From an uncultured Verrucomicrobiales bacterium (GTDB taxonomy: Bacteria; Verrucomicrobiota; Verrucomicrobiia; Verrucomicrobiales; Akkermansiaceae), in NCBI GenBank assembly GCA_937951675.1, contig CALFBI010000002.1:1-64000 (forward strand): 64,000 nt of DNA, read 5' to 3'. Positions within the stretch are counted from its first letter, which is position 1. Each line of letters starts with the position of its first letter. Positions 1-64,000 of the stretch are shown here, piece after piece. The position numbers and the translations under genes were made by a program. The notes beneath the pieces are model-generated. The model worked only from the letters and a program-made list of their open reading frames with translations, did no database searches and was not told where the DNA came from.

Positions 1-645
1 CCGAAGCGCGACTTCCCCCCTTTCGGCTCCTACCAACCCTCTTGGCGAAAGCGTATTGTAGCCACAGTTTTTTGGGTCGGTGAGAATGCCACTACTCGCA
101 ATCCTACCCATAATCGCTCGAGTGCCTGGGAACCTAAATGGATGGAAGCCTATGGCGGGTTCGACCACCCTCATCAGCGCGATGGTTATCAACCCGCTGC
201 GTTTTACCCTGAAACCAATCCTTTCTATGTCGCTCTGCCCTATAATGATCTCACTCGCGATGGAGCTTATCGTGCCGAAGCGTCAACGATGATTCCCTGG
301 TTTTCTCGCTCTAAAAATATTTCAAAACATGGGAGAGCCCAATCTGTTTGCAAAGATCGATGGATCGCGATTCACCGAGAGGGCCGAGTTTGCTTTGCGC
401 AATGGAAAGACGTTGGCCCTTTCTATACAGATGATTGGCAATATGTCTTCGGTGGAAAACGCCCTCAGCCCAATCCCAATCAAAACGCAGGGATCGATCT
501 TAGTCCTGCCGTGCGAGACTTCCTTCGAATGAAAAGCGGCGATCACGTTGATTGGAAGTTCGTCGAAGCAGAAGAAGTGCTCAAAGGGCCATGGGAAGAA
601 TGGATGAGCTCTCGTGACACCCTCCCCGTCTACTCCTCGCGATAA
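1..645 (+). CDS. Double-psi beta-barrel-like (RlpA-like) protein, 5'-truncated
   Basis: The reading frame is open from base 1, so the N-terminus lies outside the window; 214 codons are visible. The C-terminal third contains the segment AQWKDVGPF followed about 30 residues later by GIDLSPAVRDFL. This matches the pattern of RlpA-like double-psi beta-barrels (aspartate-x-GPF, then an IDLS helix). Such domains occur in cell-wall-associated or secreted proteins, but many bacterial homologues are uncharacterised. The visible part carries no catalytic signature that I can name. The gene is followed after 7 bases by a signal-peptide protein on the same strand, so the three genes up to 2280 may be one operon. 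The domain assignment is a motif-level inference. Confidence 0.6.
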   Translation, partial: PKRDFPPFGSYQPSWRKRIVATVFWVGENATTRNPTHNRSSAWEPKWMEAYGGFDHPHQRDGYQPAAFYPETNPFYVALPYNDLTRDGAYRAEASTMIPWFSRSKNISKHGRAQSVCKDRWIAIHREGRVCFAQWKDVGPFYTDDWQYVFGGKRPQPNPNQNAGIDLSPAVRDFLRMKSGDHVDWKFVEAEEVLKGPWEEWMSSRDTLPVYSSR

Positions 646-652
646 AAAACGT

Positions 653-1258
653 ATGATTAATAAAACGATTACACTCTTTGGCCTCGGATTACTATTCGCA
701 GCTTCCACAGCCTTTGCCCAAAATACGGTTCGATTTCAACAATCAGGTCGACTCGACGAAAATGGAATCCCAATCAATCTGAGAGGGGCCACTTCGGTCC
801 GAGTCTCAGATGACGAACTAAGCGCCAAAAAAACAGCCCAACCAAGCCAGTTTGTAACGAAGTTCGAAGGCCGCAAAGCCGAACTTCCTGAAAACCTAAG
901 CATCTTGGGTGATATCTATGAAAACTCTGAAGTTCTCATCTATGGAGACTATCACACCATCGTTCCCAAAGGGGCTCTTATTTACATTCCCCCTACTTTC
1001 AAAAAAAGAATCTCAAAAGGGCCTCAACCTCAAAGCCAACTGGTCTGGTGGCCTGAGTTTTATTCTAAAAATAGAGGCTGGATCACACACCGGGAAATCA
1101 CGATCGAACAAGTTGAAGGACGTGGCACTTTCCCTGAAGACGTCGTTGAAGTCATCTTAACAGATCACAAGGTTGTGGTCGCGACCCACGAACAAGGCCC
1201 GGTGACCTGCCTCACTCCTCTCTCTTCCGAAAAACAACAACCCAATGAATCACCATGA
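653..1258 (+). CDS. Secreted protein of unknown function
   Basis: This 201-aa protein begins with a clear signal peptide (MINKTITLFGLGLLFAASTAFA, about 22 residues, AFA-Q cleavage). The open frame extends 13 codons further upstream to an ATG at 614, but starting there would bury the signal peptide, so 653 was chosen. I do not recognise the mature part: an acidic and basic mixed region, then a tryptophan/tyrosine-rich segment (VWWPEF, GWITHREITIE) near residues 135-165. The stop codon overlaps the next start as ATGA (1255-1258), which suggests translational coupling with the following secreted protein. Likely periplasmic or exported; no function can be assigned. Confidence 0.75.
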   Translation: MINKTITLFGLGLLFAASTAFAQNTVRFQQSGRLDENGIPINLRGATSVRVSDDELSAKKTAQPSQFVTKFEGRKAELPENLSILGDIYENSEVLIYGDYHTIVPKGALIYIPPTFKKRISKGPQPQSQLVWWPEFYSKNRGWITHREITIEQVEGRGTFPEDVVEVILTDHKVVVATHEQGPVTCLTPLSSEKQQPNESP

Positions 1259-2280
1259 AATTTCTCACGCACATTCTCACCACTTACCTCTTTTTAGGAA
1301 GCCTCCTATCTCATGGGCAGGACCTAATACGACAATATAATTACTCCACTGGAACCTTTCGAGACGTCTATCTGAGCAATAATCAAGGAACCGTCTTATC
1401 TCCTATGATTGTGCCGAATCCAGGAGCCTGTTTTGACCTATGGGCTCGAGGGATTCATCCGGATAATTATTACTACCGATTAGACACCAAAGTCGTAGGG
1501 ACTTACCTCCCTCAAGCCAGCATCCAAATCACCAGCGAAGATCCCTATCCTGCGACAAGGACACGAGCAGACCGCCCTTATGATGTCACGATGGTTATTT
1601 CAGGCCTCATCAATGATGATCCTTCTGCTCCTCTCGCATCCAAACGTGTTCTTTACCTTCGTCATGGAGAAAATTATCCGGAAGGAACCTATCGTATTCC
1701 GATGAATACTTCACGCTCCGTTTACGTCTTGGAAAGTTACGATGTGCCTAATGGAACGCATCAATCGACTCACTATAATAGCATCTCACCTGCTAACCCG
1801 ACAGAAGCAACAGGTGAAGAAACTTACCGTGCTTATTCTTACCCAGACGCTTCCATTCCGGTCGCCTCTATCTTAGCCCAACAGGTGATTCAAATTTGGC
1901 CTGTTGCGAATGCAGAAGTCAGTGGTGTGACGGAAAATGAAAGATTTGTGGTTCGTCTTCCCGAACTCTCAATCAAGCTCACCGCCCTCTATCCTGATAG
2001 CCTCACTTATGTCCAACTTTACCAAGGGCCAAAAGCTTTGGGTCGAGTTGGCACCGTTCTCCCCAGCACTGTCCGTGATTTCGACGCCGATGTTCCTCAA
2101 GATGAAACGATCCTCATTCGAGATTGGGGAGAGCATCTACAGGAAGATGGCATTTATACCGTCGAAGTTCTTACGGTGACTCCTTTTAACAGCGGTAATC
2201 CTGAACGCCTAGGAGCTATCACTTTTGAGATCGACCGCGAAGTAGAACTCCGAGGCACCGTCACTTCTTCTGAAAATTAA
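1255..2280 (+). CDS. Secreted protein of unknown function
   Basis: A 341-aa protein with an N-terminal signal peptide (hydrophobic stretch about residues 4-20, likely cleavage after SHG or HGQ). The mature part is rich in Thr, Pro and Tyr. It contains beta-rich stretches such as IYTVEVLTVTPFN near the C-terminus, reminiscent of Ig-like or fibronectin-like folds, but I see no diagnostic motif. The start overlaps the previous stop by 4 bases (ATGA), so the two proteins are probably made together. It is the last gene of the plus-strand block before a convergent gene. Function unknown; export is the only supported property. Confidence 0.7.
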   Translation: MKFLTHILTTYLFLGSLLSHGQDLIRQYNYSTGTFRDVYLSNNQGTVLSPMIVPNPGACFDLWARGIHPDNYYYRLDTKVVGTYLPQASIQITSEDPYPATRTRADRPYDVTMVISGLINDDPSAPLASKRVLYLRHGENYPEGTYRIPMNTSRSVYVLESYDVPNGTHQSTHYNSISPANPTEATGEETYRAYSYPDASIPVASILAQQVIQIWPVANAEVSGVTENERFVVRLPELSIKLTALYPDSLTYVQLYQGPKALGRVGTVLPSTVRDFDADVPQDETILIRDWGEHLQEDGIYTVEVLTVTPFNSGNPERLGAITFEIDREVELRGTVTSSEN

Positions 2281-2303
2281 GGTCTTCGCCCCCTGACTCT
2301 TCT

Positions 2304-2864
2304 TTACTCACTTAAACTTAAAATATGCTCATTCCGATAGATCAACGAATAAGTGGCTTCGCCTCGATGCCGAAGTTGATCGGTCACTTGGGTCAAAACG
2401 ATTGTCACCGACAATCCGGGGGTGGCTTGGAATCGGTAAGACTCCGAAAAAGTCGCTACTTGAGATTTTTCAGTTTGCTGATGATGCCCCTTTTTCAAAG
2501 GGCCATAACGCTCCACCAGGGCCTTCCGCATTTTTCCAAAGCCTTCTCTCATTTTTTCGACCGTTTTCCCCTGAGGCAAGTAATCAATCTTCACCTCATA
2601 AAGCCGAGAAGCATGATAACGCGCCTCAATTCTATCTTCGCTTCCATTAGGAAGATCTCGCCCTCCAGCCTCAATCGTCAGCAGCAATTCGTCAGGGTTC
2701 TTTCCTGCCACGAATTCCGTCCGATCCAATTTTTCAGATTTTGCCCACTGAATGAGTTTCCCAGGGGGGTCTCCCCAGCCCAATCCGTATGGAGGAGGAA
2801 GAATCGATTGTGCCGATAACGGGATAAGACCACAAAGCGCCAGCAGGAGAAAACGAAAAAACAT
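2304..2864 (-). CDS. Exported protein of unknown function
   Basis: A 186-aa protein with a signal peptide starting MFFRFLLLALCGLIPLSAQS. A nine-codon upstream extension (to 2891) exists, but it would overlap the divergent gene at 2877 and add a hydrophilic leader before the signal, so 2864 is preferred. After the signal comes GLGWGDPPGKLIQWAKS, a pattern seen in proteins with a short repeat that measures change between compared values, and then predicted beta strands (YEVKIDYLP, VTIVLTQV). No family is recognised with confidence. The divergent start leaves only about 12 bases, so any promoter must lie inside one of the two coding regions. Confidence 0.6.
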   Translation of the reverse strand: MFFRFLLLALCGLIPLSAQSILPPPYGLGWGDPPGKLIQWAKSEKLDRTEFVAGKNPDELLLTIEAGGRDLPNGSEDRIEARYHASRLYEVKIDYLPQGKTVEKMREGFGKMRKALVERYGPLKKGHHQQTEKSQVATFSESYRFQATPGLSVTIVLTQVTDQLRHRGEATYSLIYRNEHILSLSE

Positions 2865-2876
2865 GAACCCATTTAT

Positions 2877-3338
2877 ATGATGAGATATCAAAGAACAAAA
2901 GCTCGAAAAAACGGCTACCTACTCGTGGAGGTTACGATCTCAATGATGTTTCTCTCTCTGCTTTCCATCGCTATTTTAAAAGCCTCCCTTAACGTGATCA
3001 CGCCACAGAATTGGTCGATCATGCAGAATTTAACAGATGCCGCCCTGACCTATGAAGTCGCATATGCTCAGAAAATCCCTTTCGCCGATTTATTGGCAGA
3101 CGACTCCGCTTGGCCAGAATACCCCAATAAAGTGGAAGAACCCATTATACTAGGCTCACGGCCTGGTGGGTCAGAAATTCAGGCCACCGTTGTGCGCACT
3201 CGACAGCCCACTAATGCGATCTCAGCCACCATTGGAAATGGTAGTGAACTCACCTCTTGGAAGCTTCAAAGCCATATTCTTTTTAAAAGCGGAGGCCGTG
3301 ACTACATCAAATCAAGAACCATTATCCGCGTGCAATAA
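2877..3338 (+). CDS. Minor pseudopilin (PilV/GspI-like)
   Basis: This 153-aa protein has a type III (PilD-processed) prepilin signal. A short basic leader ends in a glycine (KNG), followed by YLLVEV with glutamate at mature position 5, then a hydrophobic helix of about 18 residues. Such proteins are cleaved and N-methylated by prepilin peptidase and join the pseudopilus tip or pilus. The start could also be the ATG at 2880. It is the first of three consecutive prepilin-like genes in the order small, small, very large, resembling the verrucomicrobial Verru_Chthon cassettes; this comparison is from memory. The remainder of the protein is not diagnostic. Confidence 0.78.
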   Translation: MMRYQRTKARKNGYLLVEVTISMMFLSLLSIAILKASLNVITPQNWSIMQNLTDAALTYEVAYAQKIPFADLLADDSAWPEYPNKVEEPIILGSRPGGSEIQATVVRTRQPTNAISATIGNGSELTSWKLQSHILFKSGGRDYIKSRTIIRVQ

Positions 3339-3863
3339 ATGAAAATTCATCGCTCATCCCGCCCTCAAGGGTTCACTCTTTTAGAGATTTCTATGACCTT
3401 TGTCATCGGAGTTCTCATTGCTTCTGTTGGGTTGGGCCTGATGAACCAAACCGCTCATTTTTATCGGGCGATGCAAGAACAAGAATTTCTTAATAGTGAT
3501 GCGCCCCTCATCAGCAACATCATGTCACGTTTTCTTGATGATGCTGATGCCTACCGGCTTCACACCTCCCTTGCCGACGCTCTTTCTGATACCAACCCTA
3601 CCCTAGATGGCGCGAATACACTCGCCCTTGCTTCTAAAAATCCTGATGGCTCCACCCGGTTTTCTATCGTTCATATGGATAAGAGTAACGGATCTCTTGA
3701 TTACTATTATTTAGAAGAAAATGGAAATTCGGTGAATCCAGCGTGGTCTATTTCAAGGCGCGTCACTGATGTAAATTTTAAAATTGAGCTCGGAATTCTA
3801 CGCATGGAGCTCACCGGGCCAAACAACGAACAAATCACTTATTCAGGATCGATGAAATTATGA
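3339..3863 (+). CDS. Minor pseudopilin (GspJ/PilW-like)
   Basis: This 174-aa protein carries a canonical prepilin N-terminus: a basic leader, then glycine and FTLLEISMTFVIGVLIA, with glutamate at mature position 5. It starts directly after the previous stop and its own stop overlaps the next start by 4 bases (ATGA), so the three genes are tightly coupled. The C-terminal half has the alternating polar/hydrophobic pattern expected for the beta-sheet domain of GspJ/PilW minor pilins. It probably forms a complex with its neighbours that primes pilus or pseudopilus assembly. Which subunit it corresponds to cannot be settled from sequence alone. Confidence 0.8.
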   Translation: MKIHRSSRPQGFTLLEISMTFVIGVLIASVGLGLMNQTAHFYRAMQEQEFLNSDAPLISNIMSRFLDDADAYRLHTSLADALSDTNPTLDGANTLALASKNPDGSTRFSIVHMDKSNGSLDYYYLEENGNSVNPAWSISRRVTDVNFKIELGILRMELTGPNNEQITYSGSMKL

Positions 3864-5770
3864 AAATACATGCTTCCCCTCATCGAACGAACCAAGGGTT
3901 TATCACCACTCTTCTTGTCGTTTCCATTGCTACCGTCACTCTCGCGCTTCTTTTCGCAAGCTTTCGAAGGTCTTTAAGTAGCCAGGAAATTCAAAGTCAA
4001 ACGCAGCTAAATATCGATTACCAATATCGAGAGGCCGCCTTTTTAAATGCTCTTCTACATCATGTTCCAAATCATGCTATCGCCCTTATGGGGGAAAATT
4101 CTTCTTCGAATGCTTCTGACCTCACCTGGGAAAAAGTGTTTCTCAATTCCCTTCTAGACGCTCATGCCCACCAAGCAGTTGACACCTCGTTACTGACTGA
4201 ATTTAACATTACCGCTCTCTCTAGTAACCCAGGTGATATTAATACCGCCCAACTCTCCCAATTAATTAGGGCCATCCCCCCTGAAACGGGTTTCGTTTCG
4301 CCAGGAGTCAACCGAGCGCTGACCGGCAAATATCCTAAGCCACTCACTTTCACTGATAACTCTAGCCTCGACGCCCTCTATCCTATTATCAGTCGCCAAA
4401 AAGAATTTGGCGATCTCAGCTCTGGTTATGCAAGCCTCCCTTATAACTCCTACCCGATTAACAATATCATTCCTTACCCTGATATTTCTTTTAACTATTT
4501 ACCTCCCGGATCCCCTTTCATTGCGAAACGAAACTGGTGGGCGTTCAACCTCAAAATCGACCCCCAAAGTGCCGGAAGAAACTATGTCATATCGCTCTAT
4601 GAAATCCCCAGCCAACTCCCTATTAGTGCTTCTGGAAATGTAGCGCTCGGAGTTCATGAGAATGGTGATGAATGGTCTAATATCTCGATTCAAGGGTCTG
4701 TCTTTGGGGCAAAAGTGCAGTCTGAAGGAAGTTTTAATTATAGTGGTATTAGCAGTCAAAAGGAGCTCACCTTTAACTCTTATACCGGAGCTGTCTCAGG
4801 AGAAACGATAACGACCGAGCTTCAGCAACAAGGTGCTAGTGAATCTTATCGAGTAAACAAAGGCGCCTTTCTGCCCATTTCAACTGCCTCTGACTCAGGG
4901 CGCATGAGCTTTTTCTCTATCAACCGGGGCCTGGATTTCTACGACTACCTTTCTGCCAGTGATGACCCAGACCGCGTCTCTCCTACTGGATGGGATGAAT
5001 ATAGCTGCGGAGCCAAACAATGTGTGATGCGTGTTCTTATTAAAGAAATGCAATCTGTAGAGCAGCAGATCCCCACCGAAATCGAATTTCAATATATGAA
5101 AGCGGGGAGTCTCACTACCGAAACGTTTACGAAAGGATCGAACTGGCCCAATTTTATTGATCCTGGAGGTGACCTCTTCCCCTTTCACCAAGAAGATACT
5201 GAAACAGGTCGCTCTTGTCTCGTTGTCTATTTAGGAAAGCTACAAAACTATCTCCTCACTGCTGGCGCAGATAATGCCACCGTTAACAATAGTATCGTCA
5301 TTAATGTGGATTATGAAAGTGGCACAAATACGGTCAAACCCAGCTTCCCTACCCTGCTCGCTGATATGGCCGTCATGATCCGAGACTCCGAAGATCTTTC
5401 CTCATATAATCATGGCTTCTCTCTAGTCACTCACTCCAGGCTTTATCTCGCCGATGATCTTAATTTGGTCTCCACAACTCCCCCTTCTGGTTCTACTGCG
5501 CCCACTCCTTTCTTTCCTCCGATTTCTATCTTTGCTCCCGAAAAACGTTATGGAATTACCGCAGAAGCCCGTCTTATTAAACTCACCGGCCAACTCGGTA
5601 ATCTTTCTAAAAATACCAATCACTCTCGAATCCTTGATTTAAAATCTGGGGCAGATGAGTTAACCATCACCGAGAATATTAAAGGGTCACTTCTTCAAAT
5701 CACACATCCAGATGAACTTCCTCCTATTCATGTCAAAAACTGGTTAGTGACTGTCGAACAGGTTAAATGA
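3860..5770 (+). CDS. Large prepilin-like protein (PilX/GspK or Verru_Chthon A-like)
   Basis: A 636-aa protein whose N-terminus has a prepilin-like arrangement: basic leader, NQG, then FITTLLVVSIATVTLALLF. It lacks the glutamate at mature position 5, which is typical of GspK/PilX-type tip subunits. Two cysteines lie close together near residue 390 (CGAKQC) and could form a disulfide. The long ectodomain is Ser/Thr/Asn-rich with no enzyme motif. It overlaps the previous gene by ATGA. Context suggests a tip or adhesin subunit of the pilus system encoded on the opposite strand downstream. Length and order resemble 'Verru_Chthon cassette' protein A; that assignment is inference. Confidence 0.65.
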   Translation: MKIHASPHRTNQGFITTLLVVSIATVTLALLFASFRRSLSSQEIQSQTQLNIDYQYREAAFLNALLHHVPNHAIALMGENSSSNASDLTWEKVFLNSLLDAHAHQAVDTSLLTEFNITALSSNPGDINTAQLSQLIRAIPPETGFVSPGVNRALTGKYPKPLTFTDNSSLDALYPIISRQKEFGDLSSGYASLPYNSYPINNIIPYPDISFNYLPPGSPFIAKRNWWAFNLKIDPQSAGRNYVISLYEIPSQLPISASGNVALGVHENGDEWSNISIQGSVFGAKVQSEGSFNYSGISSQKELTFNSYTGAVSGETITTELQQQGASESYRVNKGAFLPISTASDSGRMSFFSINRGLDFYDYLSASDDPDRVSPTGWDEYSCGAKQCVMRVLIKEMQSVEQQIPTEIEFQYMKAGSLTTETFTKGSNWPNFIDPGGDLFPFHQEDTETGRSCLVVYLGKLQNYLLTAGADNATVNNSIVINVDYESGTNTVKPSFPTLLADMAVMIRDSEDLSSYNHGFSLVTHSRLYLADDLNLVSTTPPSGSTAPTPFFPPISIFAPEKRYGITAEARLIKLTGQLGNLSKNTNHSRILDLKSGADELTITENIKGSLLQITHPDELPPIHVKNWLVTVEQVK

Positions 5771-5786
5771 TTTTCAAGCGGCTTCT

Positions 5787-6248
5787 TCAATTCGAAGAAG
5801 GAAGAGTTCCCTTGGCCGGCAGAAGGCCTGGAGTTAAACTCGGTTGATTAGGCTCACTCATTTGCTGCGATACACGAAGGGGCCTGAATGATTCGCTATG
5901 AGTGTCTACCTGAAACTGCAAGCCTAATAAATCGCGATTCGCCTCTTTCATCTTCTGGTCCATCGCAACTTGTTTCGCATGGATACTTTCATAATAGCTC
6001 ATGACGCGCTCAAACTGCTCTTTAATCACCTCATTATCCTGAGTGGAAGCTTTAGGCGTTTCTGCCTCACTCCCACTCTGATCAAACTCAATAACAGGAG
6101 GAGCCTCATAAGGAGCATAAACATATTCTTTTGCCGGCATCACCGACTCTGACAAACTATTCTGTTTCTCTAAATAAAAACTCGTTCCGACAGAGCCCAT
6201 CATAGCCCCTATGGAAAGAATGCATAGTAATTGAATCGTATCTTTCAT
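5787..6248 (-). CDS. Small membrane-anchored protein of the pilus operon
   Basis: A 153-aa protein with one N-terminal hydrophobic segment (about residues 5-24), which could be a signal anchor or an uncleaved signal peptide. The middle part (about 70-115) is charged and helical, plausibly coiled coil; the C-terminus is Pro/Ser-rich. It is the last gene of the long minus-strand unit that begins at 20575. It overlaps its upstream neighbour by 4 bases (ATGA) and converges on the 636-aa prepilin gene with a 16-base gap. I do not recognise the family. By position it is probably an accessory component of the pilus or secretion machine. Confidence 0.6.
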   Translation of the reverse strand: MKDTIQLLCILSIGAMMGSVGTSFYLEKQNSLSESVMPAKEYVYAPYEAPPVIEFDQSGSEAETPKASTQDNEVIKEQFERVMSYYESIHAKQVAMDQKMKEANRDLLGLQFQVDTHSESFRPLRVSQQMSEPNQPSLTPGLLPAKGTLPSSN

Positions 6249-6700
6249 GGCTTAGGGTAAGATAATAATACTTGTTCAAGTTGATAAATAGCCTTGTCTA
6301 AATCTTGGCCTTTTTTCTTTAATGCTAATACTTGTTGAGTGAGTATTTGCTCCAGCTTTTCGCCTTCCACGGAAGGTTCAGGTAAAATATATTGACTTGG
6401 ATTCCCTTCCGGCTGAAGGATTCGGTGAGGTAAAGTGATCCAAATTTTTTGCCCATTTTCAAGAATAAGGGACCGCTGGTATTTCGGTTGTTTATCATTG
6501 GTCTCCAGGAGCCAGCCAACCGGAAGGTCCCGATCTATTTCGGGGTTTGATAAAATAGAAATATTATCAACAGAAGCTAAGTGAAGCTCTTTCTTCTCAA
6601 GTAAAATATTCTCAAAAGGCTGAAGTTCTTGCGCTCCTGCCTCCAACAAAAAACATGGGCCTAACCATAAAAAGGCTCTCGCTATATTAATCAATTTCAT
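6245..6700 (-). CDS. Exported protein of unknown function, pilus operon
   Basis: A 151-aa protein with a signal peptide (hydrophobic stretch residues 7-22, probable cleavage after EAGA or GAQ). The central part contains SLILENGQKIWITLPHRIL, a beta-hairpin-like stretch. The C-terminal 40 residues (EGEKLEQILTQQVLALKKKG and beyond) form a predicted amphipathic helix or coiled coil. It overlaps both neighbours (14 bases upstream, 4 downstream), so it is co-translated with them. No family recognised. It is probably a periplasmic accessory factor of the same machine; that role rests only on gene position. Confidence 0.6.
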   Translation of the reverse strand: MKLINIARAFLWLGPCFLLEAGAQELQPFENILLEKKELHLASVDNISILSNPEIDRDLPVGWLLETNDKQPKYQRSLILENGQKIWITLPHRILQPEGNPSQYILPEPSVEGEKLEQILTQQVLALKKKGQDLDKAIYQLEQVLLSYPKP

Positions 6701-7301
6701 AGTTTAAAGCATTAGAATTTAAAAAAGGTTCTTTTTTCTGATGAGGGGGCTTGCCCTCTTTTTCTAGACGAGTCCAGCTTTCTAGTAATTTTTCTGACTC
6801 TATCTCCAAATCTCGCACTTTTTTTCTTTGAGCCCGAAGGTCCTCCAGTATCTGATGTGCTTGCATCAGATGAGCGTGAGACCATACTAGTTTTTCTTTT
6901 TCTGCTAAAACCGGGACAGAAACTTCTATTTCTGCAATTTTTTCGCCTTCACTCTGGAGCCCTAACAAATAGTAATCCTTAGCGGCAGTCTCCGTATACC
7001 TTGATTCTTTTTGGTTTAACACCATTTCCACGGGCTTACTTTGAGAAACACTTTCCACCCTATCTTGATCAGCTACCTCGAGCGGCAAAGAAGCAGGAAT
7101 ATTCATATGATGATTCACTACTTGGGGCTTTCTTAAATCACCCTGGAACCACACATACGTCAATCCGGCACAGCATAACGTTGCGAGGAGTAGTGGAATA
7201 ACCGACTGCGATTTCGGTTTTTTCGATTCGGAATCTTTATCTGGCCAAGATTCCGAATCGATCTCAAGAGTATGAATTTTATTTAGGTTGGGCCGATCCA
7301 T
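6687..7301 (-). CDS. Bitopic membrane protein with coiled coil, pilus operon
   Basis: A 204-aa protein with about 35 charged cytoplasmic residues, one transmembrane helix (VIPLLLATLCCAGLTYVWF, about residues 34-52) and an extracytoplasmic part. That part ends in a heptad-like coiled coil (about 140-185, rich in Leu, Glu and Lys). This bitopic layout resembles inner-membrane platform components of type II/IV systems such as PilN/PilO/GspC, although no sequence family can be named. It overlaps its upstream neighbour by 23 bases and its downstream neighbour by 14, so it is tightly coupled. Role inferred from topology and context only. Confidence 0.6.
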   Translation of the reverse strand: MDRPNLNKIHTLEIDSESWPDKDSESKKPKSQSVIPLLLATLCCAGLTYVWFQGDLRKPQVVNHHMNIPASLPLEVADQDRVESVSQSKPVEMVLNQKESRYTETAAKDYYLLGLQSEGEKIAEIEVSVPVLAEKEKLVWSHAHLMQAHQILEDLRAQRKKVRDLEIESEKLLESWTRLEKEGKPPHQKKEPFLNSNALNYEID

Positions 7302-7704
7302 AAATGGTAATAATTTGATTAGATAAAGTAGGGAAATGGGTCATCGAAAAATCTGAGCTTGTTAACCGAATATGTCTATATCCCGAAGAAGTTTCACGGG
7401 CTCCTTGTAGGCCTGCCCTCATAAGAAGTGCACGTTGCTCTGAATCAAGCTCTCCTATGCCTTTGTCATCATAGACTACAAAAGAGCTATATTGCCCCTC
7501 TTGATACTCGTAATAAATCATTACTCCGTCTGTAAAAATACTCACTTGGATTGGACTCACTTCAAGCTCAATGACAGAGCCTTTCACAATTTTTATTTTT
7601 TTACTGATTTCATATATGCCTACTAACTGCGCATCTTCCGGAAGAGAGGCTTTTATGGGGGCCACTGAAAAAAGTGACATGAGTAATATCAAAAAAGACT
7701 TCAT
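7279..7704 (-). CDS. Exported protein of unknown function, pilus operon
   Basis: A 141-aa protein with a cleavable signal peptide (MKSFLILLMSLFSVAPIKA). The ATG at 7704 shares a base with the stop of the upstream pseudopilin in a TGATG arrangement, a strong reason to prefer it over the TTG one codon earlier. The mature protein has alternating hydrophobic strands (IVKGSVIELEVSPIQVSIF, VMIYYEYQEGQYSSFVVYD) and looks like a small beta-barrel or sandwich. No family recognised. Position implies a periplasmic accessory of the pilus or secretion machine. Confidence 0.6.
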   Translation of the reverse strand: MKSFLILLMSLFSVAPIKASLPEDAQLVGIYEISKKIKIVKGSVIELEVSPIQVSIFTDGVMIYYEYQEGQYSSFVVYDDKGIGELDSEQRALLMRAGLQGARETSSGYRHIRLTSSDFSMTHFPTLSNQIITIYGSAQPK

Positions 7705-8114
7705 CAAAATTTACCTACATCCCAAAGCGAATCTTCCGAAGAATCTGAAAGATCATAAACCCCTCCACTTCCATCATTGATATTAGCGGGCATCGTAGCA
7801 ACGTTAATGGTTAAGACTTCATCATTAACTCCTTTAATCGTAGGGAAGCTTGTCACTTGATTTGGAAGATAAGGAAGAAGTTTTGCATTCGTTAGAGAGC
7901 TTACGGTCTCATGTGGGTGATCTGCTAGATAAGTTCTTTGTGCAACATAAACGGATCGTAAAGTTTCAGATGCGTCTTTCCCTAAACGCCATTCTCCCAT
8001 TCCTCCGGCGACATGTAAGCTTGCTGACATCATCGCAATAAGAATAAAAATAACGAGCGAAATTTCGAGCAACGTCAGTCCTCGATTACGATATGGTTTC
8101 AACTTTATTCTCAT
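7704..8114 (-). CDS. Pseudopilin (GspG/GspH-like)
   Basis: A 136-aa prepilin-like protein. The leader ends NRG, followed by LTLLEISLVIFILIAMMSAS with glutamate at mature position 5, as required for PilD processing and assembly. The ATG at 8114 was chosen over an in-frame TTG at 8123. The ectodomain begins with a helix (DASETLRSVYVAQRTYLADH) as in GspG-type pilins. It lies between a small membrane protein and a chain of small exported proteins, away from the major pilin at 16.5-17.0 kb, so it is probably a minor or alternative subunit. Confidence 0.8.
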   Translation of the reverse strand: MRIKLKPYRNRGLTLLEISLVIFILIAMMSASLHVAGGMGEWRLGKDASETLRSVYVAQRTYLADHPHETVSSLTNAKLLPYLPNQVTSFPTIKGVNDEVLTINVATMPANINDGSGGVYDLSDSSEDSLWDVGKF

Positions 8115-8164
8115 AATACCCAACTGAGTATCTTACATGAATTTCATGTCATTGCGAACAAAAA

Positions 8165-8587
8165 TCATAGCTTTCTTATTCTCTGAAATTCTTCCCATGC
8201 TTCATTAATAATTTTCTGATTTTCAGGTTTTGTGAAAAAATCATACATCCAGACTCCCAAAGTGAGCACTAAGAGGAATAAAAGCCCCAACCTTACAACC
8301 GTGAAGGTGAAACTCTCTTTTTTACGGCATAAACACTTTGATGCTAATGTATTTTTAGCTTTCACCGTCGAGGCGTAAAGTAACTGATTAGACTTCAGGT
8401 AATTAATAAAATCTTGAGCCTCTTTCCCACATTCAAAAATAAATTCGTATTGATACTTGGAAATCGAGGATTTGCTTGTCTCTTTTGGCTTGGGATACTT
8501 AATCCCTTCTGGCAAACGGTGCGTAAAAACATGAGTGCGGTAGGCATATTTTCTCTTAAGCCCTTGATCTAAACGAGTTTGCTGCAT
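8165..8587 (-). CDS. Single-pass membrane protein, pilus operon
   Basis: A 140-aa protein. About 95 residues of basic, Lys/Tyr-rich N-terminal sequence precede one transmembrane helix (about residues 96-116, LGLLFLLVLTLGVWMYDFF) and a short charged tail. Its topology suggests a cytoplasmic N-terminal domain anchored in the inner membrane. A CLCR motif near residue 85 lies close to the membrane. It lies directly downstream of the GspF/PilC gene (15-base gap). I do not recognise it; a role in anchoring or regulating the inner-membrane platform is possible but unproven. Confidence 0.6.
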   Translation of the reverse strand: MQQTRLDQGLKRKYAYRTHVFTHRLPEGIKYPKPKETSKSSISKYQYEFIFECGKEAQDFINYLKSNQLLYASTVKAKNTLASKCLCRKKESFTFTVVRLGLLFLLVLTLGVWMYDFFTKPENQKIINEAWEEFQRIRKL

Positions 8588-8602
8588 TTTCGAATATTAA
8601 TT

Positions 8603-9760
8603 TTATAAGCCTGACTGCATTAATCTTGGCCCCATTAAGAAAATAGGAAGAAAAGCGCTAATAAAAACGGCCGCAATTAATGAGACTGCCGTGATGATCA
8701 CAATCGCATTAACCACTTGTGTAAATGTTTCCATATAGTTTTCAGAGTCTTCTTTATACATGTCTGATAGAAGACCTAACTGATCATCTATCGACGCAGA
8801 TTTCTCCCCAATAGCCATCATATGGCAAACTTGCTCATCGACTGAAGTGTAGGTTAAAAAAGCAGTCGATAAGGCTACTCCAGTATGTTCATAACTATCC
8901 GCTGCCTCAACGACTTCATCATAAAGAGCGCTTCCTTTCACACTCGTCGCACCGACTCGAATTGATTTAGCTAAATTAATTCCATTAGAATGTAATAATC
9001 GAATTGTTGAAAGTAATGTTAACTGTCGCAACGACATGATTAAATTTTTTAATAAACGCCATTTTGACATCATTAGATTTAAAACGAACGTCTGAGCATT
9101 TTTAGAAAATGACAGAGTAAGAATCACTCCAACTGCTCCCGCGAAAATCAAAGGCCAAAAATCTTGAATGAAATGACTCATCCCAAAAGCGGCTTTGGTA
9201 AGAGGGTCTGGTTCTTGCTTCACTTGACTCAGCATATCCTCAACTTGAGGCACAATTTTCACTTGTGCTACGACGAAAGCACCGAATAAAACGGGAATAA
9301 CGATACAGGGAATCATCACTACTTTTTTGAGCTGCTTTTTAAACGTCATATCCGTTTTCATCCTAGCAGCCAAAGCAGCAAAAGCTTGGTCGAGGCGGCC
9401 AGCATCACTCCCTGAACGAATGAGACCCACGGTCATGTCATTAAAACAATTCGATCTACGAAAAGCATCATGAGTTGAAATTCCATTCATAATATCTTCT
9501 CGAATTTGATCGAGAGCTTCCCCCATTTTTTTATTTGGAAGACCATGGCTATAATACTTAATCGCATCAGCGGTATTAATTTGAGCTTTAAGCATCGAGC
9601 CCACTCCTCGGAAGAATTGAATCAGCTCTTTTTGCTTAAATTTTTTGACCTGCTTTTTGCCCGAAGACAGGAATGCAATCTCCCTTTTCCATAAAGGAGG
9701 CTTCTTCGCTCTTGTCATCGAACCGGAACCCGATTCGGTTGTTGTTTCAATCACCGGCAT
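8603..9760 (-). CDS. Inner-membrane platform protein GspF/PilC
   Basis: A 385-aa member of the type II secretion F family, the polytopic platform protein that couples the assembly ATPase to pilin polymerisation. It has two T2SSF-type repeats: QFFRGVGSMLKAQINTADAI with SGSDAGRLDQAFAALAARM, and QLTLLSTIRLLHSNGINLAK with AIGEKSASIDDQLGLLSDMY. Each is followed by hydrophobic membrane helices (about residues 150-180, 200-225 and 345-375). Length fits the family (about 400). It overlaps the upstream ATPase gene by 14 bases. The N-terminal 40 residues are basic and cytoplasmic. Confidence 0.92.
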   Translation of the reverse strand: MPVIETTTESGSGSMTRAKKPPLWKREIAFLSSGKKQVKKFKQKELIQFFRGVGSMLKAQINTADAIKYYSHGLPNKKMGEALDQIREDIMNGISTHDAFRRSNCFNDMTVGLIRSGSDAGRLDQAFAALAARMKTDMTFKKQLKKVVMIPCIVIPVLFGAFVVAQVKIVPQVEDMLSQVKQEPDPLTKAAFGMSHFIQDFWPLIFAGAVGVILTLSFSKNAQTFVLNLMMSKWRLLKNLIMSLRQLTLLSTIRLLHSNGINLAKSIRVGATSVKGSALYDEVVEAADSYEHTGVALSTAFLTYTSVDEQVCHMMAIGEKSASIDDQLGLLSDMYKEDSENYMETFTQVVNAIVIITAVSLIAAVFISAFLPIFLMGPRLMQSGL

Positions 9761-11441
9761 AAGTCATATCAATTACTTTACTTAAAGCAGCAAGGTCTGT
9801 TTTACCTTCCTTTAAAAATTTTAGCCCACTTCTTCTAAGGTTAGGCAACACCCCTTCTTTTTCGACTTTCACCTCAAGATCATAAGGTGAGATTTCTCCC
9901 TTAGAAAGTTGATCAGACACTTTTGGAGTAATTGGAATAATTTCCAAAATCGCACTGCGCCCTACATAACCTGTCATTCGACATTCTGGACATCCTTCCG
10001 CGCTACCCTGATAAATAGGAGTCTCTTCCCATTCTTCGCCTAAATTATAAAGCCGCCGATCATGGCTACTCAATCCTGCTTGCTCCATTTTACAATAAGG
10101 ACAGAGCATTTTTATGAGACGCTGAGCGCATGCCGCTTTGAGAGTCTGCGCAATCTTCCATCGCTCAATCCCTAATTGCTCAAAACGTTCAATAATCTGT
10201 GAAGCTCTTGGGGTGTGAATCGTTGTTAAAACTTTATGTCCCGTCACCGCGGCCTCAATCGCTAACTCTGCGGAGTCGTAATCTCGAACTTCTCCCATTA
10301 GAATAATATCAGGATCACTCCGCATGAAGGAACTAATCATCGGCTTAAATTCGCTCGCATTTTTCAAATCACAATGAGTCACTCCCGCGATTTCATCTTC
10401 CACTGGATTTTCAAGAGTAAGGATATTGACCTCGGGACGGTTTAACTCTCTTAAAATAGCATTGAGAGTCGTTGATTTACCTGATCCAGTCGGCCCACTC
10501 ATTACAATAATTCCCGCTGGGACTTTCATCACTCGATTCAGCTCAAAAAGAGTTTCTTCATCAAAAGCAAGAGAGCCCTTTCCTAAAGTGACACTAATAT
10601 TTCCCTTATCGAGAAGTCGCATCGTAATATGATAGCCACGGTAAGTGCGGTGACGTTCGTATCGAATATCAATAGGCCGATTGAAATAGGAAATAGTAAA
10701 CCTTCCTGAAATTCCTGGAGTGGTGTTCCGAATCTCGGTTGGAAGGTGCATCAGATTGAGAAGGTAAGCATCTAACCGGTCTTTCAACTTCATCGGGATC
10801 TCGATTTTTTCTTTGAGATCCCCATCAATCCTCAGCGTGTAATAAAACGATTCTTTTTCGACTTTGAAATGAATATCAGAAGCTCTTCTTTTCACGGCCT
10901 TCCCCATGATATTTGCCACTAAATGAGCAATAGGTTCCTCATAGGTTTTCGTGACATCAAAATCATGTAACTCATCTTCAAGGTCCTCAACATCGATTGC
11001 TTCGAGCTCTGTTTTCGATGGACCTGACGAAGTCGCCATTTTTTCAATCGCTCGACTAATCTCTGGGGCAATGGTAACAATCGGATCTAGTTCATATTCA
11101 GGAAACCGCTGTGTTAGATATTCTTCATAAAGCGCGTTCCAAGGGTTAACAATCGCTACAATGAGCCGCTTTCCGATGACTGCTACTGGCACAAAAAGCC
11201 CTCTATTTAAAATAGAAGGAGCGCATTTATCCAGTAATTTACTGTCACAAAATTCTGCCACTTTTGGCATAAATGCATGAGCACTACATTCTGCTACTGC
11301 AGACATAAAGCTGGACCGAGTCACTCGACTAGGAATTAATTCATGCGTGATGTCTTTATGATTAGGGTCATGTTCCGAAAGAATCACCATCAATCGCTGG
11401 CTAATCATTCCATTAAAAGTAATGCCATCGTATTCAATCAT
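9747..11441 (-). CDS. Assembly ATPase GspE/PilB
   Basis: This 564-aa cytoplasmic hexameric ATPase powers pilus or pseudopilus extension. It has an MshEN-like N-terminal domain (to about residue 130), then the Walker A box GPTGSGKST (about 316-324), an Asp box, Walker B DPDIILMGEVRD (376-387) and a His box (TGHKVLTTIHT, 400-410). Two Cys pairs (CPYC at 447-450 and CPEC at 484-487) form the tetracysteine zinc motif of PilB/GspE. The gene overlaps neighbours on both sides (4 and 14 bases). A second ATPase of PilT type at 17-18 kb suggests separate extension and retraction motors. Confidence 0.95.
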   Translation of the reverse strand: MIEYDGITFNGMISQRLMVILSEHDPNHKDITHELIPSRVTRSSFMSAVAECSAHAFMPKVAEFCDSKLLDKCAPSILNRGLFVPVAVIGKRLIVAIVNPWNALYEEYLTQRFPEYELDPIVTIAPEISRAIEKMATSSGPSKTELEAIDVEDLEDELHDFDVTKTYEEPIAHLVANIMGKAVKRRASDIHFKVEKESFYYTLRIDGDLKEKIEIPMKLKDRLDAYLLNLMHLPTEIRNTTPGISGRFTISYFNRPIDIRYERHRTYRGYHITMRLLDKGNISVTLGKGSLAFDEETLFELNRVMKVPAGIIVMSGPTGSGKSTTLNAILRELNRPEVNILTLENPVEDEIAGVTHCDLKNASEFKPMISSFMRSDPDIILMGEVRDYDSAELAIEAAVTGHKVLTTIHTPRASQIIERFEQLGIERWKIAQTLKAACAQRLIKMLCPYCKMEQAGLSSHDRRLYNLGEEWEETPIYQGSAEGCPECRMTGYVGRSAILEIIPITPKVSDQLSKGEISPYDLEVKVEKEGVLPNLRRSGLKFLKEGKTDLAALSKVIDMTYAGD

Positions 11442-12019
11442 ATCCCAAAATGTTTTTTATTTAAAAAACTCCATCCATCAAAATCTAAGCAAATTAAAGA
11501 AACATAAGGGGTAATCCCGGTCTCCTGTTTGACTTGTTTTATGATTTCTTCTCTTAGAATCATGGCCGCAATAGGATTGATAGATCCCACTCCAAAGCTT
11601 TCCATCTCTTCAACAAAAAGCACCGGACATTTAAGCCTCTTTGAAAGTTTCTTAATATCAGGGTAATTTTCGTAGAAGGCAGAAGGAGTCATCATCTTAC
11701 TCGCAAAAGGAAGTAACGCGGCCTGGATTCCGGTGATGTCTATCATTTCTTGTGATAAAGCCAGCATGAAACCATTCTCTTTTTCCGCCAAGGGGCATAC
11801 TTGCTTCAAAATATCCTCGGCAGGGTCTCCAAAGGATCTCGTTAGCACTTTATCTTCTCCATGCTGTTCTAGCCACTGAATCCATTCCTTACCGACCATT
11901 TCGGAATCCGCCAAGCAACGACCTGCACTTTCATAGCATGAACGATGAAGACGATCTATATCATCTTCCGTCAACATCACGTCACTAAAAGGGGGGTGAT
12001 TTGATTCAATAGTAGACAT
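11438..12019 (-). CDS. Uncharacterised cytoplasmic protein between secretin and GspE
   Basis: A 193-aa protein without signal peptide or membrane helix. It begins with an acidic segment (MLTEDDIDRLHRSCYESAGR) and contains two or three predicted helical regions plus a hydrophobic strand motif (CPVLFVEEMESFGVGSINPIA, about residues 130-150). It overlaps the secretin stop by one base and the ATPase start by 4 bases, a position where pilus operons sometimes place ATPase regulators. No homology recognised. It is probably a cytoplasmic partner or regulator of the adjacent ATPase, inferred from coupling alone. Confidence 0.6.
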   Translation of the reverse strand: MSTIESNHPPFSDVMLTEDDIDRLHRSCYESAGRCLADSEMVGKEWIQWLEQHGEDKVLTRSFGDPAEDILKQVCPLAEKENGFMLALSQEMIDITGIQAALLPFASKMMTPSAFYENYPDIKKLSKRLKCPVLFVEEMESFGVGSINPIAAMILREEIIKQVKQETGITPYVSLICLDFDGWSFLNKKHFGI

Positions 12020-13656
12020 TATCGTTTCCGTCGGTGGTATGATTTTCTTTTAGTTGATTTCACCGAGCGCGTATTTCCTCGAGAACTCCGCTTAAAAGGT
12101 TTCTTCAATTTACTAACGAAAGAATCCGGATTAGGATCGTGTTGACGCTGCGGAACATTGGGATCTATAAAATCATGCCCTGGTTTAATTTCTATTCTCT
12201 GCTTCGCTCTTTCTAGCTCACGATCGCTGATAATACTCTTCTCCGGAGAATAAGTTTTAGGCGTGATAACAAATACAAGAGAGGTCTTCTCTTTCCGAGT
12301 TTGAGAGCTTCGAAACATAAAACTGATTCCGGGAATATCACCCAGAATAGGAACCTTATTACTCTCCTCAGAGCTTGTTTCACCATAAAAACCACCAATG
12401 AGTAAAGAATGCCCATCTGGAACTCTTGAAATGGCTTCGATGGTTGACTCTGTCACTCGTGGGTAGCTATTTCCTCCCGCGCTAGTAATATTTTCGGTGA
12501 TTTGAGCGGTTCGCGGTCGCATATTCATCCGAATGGTGCCATCCGGAAGTGCGGTAGGTGTGACCGAAAGTGTAATTCCAATTTCACGAGTTTGATCAGC
12601 TCCATCTGCAATCGTTTTATCACTTTCATCAATTTTATACCTCACATCATCCGTAAAAATCGTATCGTTTGCTGTCGTAGTTCGTTCTGTAATAATGATC
12701 GGAACACGATCAATAATCGAAATCGAAGCTGGCTCGTTATCTTCTGTAATAACAGTCGGGTTTGACAACTCTGTCGTCACGCCCCCTTCTCTCAGGGCCC
12801 GAAGAACGGCGCGTAACTGTATTGGAGATAAAACAAGTGAAGAAGAAGCCGTCTCTGTTGCCGCTGATCCATCTTCTCCAATCGCAGTCAATACCGACAA
12901 GCCTTCATCTACCGGGAAATTGAAGAGTCGCGCTAAACTTCCTGATAAAATAGTCTGAGCGCCTTCTCTTCCGAGCATGCTTGACCAATCTACCCCTTCA
13001 TACTTCCCTACTGCAGAGCGCACTCGTAAAATTTTTGTTTCTACGATGATTTGCCCTTTAGGTCGGTCAATTTTCTGAACAAATTTTTTCACCTTCTCGA
13101 TGTTTTTCGAGTTATCGATCACGATCAAAGTGTTTGTTTTTGTTTCATAATTGACACTACTTTTCCCCCCTGCGGTATCCGACAAGAAAGGCCTAATAAT
13201 ACTTTTAATTTGTTCGATATCGGTAGGCCGCAAATAGCGTAATTGATAATGCCATTCAGACGAAGGCATTTGCCCCATTTGAGATGGAGTCATTGCATAA
13301 ACGGTATCACCTTTCTCATAAAGAGTCAGGCCATACATAAATGCCAATTCATCCATTTGTTTAATAGGCTCCCCTTCATTCAGATGGCCTGTTACTGAAT
13401 ATTCAGGTCCTGAAATTCTCGAATTATGAAAATATTGACGTCCTGCTTCTTTCGCCAAAAATTGCAAAATATCATTCAGCGAAGCATCTTGCATCAAAAA
13501 GCCTGAATCAGACTCTTGGAAGGCAGAGACAATGGGGTCACCAGTCTCAGGGTCTCTTTCGTAGATTGGCTCTTCCCCTGGCAAAATATTGTTTAACTCT
13601 TCTTGAGAGAAAAGAAATTGCGGGATTAAAAGTATTAATAATATGAGTTTCTTCAT
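12019..13656 (-). CDS. Outer-membrane secretin (GspD/PilQ family)
   Basis: This 545-aa protein forms the outer-membrane channel for the pilus or secreted substrate. A signal peptide (MKKLILLILLIPQFLFS) is followed by an N0/STN-like domain (LQFLAKEAGRQYF region, about 55-120). Next comes an N1-type KH domain (YLRPTDIEQIKSIIRPFL to KVKKFVQKIDRP, about 140-200). The secretin core ends with VPILGDIPGISFMFRSSQT (about 425-445), the hallmark of the family. The C-terminal tail is strongly basic (Lys/Arg/Ser-rich, last 40 residues). Its start and stop overlap the neighbours by one base each. Confidence 0.95.
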   Translation of the reverse strand: MKKLILLILLIPQFLFSQEELNNILPGEEPIYERDPETGDPIVSAFQESDSGFLMQDASLNDILQFLAKEAGRQYFHNSRISGPEYSVTGHLNEGEPIKQMDELAFMYGLTLYEKGDTVYAMTPSQMGQMPSSEWHYQLRYLRPTDIEQIKSIIRPFLSDTAGGKSSVNYETKTNTLIVIDNSKNIEKVKKFVQKIDRPKGQIIVETKILRVRSAVGKYEGVDWSSMLGREGAQTILSGSLARLFNFPVDEGLSVLTAIGEDGSAATETASSSLVLSPIQLRAVLRALREGGVTTELSNPTVITEDNEPASISIIDRVPIIITERTTTANDTIFTDDVRYKIDESDKTIADGADQTREIGITLSVTPTALPDGTIRMNMRPRTAQITENITSAGGNSYPRVTESTIEAISRVPDGHSLLIGGFYGETSSEESNKVPILGDIPGISFMFRSSQTRKEKTSLVFVITPKTYSPEKSIISDRELERAKQRIEIKPGHDFIDPNVPQRQHDPNPDSFVSKLKKPFKRSSRGNTRSVKSTKRKSYHRRKR

Positions 13657-14261
13657 TATCTTTGATTTGTCACATCTGTAACTTTAGGTTGAATAATCAT
13701 TTCCTGATTTTGCTTCTGAGCATTTGTATAAAAACCTTTCACATCGCGAAGAGTTCTTTTCTTTTTCGTCATTCCTTTCGGAATATGATCAAGATCTCTA
13801 ACTATTTTTTTTCCGGAAGAAACATGCTCAAAAATGATTTTTCCCCTGCCAAATGATGAGAGCTTAAAAGTGCTTTTTTGATTCTGATAATTGATCGGAA
13901 TCACATCGCCCAACCGAATGGGCCGGTTCCCTGAAAGAATCATTCTTTTTTCAGGCATCACGACGGTAATTGGAATCGCATCAATTATTTTTTGGAACGG
14001 AATCTGAGACTCATGTATTTTTTCTGGTGATTCCTGGAGACTACTAAGATTTACTTCCTTTTTCTCTACTTCTTCTTGATAGAGACCAAATGAATCAACA
14101 AGATCTTGATTGATCGTAAATGTTGCTTGTATTTTTTTTACTCTTTCCTCTGGGGTTTCAAATGTATAACGAGATTCCAGCAAATCAGCTTCTAACTGAT
14201 CCTCCCCAAATACCTGAGAAAAAGTAATTACTAATAGTAAAACAGTTGATTTAATGATCAT
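13656..14261 (-). CDS. PilP/GspC-like periplasmic protein
   Basis: A 201-aa protein with a signal peptide (MIIKSTVLLLVITFSQVFG). The ATG at 14261 gives an ATGA overlap with the upstream stop, so it is preferred over the TTG three codons earlier. The C-terminal half (about 95-165) has a beta-rich segment, RMILSGNRPIRLGDVIPINY followed by a lysine-rich region. This is like the homology-region domain of PilP/GspC that contacts the secretin. It lies directly before the secretin gene, as pilP does before pilQ. Assignment is by position and general layout; sequence similarity is weak. Confidence 0.6.
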   Translation of the reverse strand: MIIKSTVLLLVITFSQVFGEDQLEADLLESRYTFETPEERVKKIQATFTINQDLVDSFGLYQEEVEKKEVNLSSLQESPEKIHESQIPFQKIIDAIPITVVMPEKRMILSGNRPIRLGDVIPINYQNQKSTFKLSSFGRGKIIFEHVSSGKKIVRDLDHIPKGMTKKKRTLRDVKGFYTNAQKQNQEMIIQPKVTDVTNQR

Positions 14262-14788
14262 TTTCTCCAAACTGTATAATTCATTTGGAAAGATAGCCTC
14301 TCCTGCTTAGGGACCCGCGAAATAATCATCCGATCAAGCTGAAAATGCGGCAATTGGCTTTCAAATTCAACAAGAGCATTCTGCATCGCTCGATAAGTTC
14401 CTCGAAAGCTCAATAAAACTTCTGCAGAAGGGTGGCTTACCTTAGAGCCGAAACCCTTATTAACGCTATTGGCGCTGAAAGAAGTTTGCTGTAAATCTTT
14501 ACTCGAATATTTTTCCTGTAATTTCTTCATGACTGCTGTCACTTGCCCCGAAATTTCTGCATCAAACAGCCCCTCCCACTTCTTTGAATATTTAAGAATC
14601 GCACGTGTCTCTTTCTCCGTTATTCTCAACTCCTCTTCCTTCGCATCTTTTTGTGCTTGTAGCCCTAATTGAACCTTATATTTTTTTGTGATTTTTTGTT
14701 TGCTCGAGATGAAAACAGACGTGATTACAATCACCGTAAGAAGCGGAATCACAAATCCAAATATAATAATTGCTCGTTTATAATTCAT
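14258..14788 (-). CDS. PilO/GspM-like inner-membrane protein
   Basis: A 176-aa bitopic protein with a short basic cytoplasmic tail and one transmembrane helix (about residues 6-27, IIIFGFVIPLLTVIVITSVF). A coiled coil follows (about 30-85), then a ferredoxin-like C-terminal domain ending in MNYTVWRK. The segment LSFRGTYRAMQNALVEFESQ matches the PilO/GspM style 'F.G.Y..l..fl..lE...p' pattern. It overlaps both neighbours by ATGA. It should form the inner-membrane alignment complex with the GspL-like protein upstream. Confidence 0.75.
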   Translation of the reverse strand: MNYKRAIIIFGFVIPLLTVIVITSVFISSKQKITKKYKVQLGLQAQKDAKEEELRITEKETRAILKYSKKWEGLFDAEISGQVTAVMKKLQEKYSSKDLQQTSFSANSVNKGFGSKVSHPSAEVLLSFRGTYRAMQNALVEFESQLPHFQLDRMIISRVPKQERLSFQMNYTVWRK

Positions 14789-16443
14789 TTCACTTTAAGT
14801 GAGTTGACATCACTAGGTTCGTTTCTTTGTTGGATTTCTGCATCAAAAATAATAGGGTAAGACCCTGAACTTAAACTCGACGCTTTCGTGTTTATATTAA
14901 CAACTAAATTTCTAGTTTTATAGTTTAAATTGAACGCGTCATTTTGAGTTTTTTCTGCAAGATCATTAAAAACCTTCATCACCCGGTCTTGACTATTTAG
15001 ACCGGCAAGGTAGCTGCGAGATTTTTCTGTAGCTCTCCCTCTAATTTCTAGCTTTTTAATATGACCAGTATGATTGCCTTTCTCTGCCTTCAAAGGCGCA
15101 AATATATAAGTCACTTTTGATAGCTCTGTTCCTTTATCACCAGGGAATGCCGAACTCACTAGTTCCATAACCTCCCACCCTTCAGAACGATCTTCGAGTA
15201 ATGAGTCCCATTTCTCTAGTTTGCTTTTCTTTACAGACGCCTTTTTCAAACTCATTTCTGTAATAGCAATTGCCTGATTTGTTAAACTCCACTCGGGAGT
15301 CGAAGTCATTTTAAAAGTTTCGTATAAAGACTTCCCTGAGATAGTAACGCATAGAAAAATAGCTATAATTTGAAGAAACTTACTTGAAGAAAGTAATTTC
15401 ATCTCTGTATAAGAAGGATAAAGATTTAACTCTTCGTCTGGAATCGTCTCAAAATTTTGAACGGCCCAATGAGACACCATTTTTTTGTGCTCCATCTTAG
15501 ACCATGCTGCAAACTCTAGGCGCTCTACTTTCAATTCTTTCCAATCAATAATCGACGTTTTTTCACGACCTTGCCTTTCTAGTTGGATTTTAAGGCGTGC
15601 CAAAATAGAGCCCTCTCCACTTGGACTGACTAATGAAAGATCGTAGTCGTCAATTTCAAGCTGATCGGCTGTTGTCTGAACTGACTGCAGAAAGTTATTT
15701 GGTATTTTATTCCCATAGTGAGAAATGGCCCGATAAAAAAGAGGGGTTCGAACTTCTCCATAAAAAAGAAGAAGGGTGAATTTATTATAAATAACTGCTA
15801 CAATATGGGGCTTAGGGCTTTCTGGTAGTAATTCTGGAATATAATGAGCCAGTAAAATAGGGCTCACTTGTAATGAAGTGATAATGGGGATATTCAAACT
15901 TTCCCCTTTTTTTCTCCATTGTCTTAAAAAAAGTTCAAAGTCATCTTTGACCAGGCATACAAGATAAGCTGGCAAAGCTTCATTTGACCGAGCTAATGGT
16001 AAGGCTCTCTTCAGCGAGCCATCTTCATCAGCACGAGGATCATCTAAAACCTCCTGTGCTTGGCCTACAAGTAATTCATTCACCTCTTCCCACTTTTTTG
16101 CCGCATACTTACGGCGTCCTTCTTGTAAATTAAGTTCATGAGAAGCGTGAACAATAATTCCAATTCCTTCATTTGAATTAACCTTTGTATGAGCTAAAAG
16201 ATTATCCGCAAATTGATTCCAATTTTCTTCTTCTAAAACCTCTTGCAGAGGGAGTGTCTTAATATTTTCCCACTGATCAATACCAGCACGATAAAGTTCA
16301 ATCCGAACTTGTTCGGCATTAATAATAAAAAAATGAATCTGTGTGATTTGTTCTGAGGCCGAAAGATACCAACTTTTGTTTTTATCACGACTCGTGTTTT
16401 TTTTCACACGCTTCGCTTGCCTATAATTTTTATAAATCCCCAC
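14785..16443 (-). CDS. GspL-like (PilM-PilN fused) inner-membrane protein
   Basis: A 552-aa protein with a large cytoplasmic actin-like region (to about 350), one transmembrane helix (about 355-371, KFLQIIAIFLCVTISG) and a periplasmic coiled coil plus C-terminal domain. This arrangement corresponds to GspL, or to PilM joined to PilN. GspL recruits the assembly ATPase through its cytoplasmic domain. The start codon is GTG (16443); the next in-frame Met is more than 300 residues in. It is preceded by a perfect 12-bp hairpin that separates it from the pilin gene. It overlaps the PilO-like gene by 4 bases. Confidence 0.75.
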   Translation of the reverse strand: MGIYKNYRQAKRVKKNTSRDKNKSWYLSASEQITQIHFFIINAEQVRIELYRAGIDQWENIKTLPLQEVLEEENWNQFADNLLAHTKVNSNEGIGIIVHASHELNLQEGRRKYAAKKWEEVNELLVGQAQEVLDDPRADEDGSLKRALPLARSNEALPAYLVCLVKDDFELFLRQWRKKGESLNIPIITSLQVSPILLAHYIPELLPESPKPHIVAVIYNKFTLLLFYGEVRTPLFYRAISHYGNKIPNNFLQSVQTTADQLEIDDYDLSLVSPSGEGSILARLKIQLERQGREKTSIIDWKELKVERLEFAAWSKMEHKKMVSHWAVQNFETIPDEELNLYPSYTEMKLLSSSKFLQIIAIFLCVTISGKSLYETFKMTSTPEWSLTNQAIAITEMSLKKASVKKSKLEKWDSLLEDRSEGWEVMELVSSAFPGDKGTELSKVTYIFAPLKAEKGNHTGHIKKLEIRGRATEKSRSYLAGLNSQDRVMKVFNDLAEKTQNDAFNLNYKTRNLVVNINTKASSLSSGSYPIIFDAEIQQRNEPSDVNSLKVK

Positions 16444-16468
16444 TGATTTTTATATAGAGTGATATTAA

Positions 16469-16496
16469 AGGTCTGCTCTTAATAAAGAGCAGACCT
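16469..16496 (-). terminator. Strong intercistronic hairpin after the pilin gene
   Basis: AGGTCTGCTCTT and its exact complement, separated by AATA, form a 12-bp stem with a four-base loop. It lies between the pilin stop (16512) and the GspL-like start (16443). On the minus strand it is followed only by TTTAATATC, a weak T-tract, so partial termination or mRNA 3'-end protection is more likely than full termination. Either would raise pilin levels over the assembly genes downstream. Confidence 0.65.
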
Positions 16497-16511
16497 AAAA
16501 ATAACATTCAC

Positions 16512-16955
16512 TTACCAAGTCGTAATATCACTAGGAACGTGATTATCACTTGCTGCATTTTGGCATACTTTCCATAAAGTTCCAACCGCTGGAACGTTTC
16601 CTGCCGAATTATCGGAATAGGCATCACCATCTAAAGGGCAAGTCGCATCATATGCAGCTACTACAGGAGGAACCGCAGTAGCATCACCTCCCGTTCCGCC
16701 CATGAATCCTGCGGCAATAATAGCGTCGTCTGATACTGCAGAGCCAATATCTACCTCATTCAAGTTAGCATATGAACGAATTCCTTGCTGGAATGCTCTC
16801 AAGTTCAGAATACACGCCGCACGGTCAGAACCCTCTTTCCATGCTCTAGCGCCAATGAAGAGAACACTCACGAGTGATAATAATACAACGATAACTACGG
16901 TTAACTCAATAAGAGTTACCCCTTTTCTACTTATTTTATATGTTTGTTTTTTCAT
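16512..16955 (-). CDS. Major pilin/pseudopilin
   Basis: A 147-aa prepilin. The leader is MKKQTYKISRKG, cleaved before VTLIELTVVIVVLLSLVSVL, with glutamate at mature position 5. A helix continues through the AACILNLRAFQQGIRSYANL segment, typical of major pilins and GspG-type pseudopilins. A C-terminal Cys (VCQNAAS) and an earlier Cys (ATCPLDGDAYSD) could form the D-region disulfide of type IVa-like pilins. It lies between the PilT-like ATPase and a strong hairpin, a layout that permits higher expression than the machinery genes. This is the best candidate in the window for the filament subunit. Confidence 0.88.
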   Translation of the reverse strand: MKKQTYKISRKGVTLIELTVVIVVLLSLVSVLFIGARAWKEGSDRAACILNLRAFQQGIRSYANLNEVDIGSAVSDDAIIAAGFMGGTGGDATAVPPVVAAYDATCPLDGDAYSDNSAGNVPAVGTLWKVCQNAASDNHVPSDITTW

Positions 16956-16997
16956 ACTACTTTTGTTTGTTTTGTTTTTCTAAAACTAAGCCTTCCT

Positions 16998-18233
16998 CTA
17001 GATTTCATTTAAGTCATCTCTTGAAAGGCGGGCGTTTTCGAAAGTTTCTTGTGTGATTTTTCCCTCTGCTAAAAGGGATCCTAGCTTAATATCCCAGCGG
17101 ACATTCCCAGTTCTCATAATGGCATCCTCTAAAGAGTTTGAACCTTTATCATAATGGGCGATTGCGGCACCTACAGAATCATCTGAGTTATGAAGGAACT
17201 CATAAGTCAAAACCCTTTGGTCAACTCCTTTAAGTAACCCTTGCGATTGGATGAAAATTAGAGTCTCTCCTAAACGGTTCAGAACGGAGGAATGACTTTC
17301 TTTAGGATACATTTCTAAAATCCTTCCGATTGTTTTTACGGCTCCTGTCGTATGCAAAGTAGATAAGACAAGGTGACCTGTTTGCGCCGCCTCCATGCAA
17401 GTCTCCATTGCTTTACGGTCTCGGATCTCACCTAGTAAAATAATATGAGGAGCCTTCCTGAGAACATCTTTTAATCCTTGGCTAAAATCTTCGATATCAC
17501 GGCCCACTTCTTGTTGAGTCACTAAAGCGGGAGCTAATACCTTTTCCCCACTCGCTTGATCCTCCATATCAACCGGATAGGCATACTCAATCGGATCTTC
17601 GATTGTTACGATATGCTTATTATGATTTTTTCTTACCCAATCTACTAGCGCTGCTAAAGTTGTTGATTTACCTGATCCGGTGGGTCCTGTCACTAAGCAT
17701 AATCCGGCTCTCTTCAACACGCATTTTTTCATCGTGTCAGAGATATCAGGATCTATACCCAAAATGTCAATTGAGGGAATTCCATCATTTAAAATACGGC
17801 AAGTCATTCCTAATCCGCTTGCACTCAAATGAGCCTGCACCCGTAATCGACCTGAAACTTTCCCCTTTCCATAAGGAACTCCAGGAGCAGAAAAATCTGC
17901 AACCATCTTTTCTGTAAAGCAAGAGACTTCACGGTCGTAAACAAGGTCAGGGGAAAGTGCTGTATCACTACTCTCTCCAAATCCATGACTTGCCGACTCT
18001 CTATTAAAGACGAAAAATTTGAAAATTCCTTCTACCTCTTTATGAGTCACAACTCCAAATTCCTCTAGACGTTCCATCCCATGATGCGTCTCGACATAAA
18101 CAAATTGATTCGAACGAATTTGAATATCAGAGACGCCCATCTCTACTGCTACCTCAAAGAGATAGTTAATGAGCTCATTTGTATCGCGATGAATCACGTT
18201 ACTGCTCTTTAAGTCTGTCGTAGAGGAAACCAT
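16998..18233 (-). CDS. PilT-like twitching/retraction ATPase
   Basis: A 411-aa ATPase of the PilT/VirB11 family. It has an N-terminal PAS-like domain (GVSDIQIR, about 33-40), Walker A GPTGSGKST (183-191), an Asp box (VTIEDPIEY, 209-217), Walker B HIILLGEIRD (263-272) and a His box (TGHLVLSTLHT, 285-295). It lacks the tetracysteine motif of PilB, as expected for retraction-type motors. The canonical PilT C-terminal AIRNLIRE motif is not visible; the tail ends FENARLSRDDLNEI. Length is longer than PilT (about 345) because of an enlarged N-terminal part. Probably drives filament retraction. Confidence 0.88.
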   Translation of the reverse strand: MVSSTTDLKSSNVIHRDTNELINYLFEVAVEMGVSDIQIRSNQFVYVETHHGMERLEEFGVVTHKEVEGIFKFFVFNRESASHGFGESSDTALSPDLVYDREVSCFTEKMVADFSAPGVPYGKGKVSGRLRVQAHLSASGLGMTCRILNDGIPSIDILGIDPDISDTMKKCVLKRAGLCLVTGPTGSGKSTTLAALVDWVRKNHNKHIVTIEDPIEYAYPVDMEDQASGEKVLAPALVTQQEVGRDIEDFSQGLKDVLRKAPHIILLGEIRDRKAMETCMEAAQTGHLVLSTLHTTGAVKTIGRILEMYPKESHSSVLNRLGETLIFIQSQGLLKGVDQRVLTYEFLHNSDDSVGAAIAHYDKGSNSLEDAIMRTGNVRWDIKLGSLLAEGKITQETFENARLSRDDLNEI

Positions 18234-18236
18234 CGT

Positions 18237-19094
18237 TTAATTAGCTGCAATTTTCTTGAGCATGAAATCGTTCGAATCTTGAACACTCATCATTCCACGA
18301 GCTCTTTGGCTCATGATTGCAATTTGTTTATGGGGGTATTGAATCTGCTCATTCTTATCAGCAAGAAGCTTATAAAACTTATCTAAGTATTCCTTAGCGG
18401 CGGCATTAACTCTTTCTGGATAAAAAGCTTTCCCTACCGTTCGATCAAAATTAACCAGGACATCGATCATCCCTTGCGCCGCGGCGGCGGCAGTTAGCAT
18501 GGCGCGTGGATCTTCGGGGTAACGGTCACAAAAACTTATCGTTTCTTTTGCCATTTGAATTGCCGCAAAATAATCACGTTTTGATTTAGCTACTTCTAAC
18601 TCTGTTAAAAAAAGATGATAGCAGCTATAATTCGCAAAATTAGTTGGATCTAATTTCCATGCTGTTTTTAAACGGGTCTCTACTTGCGCTCTCAAATAAG
18701 CCACATGTGACTCTTGATTGGAATAAGGGTTTGTTCGGTGGTTTTTAGCCGCTCCCATCGCTTTCAAATACCCTTTGAAAGTCCAAGGCTCTTTCTTTTT
18801 CTCAACATGATGATCGTGTCCGTGATGATCGTGTCCGTGATGATCGTGATCACATTCTTCTGAATGACATACATGACCTTCTTCCTCTTCATGATCATGA
18901 GGGCGGCCCTGATGCCAAAAAAGATCAATCGGCCCTTGCACTGCTGCTCCTAACGTTCGCCCGTATGGGCTTCCATAAAGACTCATAGGGTTAGGGTCTA
19001 AAGCCATTAATTTTTTCTCTTCTAAACTTTTACCATAATGCAGGTAAAATATAGATGATACTACGATCAATGCTGAAGAAATTATTATTTTCAT
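18237..19094 (-). CDS. His-rich membrane-anchored protein of unknown function
   Basis: A 285-aa protein with an N-terminal signal/anchor helix (KIIISSALIVVSSIFYLHY). The ATG at 19094 was preferred to a TTG three codons earlier. A remarkable cluster of His, Asp and Glu follows (about residues 70-100: HDHEEEEGHVCHSEECDHDH, then HHGHDHH repeats), a likely divalent-metal-binding loop. The C-terminal half is helical, with an FANYSCYHLFLTELEVAKSK segment resembling tetratricopeptide-type repeats. It lies three bases upstream of the PilT-like gene and just downstream of an ABC exporter. No family recognised; metal buffering or sensing is inference. Confidence 0.65.
   Translation of the reverse strand: MKIIISSALIVVSSIFYLHYGKSLEEKKLMALDPNPMSLYGSPYGRTLGAAVQGPIDLFWHQGRPHDHEEEEGHVCHSEECDHDHHGHDHHGHDHHVEKKKEPWTFKGYLKAMGAAKNHRTNPYSNQESHVAYLRAQVETRLKTAWKLDPTNFANYSCYHLFLTELEVAKSKRDYFAAIQMAKETISFCDRYPEDPRAMLTAAAAAQGMIDVLVNFDRTVGKAFYPERVNAAAKEYLDKFYKLLADKNEQIQYPHKQIAIMSQRARGMMSVQDSNDFMLKKIAAN
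18808..18849 (-). repeat. 15-bp tandem repeat inside the His-rich coding region
   Basis: Unit TGATGATCGTGTCCG on the plus strand, about 2.8 copies from 18808 to 18849, in frame with the reading frame. Each copy encodes a His/Gly/Asp block (HGHDH). Copy number could vary by slippage without changing frame, altering the length of the metal-binding loop. Confidence 0.8.
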
Positions 19095-19141
19095 CGTTTT
19101 CAAAAAAGGGGAGGGGAGGGTTAAGAAATTTTTAAAATAAC

Positions 19142-19909
19142 TTATCGAGCACTTTTAATACTATAGCTCATTCGGCTCATAAGCAAGATGATTCCGCTCA
19201 ATGATCCAAAATAGAAGATCATCTGGAAAAATGATTCTGTCTCGAGTGATCCCGCTTTGAAAATAAATCTCGGGGTCAAGTCAGCCAGATGATAATGAGG
19301 CGAGGCAAGCCACATCCATTCGATCAAAGGCACTGAATTTTCTTTAAAGAGTTGATCAAGATATCCTACTCCATAAAGTCCGTAGATCGCTAACGACAAG
19401 GTCACTAAATAACCTACTGTGCAACCGAATCGGTTTGCCAACGACAAGGCCAGCACACTGAGGGGGATGGTTACAAGGAGGAATAGCAATCCAGCCTGGA
19501 TTGTTGTTTTCACCCAGTGTGCGGCCTCTGTTGCATCAGAAGGCATAGCGAATAGAAGAGTAACTAGCATCGCAGTTATTGCAATTGGAACTAAAAAAGT
19601 CATAACAACCAAGCTTAACTCCGCAATTTGACGAGAAGGGCTAAACCCTTTACTAGAAAAGTATTCACATAGTCCCGACTTTCTAAAATGATCTCCTATC
19701 GCAGCTGATTGATAAAAAACCCACAATAAAGAAACTCCCCATGCTAGCCCCCAAGCCGCTTGGGCTCGTGCTGGCTCAAGCAATCCTCGGTGAAACTCAA
19801 CTGGACTCAAAAGCGGTAAAACTATAGGGCCTCCAATCATTACAAGTATTGCTACGATCCAGAGCTTGCGGTAGAGAACTACATTGAGTCCTAATTTATA
19901 AATAGTCAT
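19142..19909 (-). CDS. ABC-2-like transporter permease
   Basis: A 255-aa protein with six hydrophobic segments (about residues 16-36, 50-75, 93-117, 135-160, 165-185 and 225-245). This matches a half-size ABC-2-type exporter permease. It has no ATP-binding motif and no signal peptide. Its start lies 6 bases after the stop of the ATPase gene upstream, so the pair forms a two-component ABC module. It heads the transcription unit that includes the pilus machinery. Substrate unknown; ABC-2 systems commonly export polysaccharides, drugs or lipids. Confidence 0.75.
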   Translation of the reverse strand: MTIYKLGLNVVLYRKLWIVAILVMIGGPIVLPLLSPVEFHRGLLEPARAQAAWGLAWGVSLLWVFYQSAAIGDHFRKSGLCEYFSSKGFSPSRQIAELSLVVMTFLVPIAITAMLVTLLFAMPSDATEAAHWVKTTIQAGLLFLLVTIPLSVLALSLANRFGCTVGYLVTLSLAIYGLYGVGYLDQLFKENSVPLIEWMWLASPHYHLADLTPRFIFKAGSLETESFFQMIFYFGSLSGIILLMSRMSYSIKSAR

Positions 19910-19915
19910 TTTTTC

Positions 19916-20575
19916 TTAGCTTAAAATTGTTTTCAATTCTTTCCATCGGATACCACTAGCATCATAGTGATGAATTTTACCCTCGTTGATAGTAAGAGCA
20001 CTGTTGCAAACCATCCCATCATTATCGGGGTGGCAGCTAATGACTCTCAGGATATTTTTATTATTTTCACTCCAATACTGATAGATAGTATCTCGAGCGT
20101 TTTGATCTAATCCCGTTAAAGGCTCATCTAGTAAAATGATATTATCTTTATTCTTCACCTCGGAAAACTCAGAGATGATTAAAATCACTTTGCGTTTGTT
20201 CCCTGTTGAAAGCTTTCCGTAAGTCTTTGAGAGATCAATTTCTAAATCCTCAATTAATTGTTGCGCTTTTTTGAGAGCCTTTTTTGATAACAAAGATCTA
20301 AAAATAGAAGCTACCGTAAGGCTTTGGTCAAACTTAAGATCTTCTGACAAATACTGCATTCCTGAAAAGGTTTTATGCTTCCCATTAATGGGCTTGATAC
20401 TACCCGCTAGAGTTCTAAGTAAAGTTGTTTTACCTCTTCCGTTACGAGCAAATAAGTAATGAGTTCCCTCTTCTAGCTCTATCGCAACTGGCGCTTTTGC
20501 AAGCGGCTTTTGATAACCAATCTCGAACCCTTCACTCAGCTCAAGCCTGCACTTCGTATCTTTTCTTTGATGCAT
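19916..20575 (-). CDS. ABC transporter ATP-binding protein
   Basis: A 219-aa nucleotide-binding subunit. Walker A reads ARNGRGKTT (about 43-51, an A-x4-GKT form), the Q-loop glutamine is in MQYLSED, and the signature is LSTGNKRKV (a variant of LSGGQ). Walker B with D-loop is NIILLDEPLTGLD (about 145-157), and the H-loop is SCHPDND. The signature deviates from the consensus but keeps LS-x-G and the following Arg/Lys. It is the first gene of the long minus-strand unit and has a good promoter candidate 45 bases upstream. It powers the permease at 19142-19909. Confidence 0.88.
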   Translation of the reverse strand: MHQRKDTKCRLELSEGFEIGYQKPLAKAPVAIELEEGTHYLFARNGRGKTTLLRTLAGSIKPINGKHKTFSGMQYLSEDLKFDQSLTVASIFRSLLSKKALKKAQQLIEDLEIDLSKTYGKLSTGNKRKVILIISEFSEVKNKDNIILLDEPLTGLDQNARDTIYQYWSENNKNILRVISCHPDNDGMVCNSALTINEGKIHHYDASGIRWKELKTILS

Positions 20576-20595
20576 GTTTTTTTGTGTTCACCATA

Positions 20596-20611
20596 CATAT
20601 CGGCTGATATG
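20596..20611. promoter_or_regulatory. Inverted repeat at the predicted start of the operon transcript
   Basis: CATATC-GGCT-GATATG, a 6-bp perfect inverted repeat with a 4-bp spacer. It falls where transcription from the promoter at 20620-20648 would begin. It could be an operator or a 5'-UTR hairpin; sequence alone does not decide. Confidence 0.4.
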
Positions 20612-20619
20612 CAACGTAA

Positions 20620-20648
20620 CTTATAACGGTCATCTTAGTTTGATACAA
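20620..20648 (-). promoter_or_regulatory. Sigma-70-type promoter for the ABC/pilus operon
   Basis: On the minus strand, TTGTAT (complement of 20643-20648) and TATAAG (complement of 20620-20625) are separated by exactly 17 bases. The first start codon (20575) lies about 37 bases beyond the expected start point. Close to consensus at both boxes. Confidence 0.55.
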
Positions 20649-20803
20649 GATATATCTACGCTTATTTAATATATATCTTTTCTATATAAAAAATTATATT
20701 TAAAAAGGCGTTAGACCTCTCTGATTTTCAGCAAGTTAAAAAAAATTAATTATTTAAGCGTTTCTTTAACAAAAACTATAAAATTTTATAATATCGCCTT
20801 TTT

Positions 20804-21457
20804 TTAACCTTTTTTCCAAACAATAGGCTTCTTACGAAGAGGAAACATCTTGCGACAAAGAGGACAAGCCAGGCCATGACATGACCTTGCTGAACAATGC
20901 TCTCTTCCATAGAAGATGATTTGAAGATGGAGGTCATTCCATTTCTCTTTGGGAAACAAGGCTTTAAGGTCTCTCTCTGTCTGCTTCACATTTTTGCCAT
21001 TTGTGAGCTTCCACCGCTGCGCAAGACGGTGAATATGAGTATCTACAGGAAAAGCGGGAACTCCGAAAGCTTGCGCCATTACGACTGACGCTGTTTTATG
21101 GCCTACCCCGGGCAAAGCCTCTAAACTCTCAAAGGAAGGCGGCACTTTTCCGTGATGCTCTTTTAAAAGAATCTGAGAAAGCTCATAGATCGCTTTAGAC
21201 TTGCGGGGAGACAGGCCACATGGGCGTATGATTTCTTGAATTTCCTCTGGTCTCAAAGTGGCCATTTGCTCTGGGGTCGCCGCTTTTTTGAAAAGGCTAG
21301 GAGTAATTTGATTCACTCTCGCATCCGTGCATTGGGCAGAAAGGAGCACCGCAATGAGAAGCGTGTAGTGATCTTGATGATCTAAAGGGACCGGAGGATC
21401 AGGATAACGAGATTCTAATTCCTTCTGAATATAGAGAGCTCGTTCTTTTTTGGTCAT
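20804..21457 (-). CDS. nth: Endonuclease III (DNA glycosylase/AP lyase)
   Basis: A 217-aa HhH-GPD enzyme of base-excision repair. The helix-hairpin-helix reads EALPGVGHKTASVVM with the catalytic lysine (about 120-140), and the catalytic aspartate lies in the PVDTHIHRLAQR segment. The C-terminal cysteine region reads CSARSCHGLACPLC. This differs from the standard C-x6-C-x2-C-x5-C iron-sulfur spacing; the last two Cys are C-x2-C and there is no Cys five residues further on. A 4Fe-4S cluster is possible with the other two Cys but uncertain. Length is normal. It may be monocistronic, since a terminator lies between it and the gene upstream. Confidence 0.93.
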   Translation of the reverse strand: MTKKERALYIQKELESRYPDPPVPLDHQDHYTLLIAVLLSAQCTDARVNQITPSLFKKAATPEQMATLRPEEIQEIIRPCGLSPRKSKAIYELSQILLKEHHGKVPPSFESLEALPGVGHKTASVVMAQAFGVPAFPVDTHIHRLAQRWKLTNGKNVKQTERDLKALFPKEKWNDLHLQIIFYGREHCSARSCHGLACPLCRKMFPLRKKPIVWKKG

Positions 21458-21489
21458 TTTAGGGGTTAGCTTTGAGAAAGTGAAAAAAG

Positions 21490-21521
21490 AAAAAGCTGAA
21501 AGGTGATCCTTTCAGCTTTTT
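21490..21521 (-). terminator. Rho-independent terminator of the 3D-domain gene
   Basis: A perfect 14-bp stem, AAAAAGCTGAAAGG and its complement, around a TGAT loop. On the minus strand it is followed by T-rich sequence (TCTTTTTTC). It lies 25 bases downstream of the stop at 21546 and upstream of nth. Confidence 0.9.
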
Positions 21522-21545
21522 CCCAACAAGTAGTAGTATGAAAAT

Positions 21546-22208
21546 TTAATTTGAAGCAATCTTGCCATTCGCGATACGCTTTTTCAAAGCGTAATACATT
21601 CTTCGACAATGCTTTGCATGAGTTCTTCCCGCAAGAATTTTACGACTTCTATGCCAGTCACCCCATTGCACAATCTCCAGCTCAATCTTGCGTGTATTCC
21701 ACTTATTCATGAGGCGGAGACTCGGATGAAAGATATCGACCGTGTTGGTTCCCACAAGAGCTGATCCATAATCATCAACCACATAAGTGTGAGGGAGGCC
21801 TTTAATCTTAAACTTCGTCCCTAAAGGGTAGCGTGACCAGTCTGCCGCAGCACTCCGGATTGTTCTGCCGTATTTAAGGGTAGTTCCAGCCGCATTTTTA
21901 CGTCCTGGGGCTCCTGGCTCATTTTCCTTGTGGGAGTAAGCAGTCGCCCGTGCGTAACGGCGACGAACCGAAACGGGATAAGTCGGCATTCCGTATTTGT
22001 CTTTCGAAAAACCAGCGGCCTTCTCACGCACTTGTGAAGAAACGGGAGCAGGATAGAAGCTTGAAGTCCATTTCTTAGCGGAGGATGTAGAAGCCTTCTT
22101 GGTCGAAGTGGCCACCTGCGAAGAAGTTGATGAAGGTTGCGCACAACTGAACAAAATACCCGCCGCAAAGCAGGTCAAACTCGTTTTGAAAAAGTAGTGT
22201 TTAATCAT
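21546..22208 (-). CDS. 3D-domain lipoprotein (MltA/RlpA-type double-psi barrel)
   Basis: A 220-aa protein. The start at 22208 (MIKHYFFKTSLTCFAAGILFSCAQ) gives a lipoprotein signal with LFSC lipobox; a longer frame would bury it. After a Ser/Thr-rich linker comes a 3D domain: the YARATAYS segment, AAADWSRYPLGTKFKI, YVVDDYGSA and VDIFHPS, with the three conserved aspartates. Such domains bind or cleave peptidoglycan glycan strands in MltA and in spore and resuscitation proteins. The Arg/Lys-rich C-terminus could aid wall binding. A terminator follows the gene. Confidence 0.85.
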   Translation of the reverse strand: MIKHYFFKTSLTCFAAGILFSCAQPSSTSSQVATSTKKASTSSAKKWTSSFYPAPVSSQVREKAAGFSKDKYGMPTYPVSVRRRYARATAYSHKENEPGAPGRKNAAGTTLKYGRTIRSAAADWSRYPLGTKFKIKGLPHTYVVDDYGSALVGTNTVDIFHPSLRLMNKWNTRKIELEIVQWGDWHRSRKILAGRTHAKHCRRMYYALKKRIANGKIASN

Positions 22209-22309
22209 AATAATATGTTTTTTGTTGCATGCAACTTTTGGGAGGCTGCGGCTTCGTTTTATGAGCGCTCTCTCATCCTGGCAAGAAAAATTAACTCCCA
22301 AACAGATTC

Positions 22310-23986
22310 TCACTCATGGCTTTGCCCGATAAAACCTTGGATCGCAGCGGGAATAAAATCTGGCTCAGTAGCCTCTTTTACTGCAATTTTTGTCTGTGAT
22401 TTGAGCACTTCCAGTGAAACTGGGGGATGATACCGGTCAATCGATTTGCGTAAAGCGGCTTCGGGAGACATCCCTTTTCCTTTGTGTAATCGATAAATCT
22501 TCACGACAAGAGCTTCGGCGGCTCCTGGTGTCAAAAATTGAGGGATTTGCTCCTTCACCGAAAGAGATAAGCCAGGAGGGTATTCGAGCCCCCGCTTCTT
22601 AGATAAAGCCTTGATAAGTTGCCAAGTTTCATCTGGGTCAGTGCTTGGGAAAAGAGGGATTTTAACATCGATTCTACCAGGTCTTTTAAGATCGACCTCA
22701 ATCAAGTCAGGCCGACTGGAGGCTAAAACCCAGATCAGACGCCCCCGGTTCCTTGTATTCGACATCTCTTTAGCGATCATCGAGTAAACGCGGCTAGAAA
22801 CACCGGAATCGCCCCCTCCTCCCGCTCGTTGACCCAAGGCTTGATCCGCTTCGTCAATAAAGACCAAGCAACGGCCAAGGGCATGCAAAAGGCTGAAAAT
22901 CTTTTCTAAATTGGCCTCCGTGCTTCCTACCCATCGGTCTCGAAAGTTGCGTAAGGTGACCATCGGCACTTTCGCCTCTCCAGCGAGACATTCTGCCAGA
23001 TAAGTTTTACCAGTGCCTACGGGCCCACAAAAAAGATACCCCATCGGTAGAGCTTCAAGCTCGTTTGCGTGCCAGAGCGTCATATCCTGCCTTAGCCATT
23101 CTTTAACCGGGTTGAGCCCAATTACATCATCTAGAGTGCGGTCAGGCTCCACAAATCCGATCAAATCATCACAATCAGCCTCGACTAATTTTCTCTTTTG
23201 GTCACTAAGGTCTTCTTCTTTAAGCGCTTTTTTCTCATGCTCATGACGCTTCAAAAGAGCCTCAATCGAACTCATCGTGGCTCCGGTAAGCCGCGAAGCG
23301 ACATGATCAAAACGACCGGTAAAAGGCTCAAGCGCCTTGGGGTAATGAGGTGCTAAAAATTCAAGACACTCTGCAATTTTCTCTTTATTAGGCAAAGGCA
23401 CCTCAATCGAGCAAATCCGTGGATTCTTAGCAACGAGAGGATGAATCCCATTAATCTGCTCCGTAATGCAAAACGCGACCTGCCCATGTTCTTGTAAGGA
23501 AATGTCAGACGCCCAGCCCTTTAGCGAAGAGGCTAGAGCATTAAGTTCATAATTAAGAGCATTGGGAATCGCTGGAATAATTAAATGTGTCTGACGAATC
23601 ACCACCGCCACTTGAGGCGCCTTTTTTCCCATCGCCCTCAGATTCCGGCAATACTTCAAATAATGATTCACCAAACGAATCGCCGGGAGAGGCGCTCCTG
23701 GGAGATCCCCCGACTCTTGAAAAGACGGCCATTCTGAAAAAGTTTGTCCCCCTCTTTCCACTTTGAGGCCTTGCCCGATGTCATAAGAAAGCACCACGTC
23801 AAAACGCGGGAGCAACATCTCGAGAATGAAATCCTGTAAGCGCCCTAATTTCGTCTGCTCCGGCCGAGGCAACAGCAAATGATCATTAACGTTCCCGTGA
23901 AGGAGAAAGCAGCCCGAAACGCGACTCGAATAATGAGCAATCACTTCAGAAGCCCATTGAGGAAGGCGAGGAGCAGTCTTTTTCAT
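22310..23986 (-). CDS. AAA+ ATPase paired with PspA
   Basis: A 558-aa ATPase. The first 280 residues resemble a degenerate AAA-like region. The second module is active-looking: Walker A GPVGTGKT (321-328), Walker B LVFIDEAD (374-381), a glycine-rich segment AGGGGDSG that may be a pore or linker, and an arginine finger in RPGRID (about 435-440). The C-terminal lid ends near 500. It lies 35 bases downstream of pspA on the same strand, an association documented in comparative studies of Psp systems, where AAA ATPases are proposed as Vps4-like remodellers of PspA/ESCRT-III polymers. Function in this organism is inference. Confidence 0.8.
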   Translation of the reverse strand: MKKTAPRLPQWASEVIAHYSSRVSGCFLLHGNVNDHLLLPRPEQTKLGRLQDFILEMLLPRFDVVLSYDIGQGLKVERGGQTFSEWPSFQESGDLPGAPLPAIRLVNHYLKYCRNLRAMGKKAPQVAVVIRQTHLIIPAIPNALNYELNALASSLKGWASDISLQEHGQVAFCITEQINGIHPLVAKNPRICSIEVPLPNKEKIAECLEFLAPHYPKALEPFTGRFDHVASRLTGATMSSIEALLKRHEHEKKALKEEDLSDQKRKLVEADCDDLIGFVEPDRTLDDVIGLNPVKEWLRQDMTLWHANELEALPMGYLFCGPVGTGKTYLAECLAGEAKVPMVTLRNFRDRWVGSTEANLEKIFSLLHALGRCLVFIDEADQALGQRAGGGGDSGVSSRVYSMIAKEMSNTRNRGRLIWVLASSRPDLIEVDLKRPGRIDVKIPLFPSTDPDETWQLIKALSKKRGLEYPPGLSLSVKEQIPQFLTPGAAEALVVKIYRLHKGKGMSPEAALRKSIDRYHPPVSLEVLKSQTKIAVKEATEPDFIPAAIQGFIGQSHE

Positions 23987-24021
23987 AAAAAAAATCAGCC
24001 GAAAGGCTTAACAAAGCTTCT

Positions 24022-24798
24022 TCAGGCAGAAGTCGACTCCGAGTCAGGTCCGAGGGTCGTTTGAGAAGCTTGAGCTCCTCCTTCGGTCTCTGAAGAAGGT
24101 GTTTTTGAAGCCCCTCCTTCGAGTTCAATCCCTTGTTCTGCAGCAAAATCCGCAAGAGCCATCTCGGCAAGAGCGTCTTGCTCAGAATCTTTCATATTGA
24201 TCTCTGACATATCGAGAGAATCTTTTGCGACTCGGGCTCGACCAGCGGCACGAGTGCGCTCTTCTTCGACAATTCCTTCGAGACGATTAAGAGAATCTCC
24301 AGCCCCCCCCATTTCGGTCACCATCCCCGCTGCCATTTCATTGAGGTCGGCCATTGCGGTCTGAACTTTCATTTCATCCATATCACGGCGAAGCTGCTCC
24401 ATCCGCTCTTTCGCTTGTTTCACGGACACATCTCGTGCTTTAACAAGCTCATTATAACGAGTCTCTGCATCGGTGAGCTGAGAGCTTAATTCGTCGTGCT
24501 CTTGCTCCACATTCTTTAATTTTAAAGCAAACTCTCCCGCAAGCTGTCGATTCCCCGCATTCAGGTGCGCTTTTGTCTTCGTTCGAAAATCAGCTTCATC
24601 TTTATTGAGCTTCTTTACCTGCGTAATTAATTTCTCAACGAGGCCTGCGTGAGCCGCGAGACCTTTATTGAATTCTGAAATTTGCTTTCGAAGGTTTTCT
24701 TTTTCGACTTCGAGAAGGGCTTGTGGATTTTTTTTCTCAATACCACCGATAAAAAGACCGAAAAAACCCTTAATAAGATTGCTGATGCGCTTGAACAT
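24022..24798 (-). CDS. pspA: PspA/IM30 family protein (ESCRT-III-like)
   Basis: A 258-aa protein, almost entirely helical. It has the PspA/Vipp1 pattern: an N-terminal amphipathic segment (MFKRISNLIKGFFGLF), a long charged coiled-coil hairpin (about 35-170), a DSLNRLEGIVEEERTRA segment and an Ala/Glu/Ser-rich tail. PspA/IM30 proteins polymerise on membranes and protect their integrity; they are bacterial relatives of ESCRT-III. Upstream a 10-bp inverted repeat abuts the start codon. The AAA+ ATPase downstream is the likely disassembly partner. Confidence 0.88.
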   Translation of the reverse strand: MFKRISNLIKGFFGLFIGGIEKKNPQALLEVEKENLRKQISEFNKGLAAHAGLVEKLITQVKKLNKDEADFRTKTKAHLNAGNRQLAGEFALKLKNVEQEHDELSSQLTDAETRYNELVKARDVSVKQAKERMEQLRRDMDEMKVQTAMADLNEMAAGMVTEMGGAGDSLNRLEGIVEEERTRAAGRARVAKDSLDMSEINMKDSEQDALAEMALADFAAEQGIELEGGASKTPSSETEGGAQASQTTLGPDSESTSA

Positions 24799-24844
24799 AG
24801 AAGTGATTAAAATTGAACTTCCTTAGCCTGTCGGAATCACTTCT
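24799..24844. promoter_or_regulatory. 10-bp inverted repeat abutting the pspA start codon
   Basis: AGAAGTGATT (24799-24808) and AATCACTTCT (24835-24844) are perfect complements with a 26-base spacer. The inner arm lies directly before the pspA ATG (24796-24798). As RNA, the arms would enclose AAGGAAG, the only Shine-Dalgarno-like sequence, in the loop. This suggests translational control, or two half-sites for a regulator. Confidence 0.5.
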
Positions 24845-24969
24845 CAGAAGCAAGAATAAGAGATGCGAGATTTTGTAATGGCAGATGAATTCTCTCAGCC
24901 AGAGCTAGGATGGTTAAAAAAGTGACTTCTTTCGGAATAAAATCGCTCTTGCCTATTCCTACAACTCCT

Positions 24970-25752
24970 ATGGTTTTTAAAAACATAAATCTAACACCAC
25001 ATTGTTTAGCTGCAGGGGTCCTCGCTTGCTCGAGTATTGCTCATGCCTCACAAATCCGTATCACCCTTGAAGCACCTTCTAATCTCGGCCTCGCCCCAGG
25101 ACTTGTTGCAGTCCACGACGGTTCTGTTGACTTTTTTGACACTGGTTCAGCAGCTTCAGCAGGCTTAGAAGTCCTGGCTGAGGTAGGAGACACAACTGTG
25201 CTGCAAAGCTCGCTCGCTTCATCAGTTAATAGCGTTACGATTGCCAATGGTGGTCCGTTTCTTCCGGGAACTAGTAATAGTGTCGACCTGAATGTCAGCC
25301 TTTCTAATACCATGCTCTCTTTTGCCGCAATGGTCCTTCCTTCAAATGATTGGTTTATTGGCAACAATGCCGCCTTTGATATCTCTGCGATTCTGAGTGG
25401 CGCTGTTGGAACTTCTATGAGCTGGGACTTCGGCCGAGTCTACGATGCCGGAACGGAAGCAGAAGATTTCGCCTTTTCTCCAGGAAATGGGATTATCGGA
25501 GTCACTACCCCTTCCACACCTGGGGGAGGAACTTCTACTGCAAATAATATCAGCCTTGTCAGTGCAAGTAACCCTTTCAGCGCTTTTTTAAATCCCTCGG
25601 CAGGATTTGACCCCACTACTTTTGACTTTAATGCTGCTGGCGTCGGCAATACGACACTTGGTCGCCTCACTGTCACTCGCATTCCAGAGCCAAGCTCAAT
25701 CGCACTGCTTGCACTCGGTGGCCTTGGTTTTTTCACCCGGCGCAAACGATAA
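24970..25752 (+). CDS. PEP-CTERM sorting-domain protein
   Basis: A 260-aa exported protein. The C-terminus is a textbook PEP-CTERM tag: PEPSSIALLALGG, then LGFFTRRKR, a transmembrane helix followed by a basic cluster. An exosortase would process it; no exosortase is visible in this window. The N-terminal signal (about residues 8-27, cleavage after AHA) supports the ATG at 24970, although the frame is open from an ATG at 24910. The mature part is Gly/Ser/Thr/Ala-rich with no enzyme signature. A terminator directly follows. Confidence 0.85.
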   Translation: MVFKNINLTPHCLAAGVLACSSIAHASQIRITLEAPSNLGLAPGLVAVHDGSVDFFDTGSAASAGLEVLAEVGDTTVLQSSLASSVNSVTIANGGPFLPGTSNSVDLNVSLSNTMLSFAAMVLPSNDWFIGNNAAFDISAILSGAVGTSMSWDFGRVYDAGTEAEDFAFSPGNGIIGVTTPSTPGGGTSTANNISLVSASNPFSAFLNPSAGFDPTTFDFNAAGVGNTTLGRLTVTRIPEPSSIALLALGGLGFFTRRKR

Positions 25753-25774
25753 TTACTGTTGCCCCTTCATTCCA

Positions 25775-25808
25775 AGCTTCAACCTCTCCGAAGGTTGAAG
25801 CTTTTTTT
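25775..25808 (+). terminator. Rho-independent terminator of the PEP-CTERM gene
   Basis: AGCTTCAACCT, loop CTCCGA, AGGTTGAAGCT: an 11-bp perfect stem followed by TTTTTTT. It lies 22 bases downstream of the stop at 25752. Confidence 0.95.
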
Positions 25809-25857
25809 ATCCATTAACTTTTTGCTCTCTTGAGAGGAGCAAGGTAGCTTTCACTCT

Positions 25858-26760
25858 ATGGCGGAAGCACTCAAAGCTTATCTTAAAAACCTTCAGGCAA
25901 AGGGAGTCTCACATCTTTCACTCGATGAAGACTCTAAAAAACATTTGAGAACATTTTACCGCCAACGCAATCACCCGCAGCAAACAGAATCACTACCCCC
26001 AGTAGAAGTTCTACCCCTTCCTCCTTCTCATTCTCCTTCTGCTCCTCCATCCGCGATGGCAGCCCCCTCTTCTTCCCCCTCTGCGGCTCCCCAAAAAGCT
26101 AAGAGTCCTTCACCTCTTCCTCTCACCATAACGGGTGATACCCCAGACCAGAAAATCGCGGCAATCAAACAACAAGCTCTCGAAGCCCGCTTATATGAAC
26201 ACGCTTCGGTTCAGCTAAGAGAAAAACTTTGTTTTTCAACCGGAAATACTTCCGCCGACATTATGATCATTGGAGAAGCTCCTGGGCATCAAGAAGAGCT
26301 GCAGAGTGAGCCCCTTGTTGGTCCTGCAGGGCAGATGCTCGATCGTATCTTAAAAGCGATGGGCATTGAGCGAACCGAAGTCTACCTTTCTAACATCTGT
26401 AAACACCGGCCGGCCATTCCGAAGCAAACGATGAATAACCGGAAACCCTCTCAGGCCGAAGTCGACCTTTGCCTCCCTTACCTCAAAGCTGAAATCGAAG
26501 TAATCAAGCCCAAATGCTTACTTCTCCTAGGAGAGACTGTCGCTCAAAGTTTCCTAGGTGAAGAGTTCTCTCTCTCTTCCTCCCCGGAACAATGGCTTGA
26601 TTACGATGGAATTCCTTTACGAGTTTCCTCTCACCCTTCTGAACTCTTGCGGACTCAGCACGCCAATCAGACGAAAAGAAAAGTATGGGAAGATATGCTC
26701 GCGATCATGGAGCTTCTTCAAATGCCCATTACGTCTAAACAGCGCGGCTACTTTCAGTGA
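25858..26760 (+). CDS. Uracil-DNA glycosylase, family 4-like, lacking first Cys pair
   Basis: A 300-aa protein. An N-terminal helix and a long Pro/Ser/Ala-rich linker (about residues 45-95) precede a uracil-DNA glycosylase domain. The core motifs are IMIIGEAPGHQEE (about 138-150), PLVGPAGQMLDRIL and NICKHRPAIP. Family-4 enzymes bind a 4Fe-4S cluster through four Cys. Here the usual first pair, before the GEAPG motif, is missing (LYEHASV in that place), while Cys in NICKHRP and DLCLPYL remain. The cluster may be absent or altered. The stop overlaps the convergent purK stop by a few bases. Likely removes uracil from DNA. Confidence 0.85.
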   Translation: MAEALKAYLKNLQAKGVSHLSLDEDSKKHLRTFYRQRNHPQQTESLPPVEVLPLPPSHSPSAPPSAMAAPSSSPSAAPQKAKSPSPLPLTITGDTPDQKIAAIKQQALEARLYEHASVQLREKLCFSTGNTSADIMIIGEAPGHQEELQSEPLVGPAGQMLDRILKAMGIERTEVYLSNICKHRPAIPKQTMNNRKPSQAEVDLCLPYLKAEIEVIKPKCLLLLGETVAQSFLGEEFSLSSSPEQWLDYDGIPLRVSSHPSELLRTQHANQTKRKVWEDMLAIMELLQMPITSKQRGYFQ

Positions 26761-27896
26761 TTGTCATGCAGCCAGGCTTCTTTACTGGCCTGCACTCTCG
26801 GGAGAATCTCTTCAATTGACTCCCCTAAGAAATTAGCATGCCCCATTTTACGGCGGCCTTGAGCCTTTTCCTTTCCATAAAGATGGAGAAAAGCTTCTTG
26901 ATCGGCAAACAGTCGCTCCCAATCAGGAGCAGTCGTTTCGTCCTCCCACATATCGCCTAACAGATTCAACATGACGACTGGAGAAAGAAGGCGAGGGGAA
27001 CCCAAAGGAAGACCTAATACGGCTCGAAGCTGCTGCTCAAACTGTGAAATGGCACAGGCATCAATCGTATGATGTCCCGAATTATGAGGCCGAGGCGCCA
27101 TTTCATTCACCAAAAGCTCTCCATCTGGAAGAAGGAAAAACTCTACTCCTATAATCCCACGATAATCCAGAGCTAGAACAACTTTTTCCGCGATCTGCTT
27201 CGCACGTAAAAGAATCTCGGGAGCAACTCTCGCAGGAACGATCGATTGGTCGAGAATGTGATGCCGATGAATGTTTTCAGCAGGGTCGTAGCTCACCATC
27301 TTTCCATCTGCTCCACGAGCGACCATCACGGATAACTCTCTTTCAAAAGGAATAAAGGCTTCAACCACCGCTCGCTCACAAGAAAAGTCTTCCCAGGCCT
27401 TGTCCAAATTTTCTCCCCCCTCAAGCTTGAGCTGACCTTTCCCATCATAGCCAAAAGTGGCGGTCTTCATCACGCAGACTGGGCCCACCCGCTTCACGGC
27501 AAGCTCTAACTCTTGCGCATTTTTGACCACTTCGAAAGAAGCACGTGGAATGTCATTTTCTCTCAAGAAAAGCTTCTCTCGCTCACGATGCTGGCAGGTC
27601 GCAATCGCTTCTGGTGAAGGATGAAGTCCAATCGCCGCGTCGACTTGAGCGAGGGTTTCCTTTGGGATATTTTCAAACTCGACCGTCGCGACTGTCGCTT
27701 TTTCGCAAAATGTCACACAACCAGCAGGATCATCAAAAGCAGCATCTACTACTTCATCCGCTATTTCAGAAGCAGGAGCTTCCAATCCTCCGGTCCAAAT
27801 CACGGTGCGAAGATCCATTCTCCTCGCCGCCATGCAAAGCATGCGCGCAAGCTGGCCTCCTCCGATGACGCCTAATACTTGATCTTTTAGTCTCAT
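26754..27896 (-). CDS. purK: 5-(carboxyamino)imidazole ribonucleotide synthase
   Basis: This 380-aa ATP-grasp enzyme of purine synthesis converts AIR, bicarbonate and ATP to N5-CAIR. The N-terminus has [19 protein letters not shown]. The ATP-grasp region includes [11 protein letters not shown] and the [11 protein letters not shown] segment, with the metal-binding motif [19 protein letters not shown] (about 263-281). Length is normal. It overlaps purE upstream by ATGA (27893-27896), so purE and purK are translationally coupled. The 3' end overlaps the convergent uracil-DNA glycosylase gene. Confidence 0.96.
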
Positions 27897-28393
27897 GAGA
27901 GAGGAGGAAGAGACGCACCGAGAACGGTATCGGTCTGGTTCTGACGAAAGGCATCTAGCTGCGATGCCACCTCTGAATTTGTCGTCGCAAGAATCGCCGC
28001 CGCAAAAAGAGCGGCATTAATGGCTCCGGGTTTCCCGATTGCGAAAGTAGCGGTCGGAATGCCTCCCGGCATCTGCACGATCGATAAGAGAGAATCCACT
28101 CCCTTTAAAGTCTTTGATTCCACTGGCACTCCTAAAACCGGAAGCGGCGTCATCGCCGCGGTCATTCCTGGTAAATGAGCCGCCCCTCCTGCCCCCGCAA
28201 TGATGCAACTTAAGCCCCTACCACGAGCCTCTTTCGCATAAGAACAGAGCTTTTCGGGAGTGCGATGCGCACTCACCACCTCTGCTTCCCAAGTTATACC
28301 AAGCTTCTCTAGTGTCTGAGCGGCATACTCCATGGTCGGCCAATCCGATGTGCTTCCCATAATAATACCCACTTTAGGTCCCTCTGCTTCCAT
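27893..28393 (-). CDS. purE: N5-carboxyaminoimidazole ribonucleotide mutase
   Basis: A 166-aa enzyme that isomerises N5-CAIR to CAIR. The N-terminal [13 protein letters not shown] motif and [13 protein letters not shown] (about 40-52) are diagnostic of class I PurE, as is [15 protein letters not shown]. The ATG at 28393 gives the family's usual length; an upstream TTG would add 12 residues. Operon with purK. No Shine-Dalgarno is obvious. Confidence 0.95.
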
Positions 28394-28518
28394 GCGAAGA
28401 GCATAGAAGGATGAAGATCTGGTCGTCAATCATCTCAATACGACATCCGTCGATATTATGATTTTCGAGCTTGGCATTGCTTCTCATAGATTTTTTTTTA
28501 AGGCTCTCCCCAACGTTT

Positions 28519-30213
28519 ATGGAGTTTATAGCAAGTCTTCCCTTCTGGGATGTCATCGAAAATGTGGCGACGAAGCCATGGCTTCTTTTAGCCTTGTTCG
28601 CTTTGATGACCTACTTCAGCGAAGACATGGCCTGTATTGGGGCAGGAATCGCAGCTGCAAAGGGTTGGATCCCACTGCCTGCCGCCGTGGTTGCCTGTGG
28701 AGTTGGAATCTGGACCGGTGACGTCTTTCTCTACCTCTCTGGTAGATTTGCTCAACGAACCGGAGCCCGTTGGAAATGGCTTCGTAAAATGGTTACTCCC
28801 ACCCGCGTGGCGAGAGGTAAAAGTTTTTACGATACTTACGGGAGCTTCTGGCTTTTTCTCTCCCGATTTGCCCCAGGAGTTCGGCTTCCTTCTTATATTG
28901 CGGCAGGCTATGTCGGGTGGAGTTTCAAAAAATTCGCCTTCTGGCTCCTAATAGCCGTGACCCTCTGGGCGCCCTTTTTAGTGGGGGGCTCTTACTGGGC
29001 CGGCGAAAAAGTCTTCCACTACCTTTCCTTTTACGAAAAATGGGCTTGGCCCATTCTCATTGCTCTCATTCTGGCCCTACTATTAATCGTTAAAGTTCTT
29101 CTCCCGAGCTTTACTTGGCGAGGGCGACGACTTCTTCTAAGCTCTTTTTATCGAATTCGACGATGGGAATTCTGGCCGATTTGGGCCGTCTACCCTCCTG
29201 TCTTTTTAGCAGTGCTCTGGCAGGCTCTCAAATATCGACATTTAACCCCTTTTACCGCCTCTAATCCAAGCATTCCTCAAAGTGGCATCGCTATGGAATC
29301 CAAGGGACTCATTCTCGATTTATTCACCTCTCCTCATCCTGAAAAGATGCGGGTTGCTCAATACCTGCGCCTCGAAGAAAACGAAGACTTAAAAACGCGG
29401 CAATCTGCGGTCGAATCATGGATGGCTCATTCCCAACTCGATTACCCGATCGTGATGAAGCCGGATCTAGGCGAGAGAGGGAAAGGAGTCAAAGTCATCC
29501 GCCATCAAGCCGCCCTGAACGAATGGCTTCACGCCTTCCATGGAGAATCCATCGCACAAGAATTCATCGGGGGGCTTGAGTTCGGACTCCATTGGTCCAA
29601 GTCACCTAGTGAAGCCAAGGGGCAAATCCGCTCTCTTTCCCAAAAAGTCCCTCAATTCCTCACTGGGGATGGAACAAGCACCCTCGAAGAGCTGATCCTC
29701 AATGACCCGCGAGCTGTCATGATGGCGCCTTACTATCTCGAAAAATACGGGGAACAGCTGAGCTCGGTCTTACCTTCTAAAAAGCGCTTCTCGCTCGTAG
29801 AAATCGGAACACATGCCCGCGGGGCCGTCTTTACTGATGAACGAGACCTCCTCACTTTGTCCCTCGCTGAAACGGTTGAAGCTTTCTCTTCCAAGCTGGT
29901 AGAATCAAATGGCATTGGGTTTGGCCGATACGACCTAAAAGTGCCTTCCCTGAAAGACCTGCAACAAGGCAAAGGGCTTGTCATTCTTGAAATGAATGGG
30001 GTCACAGGAGAACCGGCCCATATTTACCAACCTGGATACTCTTACTTCCGAGGTATGTGGGATCTCTGTAGTCACTGGAATCGAGCCTGTAAAATAGGAG
30101 CCGAATACCACTCCAAAGGATCTCCTACGACCCCCCTTCGAGCTATTTTACACACTCTCAAACAACACCGGAGTCACTCTTGGCTCGAAGCGGATGACTT
30201 AGACTATGGCTGA
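28519..30213 (+). CDS. DedA-family membrane protein fused to ATP-grasp ligase
   Basis: A 564-aa fusion. Residues about 1-215 form a DedA/VTT-type membrane domain: the glutamate in YFSEDMACIGAG, a FLSRFAPGVRLP motif and six or so hydrophobic segments. DedA proteins act in lipid scrambling or undecaprenyl-phosphate recycling. Residues about 290-540 are an ATP-grasp ligase: KPDLGERGKGVKV, AQEFIGGLEFGL and the EMNGVTGEPAH metal site. The frame is open from a TTG at 28471; the ATG at 28519 fits the DedA start. It overlaps the PlsC-like gene downstream by 8 bases. The substrate is unknown. Confidence 0.85.
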   Translation: MEFIASLPFWDVIENVATKPWLLLALFALMTYFSEDMACIGAGIAAAKGWIPLPAAVVACGVGIWTGDVFLYLSGRFAQRTGARWKWLRKMVTPTRVARGKSFYDTYGSFWLFLSRFAPGVRLPSYIAAGYVGWSFKKFAFWLLIAVTLWAPFLVGGSYWAGEKVFHYLSFYEKWAWPILIALILALLLIVKVLLPSFTWRGRRLLLSSFYRIRRWEFWPIWAVYPPVFLAVLWQALKYRHLTPFTASNPSIPQSGIAMESKGLILDLFTSPHPEKMRVAQYLRLEENEDLKTRQSAVESWMAHSQLDYPIVMKPDLGERGKGVKVIRHQAALNEWLHAFHGESIAQEFIGGLEFGLHWSKSPSEAKGQIRSLSQKVPQFLTGDGTSTLEELILNDPRAVMMAPYYLEKYGEQLSSVLPSKKRFSLVEIGTHARGAVFTDERDLLTLSLAETVEAFSSKLVESNGIGFGRYDLKVPSLKDLQQGKGLVILEMNGVTGEPAHIYQPGYSYFRGMWDLCSHWNRACKIGAEYHSKGSPTTPLRAILHTLKQHRSHSWLEADDLDYG

Positions 30214-31018
30214 TCAACAATCACAGTTTGGAGATCTTTCCTCCCTTCTCCCCATTCTACAGGGAGGAGGGTGGAAGGCCCATATTCGCGAGACAATTGA
30301 GAACCTACTCGCTCTTCCCCAAGTGCGTCTCACCCTAGCAGAAGCCTGTGCCTCGCGCCGAGAAAACGAAACCATTTTTTCCGCCACGCTACGGCTCCTG
30401 CAGATCACTCTCTCAGGAAACCGATTTCAACTTCCCGAAAGTGGTCCCTGTCTCGTCATTGCAAACCACCCCTACGGCGGAGTCGATGCCCTCGCCCTTG
30501 CCTCCCTATGTTCTGAACGCCGGGCGGATACTCTCATCTTAGCGAATGCCGAACTTGCGAAACTTCCAGGCATTTCCGAATGGATTCTTCCCCTCGATAT
30601 TCTCTCCGGAAAAGAAGCCGCTCGAAGAAATATAGCCTCTCTCAAAAAAGCCCATCAACATCTTGCTGAAGGAGGTGTTCTTGGAGTGTTTCCCGCCGGA
30701 GCCGTCTCGCGCTGGGATTGGGAAAAAGGCGAAATTAGAGATCCAGAATGGTCCACGCATATTGGATCTTTCATCACCAAAACAAAAGTCCCCGTTCTTC
30801 CTCTCGCTTTTTTAGGAGGAAATTCTCCCTGGTTTCACTTCTTTGGAGAGCTTTCTCCCCTGCTCCGAACCATTTTGATTCCGCGCGCTTTTTTAGGTGC
30901 TAGAAAGCAGACTCTACGCTTTCTAGCAGGCCCCTTAACTCATTTTGAACATTTAGACCGATCTCAGGTCATTTTAGAGGCCAGAGAACTCGTCGAAAAA
31001 CTTCGCAAGAGATCGTGA
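30206..31018 (+). CDS. PlsC-like acyltransferase (OlsA-like candidate)
   Basis: A 270-aa lysophospholipid-type acyltransferase. The catalytic block is NHPYGGVDALAL (about 90-101), an NH-x4-D motif, followed by the acceptor motif GVFPAGAVSR (about 153-162), a variant of FPEGTRS. It overlaps the DedA/ATP-grasp gene by 8 bases. The OlsB-like gene two positions downstream makes this a candidate for the second step of acyl-amino-acid lipid synthesis (O-acylation, OlsA role). The family also includes 1-acylglycerol-3-phosphate acyltransferase; which applies is open. Confidence 0.8.
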   Translation: MADQQSQFGDLSSLLPILQGGGWKAHIRETIENLLALPQVRLTLAEACASRRENETIFSATLRLLQITLSGNRFQLPESGPCLVIANHPYGGVDALALASLCSERRADTLILANAELAKLPGISEWILPLDILSGKEAARRNIASLKKAHQHLAEGGVLGVFPAGAVSRWDWEKGEIRDPEWSTHIGSFITKTKVPVLPLAFLGGNSPWFHFFGELSPLLRTILIPRAFLGARKQTLRFLAGPLTHFEHLDRSQVILEARELVEKLRKRS

Positions 31019-31064
31019 GGAATATCTTGCCGTTTTCTTCATCTCATAGCACAACTAATTCCGC

Positions 31065-31583
31065 ATGAAGGACCTCATTGATGCCAACTGCCACTTTCTT
31101 TCTCAAGCGAGGCAACTCCTCCTTGAAATAAGAGAGTGTGATTTCGCGTGCCCAGCACCGACCTTTTATAACTCGACGATTGGCGGCCATCTTCGCCACT
31201 GCCTCGAACATTATCAATCTTTCCTAGATGGCCTTGCTCAAGGGAAAATTGATTATGACTGCCGACAAAGAGATTTCACTTTAGAAAACAAAAAAGAAGT
31301 CGCTCTCCAGAAAATCGAAGAAGTTCAAAAGGCTCTTTGTGACCTTAAATCGAAAAAATCTCCGAAAGAGTGCCCCATTGGCCTTCTTATTAAAATGGAC
31401 TGTGGAGATGCTTCTTTTGACCCTTGGCAGCCTTCAACCTTGGGGCGAGAACTCCAATTCCTCGTCAGCCACACCGTTCATCACTTCGCCATGATCGGAG
31501 GGATCTGTAAAGGAGCTCAAATCGAACTTCCTCAACATTTTGGAGTGGCTCCCTCCACCCTCAAGCACCGTGCTGAGGCCTAA
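31065..31583 (+). CDS. DinB-like metal-binding four-helix protein
   Basis: A 172-aa protein with the DinB/YfiT fold pattern: metal-ligand histidines in HLRHCLEHY (about 40-48) and in SHTVHHFAMI (about 137-146). Members include thiol transferases, maleylpyruvate isomerase-like and bacillithiol transferase-like enzymes. The Cys-containing segments (RECDFAC near 25; RQRDFTL) are not diagnostic. Located between two acyltransferase-type genes. Substrate unknown. Confidence 0.75.
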   Translation: MKDLIDANCHFLSQARQLLLEIRECDFACPAPTFYNSTIGGHLRHCLEHYQSFLDGLAQGKIDYDCRQRDFTLENKKEVALQKIEEVQKALCDLKSKKSPKECPIGLLIKMDCGDASFDPWQPSTLGRELQFLVSHTVHHFAMIGGICKGAQIELPQHFGVAPSTLKHRAEA

Positions 31584-31697
31584 ACCTTTCGCCGACTGAT
31601 TGACTTCCTATTCTCCCCGAATTTTTTTTGGATTCTCTTCTCCTGATTTGATCGATACGATAGGGACCTTATCTCGTTTGTTTTTTACCACCGCTCT

Positions 31698-32636
31698 ATG
31701 ACACCTCATTCGCCAGTGACTCCTATTGCTGCTCCGATTGACCCCCTCATCCTTGAGGAGGAAATCTGCTCACTCCGTGGCAACAGCCAATACTCATGGG
31801 GGAAACAAAGTGATTTCGAAATTTTCATTGCTCCTCCCCTCTCCATTCCGAACATCTTACTTGAACTCGGACGCCTTCGAGAGCTCTCATTTAGACTCGT
31901 TGGTGAGGGCTCCGGAAACGAGCGTGATCTAGACCGCTTTGACGAGCACTACCTGCACCTTTTCCTTTGGGATACTGTTAAAAAACAAATTGTAGGCTCT
32001 TACCGAATGGGGCGAACAGATCTCATCCTCGCTGAATTTGGGCGTGAAGGGCTTTATACCTCGATCCTTTTTGACTTCGAACAGCCCTTTCTCGACGACT
32101 TAAATCCAGCCCTTGAAATGGGACGTTCTTTTGTCGCTCCCGATTTCCAAAAAAATATCAATTCTCTCTTAGGCCTCTGGAAGGGAATCTTTAGTTACAT
32201 CGCTCAATATCCTCAATATTCGAGGCTCTTTGGGCCCGTCAGTATTAGTAACGACTACACCTCACTTTCTCAGGATTTCATGGTGCAGTTTCTAAGAAAA
32301 AACCGTTGGAACGATAAGCTTAGCCAGCACATTAAACCCACCAACCCTTACCTTTCAGTTTCTTCAGCAGAAGAAATCAGTCCGAATTTCGAAAGCATGG
32401 AACAGGTCTCTGCTCGCATCGCTGACGTAGAGCCTGACGGGAAAGGAATTCCAGTATTGTTAAAGCAGTATTTAAAACTCAACGCCACTATTCTAGAGTT
32501 TAACGTGGATCAAGATTTTCAAAACTGTCTCGACGCCCTGATTCTCGTCGATACCCGCACGGCCCCCTCAAATATGATCCGCAGATACATGGGCGTTCAG
32601 AATTACGAGCAATACCTCGGCGAGATCAAAGACTAA
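31698..32636 (+). CDS. OlsB-like GNAT acyltransferase
   Basis: A 312-aa protein of the acyl-ACP N-acyltransferase family (PF13444-type, hemolysin-like). Recognisable segments are LGRLRELSFRLVGEGSG (about 54-70), IVGSYRMGRTDL, ALEMGRSFVAPDFQKN and RLFGPVSISNDYTSL. In OlsB these acylate ornithine from acyl-ACP as the first step of ornithine lipid synthesis. The PlsC-like gene upstream could supply the second step. The gene is preceded by 114 bases without coding sequence. The amino-acid or amine acceptor cannot be predicted here. Confidence 0.82.
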   Translation: MTPHSPVTPIAAPIDPLILEEEICSLRGNSQYSWGKQSDFEIFIAPPLSIPNILLELGRLRELSFRLVGEGSGNERDLDRFDEHYLHLFLWDTVKKQIVGSYRMGRTDLILAEFGREGLYTSILFDFEQPFLDDLNPALEMGRSFVAPDFQKNINSLLGLWKGIFSYIAQYPQYSRLFGPVSISNDYTSLSQDFMVQFLRKNRWNDKLSQHIKPTNPYLSVSSAEEISPNFESMEQVSARIADVEPDGKGIPVLLKQYLKLNATILEFNVDQDFQNCLDALILVDTRTAPSNMIRRYMGVQNYEQYLGEIKD

Positions 32637-32645
32637 AATGCTGAA

Positions 32646-33626
32646 TTAAATAATCAGCATGCAATCTCCATAGCTAAAGAAGCGATACTTCTCTTTAATC
32701 GCTGCTTGATACGCTTCTAGAATGAGGTCCTTTCCAGCAAAGGCCGAGACCAACATCAATAAAGTGCTTTGTGGTAAATGAAAATTTGTCAGTAAGGCAT
32801 CTACTACCTGAAACTGATACGGAGGGTAAATAAAAATATCGGTGTTCCCTTCTGCCTCTTGCAGCTCTTTCCCATCCCGGCCGAGATGCTCTAAAACTCG
32901 TGTCACAGTCGTTCCTACCGAGACCACTCGAGTTGCCAAATGGATCCGTTTCACACTCTCGGCAGATAGGGCGTATTGTTCAGAATGCATCTCGTGATCT
33001 TCGAGATTTTCTGCTTTGACCGGGCGAAACGTTCCTACCCCTACATGCAGAGTCAAACTCGTTGTCTGAAACTGAGATAGTATTTCTGGCGTGAAATGTA
33101 AGCCCGCTGTGGGCGCCGCGATCGCTCCTTCATTCTGAGCAAATACGGTCTGATACCTCTCTCGATCATCCGGCTCATCATCACGATCCATATAATGAGG
33201 CAGCGCCAATTTCCCAAATTCTTCTTCATTTACGGGAAGATCCCACTCGATGATTCGCTCCCCATTCTCTTCGATCGAGATGACGGTTCCCGTGCTTTTA
33301 CCAATCGCAACGTGTCGCCCCACTTTCATCTTCTTACCCGGCTTTACCAAGCATCTCCATCGAGTTTCAGAAAAGGCCTCGGTGCGAACTAATTCAATTT
33401 TCCCATCATTAGAAAAGTATCGCGCTGCCACGACTCGAGTATCATTTAAAACTAGAAGGTCGTCTGGACTTAAGAGAGAAGGTAAATCCTTAAACAAATG
33501 GTGAGAAATCTTCCCCTCTGCTCGGTTCACCAAAAGTAAACGAGAATCGTCACGCTTCTCCAGGGGATGGGAAGCAATCAGTTCTTCGGGTAGGTCGTAA
33601 TCAAAATCAGCAGTTTGGAGCGACAT
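32646..33626 (-). CDS. queA: tRNA preQ1(34) S-adenosylmethionine ribosyltransferase-isomerase
   Basis: A 326-aa enzyme that transfers and isomerises the ribosyl group of SAM onto preQ1 at tRNA position 34, giving epoxyqueuosine. FDYDLPEELIASHPLEKRDDSRLL (residues 8 onward) is the QueA N-terminal pattern. It also has LNDTRVVAARYF, AAPTAGLHFT (about 180) and NFHLPQSTLLMLVSAFAG near the C-terminus. The ATG at 33626 was taken, since the longer frame begins with TTG. The stop lies inside a weak hairpin shared with the convergent acyltransferase gene. Confidence 0.95.
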   Translation of the reverse strand: MSLQTADFDYDLPEELIASHPLEKRDDSRLLLVNRAEGKISHHLFKDLPSLLSPDDLLVLNDTRVVAARYFSNDGKIELVRTEAFSETRWRCLVKPGKKMKVGRHVAIGKSTGTVISIEENGERIIEWDLPVNEEEFGKLALPHYMDRDDEPDDRERYQTVFAQNEGAIAAPTAGLHFTPEILSQFQTTSLTLHVGVGTFRPVKAENLEDHEMHSEQYALSAESVKRIHLATRVVSVGTTVTRVLEHLGRDGKELQEAEGNTDIFIYPPYQFQVVDALLTNFHLPQSTLLMLVSAFAGKDLILEAYQAAIKEKYRFFSYGDCMLII

Positions 33627-33641
33627 CCTTGTCAATCTAGG

Positions 33642-35750
33642 TCAACTCACACCCAAGTGCCAACCCTTCCCTTTCGCGAATGCGATAAGCTCTCTCGACA
33701 CTTCCATATGAGCTCCATTCGCCGACTCGATTCGCACCCAGAAAAAAGGGTTTTTCCCCTGCTCATTTGCCACAAAAAGGCGCACCCCGTTCGCCACGAG
33801 ATCTGCTTCCCCTGAAGGGGCCCAACCCTGCTGCACCCATTCTTCGATAAACTCCTCCCGCAAAATCCCGCTCTGATCCCAAAATGCTAGAATCTCACTC
33901 TCAAACACGGGACGAGAGCGAGAAATGGACCTCAACCGGCGTAACGGCAGAGCTAATCTCCCCCCCCCCTGATAGCGAGCTTTGGCCCGTAGCCAGGGCT
34001 GTAACCATGAAATCCATCGATACAAGCAGCGGTCACGCCATGAAGCTTTCTCTAAAAGCCCCTCTCCTTGCTCAAAATCAAGGAGGCCTTGATAAGCTTC
34101 TTGGCTATAAAAACCATGATAAACACGGGCTCCATAACGCCAAAGCCTTGGAACTCCTGAATAGACAGAACCTTGCCATTTAATCCCCCCTTCCCCAAAT
34201 TGCTCCGGGTGCTTCTGATAAAGCAAAGCTTCGGCACGACCATACCCCATCTGCTGTTTCAAATAACCAGAAAGGCTGGCCCGGCGATGGTGCCATACAA
34301 AAGCAGCAGGGTGAAAACCAAGTTTCATTCCCCGCTCACGTAAACGCCAACAAAAATCAACATCATCTCCCGCCGCCTTAAAAATAGGATCAAACCCACC
34401 AATCGATTCAAACGCCTCTTTTTTCACCGAAAGATTACACCCTGGCAAATGCTCTGCTTCCTGATCATCTAGCATCACATGAGTGGCGTGAGCAGGCAAA
34501 CTCTGCACCAACTTCTTACCCCGATCTTCTGTCACAGGGCTCAAATTAGGGCCTCCTATTGCGTCATAGAGTTCCTCTTGATAAGCCCGATTTAGCCAGA
34601 ATAACCAATGGGGGTCAGGTTCACAATCATCATCCGTATAAGCGAGAATTTCTCCTTTTGCGAAGTGAGCTGCTGTATTTCGAGCTACAGATAAACCCTG
34701 CCCTTCTTGATAGTAATACCGCACCTTCACATCATCTGGCACAAGACTCTCCAATCGCTCCTCTGAACCATCATCCACCAGAATGATTTCATAATTGGAA
34801 TATTGCTGTGCTAGGCAAGCTGCCAAACAGGACTTCAAGTAGGTATGTCCATTCCGGCTACAAATCAAAATCGAAAAAAAGCGCTCTCGCAGAGCCTGCG
34901 GAGGCCAAGGTTGAGCCAATTTTTCTAACATTGTTGCCAACGCTTCTTTGGGCGCAAAAACCGCATCATTGATCCCAAACGCCCACTCCTGCATCAGGCG
35001 CTCTTGATTCCACCAAAGATCTGACCAGGAATAAACCGTCGCACCACTCAGCCCGCTTTCTTGCGCGGCTTGCCACATCCAGTCCAGAACCTCTCCCTGT
35101 TTTTTTTCACCATGCTGATTCGAGTCCATCCCGATTTCTGAAATCAACACCGGCCGGTCTCCTGAGAGGTGGGGTAATTTTCTTAAATAACTCCGAAAAT
35201 CTTGCTCCGCCTCAAGATAGATATTCATCGCAGTAAAATCAGCAGGTGCTAACTCCAGGTATTCTGTAGTTGGATAATTCCCATAAGCTGCTGGTAGACC
35301 TGGAGCGACTTCGTGCACTAAATCAATCAGACCCTCGAGGCTTTCTTTCACTCGATCCACTCCGATCACACGCACCAAATCACTCGGGATCTCATTCCCA
35401 ATCAAAACAGCACCCAGCGCGGGATGTTCTCCCAAATCTTCTAAAAAAGCTCTGAGCCGAGCTCGCCCCTCACTTAGATACCGAGGCACTTCTCTAAAAT
35501 GCCGATAACTTTCCCATTCTGCCGCCGAAATCACGATCAGTCCTATCTCCCGCGCTTTCTCTAAAAAAACATGGGTTGGGAAAGAGTAAACTCTCACTCC
35601 ATGGAAGCCTAATTTTTTAATCCGGCCAAGCTCTCTCTCATGATCAATTTCTTGCCCAGGAGGAAAAGGCCCGTAGGTCACCAAGCTCAGAAAAACTTGC
35701 TGTCCATGGAGCAAAAACATTCGCCCATTTATTTCTAAAGGCCTACTCAC
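33642..35750 (-). CDS. Glycoside-hydrolase-like domain fused to family 2 glycosyltransferase
   Basis: A 702-aa fusion. The first 270 residues form a TIM-barrel-like domain resembling clan GH-A/GH2. The acid/base glutamate lies in LIGNEIPSD (about 116-124) and the nucleophile glutamate in VLISEIGMDS (about 203-212). Residues about 290-520 are a GT2 domain: SILICSRNGHTYL, ILVDDGSEE, YTDDDCEPDP (the DXD metal site) and LPGCNLSVKKEAF. The start is GTG; a Met at residue 11 is an alternative. The domain order suggests polysaccharide or cell-surface glycan remodelling coupled to synthesis. No signal peptide, so it is probably cytoplasmic. Confidence 0.85.
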   Translation of the reverse strand: MSRPLEINGRMFLLHGQQVFLSLVTYGPFPPGQEIDHERELGRIKKLGFHGVRVYSFPTHVFLEKAREIGLIVISAAEWESYRHFREVPRYLSEGRARLRAFLEDLGEHPALGAVLIGNEIPSDLVRVIGVDRVKESLEGLIDLVHEVAPGLPAAYGNYPTTEYLELAPADFTAMNIYLEAEQDFRSYLRKLPHLSGDRPVLISEIGMDSNQHGEKKQGEVLDWMWQAAQESGLSGATVYSWSDLWWNQERLMQEWAFGINDAVFAPKEALATMLEKLAQPWPPQALRERFFSILICSRNGHTYLKSCLAACLAQQYSNYEIILVDDGSEERLESLVPDDVKVRYYYQEGQGLSVARNTAAHFAKGEILAYTDDDCEPDPHWLFWLNRAYQEELYDAIGGPNLSPVTEDRGKKLVQSLPAHATHVMLDDQEAEHLPGCNLSVKKEAFESIGGFDPIFKAAGDDVDFCWRLRERGMKLGFHPAAFVWHHRRASLSGYLKQQMGYGRAEALLYQKHPEQFGEGGIKWQGSVYSGVPRLWRYGARVYHGFYSQEAYQGLLDFEQGEGLLEKASWRDRCLYRWISWLQPWLRAKARYQGGGRLALPLRRLRSISRSRPVFESEILAFWDQSGILREEFIEEWVQQGWAPSGEADLVANGVRLFVANEQGKNPFFWVRIESANGAHMEVSRELIAFAKGKGWHLGVS

Positions 35751-35889
35751 TCCGTAAAATCAATTTCATTAATTTCCATATTTGTCAAAGGCCCGAGACC
35801 TTTCTAGAAAAGCTCACAGCGCCCCTCAAAACTTGTTAGATTTTAAGCCCAGCGAAAAACTAGTCTTTGAATCGCTTTAGCCTAACCTC

Positions 35890-36060
35890 ATGAAAGGAGA
35901 CTTAGCGATGAAAAATGGTTGCGCGCCCCATTTAATTCGAGTTCGATTCTTCGACCTCTTTCATCTCACGCTCATCTTTTTCCCTTCTTTCTTCTGCGGT
36001 CAAAGCGACCACATCCGGTTGATTGGAGACGTCCCATTTTGCTTTCTCTTCGTGGCTTAA
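35890..36060 (+). CDS. Short ORF with strong ribosome-binding site, doubtful
   Basis: A 56-codon frame from ATG 35890, with an internal in-frame ATG at 35908. The inner ATG is preceded by AAAGGAGA at an ideal 7-base distance. Most of the frame is antisense to the 3' end of the helical-repeat gene (35932-36984), and the peptide, rich in Phe and Leu, matches nothing I know. The start signal is better than that of many real genes here, so it is listed, but it may be a chance occurrence. Confidence 0.2.
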   Translation: MKGDLAMKNGCAPHLIRVRFFDLFHLTLIFFPSFFCGQSDHIRLIGDVPFCFLFVA

Positions 36061-36984
36061 ATAAGATTGCACTTCAGCTGTTTGAGTTTGCAGCCATTGG
36101 TAATAGGCTTCTCTATCACTATTGTAAAAAGCCTGCCCCGCATCTCCCAAAAGAAAGGCTCTCTGATCGGAGTCCCGGAGCGATAAAGCCAGCTCGAGAG
36201 TCAAAGCTGGAGTTTGATCCGACTGATCAATAATATATCTTTCGATCGCTCTTTCAAAATATTCAGCACCTTGATTCTGTTGAATATATGCCAAGGCTTG
36301 GGCAGGGTCTTCCCGCATCCAACTCACACTCGCTCCGGTAAGAAGCTCTCGTTTGACCTCTTCGCTTTCTACCGTTTGGAGGTAAGATAACAGTTTCTCT
36401 GGCTCTTTGTTTGCTAAAAGGCCCCCTGCTTCGCGTCCCGCCATCAGCCCAAAGATTTGATTTTCTGGTTTTTCCAAAAAATGGACTAATTCTTGAGGTT
36501 CCGCATTTTGGGCATGATTTTGTAAAAGAGAGACCACAAGTGGCTGATGTAGAACCGCCAAATCTTCCCTTAGAAATTCGATCGTTTCGATCACCTCCAT
36601 CATCGGTGAGTCTTTATAAAAAGCGGTAAGAGCCTCCACCACCAAATAGAGATTATGATGATCTACATCAGTAACTAGAGCCTGCAGAGTCTCTTCAGGA
36701 GATCTCTCCATTGCACTTAAAAGCCTGCGGCGAAATTTTTCTCGGGCAGCCCCATTATAGACGTCTTCTTCACTCAAAGAGAAACGGGAACGAGCCTTCT
36801 CGTTCTTTGCTCTTTGTTGTTTCGATCCCTGTAATTTTGAGGAATCCCCCTCCTTCCTTCTGATTTCTTCTGCCCCCGTATTCGAATGTTTGATCTTCGA
36901 ACGGCGAAAGAGATCAAAGCTCAGGCCGCAAACCCCAAAAAACAGACAAATAAATAAAAATTTCCAATAAAAAGGTTTCATCAT
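35932..36984 (-). CDS. Helical-repeat protein with N-terminal membrane anchor
   Basis: A 350-aa protein. An N-terminal transmembrane or signal segment (about residues 5-24) is followed by a basic linker. A series of helical repeats (about 85-320) includes SWMREDPAQALAYIQ and related W/D-P-A-A segments. This style is common in Verrucomicrobiota and Planctomycetota proteins of unknown role. The C-terminus is highly charged (ERREKDEREMKEVEESNSN). No catalytic motif. Probably an extracytoplasmic scaffold protein. A strong terminator of the gene upstream lies just before its start. Confidence 0.65.
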   Translation of the reverse strand: MMKPFYWKFLFICLFFGVCGLSFDLFRRSKIKHSNTGAEEIRRKEGDSSKLQGSKQQRAKNEKARSRFSLSEEDVYNGAAREKFRRRLLSAMERSPEETLQALVTDVDHHNLYLVVEALTAFYKDSPMMEVIETIEFLREDLAVLHQPLVVSLLQNHAQNAEPQELVHFLEKPENQIFGLMAGREAGGLLANKEPEKLLSYLQTVESEEVKRELLTGASVSWMREDPAQALAYIQQNQGAEYFERAIERYIIDQSDQTPALTLELALSLRDSDQRAFLLGDAGQAFYNSDREAYYQWLQTQTAEVQSYLSHEEKAKWDVSNQPDVVALTAEERREKDEREMKEVEESNSN

Positions 36985-36986
36985 CC

Positions 36987-37023
36987 AAAAAAAATGAGCT
37001 CCTATTTTACAGGGAGCTCATTT
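36987..37023 (-). terminator. Rho-independent terminator of the beta-helix gene
   Basis: AAATGAGCTCC (36992-37002) pairs with GGAGCTCATTT (37013-37023) around a 10-base loop. On the minus strand an eight-T run follows. It lies 25 bases beyond the stop at 37048, separating the gene from the helical-repeat gene. Confidence 0.9.
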
Positions 37024-37047
37024 AGAAATTAAAATTAAATTTTCGGC

Positions 37048-38274
37048 TTATTGCTGAATGTTCACTGCTCCTGACACAGCTGTATTACCGACAATGACAG
37101 GACGCACATTGACTCTAGAGCTATCTCTTTCCCATAAAAAGATATCACGGAAAGCACGTGGATTCTCAAAACGATTATTCGCGATTCTCAAGTCCTGTGT
37201 ATCTGTCGCCTGGATCGCAGCAACGCTACTCCGTGAACGAACTCTATTATTGCTAATATTGATACGGGAGCATGTTTGCGCAGCGTTCACATTAGAAGCC
37301 TCAACCGCTACCGCATGAGCACCACGCCCTGTCATATTATTGAAAAGCTCATTCCAGTTCACTACGATATTATCACTGCGATCTTCAATATGAAGGGCCT
37401 GCGTATACCCATTAATGGTGCCTCCTTGGCATTTGTTCGCCTGAACCAAAATATTTTTAGTTCGAGCAAGAGCAATATTCCATTCACCTGATGGACGAAT
37501 CACATTTTTACGAATGAGACTCATCGCAGAACCTCCCGAACTATGATCAACACCCCAATCTTCATCAGCTGCACGCTCATTACCCCAATCGAGGTTAATC
37601 GCGGCCAGTGGTTGTCGCTGTGCGGCATTGGCCGTGAAAAAATCATTCCGATCAATCACGAAACGTCCATGCCAGCGCTTCGCTTTCTGGCTAGGGCCAA
37701 ACCCATCTCGGCTAATAAACCAGACTCCATAATTTCTAATACGATGAAATTCACAGTCTACAATTTTCAACCCTTCAGTGTTTCCTCCAAATCCAACATC
37801 AATTCCATAGCGAGCTCCTTCAACTGTCACGGACTCAATTGAAACATTGAATTTTCCAAAGGTCGTAATACCAAAATTGTCACGATTACGAACTCTTAAG
37901 TTCCTGACAGTCACGCCATTTGATCCGATCGAAAGGGTTCGGCGCCCGGTCACTGACATTTCCAAAGCCGTTTTTCCTCTTCCTTGACCGATCACGGTCA
38001 CATCGCGATCAATAAGAAAAGTCTTCGAAGAAGTATAGGTTCGATGACCTAGGATGAGAACGCCTCCATTCCCCGCGGCACGGACCGCATTTAAAAATTG
38101 GACATTGATAGGGAGGTTTGATTGGCCCGCCTGTGACCGGAATGCATCAAAGTTAACAGTAGCGGCATTGACGGGCGCCAAGAGTGCTAATGAAGTAAAA
38201 ATATATTTATATTTTTTCGCCGGTAAAGCCAGAGCACTTAAAAAAGTAAGTTTGGGGAGGTTTATTTTTTTCAT
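37048..38274 (-). CDS. Secreted right-handed parallel beta-helix protein
   Basis: A 408-aa protein. The start at 38274 (ATG) gives a signal sequence with a hydrophobic core IFTSLALLAPVNA (about 28-40), preceded by a lysine-rich, long n-region. The mature part has tandem beta-helix coils: the NGVTVRNLRVRNRDNFGI region, VSIESVTVEGARYGIDV, LKIVDCEFHRIRNYGVWF and similar turns with N/D-rich corners. Such folds occur in pectate lyases, alginate epimerases and adhesins; no active-site cluster is obvious. No PEP-CTERM tag. The 5' flank is a 379-base AT-rich non-coding stretch. Terminator present downstream. Confidence 0.8.
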   Translation of the reverse strand: MKKINLPKLTFLSALALPAKKYKYIFTSLALLAPVNAATVNFDAFRSQAGQSNLPINVQFLNAVRAAGNGGVLILGHRTYTSSKTFLIDRDVTVIGQGRGKTALEMSVTGRRTLSIGSNGVTVRNLRVRNRDNFGITTFGKFNVSIESVTVEGARYGIDVGFGGNTEGLKIVDCEFHRIRNYGVWFISRDGFGPSQKAKRWHGRFVIDRNDFFTANAAQRQPLAAINLDWGNERAADEDWGVDHSSGGSAMSLIRKNVIRPSGEWNIALARTKNILVQANKCQGGTINGYTQALHIEDRSDNIVVNWNELFNNMTGRGAHAVAVEASNVNAAQTCSRINISNNRVRSRSSVAAIQATDTQDLRIANNRFENPRAFRDIFLWERDSSRVNVRPVIVGNTAVSGAVNIQQ

Positions 38275-38653
38275 ATTATTATACAAAGAGGAAAGGGATC
38301 TATATGCCCTGTCTCTAAACGGCTCAAGAATAATTTCTATGCAATTTATTTACTATTTATATCAATAAACAAATGTTAACTAACAAGTTACTCTTATTAA
38401 GCTGATATACTTTCAAACTCAAAAGTTTAGCTCCAAACTAAAAAACGCTCTGATAAATAGCCTATATATAACATTTTATGAGCTTTAAAATAAAAAACGT
38501 AGGTAAAGATTACTGATATAGTCTTAATCACCCTTTTAAACATCAAAATAGACTTCGTGCGGGAGCTAAACCTTTAAGAAAAAAATGAAAATTCATTAAT
38601 AAAGAAAGAAGATTCGTTGCTAATATCAAAGACCATAGCATCTTATTAATGAT
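38275..38653. other. AT-rich intergenic region between divergent genes
   Basis: A 379-base stretch with no convincing gene. It separates the divergent beta-helix and bcp genes, so it should hold both promoters. Several TATAAT-like and TTG-like hexamers exist, but none has a clear partner at 16-18 bases. No tRNA-like fold or strong terminator is visible. Confidence 0.6.
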
Positions 38654-39157
38654 ATGATTTCAAAATTATTAAGCTGCCTGACCGCTCTTTGCGCAACAAG
38701 TGGCGCGATCGAGCTAGGGTCTGATCTTCCCGCTGTTTCTTGTCCTGACCAAGAAGGTAAAACAATCTCTCTCGCGGACTACCGTTCTGCAAAATGGGTC
38801 CTCGTCTACTTTTATCCAAAGGCTGATACTCCTGGGTGCACGAGCCAAGCATGCTCTTTACGCGATGCTTTTGCCTCTTTGGCCGAACAAAACGTGACCG
38901 TGTTTGGTGTTTCAAAAGACACTCCTGCTTCTCAAAAAAAGTTTCGCGAAAAATACAAACTCCCTTTTTCTCTTCTCGCAGACACAGAAGGAACTGTCAT
39001 TAAGTCTTTCGCAGTTCCTACCTATCCTGGAGTCGGACTTTCTAAAAGGCAGGCTTTCTTATTCCAAAAAGGGAAATTAGTCTGGAGCGATCTTTCCGCC
39101 TCAACCACTAAACAGGCTGCTGACGTTCTGTCAGTTATCTCGAAAAAACAGCCGTAA
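38654..39157 (+). CDS. bcp: Exported thiol peroxidase of the BCP/AhpC-TSA family
   Basis: A 167-aa peroxiredoxin. The active-site segment YPKADTPGCTSQACSLRD holds the peroxidatic Cys in PGCT and a second Cys five residues later, the resolving Cys of the BCP type. It reduces hydroperoxides with thioredoxin-like donors. The N-terminal 18 residues (MISKLLSCLTALCATSGA) look like a signal peptide, so the enzyme is probably periplasmic or exported, unlike typical cytoplasmic Bcp. Its promoter must lie in the AT-rich upstream gap. Confidence 0.9.
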   Translation: MISKLLSCLTALCATSGAIELGSDLPAVSCPDQEGKTISLADYRSAKWVLVYFYPKADTPGCTSQACSLRDAFASLAEQNVTVFGVSKDTPASQKKFREKYKLPFSLLADTEGTVIKSFAVPTYPGVGLSKRQAFLFQKGKLVWSDLSASTTKQAADVLSVISKKQP

Positions 39158-39169
39158 AACAGGCTCTTT

Positions 39170-39814
39170 CTACTGCTCATTCGCGACCCTCAACATTTCT
39201 TTCGCCTCCTGAGTCGCCAACCTAATATTGGAAGCGGTAAGGAGGTCCGATACGATAACGGTTCGGCGCGCTCCTGCGGCAAGCACTTCAGACAAGTTTG
39301 TTCGCTTCACTCCTCCAATCGAAAAAACGGGGAGTTGCGAACCTATTGATGCTTGCACGGCCGCAAGGTCTTGAAGACCAATTCCAGGGCGACCTTTTTT
39401 AGTTGGAGTCGGGAAAAGAGGGCCAAAACCAATATAATCAAAATTAGTTGCGGCAAGGGCCTGCTCTGGGGAATGTGTTGAACGCCCCAAAATCATATGG
39501 TCGCCAACCCTCTCACGAGCTTCTTCATAAGAGCCGTCATCTTGGCCAAGATGGAGTCCGTCCGCATCAAGCTCTAGAGCGGCCTCAGCAAAATCATTCA
39601 CAATAAATGGAATCCCAGAAGCTCGACAGTAATCTCTCACCTCTCCCCCCATTTCGATGATCTCACTAGGTTGATATCCCTTTGCCCGGAGCTGGAGAAG
39701 GTCCGCGCCTCCTGCTATCAACGCTTTCGCAACCTCAAAGAGCCGCCCTCGATCGACGTATCCAAGGTCTAGAATACCGTAGAGGGTTGCTTCTGCAAGG
39801 TGTGAGCGAATCAT
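39170..39814 (-). CDS. thiE: Thiamine-phosphate synthase
   Basis: A 214-aa TIM-barrel enzyme joining HMP-PP and thiazole phosphate. Motifs: LLQLRAKG (about 37-44), [21 protein letters not shown] (about 73-93), [27 protein letters not shown] (about 131-145) and the phosphate-binding FSIGGV. The start overlaps the accC stop by ATGA (39811-39814), an uncommon coupling of thiamine synthesis to fatty-acid synthesis genes. Alone in the pathway here. Confidence 0.92.
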
Positions 39815-41166
39815 GATTGAGTTTCTTCGATATACCGGCCAACCCAGCCAATGTCATAATGACCAGAGGCAAAGTCAGGATGGTTAATGATTTCAAGTTG
39901 GAAAGGAATCGTCGTCTTGATGCCTTCGACCATAAATTCCATCAGAGCGCGGCGCATTCTTGCAATCGCAAGCTCACGCGTCGCTGCCGTTACGATCAAT
40001 TTCGCAATCATCGAATCGTAGTGTGGAGGCACTGTATAGCCTGAGTAAACGTGGGTATCTACCCGCACTCCTTTCCCTCCTGGAGCATACCAGAGAGAAA
40101 TGGTGCCTGGGCTTGGAGCGAAGTTGTTATAAGGATCTTCCGCATTAATCCGGCACTCAATAGAATGCCCGCGAGGTGTGGCCTCTAAAACGTGATGAGA
40201 AAGCTTCTCTCCTGCTGCGATCCGAATTTGTTCCTTAATCAGCTCACAGCCCATCACCTCTTCCGTGACAGGGTGCTCGACTTGGATTCTGGTATTCATC
40301 TCCATGAAGTAAAAATTCTCCCCAGAGGAATCGACCAAATACTCGATCGTTCCAGCATTTTCATACCCAATCGACTTCACGAGACGAACGGAAGCCTCTC
40401 CGATCCGTTGGCGAGTTTCATCGGAAATCAGGGTGCTTGGACACTCTTCGATGATTTTCTGGTTTCGACGCTGCATCGAGCAATCCCGTTCCCCAAGGTG
40501 AACCGCATTTCCATGACTATCCGCAATCAACTGAAATTCAATGTGGTGAGGATCGAGAACGAGCTTCTCGATATAACAATCTCCATTCCCAAAACAGGCT
40601 TTTGCCTCTGCTGAAGCCGCTTGAAACTGCGAAATAATCTCCTCCTCCGTAAATGCAGGCCGCATGCCACGCCCTCCACCCCCAGCTGTCGCTTTGATCA
40701 TAACGGGCAAGCCGATCTCAAGCGCGACTTTTTTCGCATCCTCTTCGTCTTTTAAGATTCCTTTAGACCCTGGAGTCACAGGCACCCCATTTTCCATCGC
40801 TGAAGCACGCGCTTCATTCTTATCTCCCATTTTACGAATCACGGCAGGAGACGGGCCAATGAATTTGATCCCCGCATCTTCGCAAATCTCCGCAAAACGA
40901 GCGTTTTCGGAAAGAAACCCATACCCTGGATGAATCGCTTCCGCTTCCGTAATCTCGGCAGCAGCAATAATCCGATCTGGTTTCAAATAACTATCCTTAC
41001 TCGGGCCAGGGCCAATGCAAACGGCCTCATCAGCAAGCTGCACATGCATCGAGTCCACATCGGCCTCTGAATAAACCGCCACAGAACTCACCCCGAGCTC
41101 ACGACAAGCTCGAATGATACGAAGCGCAATCTCGCCTCGGTTCGCAACCAGAACTTTCTTAAACAT
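39811..41166 (-). CDS. accC: Acetyl-CoA carboxylase biotin carboxylase subunit
   Basis: A 451-aa ATP-grasp enzyme that carboxylates biotin on BCCP. The ATG at 41166 starts [18 protein letters not shown], the canonical N-terminus; a longer frame runs 24 codons upstream. It has [11 protein letters not shown] (about 160-170), the [18 protein letters not shown] metal/biotin site (about 285-302) and the [14 protein letters not shown] segment. Length normal. 14 bases separate it from accB upstream. Confidence 0.97.
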
Positions 41167-41180
41167 ATAAGTAGGAAAGC

Positions 41181-41654
41181 TTAGCTGAGACGATAAAGGG
41201 CATCTCCAAATTGAACCGGCGTGCCATCTTCTAAGCAAATCTCGGTGATCGTGCCTGATTTCTCAGCCTTAATTTCATTCATTACCTTCATGGCCTCAAT
41301 GATACAAAGGGTCTGACCTTCAGAAATCGTGTCCCCGACATTAATAAACTCCGGAGCATCTGGAGCCGGTTTCCGATAAAAAGTTCCTACCATCGGGGAG
41401 GAAATTTCTTCTCCTGTAGGTGCTTCTGCAGCAGGTGCGCCTGCTCCCAAAACAGGAGCAGCGGCAACAGGAGCCGCCGCCACTTGGGCTGGAGCTGCAG
41501 AGACTGAAGGCAAAGAGGAGAGAAGCTCTTTCAAGTCTTCTCCGCTTGTTCCTTTTTTGAGTTCTATGCTGAACTCATCCTTGTCTAGAGAGAAGTGAGA
41601 GAGTCCATGCTCGTTCATGAGCTCTACGATTTTGCGAATGTCTTTGAGGTCCAC
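41181..41654 (-). CDS. accB: Biotin carboxyl carrier protein
   Basis: A 157-aa carrier subunit. The N-terminal oligomerisation helix is followed by an Ala/Pro-rich linker (about 45-80) and the biotinyl domain with [11 protein letters not shown], where the central Lys carries biotin. The start codon is GTG. Immediately upstream of accC, as in many bacteria. Confidence 0.96.
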
Positions 41655-41768
41655 GTGATTGTTTGAGTGATTGGTCTACTGCCTATAGTAAAAATGAGGA
41701 GGCAAATGCGTCAAGCATCGCGAAGAAAAATAGTGCTTCTAAATGAGGAACATGGCAAATAAACCGGC

Positions 41769-42395
41769 ATGAGCACCTCGATTCGCCCCAGAAAGCGGGA
41801 AAATCACGAATTTATCCCGTCAGATTACTTCCGACGGCTCGAAAAAAAGGAGATTTTTGAAAATGAGGCACCCCTCGAAGTCGATTTAGGGTGCGGCGAA
41901 GGCACTTTTCTTCTCGATATGGCCGAAAAGTTCCCTGAGCGGAACTTTATTGGGGTGGAAAGACTCCTCGGTAGAGTCCGAAAAGTCAGCCGCCGAGCAG
42001 AACTTCGTGGTCTCACTAACGTTAAAGTTCTCCGCCTCGACAGTAAATATGTGGCGGAATGGTTGCTCCCCCTCAGTTCCATCTCGCGAGTTCACCTTCT
42101 CTGCCCTGACCCTTGGCCAAAAGAGAAGCACCACCGGCACCGTCTTTTCCGCCCCTCCTTTCTTAACTCGCTGGAAAGCATCCTCGAACCAGGAGGAGAA
42201 TTCCTCTTCAAGACAGATCATGATGAGTATTATGAATGGTCGCTCGAGCAGGCTAATCAATATAAAGGCTCCCTCATTCAAGCAGAGTGGCCCGAAGACG
42301 CCTTTTTCTATCCAAAAACGGATTTTCAACGACAATGGGAAGCTGAAGGTAAAAGCTTAGACTCAATCCGTATGATCAAACCTGCGAATCTCTGA
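41769..42395 (+). CDS. trmB: tRNA (guanine-N7-)-methyltransferase
   Basis: A 208-aa SAM-dependent enzyme that methylates G46 of tRNA. SAM motif I is VDLGCGEGTFLLDMAEKF (about 38-55). The diagnostic motif is LLCPDPWPKEKHHRHR (about 112-127), followed by FLFKTDHDEYYEW. Usual length. Divergent from accB. Confidence 0.95.
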   Translation: MSTSIRPRKRENHEFIPSDYFRRLEKKEIFENEAPLEVDLGCGEGTFLLDMAEKFPERNFIGVERLLGRVRKVSRRAELRGLTNVKVLRLDSKYVAEWLLPLSSISRVHLLCPDPWPKEKHHRHRLFRPSFLNSLESILEPGGEFLFKTDHDEYYEWSLEQANQYKGSLIQAEWPEDAFFYPKTDFQRQWEAEGKSLDSIRMIKPANL

Positions 42396-42469
42396 ACAAT
42401 GCAAAAAAATGTTTCTGCTTTGAGAATCTCTTGTGAAGTCTCCCCTTCTCCATCTAACCTGACATCACA

Positions 42470-43030
42470 GTGAAAGATATTGTCTACTTTGACCTCGAAA
42501 CCAAAAAAAGCTTTGGAGACGTTGGTGGTGCCGCAAATAAAGATAAAATGGGTATTTCGATCGGAGTCGCCTACAGCACTCGCACTGGAGATTATCATCT
42601 TTACCAAGAACACGATTCAGAGGCTCTGATTCAGCTCCTTCTCAAAGCCGACTTGGTCGTAGGATACAATCACCTCTACTTCGATTACCCTGTTCTCCAA
42701 GGGCATACGATTCTCGACCTGGCTTCCCAGACCGTTAACCTCGATATGATGCTCGACATCGAACAACGCGTCGGACGTCGATTAAAACTCGAATATGTCG
42801 CAGCAGGGTCACTCGGCACCGGGAAAAGCGCGGCAGGGATTGATGCTCTCAAATGGTGGCAAGAATACAAAAAAACAGGCGAAATTGAACCCATGATGAA
42901 AATCGTCGAATACTGCGCCTACGACGTAAAGGTCACCAAATGTGTCCATGAGTATGGCGTTCAGCATGGACACATTAAATTCGATGACGGCAGCGGAAGA
43001 GTCGAAGAAGTCGAAGTCGATTGGTCGTAA
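42470..43030 (+). CDS. DEDDy-type 3'-5' exonuclease-like (RNase H fold) protein
   Basis: A 186-aa protein with GTG start. The N-terminal IVYFDLETKKSF gives the first Asp and Glu of a DEDD nuclease. VGYNHLYFDYPVL (about 62-74) gives the second Asp, and YCAYDVKVTKCVHEY gives the final Tyr-x3-Asp (DEDDy form). Proteins of this kind are often annotated as helicase-associated or YprB-like exonucleases. No helicase domain is present here. Probably single-strand DNA or RNA 3'-5' exonuclease activity. Confidence 0.75.
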   Translation: MKDIVYFDLETKKSFGDVGGAANKDKMGISIGVAYSTRTGDYHLYQEHDSEALIQLLLKADLVVGYNHLYFDYPVLQGHTILDLASQTVNLDMMLDIEQRVGRRLKLEYVAAGSLGTGKSAAGIDALKWWQEYKKTGEIEPMMKIVEYCAYDVKVTKCVHEYGVQHGHIKFDDGSGRVEEVEVDWS

Positions 43031-43054
43031 GGAAAGAAAAGGGATTTCAGATCA

Positions 43055-44287
43055 TTAGTCCTCCAGCTCCTCTTGGGGACCGAAAAATTCAAAGTGAATT
43101 TGATCATCTGGATGCTCGAATTTCCGGAGGGCGGCAAGCACATGCTTCATCATGATTTTAGGGCCGCAGAAATAAACCTCCGTTTGAGGGGTGATGAAAT
43201 CCTGTAGGAATTCAGGCGTAAAATACCCCTCACTGTGATGATGCTGCTCTTGTTGATCCTGTTCCGTCGGGGTGCTGTAGCGGAAATGAGCTTTCGTATG
43301 ACTTCGCTGAGAAACAAGCTCTTCGACTTCTCCTCTTAAAGCATGGTTTTCTCCAGAAATCGCTCCATGTAAGAAAGTGACTGGATTTTGGTCAATCTGA
43401 TGAAGCATCGACATTAAAGGGGTAATCCCCACTCCGCCTGAAAGGAGTAAAATCGGCGTTTCTGGATCATGCTCTTGAAGGAAGAAGTCTCCACACGGAG
43501 GTCCAATCTCTAGAGAATCGCCTACTGATACCTTGGTGTGTAAATGACTCGAAACATACCCTTCTGGTGTGTCTGCATGGTGTGGGACTTCACGCTTCAC
43601 ACTGATCCGGTAGCAATCCCAGTCTGGGGAACCTGAGAGAGAATAATTCCGCAGGGTGGTGGCAGGCTCTCCGGGGGTATTTGAAAATGGGGTCGGCACT
43701 CTTACCGTCAAATACTGACCCGGCTGGAAGGGTGGTAGCGGTTTCCCATCCGTAGGCTTCAGATAAAATGAAGTAATCCACTGACTTTCTTGCTCTCGAC
43801 GCACGACCTCTAAAAAGCGGAACCCGGCCCATCCTCCTACTTTGGTTTCCTGCTCTGTATAGATCTCATCTTCCGCCCCGATCATCACCTCTGCCAAAAA
43901 CCCGTAGGCCTGACCCCAGGCCTCTAAGATCTCTGGGGGAGCAGGATTCAAAAGATCATCAATAGAGCCTAATAGGTGCTCCCCTACAATGGGATAATGC
44001 TCAGGCTTAATTCCAAGAGAAGCGTGTTTATTGGCAATCCGGCTCACAGCTGCTGCAAGCACTTCAGGGGTTTCGATATTCTGGGCAAAGGCACAAATCG
44101 CACCTCCTAATGCTCGCTGCTGCGTTCCCGACTCTTGATTCGAGACATTAAAGAATGCTTTCACCTCTGGATTGCCTTCAAAAAGTCTTTGGTAAAAATG
44201 GCGAGTCAAGGCCTCTCCGTTTTGTTGAAGAAAAGGAATCGTTGCTTTCACTGTTTCGATCGTGCTCTGTGATAAGTGGTGGCTCAT
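43055..44287 (-). CDS. hmp: Nitric oxide dioxygenase (flavohemoprotein)
   Basis: A 410-aa flavohaemoglobin that converts NO to nitrate. The globin domain (about 1-140) has the proximal histidine in ANKHASLGI. The FAD domain has RNYSLSG (about 216-222), and the NAD domain has LLLSGGVGITPLMSML (about 272-287). The C-terminal FCGPKIMMK matches the family. It is divergent from an Rrf2-family regulator with cysteine ligands (NsrR type), and a palindrome lies between them, consistent with NO-responsive control. Confidence 0.95.
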   Translation of the reverse strand: MSHHLSQSTIETVKATIPFLQQNGEALTRHFYQRLFEGNPEVKAFFNVSNQESGTQQRALGGAICAFAQNIETPEVLAAAVSRIANKHASLGIKPEHYPIVGEHLLGSIDDLLNPAPPEILEAWGQAYGFLAEVMIGAEDEIYTEQETKVGGWAGFRFLEVVRREQESQWITSFYLKPTDGKPLPPFQPGQYLTVRVPTPFSNTPGEPATTLRNYSLSGSPDWDCYRISVKREVPHHADTPEGYVSSHLHTKVSVGDSLEIGPPCGDFFLQEHDPETPILLLSGGVGITPLMSMLHQIDQNPVTFLHGAISGENHALRGEVEELVSQRSHTKAHFRYSTPTEQDQQEQHHHSEGYFTPEFLQDFITPQTEVYFCGPKIMMKHVLAALRKFEHPDDQIHFEFFGPQEELED

Positions 44288-44314
44288 ATTGAAGAAATAG
44301 GTATTTTAAAGTCT

Positions 44315-44336
44315 TATTTAAAGCAACCTTTAAATA
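44315..44336. promoter_or_regulatory. Palindromic operator candidate in the hmp-nsrR intergenic region
   Basis: TATTTAAAG-CAAC-CTTTAAATA, a perfect 9-bp inverted repeat with a 4-base spacer, in the 117 bases between hmp and the divergent regulator. A similar half-site, TATTTAAAC, occurs at 44352-44360. NsrR sites are typically AT-rich inverted repeats of this size. Confidence 0.6.
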
Positions 44337-44404
44337 CGCATTTTGGAATCTTATTTAAACTTGTCCCTTGAGAAAAAAAGCCTTACCCTTTTTTCCTATT
44401 CGAC

Positions 44405-44842
44405 ATGAGATTGAACTACGCCACTGAATATGCTTTTCGCATCCTACTCTACCTCCAGCTGACCGAGGAAGAGTCGGTATCGACCCGAAAAATTGCAGAG
44501 GCCTTTCAGCTCTCCGTCAACCACCTCAATAAAGTCAGCCAGGAAATGACCAGGCGGGGGCTGATCGATTCCACTCGTGGAAGAGGTGGCGGAATAAGAC
44601 TCAAAGAAGAAACTCTCTCCCTCAAAATCGGTGATGTGATGAAATCGCTCGAACCGGCGGAAGAAGCGGCTCAATGCCAAGGAGCGGGAAAACTCCCTAG
44701 CTGTGTGATCTCGCCCGCCTGTCAACTCCGAGGGATGCTTGGAGGAGCCCAAAATGCTTTTTGGGAATATCTCAATCAATACCAAATTCGGGATTTGGCA
44801 TCTCATCCCGCTGAGATGCGTAGATTACTATTTCAGCAGTAA
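44405..44842 (+). CDS. nsrR: Rrf2-family transcriptional regulator (NsrR-like)
   Basis: A 145-aa winged-helix regulator. The N-terminal MRLNYATEYAFRILLYL and the helix-turn-helix SVNHLNKVSQEMTRRGLIDS with the GRGGGIRL wing are typical. Three Cys lie near 92-107 (CQGAGKLPSCVISPAC): C-x8-C-x5-C, close to the iron-sulfur ligation of NsrR. NsrR releases DNA on nitrosylation of its cluster. Divergence from hmp supports this assignment. Exact identity within Rrf2 is inference. Confidence 0.85.
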   Translation: MRLNYATEYAFRILLYLQLTEEESVSTRKIAEAFQLSVNHLNKVSQEMTRRGLIDSTRGRGGGIRLKEETLSLKIGDVMKSLEPAEEAAQCQGAGKLPSCVISPACQLRGMLGGAQNAFWEYLNQYQIRDLASHPAEMRRLLFQQ

Positions 44843-44866
44843 AAATATTTGGAAAAAGCAGTCCCT

Positions 44867-46483
44867 CTATTTACCAAGAGCCCGAAACGCCCACATCGCG
44901 ATCATCTCAGCAACATATTTCGAGTCCTCTTTTTTGGTGAGTAAATGATCAGATCGATCAAGTGCAATGAAAGATTTTGGGTGTGATAATGCGGAATAAA
45001 TCACTCCTGCATTTTCTAGCGAAACAACTTCATCCTGCGGGGAGTGTAAAATCAATTTATGAACTCCGTCTAAACCTCGAAGGTGCTTTTGTTGATTATG
45101 GTCTTCGAGAGCTTTGAGGTAGCCTTCGCCGATCGTAAACGTGCGCCCAGCGAGAATGACTTCAGCTTTCCCTTTTTCTCTGATTTCAGAAATTCGATCT
45201 TCAAACAAATGAGTCACGTGAGCAGGATCCGCGGGGGCTCCAACCGTAGCAACAGCTTTAACCGAAGAAACCTGCCCCGCTGCTACAAGCGCCGCAGCTC
45301 CTCCTAAAGAATGCCCTACTAATAATTGAGGGCTTTCTAAATGAGACTCTAACCATTGAGATGCTGAAACTAAATCAGAAACATTTGTCAGGAACGAAGA
45401 ATTTACAAAATCTCCTTCTGATTGCCCAATCCCAGAAAAATCAATTCGAAGAGTTGCAATCCCTTTTTTAGCCAGCTCACTTGAAAGTCTTTTCCCCGAT
45501 AAGAAATCTTTGCCGCAAGTAAAACAATGTGCAAAAATCGCAGTTGCAATAGGGGGCGCGTCCGGCATCTCAAGCACTCCTGAAAGCAATCCTCTTTCTC
45601 CCTGAATACCTAAAGAGTTTGAGCCTGGTTTAAACACTTCTTTTTCTTCCAGACGAAGTTTAGGAAATAATGCCGCTCCCACATCTCCATCTCGTGCTAC
45701 AAAAAAGGTCGATAAAATGATCGCACGTGCCGTATTGTCGCCACCCGCAAGGGCATTTCTACTTAAAGCCTCCTCAAATGAATCACTCAAATGAAATGCA
45801 TAGTAGAGAATCAATGGAAATGCATCCTTTAAATGACAAGTCAGTCCGAACTCACTTGCCTCTGTCAAATGCTCTGAAGGGTCTGCCTCTTTTGCTTTTT
45901 GAAGATAAGTCAAAGGATCTAGAAAGTGATACTCCCCGTCCAAAGCTGCTTGCTCTAAAGAATGAGGAATAGATACTCCTTCTCTAATATGGAATACGGC
46001 ACGCACAACAAACTCCGCTAATTCCGAAACTTCGGGAGCACCATGAGTCAAAGAAGCCTGTTGACGTGCTGCTAAAATCATCTCTTCCAAATCAAGAGGA
46101 AGGTCTAAAAGAGCAGCCAAGCGAGCGGCCCCTGAGACCTCGTCGGAATCTGATGGCGTCATTCCCTTTTGTTCTAAGGTCACTTTCATCGAATGATCCA
46201 TATAACCATCATAATGAGAGATCTTTTCTAACCAGAAATCTCGCCAAAGATTCAAGTCGAAAACGCCATCGGCCCCCTCAATCGACTGCGCCAAAAAATA
46301 AGTTTGATCCCCAAGATGAGTTAGCTGGCCAGCCGAGCGATTGGGATGATAAGAGCTCGCGGGATCAGTCAAAGTATAGACGCCATCGGAATAAATCCTC
46401 GCGAGCTTATCTTGATTATAAACCCAATGAGGCCCGAGATTAAGAGCATCTGCTACTAATGCTGCTTTGGTATAAGAATTCAT
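44867..46483 (-). CDS. ADP-ribosylglycohydrolase-like domain fused to alpha/beta hydrolase
   Basis: A 538-aa fusion. Residues about 1-270 are ADP-ribosylglycohydrolase-like: ALVADALNLGPHWVYN near the N-terminus and ALAGGDNTARAIILST (about 246-261). The usual metal-binding D-T-D-T is replaced by DNTAR, so catalysis may differ. Residues about 285-535 are an alpha/beta hydrolase: LLVGHSLGGAAAL (nucleophile Ser), HSPQDEVV (acid) and DRSDHLL (His). It overlaps the next gene by ATGA. Substrates unknown. Confidence 0.82.
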   Translation of the reverse strand: MNSYTKAALVADALNLGPHWVYNQDKLARIYSDGVYTLTDPASSYHPNRSAGQLTHLGDQTYFLAQSIEGADGVFDLNLWRDFWLEKISHYDGYMDHSMKVTLEQKGMTPSDSDEVSGAARLAALLDLPLDLEEMILAARQQASLTHGAPEVSELAEFVVRAVFHIREGVSIPHSLEQAALDGEYHFLDPLTYLQKAKEADPSEHLTEASEFGLTCHLKDAFPLILYYAFHLSDSFEEALSRNALAGGDNTARAIILSTFFVARDGDVGAALFPKLRLEEKEVFKPGSNSLGIQGERGLLSGVLEMPDAPPIATAIFAHCFTCGKDFLSGKRLSSELAKKGIATLRIDFSGIGQSEGDFVNSSFLTNVSDLVSASQWLESHLESPQLLVGHSLGGAAALVAAGQVSSVKAVATVGAPADPAHVTHLFEDRISEIREKGKAEVILAGRTFTIGEGYLKALEDHNQQKHLRGLDGVHKLILHSPQDEVVSLENAGVIYSALSHPKSFIALDRSDHLLTKKEDSKYVAEMIAMWAFRALGK

Positions 46484-47853
46484 GAAAAAGATTGAGATTT
46501 AATTTGGTTGATCGCCTTTACTGCCGCCGCAAGTAGTGCCTCCGGAAGAGCTGGGTGAATATGGATCATCTTTGGGATTTCTCGAATATCATTTTTGAGA
46601 TGCATCAGCATCAAAATTTGATGAATCATGGTTGACGCTTCCGGCCCAATGAGATGACACCCTAATATTTCAAAAGTCTCCCGGCGAATGATTAATTTTG
46701 TCCGAGGGTATGTCAGCTTCGTTGACATCGCACGAGCTGAGGCCAGCCAATCTTCTGTCACTGCTACATAAGGTAAGCCTTGCTGCTGGGCTTCCTCCTC
46801 TGTGAGCCCCACTGAGGCAATTTCTGGATTCGTAAACACCGCATGAGGCATGGCCCCTTCATTAAAATCTTCATCATGCCCTTTGAGTAAAATCTGGCGT
46901 AAATAATGAACCTCAAACCCAGCCGCGTGCTGGAGTTGATATTTTCCGGCAACATCACCAATCGCATACACTCCTGGGATCTTAGTCTGAAGCCGAGAGT
47001 CCCGCTTGATAAAACCACCCTGATCGGTCTCAATCCCAGTTTTCTCTAAACCAATATGGTCTGTATTAGGAATCCGACCAATCGCATACAAAAGAGCTTC
47101 CGATTGATGAGTCGAGCCATCATTGAGGCCCATCGTAAACTGCGAACCATCATAGCCAGCATCCACGATGCTGGTCTTTAACCGAACAGAAACTTTCTTG
47201 GAAAATTCTTCCGTAAAAATTTGAGAGATTTCAGCATCTTCTCCTGGAAGTAATCGCTCCCCTCTTACTAAGAGAGTGGTTTTTATTCCTACTGCAGAAA
47301 AGAAATGAGCAAGTTCTGTCGCAATGAATCCTCCTCCTACAATCGTAATCGAAGAAGGAACACTCCCCTTAAGAGGGAAAAGATCCTCACTCGTCCATAC
47401 TGGTAACTCTGGATAAGGAGCTGGGCGTGGACGAGCACCTGTCGCAATCACAATCTGCCCTGCACTCAAAAGCTCCCCATTCACCTCCACTGTATGGTCA
47501 TCCCGAAAGGAGCCTGCTCCCCGATAAAGAGTCACATTATCTGGCAGACGAGATTCGTAACGAGAGTCCACTTGTGATGACCACTCATTTGTTTCTTTAA
47601 ACACCTGAGCCACATCAATTTCATTAATTGAAGCCTCAATATGATGAAGCCCAGCCTCTCTCACTCGTTGGGCGGCCTCGGCATAACCGAGTAAAAGCTT
47701 CGAAGGAACACAGCCTCGATTAGGGCAAGTGCCCCCGAGAAGATCCTTTTCAATCAACGCCACTTTCTTCCCTGCCTTTGCTGCTGCAATCGCAAGCCCA
47801 GAAGCCCGGCCTCCTCCTATGATAATAAGGTCGTAATGAAAAATCTGTGACAT
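46480..47853 (-). CDS. FAD-dependent disulfide reductase (dihydrolipoamide dehydrogenase family)
   Basis: A 457-aa class I pyridine nucleotide-disulfide oxidoreductase. FAD motif IIIGGGRASGLAIAAAKAGK near the start and redox-active GGTCPNRGCVPSKLL (about 40-54). The NAD motif is in ITIVGGGFIATELAHFF (about 170-186) and the C-terminal base is in MIHIHPALPEALL. The ATG at 47853 fits the family start; the longer frame adds 18 residues. The substrate is uncertain: glutathione, mycothiol, mercuric and lipoamide reductases share this pattern. It is upstream of and coupled to the ADP-ribosylglycohydrolase fusion. Confidence 0.88.
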   Translation of the reverse strand: MSQIFHYDLIIIGGGRASGLAIAAAKAGKKVALIEKDLLGGTCPNRGCVPSKLLLGYAEAAQRVREAGLHHIEASINEIDVAQVFKETNEWSSQVDSRYESRLPDNVTLYRGAGSFRDDHTVEVNGELLSAGQIVIATGARPRPAPYPELPVWTSEDLFPLKGSVPSSITIVGGGFIATELAHFFSAVGIKTTLLVRGERLLPGEDAEISQIFTEEFSKKVSVRLKTSIVDAGYDGSQFTMGLNDGSTHQSEALLYAIGRIPNTDHIGLEKTGIETDQGGFIKRDSRLQTKIPGVYAIGDVAGKYQLQHAAGFEVHYLRQILLKGHDEDFNEGAMPHAVFTNPEIASVGLTEEEAQQQGLPYVAVTEDWLASARAMSTKLTYPRTKLIIRRETFEILGCHLIGPEASTMIHQILMLMHLKNDIREIPKMIHIHPALPEALLAAAVKAINQIKSQSFS

Positions 47854-48133
47854 TGTAAAATGAGTATCTAATTGCTGAGAGAGCACAAAGCAGGACTTAT
47901 TCCTCACGAAATCAATAATTGGGGATTAGGAAAAGTCCCACATAAGCGATGAGCTTGATTCAACGCCTGTCACACAGGCTTTGTTTCCAAACAAGAGCTA
48001 TCGAGGAGAGGCAAATGAGAAATAATAGCCATATCAATTCAAATAATTTAAATAATCTTTAATCGAAATAGAGAAGTTTGAAAAAAACCGCTTTTTCTTT
48101 ATCTATTGAACTCATGAATGAGCTGACCTTTCT

Positions 48134-48856
48134 TCACCAAAGGCCCAGTGCCTCCATTTGCTCGATGGCTTTGTGTGGCCACCCTTTATTAGCGGCAGGA
48201 GATGCCGGTGAAGGGTGCAGGATTTTACCGATATGAAATGACTGCTCCATTTTTTGAGCAACGAGAGTCAGCTTTTTCTCAGCGTAGGCTCCGACTCCAA
48301 CCAAATGCTCGGGTTCCAGAATCTGGATGATCGTCTGCAAGTGCTCAAAGCATGCTTCTTCTACAGGCGCCATCACGGTCTTCGGGAGCTTATCAGGGGT
48401 AATATTTGCCCCCGTTTCACTCATCCAGACGAGAGGACAGTAATTCGCCACGAAATGATCTTTAAAAAAATCAGGCGCCTTTGGATAACGTTCTGCGAAC
48501 ATTCCCCAGAGCCGACGCCCGCTCACTTCAGATTTTTCGCATTCAAAACCCATAATGGGGCGTTTAGGATGCTCTCGCACCGGCTTCCCAACGGGTCCGT
48601 GAATCCCCATCCAATCTCGCACGGCAGGAATTTCTCCAAAAGGCACTCCCGTCTGCGCCATTCCCCAGGGCCCAGGATTCATTCCCAAAAATAACACTTT
48701 TTTACGCCCCGTTCCACAACGTTCCAAATAATCACAGTGCCTTTCCCAAGCGTATTCAAGAGGATTATAAGTCGCCTGCACAGGGGCAGGAAACGCCATT
48801 CCAGCTAACTTCTCCCGTAAATTATCTGCAGCATTAATCAAAAGAGGCGTGGTCAT
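48134..48856 (-). CDS. SMUG1-like uracil-DNA glycosylase
   Basis: A 240-aa enzyme of family 3. Motif 1 is GMNPGPWGMAQTGVPFG (about 57-73) and motif 2 is HPSPASPAANKGW (about 213-225), the pattern of single-strand-selective uracil glycosylases. A second uracil glycosylase (family 4-like) is at 25.9 kb. SMUG1 is uncommon in bacteria but known in several Verrucomicrobiota- and Proteobacteria-like genomes; that distribution is recalled, not checked. The upstream gap of 133 bases to pfkA is divergent. Confidence 0.9.
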   Translation of the reverse strand: MTTPLLINAADNLREKLAGMAFPAPVQATYNPLEYAWERHCDYLERCGTGRKKVLFLGMNPGPWGMAQTGVPFGEIPAVRDWMGIHGPVGKPVREHPKRPIMGFECEKSEVSGRRLWGMFAERYPKAPDFFKDHFVANYCPLVWMSETGANITPDKLPKTVMAPVEEACFEHLQTIIQILEPEHLVGVGAYAEKKLTLVAQKMEQSFHIGKILHPSPASPAANKGWPHKAIEQMEALGLW

Positions 48857-48989
48857 AAAGAATTCACGATAGATCAGAACAAATCTCTTTCCAGGATGAA
48901 AATAGGCTTCTGCTGAGTTCTCTTAAAATCCTTTCTTTCTTCTTGGCTTGGGTATTGACCATTGAGAAAGGAGTGCTATTGGTTGCGAC

Positions 48990-49952
48990 GTGGAATCAGT
49001 AGCAATCATGACTTCAGGCGGGGACTCAGCAGGAATGAACCCGGCCGTAAAATGCGCCGTTGATTATTCTAGAAGTAAGGGGTTGAAGCCGTATGTCGTT
49101 TACGACGGTCTGCGTGGATTAATCGATGACTTAATCGAAGAGGCGGTTCCAAGTATTGTTTCCGGAATTCTTCACCGTGGCGGAACAATGCTCGGGTCAT
49201 CCCGTTCAAAGCGTTTTTTCGAGCTTCAATATCGCGAGATAGCTTATCAGAACCTCCAAAAACGAGGCATTAATAAGCTTATTGTGATTGGAGGAGATGG
49301 TTCCTTTGGCGCTCTTAATCAATTCTATAACGATTTCGGCGTTCCTTTTGCCGGAATTCCCGCGACCATTGATAACGATATTCCTGGGACTGATTACTGT
49401 CTTGGCGTTGATACGGCCTTGAATATGATTCGTTCTTCGATCGATAGTATTCGCGATACAGCTCATTCCTTTTCCCGCGCTTTCGTTATCGAAACAATGG
49501 GACGACACTGTGGTTATTTGGCAATGGTCAGTGCCCTCGCAACAGGTGCAGAAATCTGCCTTGTTCCAGAAATGGACTACGATCTCGAAGCGATTGGTGA
49601 GCGCTTAAGAAAAGAACGAGAAAACGGGCGTCGATACTTTTTAGCGATTGTGGCCGAAGGAACCAATATGGGCGAATACATGACTCGTTGGTTTTCTGAT
49701 ACCTTGGATATGGACACTCGCTTAACAATCCTTGGTCACGTGCAACGCGGTGGCTCTCCTACCGTTCATGATCGTATCATGGCCTATAAATTTGCGGTTG
49801 CTGCGGTTGATAGCCTTCTCGAAGGACAGACAAATAACATTATGGTCTACCAAGACGGAAGCTTTGCTCGCAAGCCTATCCACGAAGTGACGGATGGAAA
49901 ACATCAGGTCGATCCTGATATCGTCAAACTTTGCCGCCCTCTCTGCCACTAA
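48990..49952 (+). CDS. pfkA: 6-phosphofructokinase (ATP-type signature)
   Basis: A 320-aa glycolytic kinase. MTSGGDSAGMNPAVKCAV near the N-terminus binds the nucleotide. GGDGSFGALNQF carries the Gly of ATP-dependent enzymes (Asp would indicate PPi use). PATIDNDIPGTDYCLG holds the catalytic Asp. The start is GTG; an AAGGAG sequence lies 17 bases before it, a distance too long for an ideal site, so the exact start is somewhat uncertain. Convergent with ispA. Confidence 0.95.
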   Translation: MESVAIMTSGGDSAGMNPAVKCAVDYSRSKGLKPYVVYDGLRGLIDDLIEEAVPSIVSGILHRGGTMLGSSRSKRFFELQYREIAYQNLQKRGINKLIVIGGDGSFGALNQFYNDFGVPFAGIPATIDNDIPGTDYCLGVDTALNMIRSSIDSIRDTAHSFSRAFVIETMGRHCGYLAMVSALATGAEICLVPEMDYDLEAIGERLRKERENGRRYFLAIVAEGTNMGEYMTRWFSDTLDMDTRLTILGHVQRGGSPTVHDRIMAYKFAVAAVDSLLEGQTNNIMVYQDGSFARKPIHEVTDGKHQVDPDIVKLCRPLCH

Positions 49953-49971
49953 TCAAGGTGAGTCGAACCTC

Positions 49972-50856
49972 TCACATTTCCCTTTTCAGGAGGTAATGTG
50001 CGATTTGTTCAAGCCGATGAGCTTTCTTTCCTAATGGCTTGAGAGCCTCAAGAGCCTGTTGCGTCAGACGAGCGGCCTCTTGCTTGGATTCTTCTAATCC
50101 TAAGATCGAAGGGTAAGTGGCTTTATCCGTCGCTTCATCTTTCCCGGCGGTCTTGCCAAGCACTTCCGTTGACTGTGTGACATCAAGAATATCGTCAATG
50201 ACCTGGAAAGCGAGCCCGAGATGATACCCAAAGTCTGTCAAAGCTTGCAGCTGATCGTCACTCGCAGCGGCGGACATTCCTCCTAGGCGAAGGGAACAAA
50301 CCAGAAGAGCCGCCGTCTTTGCTTCATGAATTTTGATGAGTTCCTGATGCGATAAGGTCTTCCCCTCCCCTTCGAGATCCAAAACTTGGCCTCCGATCAG
50401 TTCACAGCTTCCTCCCGTTTTCGCAAACTGTTTGAGGTAATCCTTTACCGTGAAGGTATCATTCTCCGAAATACTTGCAATCATCGCGAAAGCTTCGGTG
50501 AGAAGAGCGTCTCCAATAAGCACTGCCATTCCTTCTCCATAAACTTTATGGCTTGTCGGGCGGCCACGGCGGAGATCGTCATCATCCATGCAAGGAAGAT
50601 CATCGTGCACGAGAGAATAAGTGTGCATCACCTCGACGGCACAAGCCCCCGGCATCGCTGCCTCTAACCGCCCTCCACAAGCCTCCGCAGCAGCAAGAGT
50701 AAGAATGGGCCGGAGCCGCTTTCCCCCTGCAAAAACTGAATATCGCATCGCTTCGTGAACCAAGCTCGGAGCCAATGCGGCTTCCGGGAGGTAGTCATCA
50801 AGAGCAGCATCAACAAGAGCGATTTGCTCTTTCAAATAAGACTTTAGGTCAGACAC
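49972..50856 (-). CDS. ispA: Farnesyl/geranyl diphosphate synthase
   Basis: A 294-aa trans-prenyltransferase. The first aspartate-rich motif is VHDDLPCMDDDDLRRGRPT (about 87-105), with the extended DDxxxxD of bacterial IspA, and the second is FQVIDDILDVTQ (about 221-232). GGKRLRPILTLA binds diphosphate. Start codon GTG. It makes C15-C20 precursors for quinones and undecaprenyl phosphate. Confidence 0.93.
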   Translation of the reverse strand: MSDLKSYLKEQIALVDAALDDYLPEAALAPSLVHEAMRYSVFAGGKRLRPILTLAAAEACGGRLEAAMPGACAVEVMHTYSLVHDDLPCMDDDDLRRGRPTSHKVYGEGMAVLIGDALLTEAFAMIASISENDTFTVKDYLKQFAKTGGSCELIGGQVLDLEGEGKTLSHQELIKIHEAKTAALLVCSLRLGGMSAAASDDQLQALTDFGYHLGLAFQVIDDILDVTQSTEVLGKTAGKDEATDKATYPSILGLEESKQEAARLTQQALEALKPLGKKAHRLEQIAHYLLKREM

Positions 50857-50873
50857 TTGTGCAAAAAGGTATT

Positions 50874-51878
50874 TTAGAGAATTTCAGCAATTTGCACTGC
50901 ATTGAGAGCCGCTCCTTTACGGACTTGATCTCCTACAATCCAAAGAGCGAGGGCGTTATCGACCACTGCATCTTGGCGAATACGCCCCACCCGGCAGTCA
51001 TCCTGATTCGTCGTATCGAGAGGAACAGGATAAATTCCTTGCTGCGGATCATCCACTAATTGAACTCCCTGATAAGCATCTGTATAAACGGCCCGTGCTG
51101 CTTCTACCGAAACAGGCTTCTCAAACTGAGCGGTGAGTGAAACCGAATGTGACCGGTGCACAGGAACGCGCACGCAAGTGCAGGTAACGTTCAAATCTGG
51201 TAAATCGAGAATTTTACGCCCTTCATTAAGCATTTTCAGCTCTTCCTTGGTGTAACCATTCTCCGTGAATGAGTCGACATGAGGAATCACATTATAAGCG
51301 ATCTGACGGGGATAAACATTTTGCTGAACTTCTCCCCCATTCGAAAGGGCCTTCGTTTGTTGGTCCAATTCGATAATCCCTTGTGCGCCACTTCCTGAAA
51401 CGGCCTGGTAAGTGGAAGCAATAATCGATTTCAAACCAAAAGCCTGATGAAGCGGATAGAGCCCCATTAAGGTAATAATGGTGGTGCAATTAGGGTTCGC
51501 AATGATTCCTTTCGGGCGATTTTTCGCCGCTTCTGGATTAATTTCTGGCACCACTAAAGGAACCTCTGCATCCATTCGAAAAGCAGAAGAATTATCAATC
51601 ACCACCGCCCCTGCTGCCGCCGCACTTGGTGCATACTCTAATGAAATCCCTCCTCCAGCGCTAAAAAGGGCAATATCAATATTTTTAAAAGACTCGTGAG
51701 TCAGTTCCTTAATCGTATATTCCTCCCCCTGAAAAGCGACTTTTTTCCCCGCAGAGCGAGCTGACGCTAAAAGAGTTAAGTTAGAAAAAGAAAAACCTCT
51801 TTGATCAAGGCATTCGAGCATTTCGACGCCGACCGCTCCGGTCGCGCCCACGATAGCAAGGTGAGGTGCGGCACTCAT
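50874..51878 (-). CDS. asd: Aspartate-semialdehyde dehydrogenase
   Basis: A 334-aa NADPH enzyme of the lysine/threonine/methionine pathway. LAIVGATGAVGVEML binds NADPH; IIANPNCTTIIT (about 126-137) contains the catalytic Cys; SGSGAQGIIELDQQ follows, and VPVHRSHSVSL holds the conserved Arg/His. Length is normal. 17 bases upstream of ispA on the same strand, so perhaps cotranscribed. Confidence 0.95.
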   Translation of the reverse strand: MSAAPHLAIVGATGAVGVEMLECLDQRGFSFSNLTLLASARSAGKKVAFQGEEYTIKELTHESFKNIDIALFSAGGGISLEYAPSAAAAGAVVIDNSSAFRMDAEVPLVVPEINPEAAKNRPKGIIANPNCTTIITLMGLYPLHQAFGLKSIIASTYQAVSGSGAQGIIELDQQTKALSNGGEVQQNVYPRQIAYNVIPHVDSFTENGYTKEELKMLNEGRKILDLPDLNVTCTCVRVPVHRSHSVSLTAQFEKPVSVEAARAVYTDAYQGVQLVDDPQQGIYPVPLDTTNQDDCRVGRIRQDAVVDNALALWIVGDQVRKGAALNAVQIAEIL

Positions 51879-51991
51879 GAGAGGCGCACGATGCCTTCAT
51901 CTCTCATGAAAATCAAGAAGGATGAGTAACGATCCGCGACTAAATCCATTCGACAGAATCACAGATCCCCAACCTTCTTCCCTTTTCAAGC

Positions 51992-52021
51992 TTGATCGAT
52001 TCCCGCCCTTCTAGTTATTAT
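51992..52021 (+). promoter_or_regulatory. Promoter for the first small lipoprotein
   Basis: TTGATC (51992-51997), an 18-base spacer and TATTAT (52016-52021). A 7-bp hairpin, GAAAGAG-GCATT-CTCTTTC, lies at 52029-52047 in the leader. Confidence 0.45.
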
Positions 52022-52073
52022 CATCTTTGAAAGAGGCATTCTCTTTCTCCCAACCTTAATAACATCATACCTT

Positions 52074-52193
52074 ATGAAATTACTTAAAATCACCCTTGTT
52101 ACCTTATCTGCTCTGGCTCTTGCTACCGTTTCTTCGTGCTGCTCAAGTGCTGCTCCAAGCACCCCTCAAACATACATCGCACCTTCTAAGTAA
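52074..52193 (+). CDS. Small lipoprotein, 39 aa
   Basis: MKLLKITLVTLSALALATVSSCC and 16 further residues. The hydrophobic core followed by SSCC looks like a lipobox (SSC). The remaining 16 residues are Ser/Ala/Pro-rich. It has its own promoter candidate and a perfect terminator directly downstream, so it seems a genuine monocistronic gene despite its size. Function unknown; entericidin-like and related micro-lipoproteins have the same design but no sequence match is claimed. Confidence 0.75.
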   Translation: MKLLKITLVTLSALALATVSSCCSSAAPSTPQTYIAPSK

Positions 52194-52205
52194 ACCCTTT
52201 ATTTG

Positions 52206-52240
52206 AAACCTCTCCGGTATTTTTCCGCGAGAGGTTTTTT
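52206..52240 (+). terminator. Rho-independent terminator
   Basis: AAACCTCTC (52206-52214) pairs with GAGAGGTTT (52229-52237), a 14-base loop, then TTTTTT. Ends the 39-aa lipoprotein gene. Confidence 0.92.
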
Positions 52241-52251
52241 CTTTATTTCAT

Positions 52252-52383
52252 ATGAAAGCGTTTGGTTTATTACTCTCTTCTCTTCTCATTTGCTCGTGTG
52301 CGATAAACACGAACGCTTACGAATCTAAAAAGCTGCCAAGTCTTCCTATCGAAAACAACAACCATCATCAGGATCATCACTGA
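52252..52383 (+). CDS. Small exported or lipoprotein, 43 aa, His-rich tail
   Basis: Signal MKAFGLLLSSLLICSCA with Cys at 14 and 16 (LICSC, lipobox-like), then a 27-residue tail ending ENNNHHQDHH, a possible metal-binding tail. It starts 12 bases after a terminator and ends 78 bases before the next small lipoprotein. No own promoter is evident to me. Function unknown. Confidence 0.5.
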   Translation: MKAFGLLLSSLLICSCAINTNAYESKKLPSLPIENNNHHQDHH

Positions 52384-52461
52384 TTCAAGTCTGGAAAAGA
52401 GAGTTTCCCACTTTCCTGTTTGACGGATCATCTGATTTCAGACTTCTATAGACTATTACTT

Positions 52462-52623
52462 ATGAAAAAGATTGTTCTTTCTATCTCAATGGTCGCGCTC
52501 GCAATTGGATCTTTTAGCTTCACTTCTTGTGGATGCTGCACAGGCGAAGCAAGTGCTCCTGCATTACGCCCTCTTCCAACTTTCGGTGAAATCCCAACTG
52601 TTGATTACCACTCTGGTAAATAA
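52462..52623 (+). CDS. Small lipoprotein, 53 aa
   Basis: The ATG at 52462 gives MKKIVLSISMVALAIGSFSF, then TSCGCC, a lipobox-type Cys (TSC) with two further Cys. A longer frame from 52420 would bury the signal. The tail, ASAPALRPLPTFGEIPTVDY, is unstructured and proline-rich. A perfect terminator follows. It is the third member of a run of tiny Cys-lipoproteins with similar overall design but no clear sequence identity. Confidence 0.75.
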   Translation: MKKIVLSISMVALAIGSFSFTSCGCCTGEASAPALRPLPTFGEIPTVDYHSGK

Positions 52624-52652
52624 GCGAAGTTAAAATTAATTTTTTCTCTCTT

Positions 52653-52684
52653 AGCGTGATCCTTCTGGGGTCACGCTTTTTTTT
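52653..52684 (+). terminator. Rho-independent terminator before comEC
   Basis: AGCGTGA (52653-52659) and TCACGCT (52671-52677) around an 11-base loop, then TTTTTTTT. It precedes the comEC ATG by one or two bases, so comEC needs its own transcription start or read-through. Confidence 0.85.
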
Positions 52685-52685
52685 G

Positions 52686-54764
52686 ATGAAGCCTCGCCTG
52701 CCTCCTGCAACCCCTCTCGCATTGGGATCCCTTCTCGGGGCTGGCTTCCAACTTTCTCTTCCTCTCTACCTCCTTGGCGTAGCTTTCGCCTTACAAAAGT
52801 CCTTCCGCCTCACCATTCCATTGCGAGTCTTTCTCGCGACTTGGAGTCTTTTTGGGCTCTTTTGCCTTCCGTTTTCTCAACCTCTGTCTCCTCATCAAAC
52901 CATCACTGGTGTCGTTACTCAGAACCATCCAGATCGATTTCCTCCTCTGATTATTAAAAGAGACTACCGAAGGGAAACTGTCGCCCTAGCCTCTCGCCAA
53001 CATTGGGGTGCCAAGACCCTTCAAAAAGGAGATCGAGTTCGGGTGCGACTCGGTGATCAAATCTCCATTCAAGCTCGAAATCCTGGCGAACGCCATTCGG
53101 CACAATGGCTTTCGCAACTTGGAGTTTCTGGCTACTACCACATCAATGAGCTTTGGAGCTCTTCTCGGGCCGCTTGGTGGCAACCTCTCTCCAAACGCTT
53201 AGATCTTACTCGGCAACAACTACGAGAAGCTCTCACTCATGGGGTTGAAGCTCATTCTCCTGCCGCCGAAGTGATCCTCGGTATGACATTAGGAATCTCA
53301 CCAAATGATTCCAAGATTGCAAAAAGCTTCAGAGACAGCGGAACCTCTCACCTTTTCGCGGTCAGTGGGCTTCATGTTTCAATGATTGGAGTCTTACTCT
53401 GGGCCATTTTAAAATTTCTAACGGTTCCTAGAAAGGTTTCCGTTATTCTCATCATCTTAGGGGTGAGTCTTTACGCCATGATCGTCGGCTTTGAAGCCCC
53501 CGTTTTCAGAGCAAGCATCATGGCTTTCATTTATCTTTGCGCGTTTTTATTTCAGCGGAGACCGCACGCGCTCAATGCCGTTTTACTCAGTGTTCCCATT
53601 GTCCTTTTAATTGATCCTTCTCAAATTTTCACAGTGGGATTTCAATTATCCTATTTCGTCGTTCTCATTCTCATTCTCTGTGGCCCCTCTCTCTATCGAG
53701 GCCTACGATTTATTTATCAACATGACCCTCTTGTGCCTCGCACTCTTCTAACCCCCTTCCAACGTTATCGAGAAAAATTGGTGGGAGCAGGGTGGCAACT
53801 TTTGGCTACCTCATTACTCGCTTTCTTAGCTTCCTCTCTACTCGTTCTCTACCACTTCCAACGTCTTACTCCGATGGGCGTTCTTGCTTCTGCGATGCTC
53901 GTCCCTCTTGCTAGTATCATCGTGATGGGAGCTTTTTTAATCGCCCCTCTTTTCTTCCTTGTCCCTGGCATCCACGCCAGTTTGAACCAATTCATTGCTC
54001 TCACTGCAAATGGTGCTCTTTACTTAGCTGAGTCTGCAAGTGAGGTTCCTTCTTGGAAACCGACCTCTTCATGCCCCTGGGAAGGAGGCCTCGTGGTCTA
54101 CGACCTCCCCGGTAATCAACGTAGCATGCATCTCGATAGCCCTAATGGAGGAATTCTTATCGACTGCGGGAAAAAGGGCACCTGGGAAAACCACACTCAA
54201 AAGTGGCTTCACCGCTATGGAAAAAGACCATCAACTGTTATTTTAACTCATTGGAAGCCTGATTGTGCGGGCAGCCTCTCTTCCTTAATAAAGGACCCTC
54301 ATATCAAAACCATCTTTGGGCCTCCTCACTCTCAATGGGCTAATCACCCAAAATACCATGAAATCACCCAATCAACCCTCTTAAATTTTGGCCCCTATCA
54401 TGTCTCTCTCTTCCCGGTTCCAGAGACTTCTCCTCGCAAGTCTCCTCCTCTCGGGTGTCTCGTGCAATTCGAAAACACCTCTTTACTATGGAGTGGTCGT
54501 CTCGAATACTTTCAAGAAAAAAGAATTTTCGAAAACATTGACCCTATCAATTTTTGGATTCGTAGTAGTAAACCTACTCCTCTTCCTTCACCGCATTTTA
54601 TTGCTCCTCATCGAATCATTGAAACAGATACTTTTGGCGCCCTTCAGCTCACTCCTGAAATTTGGCAACAAAGCACATATGGCGCAATCATGATTGATCT
54701 TCGGCATCAAAAAATCAGTCCTTTTCTTGGAGGCGTTTTGAAGCCTTCTGAGGATTTTCCATAA
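52686..54764 (+). CDS. comEC: ComEC/Rec2-type DNA uptake channel
   Basis: A 692-aa polytopic protein that moves transforming DNA across the inner membrane. It has an N-terminal membrane region, an OB-like extracytoplasmic segment (about 75-150), the competence core VSGLHVSMIGVLLWAIL (about 229-245) with following helices to about 460, and a C-terminal metallo-beta-lactamase-like domain. In that domain the expected HxHxDH is LTHWKPDCAG, so two metal ligands are altered and nuclease activity is doubtful. The ATG at 52686 was chosen because the upstream GTG lies inside a terminator. The 3' end overlaps the convergent RDD gene by 50 bases. Confidence 0.9.
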   Translation: MKPRLPPATPLALGSLLGAGFQLSLPLYLLGVAFALQKSFRLTIPLRVFLATWSLFGLFCLPFSQPLSPHQTITGVVTQNHPDRFPPLIIKRDYRRETVALASRQHWGAKTLQKGDRVRVRLGDQISIQARNPGERHSAQWLSQLGVSGYYHINELWSSSRAAWWQPLSKRLDLTRQQLREALTHGVEAHSPAAEVILGMTLGISPNDSKIAKSFRDSGTSHLFAVSGLHVSMIGVLLWAILKFLTVPRKVSVILIILGVSLYAMIVGFEAPVFRASIMAFIYLCAFLFQRRPHALNAVLLSVPIVLLIDPSQIFTVGFQLSYFVVLILILCGPSLYRGLRFIYQHDPLVPRTLLTPFQRYREKLVGAGWQLLATSLLAFLASSLLVLYHFQRLTPMGVLASAMLVPLASIIVMGAFLIAPLFFLVPGIHASLNQFIALTANGALYLAESASEVPSWKPTSSCPWEGGLVVYDLPGNQRSMHLDSPNGGILIDCGKKGTWENHTQKWLHRYGKRPSTVILTHWKPDCAGSLSSLIKDPHIKTIFGPPHSQWANHPKYHEITQSTLLNFGPYHVSLFPVPETSPRKSPPLGCLVQFENTSLLWSGRLEYFQEKRIFENIDPINFWIRSSKPTPLPSPHFIAPHRIIETDTFGALQLTPEIWQQSTYGAIMIDLRHQKISPFLGGVLKPSEDFP

Positions 54765-55554
54765 ACTCTTCTACGAGTTGTTGATACTCATTCTGTAGGT
54801 TTTCGAGGCGTTCTTTAGGTGTCACGAACTGCACCATAAAGTGAAATCCAAAATAGATGATGATGAAAAGAAGCGAACGCTCAATGCGATGCGGTAGATG
54901 ATCCGCCTTCAGATTAAGCTTCCGGTCCCAAAACGATTTTCCGTTTTTAATCGTATCAAAACACATGAACCCCATGCTCATTAAAAAAAGCGGAGGGATC
55001 AAAAAGGCAACCCCAAAACACGTCACACTTAGAACAAGAATTAACTGCCTTAAAAAAGATTGCCGAAACGAAAGGGGGTTCCCATTTTCCTGAGTTACCG
55101 ATAAGCCCATCACTTTTTTTCCCAAAGTCGCGCCCCATAAAGCGAGGCAAATAGTATCATAAAAAAAGAAAAATGAAAGCGTCACAGCCCATGAGAGTGG
55201 GCTCATTAAAAATTCAAGAAAAGGCTGCTTAGAGTAAACTAAAACAATGAGTAATAGTGAAGAATGAAGAGTCGAGTCTAACATTCTTGCTAAAAGCCTT
55301 CTAATCACAGGCGCTCCTTCTACCGAAACGACAGCTTGATCTTTTATAGGCGTGGTCGGCTCTTCTTGTTTTTCTGAAATCCTCTCGAAGGAGTCCTTAA
55401 ACAAAGCAATCTCTCCTAGCGGTTTCCAGTCCTCGCAACCTTGATACCAACCTTTAATTTCAGGACCGAGCTCCCCTCTCGTAATTTTTTCTCTAATTTG
55501 ATAAGCCTGTAAAGGACCCACCTTTTTTCCTTTTTCAATTAACCAAGTTTCCAT
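54715..55554 (-). CDS. RDD-family membrane protein with GYF_2 domain
   Basis: A 279-aa protein. The first 55 residues are a GYF_2-type domain (KGKKVGPLQAYQIREKITRG, then GWYQGCEDWKPL). From about residue 85 there is an RDD domain (RRLLARMLDS at the start) with about four or five membrane segments to about 245. RDD proteins are proposed transporters or membrane modifiers; function here is unknown. The C-terminus is charged and coiled. Convergent overlap with comEC. Confidence 0.82.
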   Translation of the reverse strand: METWLIEKGKKVGPLQAYQIREKITRGELGPEIKGWYQGCEDWKPLGEIALFKDSFERISEKQEEPTTPIKDQAVVSVEGAPVIRRLLARMLDSTLHSSLLLIVLVYSKQPFLEFLMSPLSWAVTLSFFFFYDTICLALWGATLGKKVMGLSVTQENGNPLSFRQSFLRQLILVLSVTCFGVAFLIPPLFLMSMGFMCFDTIKNGKSFWDRKLNLKADHLPHRIERSLLFIIIYFGFHFMVQFVTPKERLENLQNEYQQLVEEFMENPQKASKRLQEKD

Positions 55555-55576
55555 CTGAAAGTATTATTAAGAGTTC

Positions 55577-57160
55577 TCAAACCGCGCGTAGCGAACGAGC
55601 TGGATCTTTGCGAGAAGCCATCCAGGCCGGGAGCCAAGCGGCAAGGACACAGGCTAAGAAGGCAAAAAGACAAATCATACTATTCTTAACCCAATCATAA
55701 TGAACTGGAATTTCATCAGTCCCGTAGAAGTCTGACGGAAAGGGGTCCATCCCAATTTGACCTAAACTTGTCTGAATCTGCGTTCGCACCGCCAGAAGTA
55801 AAATAGCTCCTCCAAGTCCTAGTATCACTCCAATCGCTCCAATGATCATTCCTTGGTAAGCAAAAACGTTTTGAATTTGTCTAGGGGTCGCCCCCATCGC
55901 TTTCATCACTCCGATCTCTTTCTGCTTCTGTATCGTGACGGTGAACATGACAGCCCCAATACAAAAAGCCGCAACGACGATGATAATAGAAAGAACAAGA
56001 TCCATCATAAACTCCTGTCTGCGAATCATCGTAAACCACATTTTATGTTGATCCATCCAAGCCGTAATTACTCCATCCTCCTCGTATGTTTTCTTTAATG
56101 ATTCGCGGTATTCTCCGGCCTGGTAAGGATCCGTTAAATGAATCGCGTAACTACTCTGTCCTGGTTCTAATCCGGTTAATTCTTCAGCCGTAGGAATTGG
56201 AACAAAAATCGCAGGGCTTGGGGCGTAATCAGATGCTCGGTAGATCCCGATCACTTTGAGGTCTTTTGGTAATACAACTTCCTTAAGCTCTGAAAAACAG
56301 CGGCTATTTTCATAATCGTAATCAAGATTTTTCAAAAGAGCGATCTGTTCGTCAATCGCCACCATGGTTCCTATTGGAAAGACGCGGAGCCCTTCCTCAG
56401 GGCCATCTTTTCCAAGTTCGAGACTCGATAAAATATCAAATAAAATCTCCTTTTCTCCGGGGCGAAGGTTTTGGTCATAGACTTGAACGATTTGATTATA
56501 GGCCCGTATTAAGGCTTCATGAGAAAGGCTTTCTTCCTCTCCTTTACTCTCCACTTCCGAAGTCAATTGTTCTAAAAGGGCAAAATCGTCCGCAAATTCT
56601 TCGAACACCGGTTGTCGCTCACTTTGCTCATAGGCGGCGATTGCTGCTTCCGAATTACGTTGTGAAAACACCCGTAATTCATCCCCCACTGATAAATGGT
56701 AATTGCGAGCAACCACTTCCGAAACAACAACAGACTGATCAAGACCAAGATCAAAACTCCCTTCCTTCAACATCGACTCAAGCTGCCGAAATTGCTCTTC
56801 ATTTCTGGTATCGATGCCACGCATTTGACCAGCCCCGTGAAGCCCCAAATGTGAAATAAGCACAAAATCTTCAATGAAAGGGTAAACATTCTCTACTCCC
56901 TCTCGTCCTAAAATCTCTTTCTGAGCCTCATCCCATAATTCTCCCTCTTGGCCCGCATAAGGCTGCACGAGAATATGAGGAGAATAAGCAAGAATTCTGG
57001 TTTTAATTTCACGCTCAAAACCACCCATCACAGCTAAAACAACGACCAGCACAAGCACTCCTACCGCCACTCCTAGTAAGGAAATAATGGTGATGGCAGA
57101 AAGATGAGTGCGTAACGGGTTTAAATACCGTTTCGCGAGTAAGAAACTAAAAGAACTCAT
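55577..57160 (-). CDS. LolC/E-type ABC permease with large periplasmic insertion
   Basis: A 527-aa FtsX/LolC-like permease of the lipoprotein-release type. The N-terminal LAKRYLNPLRTHLSAITIIS and first membrane helix (to about 47) are typical. A periplasmic domain follows (about 50-395), then three membrane helices in the C-terminal FtsX domain (AAFCIGAVMFTVTIQKQKEIGVMKAMGATPRQI). Typical LolC/E are about 400-415 aa; the extra 110 or so residues lie about 165-275 and are acidic and helical. No LolD-like ATPase lies in the window beside it. The minus-strand neighbours suggest envelope biogenesis. Confidence 0.82.
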   Translation of the reverse strand: MSSFSFLLAKRYLNPLRTHLSAITIISLLGVAVGVLVLVVVLAVMGGFEREIKTRILAYSPHILVQPYAGQEGELWDEAQKEILGREGVENVYPFIEDFVLISHLGLHGAGQMRGIDTRNEEQFRQLESMLKEGSFDLGLDQSVVVSEVVARNYHLSVGDELRVFSQRNSEAAIAAYEQSERQPVFEEFADDFALLEQLTSEVESKGEEESLSHEALIRAYNQIVQVYDQNLRPGEKEILFDILSSLELGKDGPEEGLRVFPIGTMVAIDEQIALLKNLDYDYENSRCFSELKEVVLPKDLKVIGIYRASDYAPSPAIFVPIPTAEELTGLEPGQSSYAIHLTDPYQAGEYRESLKKTYEEDGVITAWMDQHKMWFTMIRRQEFMMDLVLSIIIVVAAFCIGAVMFTVTIQKQKEIGVMKAMGATPRQIQNVFAYQGMIIGAIGVILGLGGAILLLAVRTQIQTSLGQIGMDPFPSDFYGTDEIPVHYDWVKNSMICLFAFLACVLAAWLPAWMASRKDPARSLRAV

Positions 57161-57246
57161 AATTAAGAAAAGCTATACTGGTCTAGCGTCATCATAGCAA
57201 TCCCCTGCTTGAAGGATTCCTAGAAGTTCTTTAAAGCTTCTCGCAG

Positions 57247-57621
57247 ATGATCAAATTTCTTCATACCCGAATTCGCGTTTCAGACCTCGACCAAAGCATC
57301 TCATTCTATGAAAAGCTTGGTTTTCACCTCGGTGAAAGAAAGGATTCTCCTGCTGGTAATAAGCTTGGATTCCTTCATCTAGAAGGAAATGAGCACTTTT
57401 TAGAACTCTGCTATTCCCCTGAGTATAAACTTTCTGTCCCCGAAGACCTTGTTCATACGGCGGTGGGGGTTTCTGATATTATCGCCTATTGCACAAAGCT
57501 CGAAGGCGAAAAGATCGAAATTTGGCCTGCAAATTGGAAAGAAAAATTTTCGAGTGGAGGACGCAAAATGGCTTTTGTCACTGATCCCGATGGCTACGAA
57601 GTGGAAATCTTGGAGCGCTAA
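57247..57621 (+). CDS. VOC-family (glyoxalase I-like) protein
   Basis: A 124-aa vicinal oxygen chelate protein. IRVSDLDQSISFYEKLGF at the start; metal-ligand-type residues include Glu in HFLELCYSP, His in VHTAVGVSD and Glu in the final YEVEILER. The first ligand (His in glyoxalase I) seems to be in the HTRIRVSD segment. Activity may be lactoylglutathione lyase or another VOC reaction. Confidence 0.8.
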   Translation: MIKFLHTRIRVSDLDQSISFYEKLGFHLGERKDSPAGNKLGFLHLEGNEHFLELCYSPEYKLSVPEDLVHTAVGVSDIIAYCTKLEGEKIEIWPANWKEKFSSGGRKMAFVTDPDGYEVEILER

Positions 57622-57645
57622 AGGAATGAAGGAAAACTTCTTTTC

Positions 57646-58464
57646 TCACTCCTTACCCATGTATTCGATCCATTTTTGAGCGCTTTCTCCATTCATCTGG
57701 AGCGTGCCTACCCTTTTTGAACGCGCAGCATGGAGAAGAGACGGCCGATCCGTAAAATACTTCTGAATGATCTCGGTTGGATCCAGCCTAGTGGACGGAA
57801 AAAAGGTATATCCAGGGCCAAGTTCTGCGAGCTTCGAGTCCCTCATCTCAAAATGAAGGTGAGCAAGGTATTTTCCCCCCGCCGTTCCTACCGTGCCGAC
57901 CACTTCTCGCCGCTCTACGATCTGGAAAACATGGACTTTCATCTCTTCCAGGTGCGCATACATCGACTGGAGATACTTCCCATCAGGCATCCGGTGCGCA
58001 ATAATGATGACCTTCCCCCAACTCGGTGAGGGCTCCCCTGCATAAACCACCATCCCATCTCCGACCGCATAAACAGGATCTCCGAGATCCGAGTTCATTC
58101 CCCCAATCCCATTCCAATCATCTCCGGTATGCCGGCCCCCACGTTTTTTATTTTCACTCCAATAGGGCTGAGCATTGTAGGAAAAAGTGCCATCACGTGC
58201 CCCAAGGGGGTAAGCCAAGCCGGTCGTCGTTGGGATTTTAAAAAGATCAACAGAGCGTAGCCTGATAAAGCGATGATCAAAAGGCGGTAATCTTTTTTCA
58301 GATCCTTCGCCAACCGAGTAACCGAGAGGCACATCTGTGGTTTGCGCAAAACGCTTATTTTGCAAGTGGCCCAAATGAGTTTTGGGTGCTTGTAGCACCG
58401 CATAGCCAATAAACAAAATCGCCAATGCAAGCGTGATAACCAGGCCTAGTGATTTCTTTGTCAT
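57646..58464 (-). CDS. M23-family peptidase (LytM domain) with N-terminal membrane anchor
   Basis: A 272-aa protein. An N-terminal anchor (about residues 5-25) precedes a LytM zinc peptidase domain: HTGDDWNG (His-x3-Asp ligand pair, about 111-118), and HLHFEMRDS (about 212-220) with the other ligands. The domain cleaves peptidoglycan cross-links or acts as an amidase activator. The four ligands look intact, so it is probably active. Located in an envelope cluster with OmpA-like and HtrA proteins. Confidence 0.88.
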   Translation of the reverse strand: MTKKSLGLVITLALAILFIGYAVLQAPKTHLGHLQNKRFAQTTDVPLGYSVGEGSEKRLPPFDHRFIRLRSVDLFKIPTTTGLAYPLGARDGTFSYNAQPYWSENKKRGGRHTGDDWNGIGGMNSDLGDPVYAVGDGMVVYAGEPSPSWGKVIIIAHRMPDGKYLQSMYAHLEEMKVHVFQIVERREVVGTVGTAGGKYLAHLHFEMRDSKLAELGPGYTFFPSTRLDPTEIIQKYFTDRPSLLHAARSKRVGTLQMNGESAQKWIEYMGKE

Positions 58465-58494
58465 ACGTCTATTCTATCCTTGCTAGAGAATGTC

Positions 58495-59772
58495 TTAGAA
58501 ATCGAGATATATTTCTGTTCTTCGGTTCACCTTCCTTCCGTCTGGATTATCAGAACCTTCCTGTGTTTGGTTTGGCCTACGAGGCTGAGTCTCTCCCTTG
58601 CCCTCTGTCACAATTTGGGCTTTAGGCACTCCTTGACCCAATAAATACTGGGCGACCTGCCGGGCTCGATTCGAAGAAAGACCAGTATTATAATCATTCG
58701 TGCCAAGAGAGTCTGTATGACCACTAATCACAATCTTTTTCTTCTGATCTACCTTTAAAAGAGCTGCTACAATTTTTAGCTGGTGCTGCTGACGCAGGCT
58801 TAATGTCGACTCATCAAACTCGAAAAAAATCACGATCGTATCACCTCCAGCAGGATTTTTGATAAGAGGACTGTAGTAGGCATCACCTCCAGCATGTCTT
58901 TTTGTATAATCGGCCAAGAGTGAATCTAAATTCACCTCATTCACCTTCCATTCCTTTTCTCGTCGGAGTAAAACACCTAACTCCGCCCGGTCTTCTGAAT
59001 TCTTTGAGACAACTTTAGTAATAAACCCTGCTTCTTTTTCTCTGAGGAACATGGGCCGAAGCGGATTTTTCTTACGCAGCTGATACTGGCCCTCTTCAAA
59101 TAGAATGCATAGACCTGCAATCTTAGCATCTGAAATACCCTCCGACAGAGATTGGGCAAGCGCGAAGTCCTGTCTTAAAGTAGCCTGTAAAAACCGGTCT
59201 GCAATTTCCAAAACATCTTTAGGGGTATCTCCCGTTTTATTCGAATGAATGACTTGCTCGAGCTTCCATTGATTATTTTCTTTTCTGTTAAACTCAAAAT
59301 AAAACTTTTCTCCCTCTTCCAAATCAATAGCCCAGCGAGCTTGCCTTCTAAGCTTGAGCTCCCCAACCTCTCTGAGATTAACCATTGAAAGCTTCCCTTC
59401 CGAAGCCAGTTGAGTGAGTAAGTTAAGCTTTGCCTCCGTGACAGATCCGCTTTTTTTCAAACTTTGAATGACGTCTTGATCCTGTTTAGCTAAGCCTAGC
59501 ACTAGATTTTTCATGAGCTCTTCTGGATCCGAAGTCTCCAAAGAAAAAGACAGCGACCGAAGCGTTTCTTGAGGAGAAATGACTTCTGGGTTTGTCGCTT
59601 CAAGAATACGCAATTTTTTATGAGGAGCCGAAACTTCTGGCGGATTCACTATTTCCTTTTTCTGATTACTGCACTGATAATAACTTAAAAGTATCACCAA
59701 AATGAGAACAAGGGATGCGATCCAAATAAATGGTTTCCGGTCCGAGGGACGTTTTTGTGAATAAGAGCTCAT
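58495..59772 (-). CDS. OmpA-family peptidoglycan-binding protein with N-terminal anchor
   Basis: A 425-aa protein. One N-terminal membrane segment (about residues 16-33, IWIASLVLILVILLSYY), then a helical/mixed region (about 45-300). The OmpA C-like domain includes VISGHTDSLGTNDYN and LSSNRARQVAQYL (about 350-380), which binds diaminopimelate in peptidoglycan. The middle part appears to repeat a unit containing ADRFLQATLRQ-type helices. It links membrane to wall. It is read in the same direction as the HtrA gene. Confidence 0.88.
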   Translation of the reverse strand: MSSYSQKRPSDRKPFIWIASLVLILVILLSYYQCSNQKKEIVNPPEVSAPHKKLRILEATNPEVISPQETLRSLSFSLETSDPEELMKNLVLGLAKQDQDVIQSLKKSGSVTEAKLNLLTQLASEGKLSMVNLREVGELKLRRQARWAIDLEEGEKFYFEFNRKENNQWKLEQVIHSNKTGDTPKDVLEIADRFLQATLRQDFALAQSLSEGISDAKIAGLCILFEEGQYQLRKKNPLRPMFLREKEAGFITKVVSKNSEDRAELGVLLRREKEWKVNEVNLDSLLADYTKRHAGGDAYYSPLIKNPAGGDTIVIFFEFDESTLSLRQQHQLKIVAALLKVDQKKKIVISGHTDSLGTNDYNTGLSSNRARQVAQYLLGQGVPKAQIVTEGKGETQPRRPNQTQEGSDNPDGRKVNRRTEIYLDF

Positions 59773-59790
59773 GTAAAGTAGGGGTGCTTA

Positions 59791-61269
59791 TTATGGTTCA
59801 ATAAAAATAGTTCCTCGACGAGACCCTCGAGCCACCTTAAGAGTGATACGCTCTTTAAGGTAGAATTCTTGAACTCGTTGATAAAAACGTTCAGGAGTCA
59901 TCATTCGCTCTTGGTTTAAAAGAAGGATCGTATCATTGACTCTTAACCCTTTTTCGTCAGAAGTGCTATTAGGTGCTACATTCTCTACTACAAGGCCCTG
60001 CTTCCCTTGTGCAATTTCAGATAAAAAGGGTTGCCTGACGAGTAGCCCTAATGACTTTACAGCCGAGCCCAGCTCTTCAAAATAGTCTTCTGGTGTTTTC
60101 GTTACAAGATCCTCCATCTTTTTGGGCACCTCGATCACGCGCGCTGTTTTAGGTAACACTTTCCCTTTTCTCCAAATTTTTATGTTCAAAGGTTCCCCAA
60201 TCGAACTCGAGCCAATGACTTTAATTAGCTGATATCTCGATTGAATTTTAACATCATCAAATTGCAAAATAATATCGCCGCTCATCAAGCCAGCAAGCGC
60301 TGCAGGAGAATCGTTCAAAACACGGTCTACTGCGACCCCTCCTTTGCCTTCATAGCCAATCATCTCACGGACTCGGAACCCAAGATCTAAAATCCCAATG
60401 CCTAAATACCCTCGGATCGGGCGACCTTTTTCTAAAATGCGGGTTAGCGTTTGCTCGACTTCATTGGAAGGGATCGAAAAACCGACTCCGTGAGAGCCTT
60501 GGTTCTTTTTATCCGGAGAATAAATCGCCACGTTAATTCCTATAATTTCTCCCCTTAAATTCACTAAAGGCCCTCCAGAATTACCAGGATTAATGGCGGC
60601 ATCGGTTTGGAATAAATCACGCTGCATATCAGAAATCGCCCGCTCTTTCGCAGAAATATGACCCGCTGTCACCGTTTCCCCTAATCCGAACGGATTTCCT
60701 ACCGCAAAAACCATTTGCCCGACTTGGGCGATCTCTGAGTCTCCAAACTTCAAAGCAGGAAAATCACCCCCTTCTCTCACTTTAAGAATCGCAATATCAA
60801 GCATCTGATCTGCTCCTATAATATCCGCATCATATTTTTTTCCGTCGGACATCGTCACCATGATTCCTGATTTATTTTGGATGACGTGATGATTTGTCAC
60901 AATATGCCCTTCCTTCGTCACGATCACACCTGAACCAACCCCTTTCGTTCGATAGTTTCTAAGTTGAGTATTTCCAAATGTGTTTCTCACCCGAGCTTGC
61001 TCCGTTCCAATCGTGTCGATACTGACAACAGAAGGCACCACCGATTGAATTAAATGGGCATACTCTTGATTTAACCGCGCCAAAAGCTCGACATCCTTGA
61101 GCTCCACACTAGGAATTTTATTGAGGGTGTATGACTCTGGTCGCCGTTCTGCTTCTCGCTTATCGATTTCAGCAGACGGTTCAAAAACATACTTTTTCAA
61201 AGTCGAGACTGTAAAAAAGGTGCCTAGAAAGATCGCAAGAAGAAGAACAATTTTAGGGATAAATTTCAT
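59791..61269 (-). CDS. degP: Serine protease of the HtrA/DegP family
   Basis: A 492-aa periplasmic protease. The ATG at 61269 gives a signal/anchor (KFIPKIVLLLAIFLGTFF); the longer frame starts with TTG. The trypsin-like domain has the triad: His in VTNHHVI, Asp in QMLDIAIL and Ser in NPGNSGGPLVN (about 220-231). Two PDZ-type domains follow (about 285-375 and 395-490). It is an envelope stress protease; whether it is regulated by misfolded substrate, as in DegS, is unknown. The OmpA-like gene follows after 18 bases. Confidence 0.94.
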   Translation of the reverse strand: MKFIPKIVLLLAIFLGTFFTVSTLKKYVFEPSAEIDKREAERRPESYTLNKIPSVELKDVELLARLNQEYAHLIQSVVPSVVSIDTIGTEQARVRNTFGNTQLRNYRTKGVGSGVIVTKEGHIVTNHHVIQNKSGIMVTMSDGKKYDADIIGADQMLDIAILKVREGGDFPALKFGDSEIAQVGQMVFAVGNPFGLGETVTAGHISAKERAISDMQRDLFQTDAAINPGNSGGPLVNLRGEIIGINVAIYSPDKKNQGSHGVGFSIPSNEVEQTLTRILEKGRPIRGYLGIGILDLGFRVREMIGYEGKGGVAVDRVLNDSPAALAGLMSGDIILQFDDVKIQSRYQLIKVIGSSSIGEPLNIKIWRKGKVLPKTARVIEVPKKMEDLVTKTPEDYFEELGSAVKSLGLLVRQPFLSEIAQGKQGLVVENVAPNSTSDEKGLRVNDTILLLNQERMMTPERFYQRVQEFYLKERITLKVARGSRRGTIFIEP

Positions 61270-61276
61270 AAGCCTC

Positions 61277-61325
61277 AAAAAAAACGAATGACCTTATTGG
61301 AGCGGTTCCAACAGGCTCATTCGTT
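61277..61325 (-). terminator. Rho-independent terminator of the citrate synthase gene
   Basis: AACGAATGA (61283-61291) pairs with TCATTCGTT (61317-61325); within the loop, TTGGA/TCCAA and CCT/AGG can also pair. On the minus strand eight T follow. It lies 31 bases downstream of the stop at 61356. Confidence 0.85.
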
Positions 61326-61355
61326 CAAAATGATATTCAGAAGAATGACGTTCCT

Positions 61356-62489
61356 TCAAGAACGCTCTGCAATGGGAGCCACTGGAGAAAGCTCCAAAGG
61401 TCCAACATATTTCGTCAATGGGCGGTAGAGACGGTTATCTTCAAGCTGCTCTAAAACTTGAGCGGTCCAGCCTGAGGCGCGTGCAATCGCAAAAATCGGA
61501 GTGAACAAGTCGGTTGGAATCTCCATTGAATAATAAACCGTTGCGGAATAGAAGTCGACATTCGCATTCAAGCCTTTGCGCTCTTTCATCATTTCTGCGA
61601 TCCGCTCAGACATCTGAATCCACTTAGGCTCACCAAGCTCTTCAGTCATTTTCATCGCCATCTTACGGAGATGAGGAGCACGCGGGTCGAGGACCTTGTA
61701 AACCCGGTGACCAATTCCCATGATTTTCTTTTTATTCCTCAGGCAATCTTCGACATAAGCATCCACCGCTTCGAGTGATCCAATTTCTTGAAGCATCTTA
61801 ATCACGCCTTCATTGGCGCCACCATGAAGAGGGCCTTTCAAAGTGCCAATCGCTGATGTGACTGCCGAATACATGTCCGAAAGAGTCGCTACTGTGACTC
61901 GAGATGAGAAGGTCGAGGCATTCATCCCATGATCCGCATGGAGAATGTAAGCAATATCAAGTGTGCGGGCCGCATGTTCACTCGGCTCCGCTCCATTGAT
62001 TAAATAGAGAAAATGAGCTGCTTCTGAAAGGTCATCACGCACAGGAGTGAGGTCTTTCCCCTGTCTCGCAAGATGGTAATACGCGACGATCACAGGCATT
62101 TGAGCACAGATCGAAAGCGCAACCTTTTCATTATTAGCACGATTTGCCTCTCCTACTTTCGCTCGCTTATCAGTCAAACCAAGCATCGAAACAGCGGTGC
62201 GAAGCACATCCATCGGAAGAGCGTCTTTAGGAGCCCTCTTAAGGAATTCGATGACTCCCTCTGGAAGCTTACGGTCTTGGCGTAACTGCTGCTCAACAGA
62301 ATGCAGCTGAGCTTGATTAGGAAGAGCCCCATGATGCAGAAGATATAAGACCTCCTCATATGAACAATGTTCCACAAGATCATCGATATGATAACCAAGA
62401 TAGGAAAGACGACCGTCCTGTCCTTCCACTTTCGACAAACTTGATTCGTTTGCAATTACTCCTTCTAGTCCCTTAGCGTAGTCACTCAT
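61356..62489 (-). CDS. gltA: Citrate synthase
   Basis: A 377-aa enzyme joining acetyl-CoA and oxaloacetate. The ATG at 62489 (MSDYAKGLEGV) follows AGAGGAAAATCAAGG and matches the family start; the longer frame adds 29 residues. Active-site motifs are ILHADHGMNAS (about 187-197), GPLHGGANE and GIGHRVYK (about 228-270), and the NVDFYSATVYYSM region with the catalytic Asp. The length is that of the short, Gram-positive-type dimeric enzymes rather than the long hexameric E. coli type. 2-methylcitrate synthase is an alternative. Confidence 0.93.
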   Translation of the reverse strand: MSDYAKGLEGVIANESSLSKVEGQDGRLSYLGYHIDDLVEHCSYEEVLYLLHHGALPNQAQLHSVEQQLRQDRKLPEGVIEFLKRAPKDALPMDVLRTAVSMLGLTDKRAKVGEANRANNEKVALSICAQMPVIVAYYHLARQGKDLTPVRDDLSEAAHFLYLINGAEPSEHAARTLDIAYILHADHGMNASTFSSRVTVATLSDMYSAVTSAIGTLKGPLHGGANEGVIKMLQEIGSLEAVDAYVEDCLRNKKKIMGIGHRVYKVLDPRAPHLRKMAMKMTEELGEPKWIQMSERIAEMMKERKGLNANVDFYSATVYYSMEIPTDLFTPIFAIARASGWTAQVLEQLEDNRLYRPLTKYVGPLELSPVAPIAERS

Positions 62490-62618
62490 CCTTGATTTTC
62501 CTCTAAAAATTTTTCTATACAGAAGAAAGACAGGTTTCCCCTTCCAAGCAAGGGAGGAATTCAGAAATCGAGACATCCTTTCTTTCCTTCATGAAGATGT
62601 TCGCCCAAGATTCACGTC

Positions 62619-63272
62619 ATGAAGCAAATTCTCGCAATCGAAACTTCTCTGGCAGATGGGTCGGTAGCGCTTATACAACAAGGAGAACTTCAAACGGGCT
62701 CTTTTCAAAGTGACCGACTTCATAATGCAGATCTCTTTCCCGCTCTCGAAGAACTGCTCCCTGCGCGCAAAAAGCTCGCGCTCGACCTTATTATCGTGGG
62801 AACTGGCCCAGGTAGCTATAATGGAAGCCGCATTGCTATCGCAGCAGCACAAGGAATCAGTCTTACTTACGGATGCCCGGTTGTAGGTCTCCCCTCTTTC
62901 CTTGCGGTTCCTTCTGTCGCTCAAGGAAAAACTCACACTTTTATTGGTGATGCTCGCCGGCAATCCTATTTTGCCATCTCTCTTGCTCAACAAAGGGTTC
63001 AAGGTGACCTTCAGCTCCTTGAAAGTGAAGAATTCTCAACTCATTGGGAACAATTCGTATCTCCCTTTACTTTCGAAGACCCTGCTCGCCTTCCTTTATC
63101 TGAAGAGCAAAAAAAGATGATCACATTAAAGATCCCTCAGGCTTCTGAATTAATAAACGTCTGGCATCAAATGGACCCAGAAGAGCAAGCTTCTTTTCTT
63201 AAGAAATCTCCCCAGCCCTTTTACCTTAGGCCCCCTCATATCACGAAAACCAAAAAAAAGCGCCGCTACTAA
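62619..63272 (+). CDS. tsaB: tRNA threonylcarbamoyladenosine biosynthesis protein TsaB
   Basis: A 217-aa ASKHA-fold protein that partners TsaD in t6A37 formation. ILAIETSLADGSVALIQQG starts the fold, and LIIVGTGPGSYNGSRIAIAAAQGISL (about 58-83) is the diagnostic TsaB segment. The Lys/Arg-rich C-terminus (TKTKKKRRY) is typical. A bidirectional terminator overlaps the stop codon. Confidence 0.93.
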   Translation: MKQILAIETSLADGSVALIQQGELQTGSFQSDRLHNADLFPALEELLPARKKLALDLIIVGTGPGSYNGSRIAIAAAQGISLTYGCPVVGLPSFLAVPSVAQGKTHTFIGDARRQSYFAISLAQQRVQGDLQLLESEEFSTHWEQFVSPFTFEDPARLPLSEEQKKMITLKIPQASELINVWHQMDPEEQASFLKKSPQPFYLRPPHITKTKKKRRY

Positions 63273-63282
63273 AAGCGACGCT
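63259..63282. terminator. Bidirectional terminator between tsaB and the SH3 lipoprotein
   Basis: AGCGCCGCT (63259-63267) and AGCGACGCT (63274-63282) form a 9-bp stem with one mismatch and a 6-base loop. An A-run precedes and TTCTTTC follows, so both convergent genes may be terminated here. Confidence 0.75.
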
Positions 63283-63300
63283 TCTTTCAAAAAAGGATCC

Positions 63301-63984
63301 TTAACGTCTTACCGAAGCTCGGTATTCGATACTTAAATTTTGATCAATACTATCAAGGCTTCCAGTGGCCGCTTTTGGGGGAGCAGGAAGAACTTCTGTC
63401 ACATTGTTGGGGTCTGGAAGCTCAGGAATATCATTAACATTTGGTAAAGCTCCTGGAATCTCTGTTGAAGAGCGAGGATCTAGAGGGCCTTCAAGCTGAG
63501 GAAGTGCTAAAGGAGTAAGAGAGTCGGACGATGAAGTCAGAGGAACCTCATTTGAAAGAGTGTTTAAACCATTAGGGTCTGCCACCCCACTAGTGGACTC
63601 CCGTTTCAACATAATCCCCGGAATATAACCAATCTCACCTGATTCTAGTTCAACTTTAACATAACTCTCTTTACTCGAAATGACTTTCACTGGAGTTCCA
63701 ATCGCTAAAACCTGATCTGCTGTAACAGTGCCTTGTGGGTATTTTTTAAAGAAAGTAGCATTAGGAATCGAAGTATTGAGCCATTGGCCTGCTGTGAAGC
63801 GGATCGTTTTAGGAGCTTCTTTTTTCTTTTCCTCCTGCGTTTTTTTCTTACCAGGAAAGTCCAGAGGGTCTAAATCCGAATCAATCGGCTGCTTGAGTGA
63901 TGAAATGAATGAGGTTTGGCAAGAAGCTAAAAGAACCATTGCGCTGGCCATCATCATTTGCAGGGGGAAACGAACACTTTTCAT
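63301..63984 (-). CDS. Lipoprotein with SH3-like domain
   Basis: A 227-aa protein. The signal MKSVRFPLQMMMASAMVLLASC ends in a lipobox (LASC), so it is probably a lipoprotein. An SH3-like domain follows (about 75-115; IGTPVKVISSKESYVKVELE and IGYIPGIML), a fold used for peptidoglycan recognition. The remaining C-terminal half is Pro/Asn/Ser-rich and likely disordered. It may bind the cell wall. The start lies near the edge of the window, so upstream context is not visible. Confidence 0.8.
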   Translation of the reverse strand: MKSVRFPLQMMMASAMVLLASCQTSFISSLKQPIDSDLDPLDFPGKKKTQEEKKKEAPKTIRFTAGQWLNTSIPNATFFKKYPQGTVTADQVLAIGTPVKVISSKESYVKVELESGEIGYIPGIMLKRESTSGVADPNGLNTLSNEVPLTSSSDSLTPLALPQLEGPLDPRSSTEIPGALPNVNDIPELPDPNNVTEVLPAPPKAATGSLDSIDQNLSIEYRASVRR

Positions 63985-64000
63985 AAATCTAAAAAAATTT

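Follow-up and report, generated by a model that had tools for sequence, protein, structure and literature searches.

In the window, by which we mean the whole 64,000-nucleotide stretch of DNA of an uncultured Verrucomicrobiales bacterium that was analysed, a minus-strand unit encodes a type IV filament machine, and the first three genes of the unit specify an ABC ATPase, an ABC-2 permease and a His-rich protein. This trio is a genuine part of the pilus system. The pump probably serves the pilus machine and is not a chance neighbour, since it is inherited together with the machine. Literature searches returned no paper on the cluster and no experiment on any of its members.

Layout of the cluster and class of the filament machine

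All 18 co-directional open reading frames are present between 20575 and 5787 (Table 1). Their spacings, counted from the 20575 end (6, 38, 3, 42, 68, -4, -13, -1, -1, -4, -14, 15, 41, -4, -23, -14, -4), agree with the first-pass annotation, which had described a tightly packed unit of 18 genes with overlaps of 1, 4 and 13-23 bases. The gene identities proposed there are confirmed for the ABC ATPase, both T2SSE ATPases, the pilins, the secretin and GspF by Pfam and NCBIfam matches (ABC_tran, T2SSE twice, one of them nearest to the PilT family, N_methyl, secretin and T2SSF). Most gene families recur in relatives, mostly in the same order, and the cluster is thus beyond chance. Its genes were correctly listed; the boundary was drawn too narrowly, as the conserved system runs on into the convergent plus-strand minor-pilin genes at 614-5770. 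There, the 174-aa protein scores just below the TIGR02532 cut-off, and the 214- and 341-aa exported proteins are matched by tblastn in 24 and 26 loci, respectively. Of the four small genes at the 5787 end, p204 and p151 show poor conservation.

Table 1. Features of the filament cluster and the basis of each assignment.
Feature	Coordinates	Strand	Basis or remark
ABC ATPase, 219 aa	19916..20575	-	PF00005; orthologues adjoin permease in most relatives
ABC-2 (NosY-like) permease, 255 aa	19142..19909	-	AF2 model, NosY match, Pfam of orthologues
His-rich, membrane-anchored, probably periplasmic TPR-like protein, 288 aa	18237..19103	-	model, hhalign, His-window counts
PilT-like (retraction-type) ATPase, 411 aa	16998..18233	-	PF00437 E 5.5e-41; best NCBIfam TIGR01420, 238 bits, cut-off 319
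Prepilin-like protein, presumed major pilin, 147 aa	16512..16955	-	N_methyl / TIGR02532
12-bp perfect hairpin after pilin gene	16469..16496	-	sequence; terminator- or attenuator-like
GspL / PilM-N-like protein, 552 aa	14785..16443	-	position and anatomy; no family match
GspM / PilO-like protein, 176 aa	14258..14788	-	NF040576 GspM E 0.0028, below cut-off; orthologues
PilP-like protein, 204 aa	13656..14270	-	position; weakly conserved orthologues
Secretin, 545 aa	12019..13656	-	PF00263 E 7.6e-37, PF03958
Conserved 193-aa protein between secretin and GspE	11438..12019	-	no family; orthologues; specific to this system
GspE/PilB-like assembly ATPase with MshEN domain	9747..11441	-	PF00437 E 2.9e-79, PF05157; PilB 317 bits, cut-off 676
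GspF/PilC-like platform protein	8603..9760	-	PF00482 E 2.2e-31
Single-pass membrane protein, conserved, 140 aa	8165..8587	-	
Second prepilin-like protein, 139 aa	7704..8123	-	weak N_methyl; orthologues 37-54% identical
Four small exported/membrane proteins (142, 204, 151, 153 aa)	5787..7707	-	
Convergent minor-pilin module (153, 174, 636 aa)	2877..5770	+	same system in relatives
Two exported proteins (214, 341 aa)	614..2280	+	accompany minor-pilin module in relatives

The machine belongs to the type IV filament superfamily, as the locus combines class III prepilins with a secretin, a GspE-type ATPase and a GspF platform; PF00263, PF00437 and PF00482 are above their curated cut-offs, and TIGR02532 is above cut-off on the pilin. 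None of the named classes is reached by curated cut-offs: neither T4aP (PilQ TIGR02515, 147.9 against 284 bits; PilB TIGR02538, 316.8 against 676; PilT TIGR01420, 238 against 319), nor T2SS (GspD TIGR02517, 145.8 against 351; GspE TIGR02533, 279.6 against 630; GspF TIGR02120, 131.5 against 424), nor MSHA (MshL TIGR02519, 121.8 against 250). The Amuc_1098 pilus of Akkermansia, likewise a verrucomicrobial secretin-type pilus and probably from the same GTDB family, is also rejected, its secretin model NF042912 scoring 64.9 against 750 bits. In the MSHA pilus, GspL/M/P-like genes, secretin, GspE (with MshEN), GspF and pilins follow in an order that resembles that of this cluster. The present locus differs from it in its PilT-like and ABC genes and in the low MshL score, and the ExeA-like AAA protein MshM is absent among the 18 genes and the plus-strand module. 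The MSH system is almost always encoded in a single locus, without a prepilin peptidase of its own (PMC6668835).

The machine could also be a type II secretion system, with the ABC trio aiding the loading or release of secreted proteins. The fused architecture of the GspL-like protein, the GspM-like match and the best match of GspF point in this direction, but the cluster has a conserved PilT-like ATPase, pilin genes occur in tandem copies in some relatives, and the best-scoring models for secretin and GspE are PilQ and PilB, albeit below cut-off. We consider a secretion system somewhat unlikely.

Expression of the unit may be less simple than its packing suggests. The 68-nt gap between the pilin and GspL-like genes is occupied by a strongly folding hairpin (MFE -26.6, z -7.1); of 15 relatives, 12 have a strong hairpin in the corresponding position, and such hairpins are rare in other gaps. 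The claim of one unit, in the sense of a single uniform transcript, is doubtful in view of this conserved hairpin after the major pilin. A scan for promoters and terminators found sigma-70-like and terminator-like sites no more often than in shuffled sequence, and the pilin hairpin is missing from its list, probably owing to a weak T-run.

Inheritance of the trio with the pilus genes

Of 58 relatives, 28 have a GspE orthologue, and every one of these encodes the permease, against 1 of the 30 without that orthologue (Fisher 2e-15, shared ancestry ignored). The wider sample of 285 class members gives the same picture, with the permease in 21 of 21 genomes that encode the 193-aa protein and in 1 of 264 that do not (Fisher 7e-31, again ignoring shared ancestry). 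Pilus genes directly adjoin the trio in about 60 of 80 named loci, in two arrangements; the two are apart in about a dozen loci, mostly of Roseibacillus. In some genomes the trio, or the ABC ATPase gene by itself, has been relocated, yet is still present. Among 17 loci of a divergent homologous trio in other Verrucomicrobiota, about 12 have it next to ExeA-, GspC- or GspE/F-like genes.

The unlinked trio of some Roseibacillus-type genomes might be taken to mean that an unrelated ABC operon happens to lie upstream of a pilus operon. Such a chance neighbourhood is extremely improbable and we reject it on co-occurrence, which holds in both samples (58 and 285 genomes), in both arrangements and even at loci where the genes are unlinked. 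The first-pass annotation had named a lack of conservation of the ABC/His-rich pair beside pilus genes as one half of a joint objection to its reading; a search of homologue neighbourhoods finds the pair conserved there, and this half of the objection fails on adjacency in most relatives, near-perfect co-occurrence and the fusion of permease and His-rich protein in two lineages (L042 and L081).

The permease and its His-rich partner

The ATPase carries a Walker A motif (ARNGRGKTT), a signature (LSTGNKRK), a DEP Walker B and the H-loop His. Its permease has the ABC-2 (NosY-like) fold: the AF2 model (pLDDT 92.8) finds NosY as its top structural match over the full length (Z 16.2, 238 aligned, rmsd 4.0), and 7 of 28 orthologues match ABC2_membrane_3, while the permease of the window itself matches no family. 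Foldseek returned no match with E < 0.001 for the models of the permease and the His-rich protein, and PDB sequence searches with profiles of these two and of the 193-aa protein found no significant relative.

The His-rich protein combines an N-terminal transmembrane helix with a TPR-like C-terminal half, and its predicted model is all-helical. Its matches to TPR folds (Z ~10) may reflect a generic helical arrangement; by hhalign it aligns with TPR partners from across the phylum (E 1.9e-5). Pfam finds no match in any orthologue of the His-rich and GspL-like proteins, and a search of genome contigs with the His-rich protein alone returned nothing, its patterns having fallen on variable stretches. 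Windows with 6 or more His in 20 residues occur in 35 of 95 partner homologues against 0 of 287 other cluster proteins. As a defining property the His tract is nevertheless too strong a claim, for 60 of the 95 fall below this threshold, some with just 1-3 His per 20 residues, and the tract shifts in position, several divergent partners having a C-terminal His-rich tail instead. An aromatic-H-x-G-like motif is kept in 17 of 17 divergent partners. The coupling of a transported ligand or metal to filament function, first suggested for this arrangement, is conjectural as regards metal: the tract is peculiar to the partner within the cluster, but strong in a minority of homologues and mobile.

These features invite comparison with NosDFY, which shares an ATPase, a NosY-fold permease and a periplasmic partner. 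NosD, however, is a beta-helical protein, whereas the partner here is TPR-like and all-helical in the model. In a system of this kind the His-rich protein would collect periplasmic Cu, Zn or Ni, and ABC-2 ATP hydrolysis would load the metal into part of the pilus or into a protein that leaves the cell by way of the secretin. The permease fold, the restriction of His-rich windows to the partner, the C-terminal His tails and the conserved motif favour such metal handling; we nonetheless hold it to be unlikely, as most homologues are poor in His, the NosY fold is common to ABCA, CcmB and other ABC-2 proteins, and no NosZ-, NosL- or NosD-like gene is recognised in the cluster. An equally unlikely reading is that the genes of the transporter are merely co-regulated with the pilus and that it secretes a polysaccharide, lipid or peptide of its own, used as a filament coat or needed in adhesion. 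ABC-2 permeases such as Wzm, KpsM and peptide exporters are among the fold matches, but the cluster has no recognised gene for a glycosyltransferase, a peptide precursor or another substrate, and a dedicated partner is more in keeping with the fusion to the TPR-like protein and the near-perfect co-occurrence.

A possible role in pilus assembly

An ABC exporter at the head of such a unit had been called non-standard. This is partly right, and it overlooks a precedent: the ABC transporter PilGHI of Myxococcus xanthus lies in a T4aP cluster and is reportedly needed for pilus assembly (PMC3924187, PMC3724824, PMC5544727) and for pilin export (PMC3924187, PMC3724824). PilGHI (TCDB 3.A.1.144.5) likewise consists of an ABC ATPase, a permease and a partner outside the cytoplasm, all specified by a pilus locus, whereas gene order and phylum differ and its host cluster is a classical T4aP pilMNOPQ. 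The likeness drawn here is one of gene content and of the function reported for PilGHI.

By this analogy, the most likely role, to which we give about even chances, is one in which the ATP cycle of the ABC-2 transporter drives a periplasmic TPR partner that acts on pilus assembly. The Verrucomicrobiales machine would extend its filament with GspE, probably retract it with the PilT-like ATPase, and carry an ABC-2 complex of its own, made up of ATPase, NosY-like permease and membrane-anchored TPR partner. The trio would form a complex with the pilus, in which ATP-driven movement of the permease may pass to the partner by mechanotransmission. The partner could then act on periplasmic pilus parts, as PilGHI is thought to do, either in pilin release or insertion or in building the GspL/M/P-secretin stack. 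The His-rich linker would play an accessory part, responding to metal or pH. A bolder version, which we judge distinctly improbable, holds that across the phylum a metal-binding ABC-2/TPR complex hydrolyses ATP and thereby drives or gates the assembly of type IV filaments from the periplasmic side, and that filament function is tied to metal state through the His-rich partner.

To our knowledge, it is still unclear why some pili, such as that of Myxococcus with its PilGHI, need an ABC transporter. A PilGHI-analogous trio that is passed on together with the pilus throughout an order, recurs in divergent form elsewhere in the phylum and has its partner sometimes fused to the permease narrows the search for this role and makes the question directly testable, for which cultured organisms such as Haloferula rosea, Luteolibacter pohnpeiensis and Roseibacillus persicicus are suited. 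If the metal-binding ABC-2/TPR reading were true, pili would have a second energy source besides GspE.

Content, borders and transcription of the cluster

Reading the ORFs of the window confirmed the gene order that the first-pass annotation had given for the 18 minus-strand ORFs, which run from 20575 to 5787 with intergenic spacings of -23 to +68. Family searches match the ABC ATPase, two T2SSE ATPases, prepilins, the secretin and the T2SSF platform protein, and gave no family match for the GspL-like and PilP-like proteins or for the 193-aa protein encoded between the secretin and GspE genes; the names GspL and PilP rest here on gene position and protein anatomy. Assignment of the machine as T4aP, T2SS, MSHA or Amuc_1098-type was ruled out by curated cut-offs. 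A Shine-Dalgarno motif is not obvious in the 18 bases 5' of most of the 18 start codons.

The neighbouring endonuclease III has no counterpart in any relative's locus compared, and the cluster therefore begins at the ABC gene. The convergent plus-strand genes, which recur beside the cluster, belong to the filament system as well. The host genome (a 2.05-Mb, 28-contig assembly) encodes four secretins, and its one prepilin peptidase gene is unlinked to the cluster, which makes this machine one of several type IV filament systems there.

Coordinates of features in the window, in a relative's locus (L081) and in a relative's genome (G041)
Feature	Position	Strand	Remark
Two exported and three minor-pilin-like proteins	614-5770	plus	beside the cluster in 24-30 loci
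12-bp perfect hairpin	16496-16469		3' of presumed major pilin gene
Endonuclease III	20804-21457		upstream neighbour of ABC gene, 228 bases off, AT-rich gap between
Strong 17-bp terminator-like hairpin and T-tract	21487-21524	minus	3' of 3D-domain gene
3D-domain gene	21546-22313		
AAA ATPase gene	22310-23986	minus	4-base overlap with start of 3D-domain gene
Fused permease/His-protein frame	L081, 8825-11047	minus	single open frame
GspE-like frame	G041:C54:12970-14166		two internal TGA codons

The hairpin after the pilin gene (z -7.1 vs mononucleotide shuffles) is constant in position and variable in sequence among relatives. In this gap it was stronger than 30 shuffles in 12 of 15 relatives, and in other gaps the same test gave 0/10, 0/13, 4/17, 0/5, 1/6 and 0/6. 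This pattern suggests attenuation or 3'-end protection, which might let pilin outnumber the machinery, and hence makes a single even 18-gene transcript unlikely; of the tightly packed unit proposed earlier, the packing stands.

Conservation of the trio beside pilus genes

The ABC ATPase, ABC-2 permease and His-rich protein (the trio) were followed through relatives, 29 of 58 of which carry the permease and 25 the His-rich protein. A GspE orthologue (57-76% identity; paralogues far lower, about 36% or less) occurs in 28 of the 58 genomes, all with the permease; the sole permease genome lacking one is 84% complete, with its locus on a short contig. Across 285 class members, all 21 with the 193-aa protein have the permease, and those without it yielded one clear permease and one weak, distant-type match. 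Fisher tests, which ignore shared ancestry, gave 2e-15 (permease/GspE, 58 genomes) and 7e-31 (permease/193-aa protein, 285). In this class survey the system was absent from one genus, probably Akkermansia itself, which is represented by many genomes that are small but nearly complete.

Pilus genes adjoin the trio in nearly all of a first set of 28 loci (up to 20 kb each), the trio being divergent in two; in a Verrucomicrobium-like family, GspF and a pilin precede it, with PilT and minor pilins on the opposite strand. Permease and His-protein occur together in all 80 further named loci, with the ABC gene adjacent in 73 and pilus genes alongside in about 60 by our count. In about a dozen, mostly Roseibacillus, the trio is sited elsewhere; one such genome (G015) has its GspE orthologue on a different contig. 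Where the locus lacks an ABC gene, an orthologue lies elsewhere in four of five genomes tested (about 292-296 bits), and the fifth, without one, is a possibly partial 2.2-Mb assembly. The Akkermansiaceae loci L149 and L165 lack the ABC ATPase gene, which their genomes encode at another site, and carry the 636-aa minor-pilin-like gene in two copies flanking the exported-protein genes. The trio loci L110/L112, L111/L117 and L119/L123 each pair up within one assembly; some genomes thus seem to hold two trio copies, at least one without adjoining pilus genes.

Permease, partner and possible role

The functional motifs of the ABC protein are intact, although most members have alanine in place of the first Walker A glycine. 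As modelled (pLDDT 92.8), the permease is of ABC-2 fold and nothing more specific, resembling NosY (Z 16.2), ABCA transporters (about 15) and CcmB (about 14). The His-rich protein starts with a hydrophobic helix; its His tract (residues 70-102) is disordered, and its C-terminal half is helical and TPR-like. It forms one open frame with the permease in L042 and in L081, the latter from another family of the class; the helix, added to an N-in, C-in permease, would place the partner in the periplasm. In L081 GspF is followed by a single run made up of the ABC gene, the fused permease gene and the genes for the 140-aa protein, a pilin and minor pilins, and the 193-aa gene was not recognised in the 0.6-kb secretin-GspE gap.

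Weak permease matches also occur in other Verrucomicrobiota, where nearly all of 17 loci compared encode ABC ATPase, ABC-2 permease and TPR protein. Genes for an ExeA-like AAA protein and for one resembling GspC often come next, and in five loci GspE or GspF follows within about 10 kb. Profile comparison (permease E 1.4e-11, 97% probability; partner E 1.9e-5, 78%) supports homology of both proteins to those of the cluster.

The first-pass annotation had also suggested that the arrangement could couple a transported ligand or metal to filament function. A strong His tract occurs in 35 of 95 distinct His-protein homologues; none of the other cluster proteins examined (287) has one. Among the 95, S-x-[YF]-G is retained in 94 and [WFI]-H-x-G in 68. 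All 17 divergent partners retain an aromatic-H-x-G-like motif, and their His-rich stretch, when present, is mostly C-terminal. We consider metal coupling improbable. The earlier interpretation is supported in part; its observation is confirmed, and conservation beside pilus genes bears out the ABC/His-rich pair as part of the pilus system.

A counterpart is PilGHI of M. xanthus, an ABC system in the T4aP cluster that is listed as a requirement of social motility as well as of pilus assembly and pilin export (PMC3924187) and is described as essential to pilin translocation (PMC3724824). Its deletion mutants show S motility and EPS defects (PMC5544727), and some other Deltaproteobacteria carry related clusters (PMC6060248). 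The likeness, on paper, is one of arrangement. Conservation argues that the trio is very probably a dedicated component of the type IV filament system, for which a PilGHI-like role in assembly via the periplasmic partner is the best mechanism, at roughly even odds of being correct.
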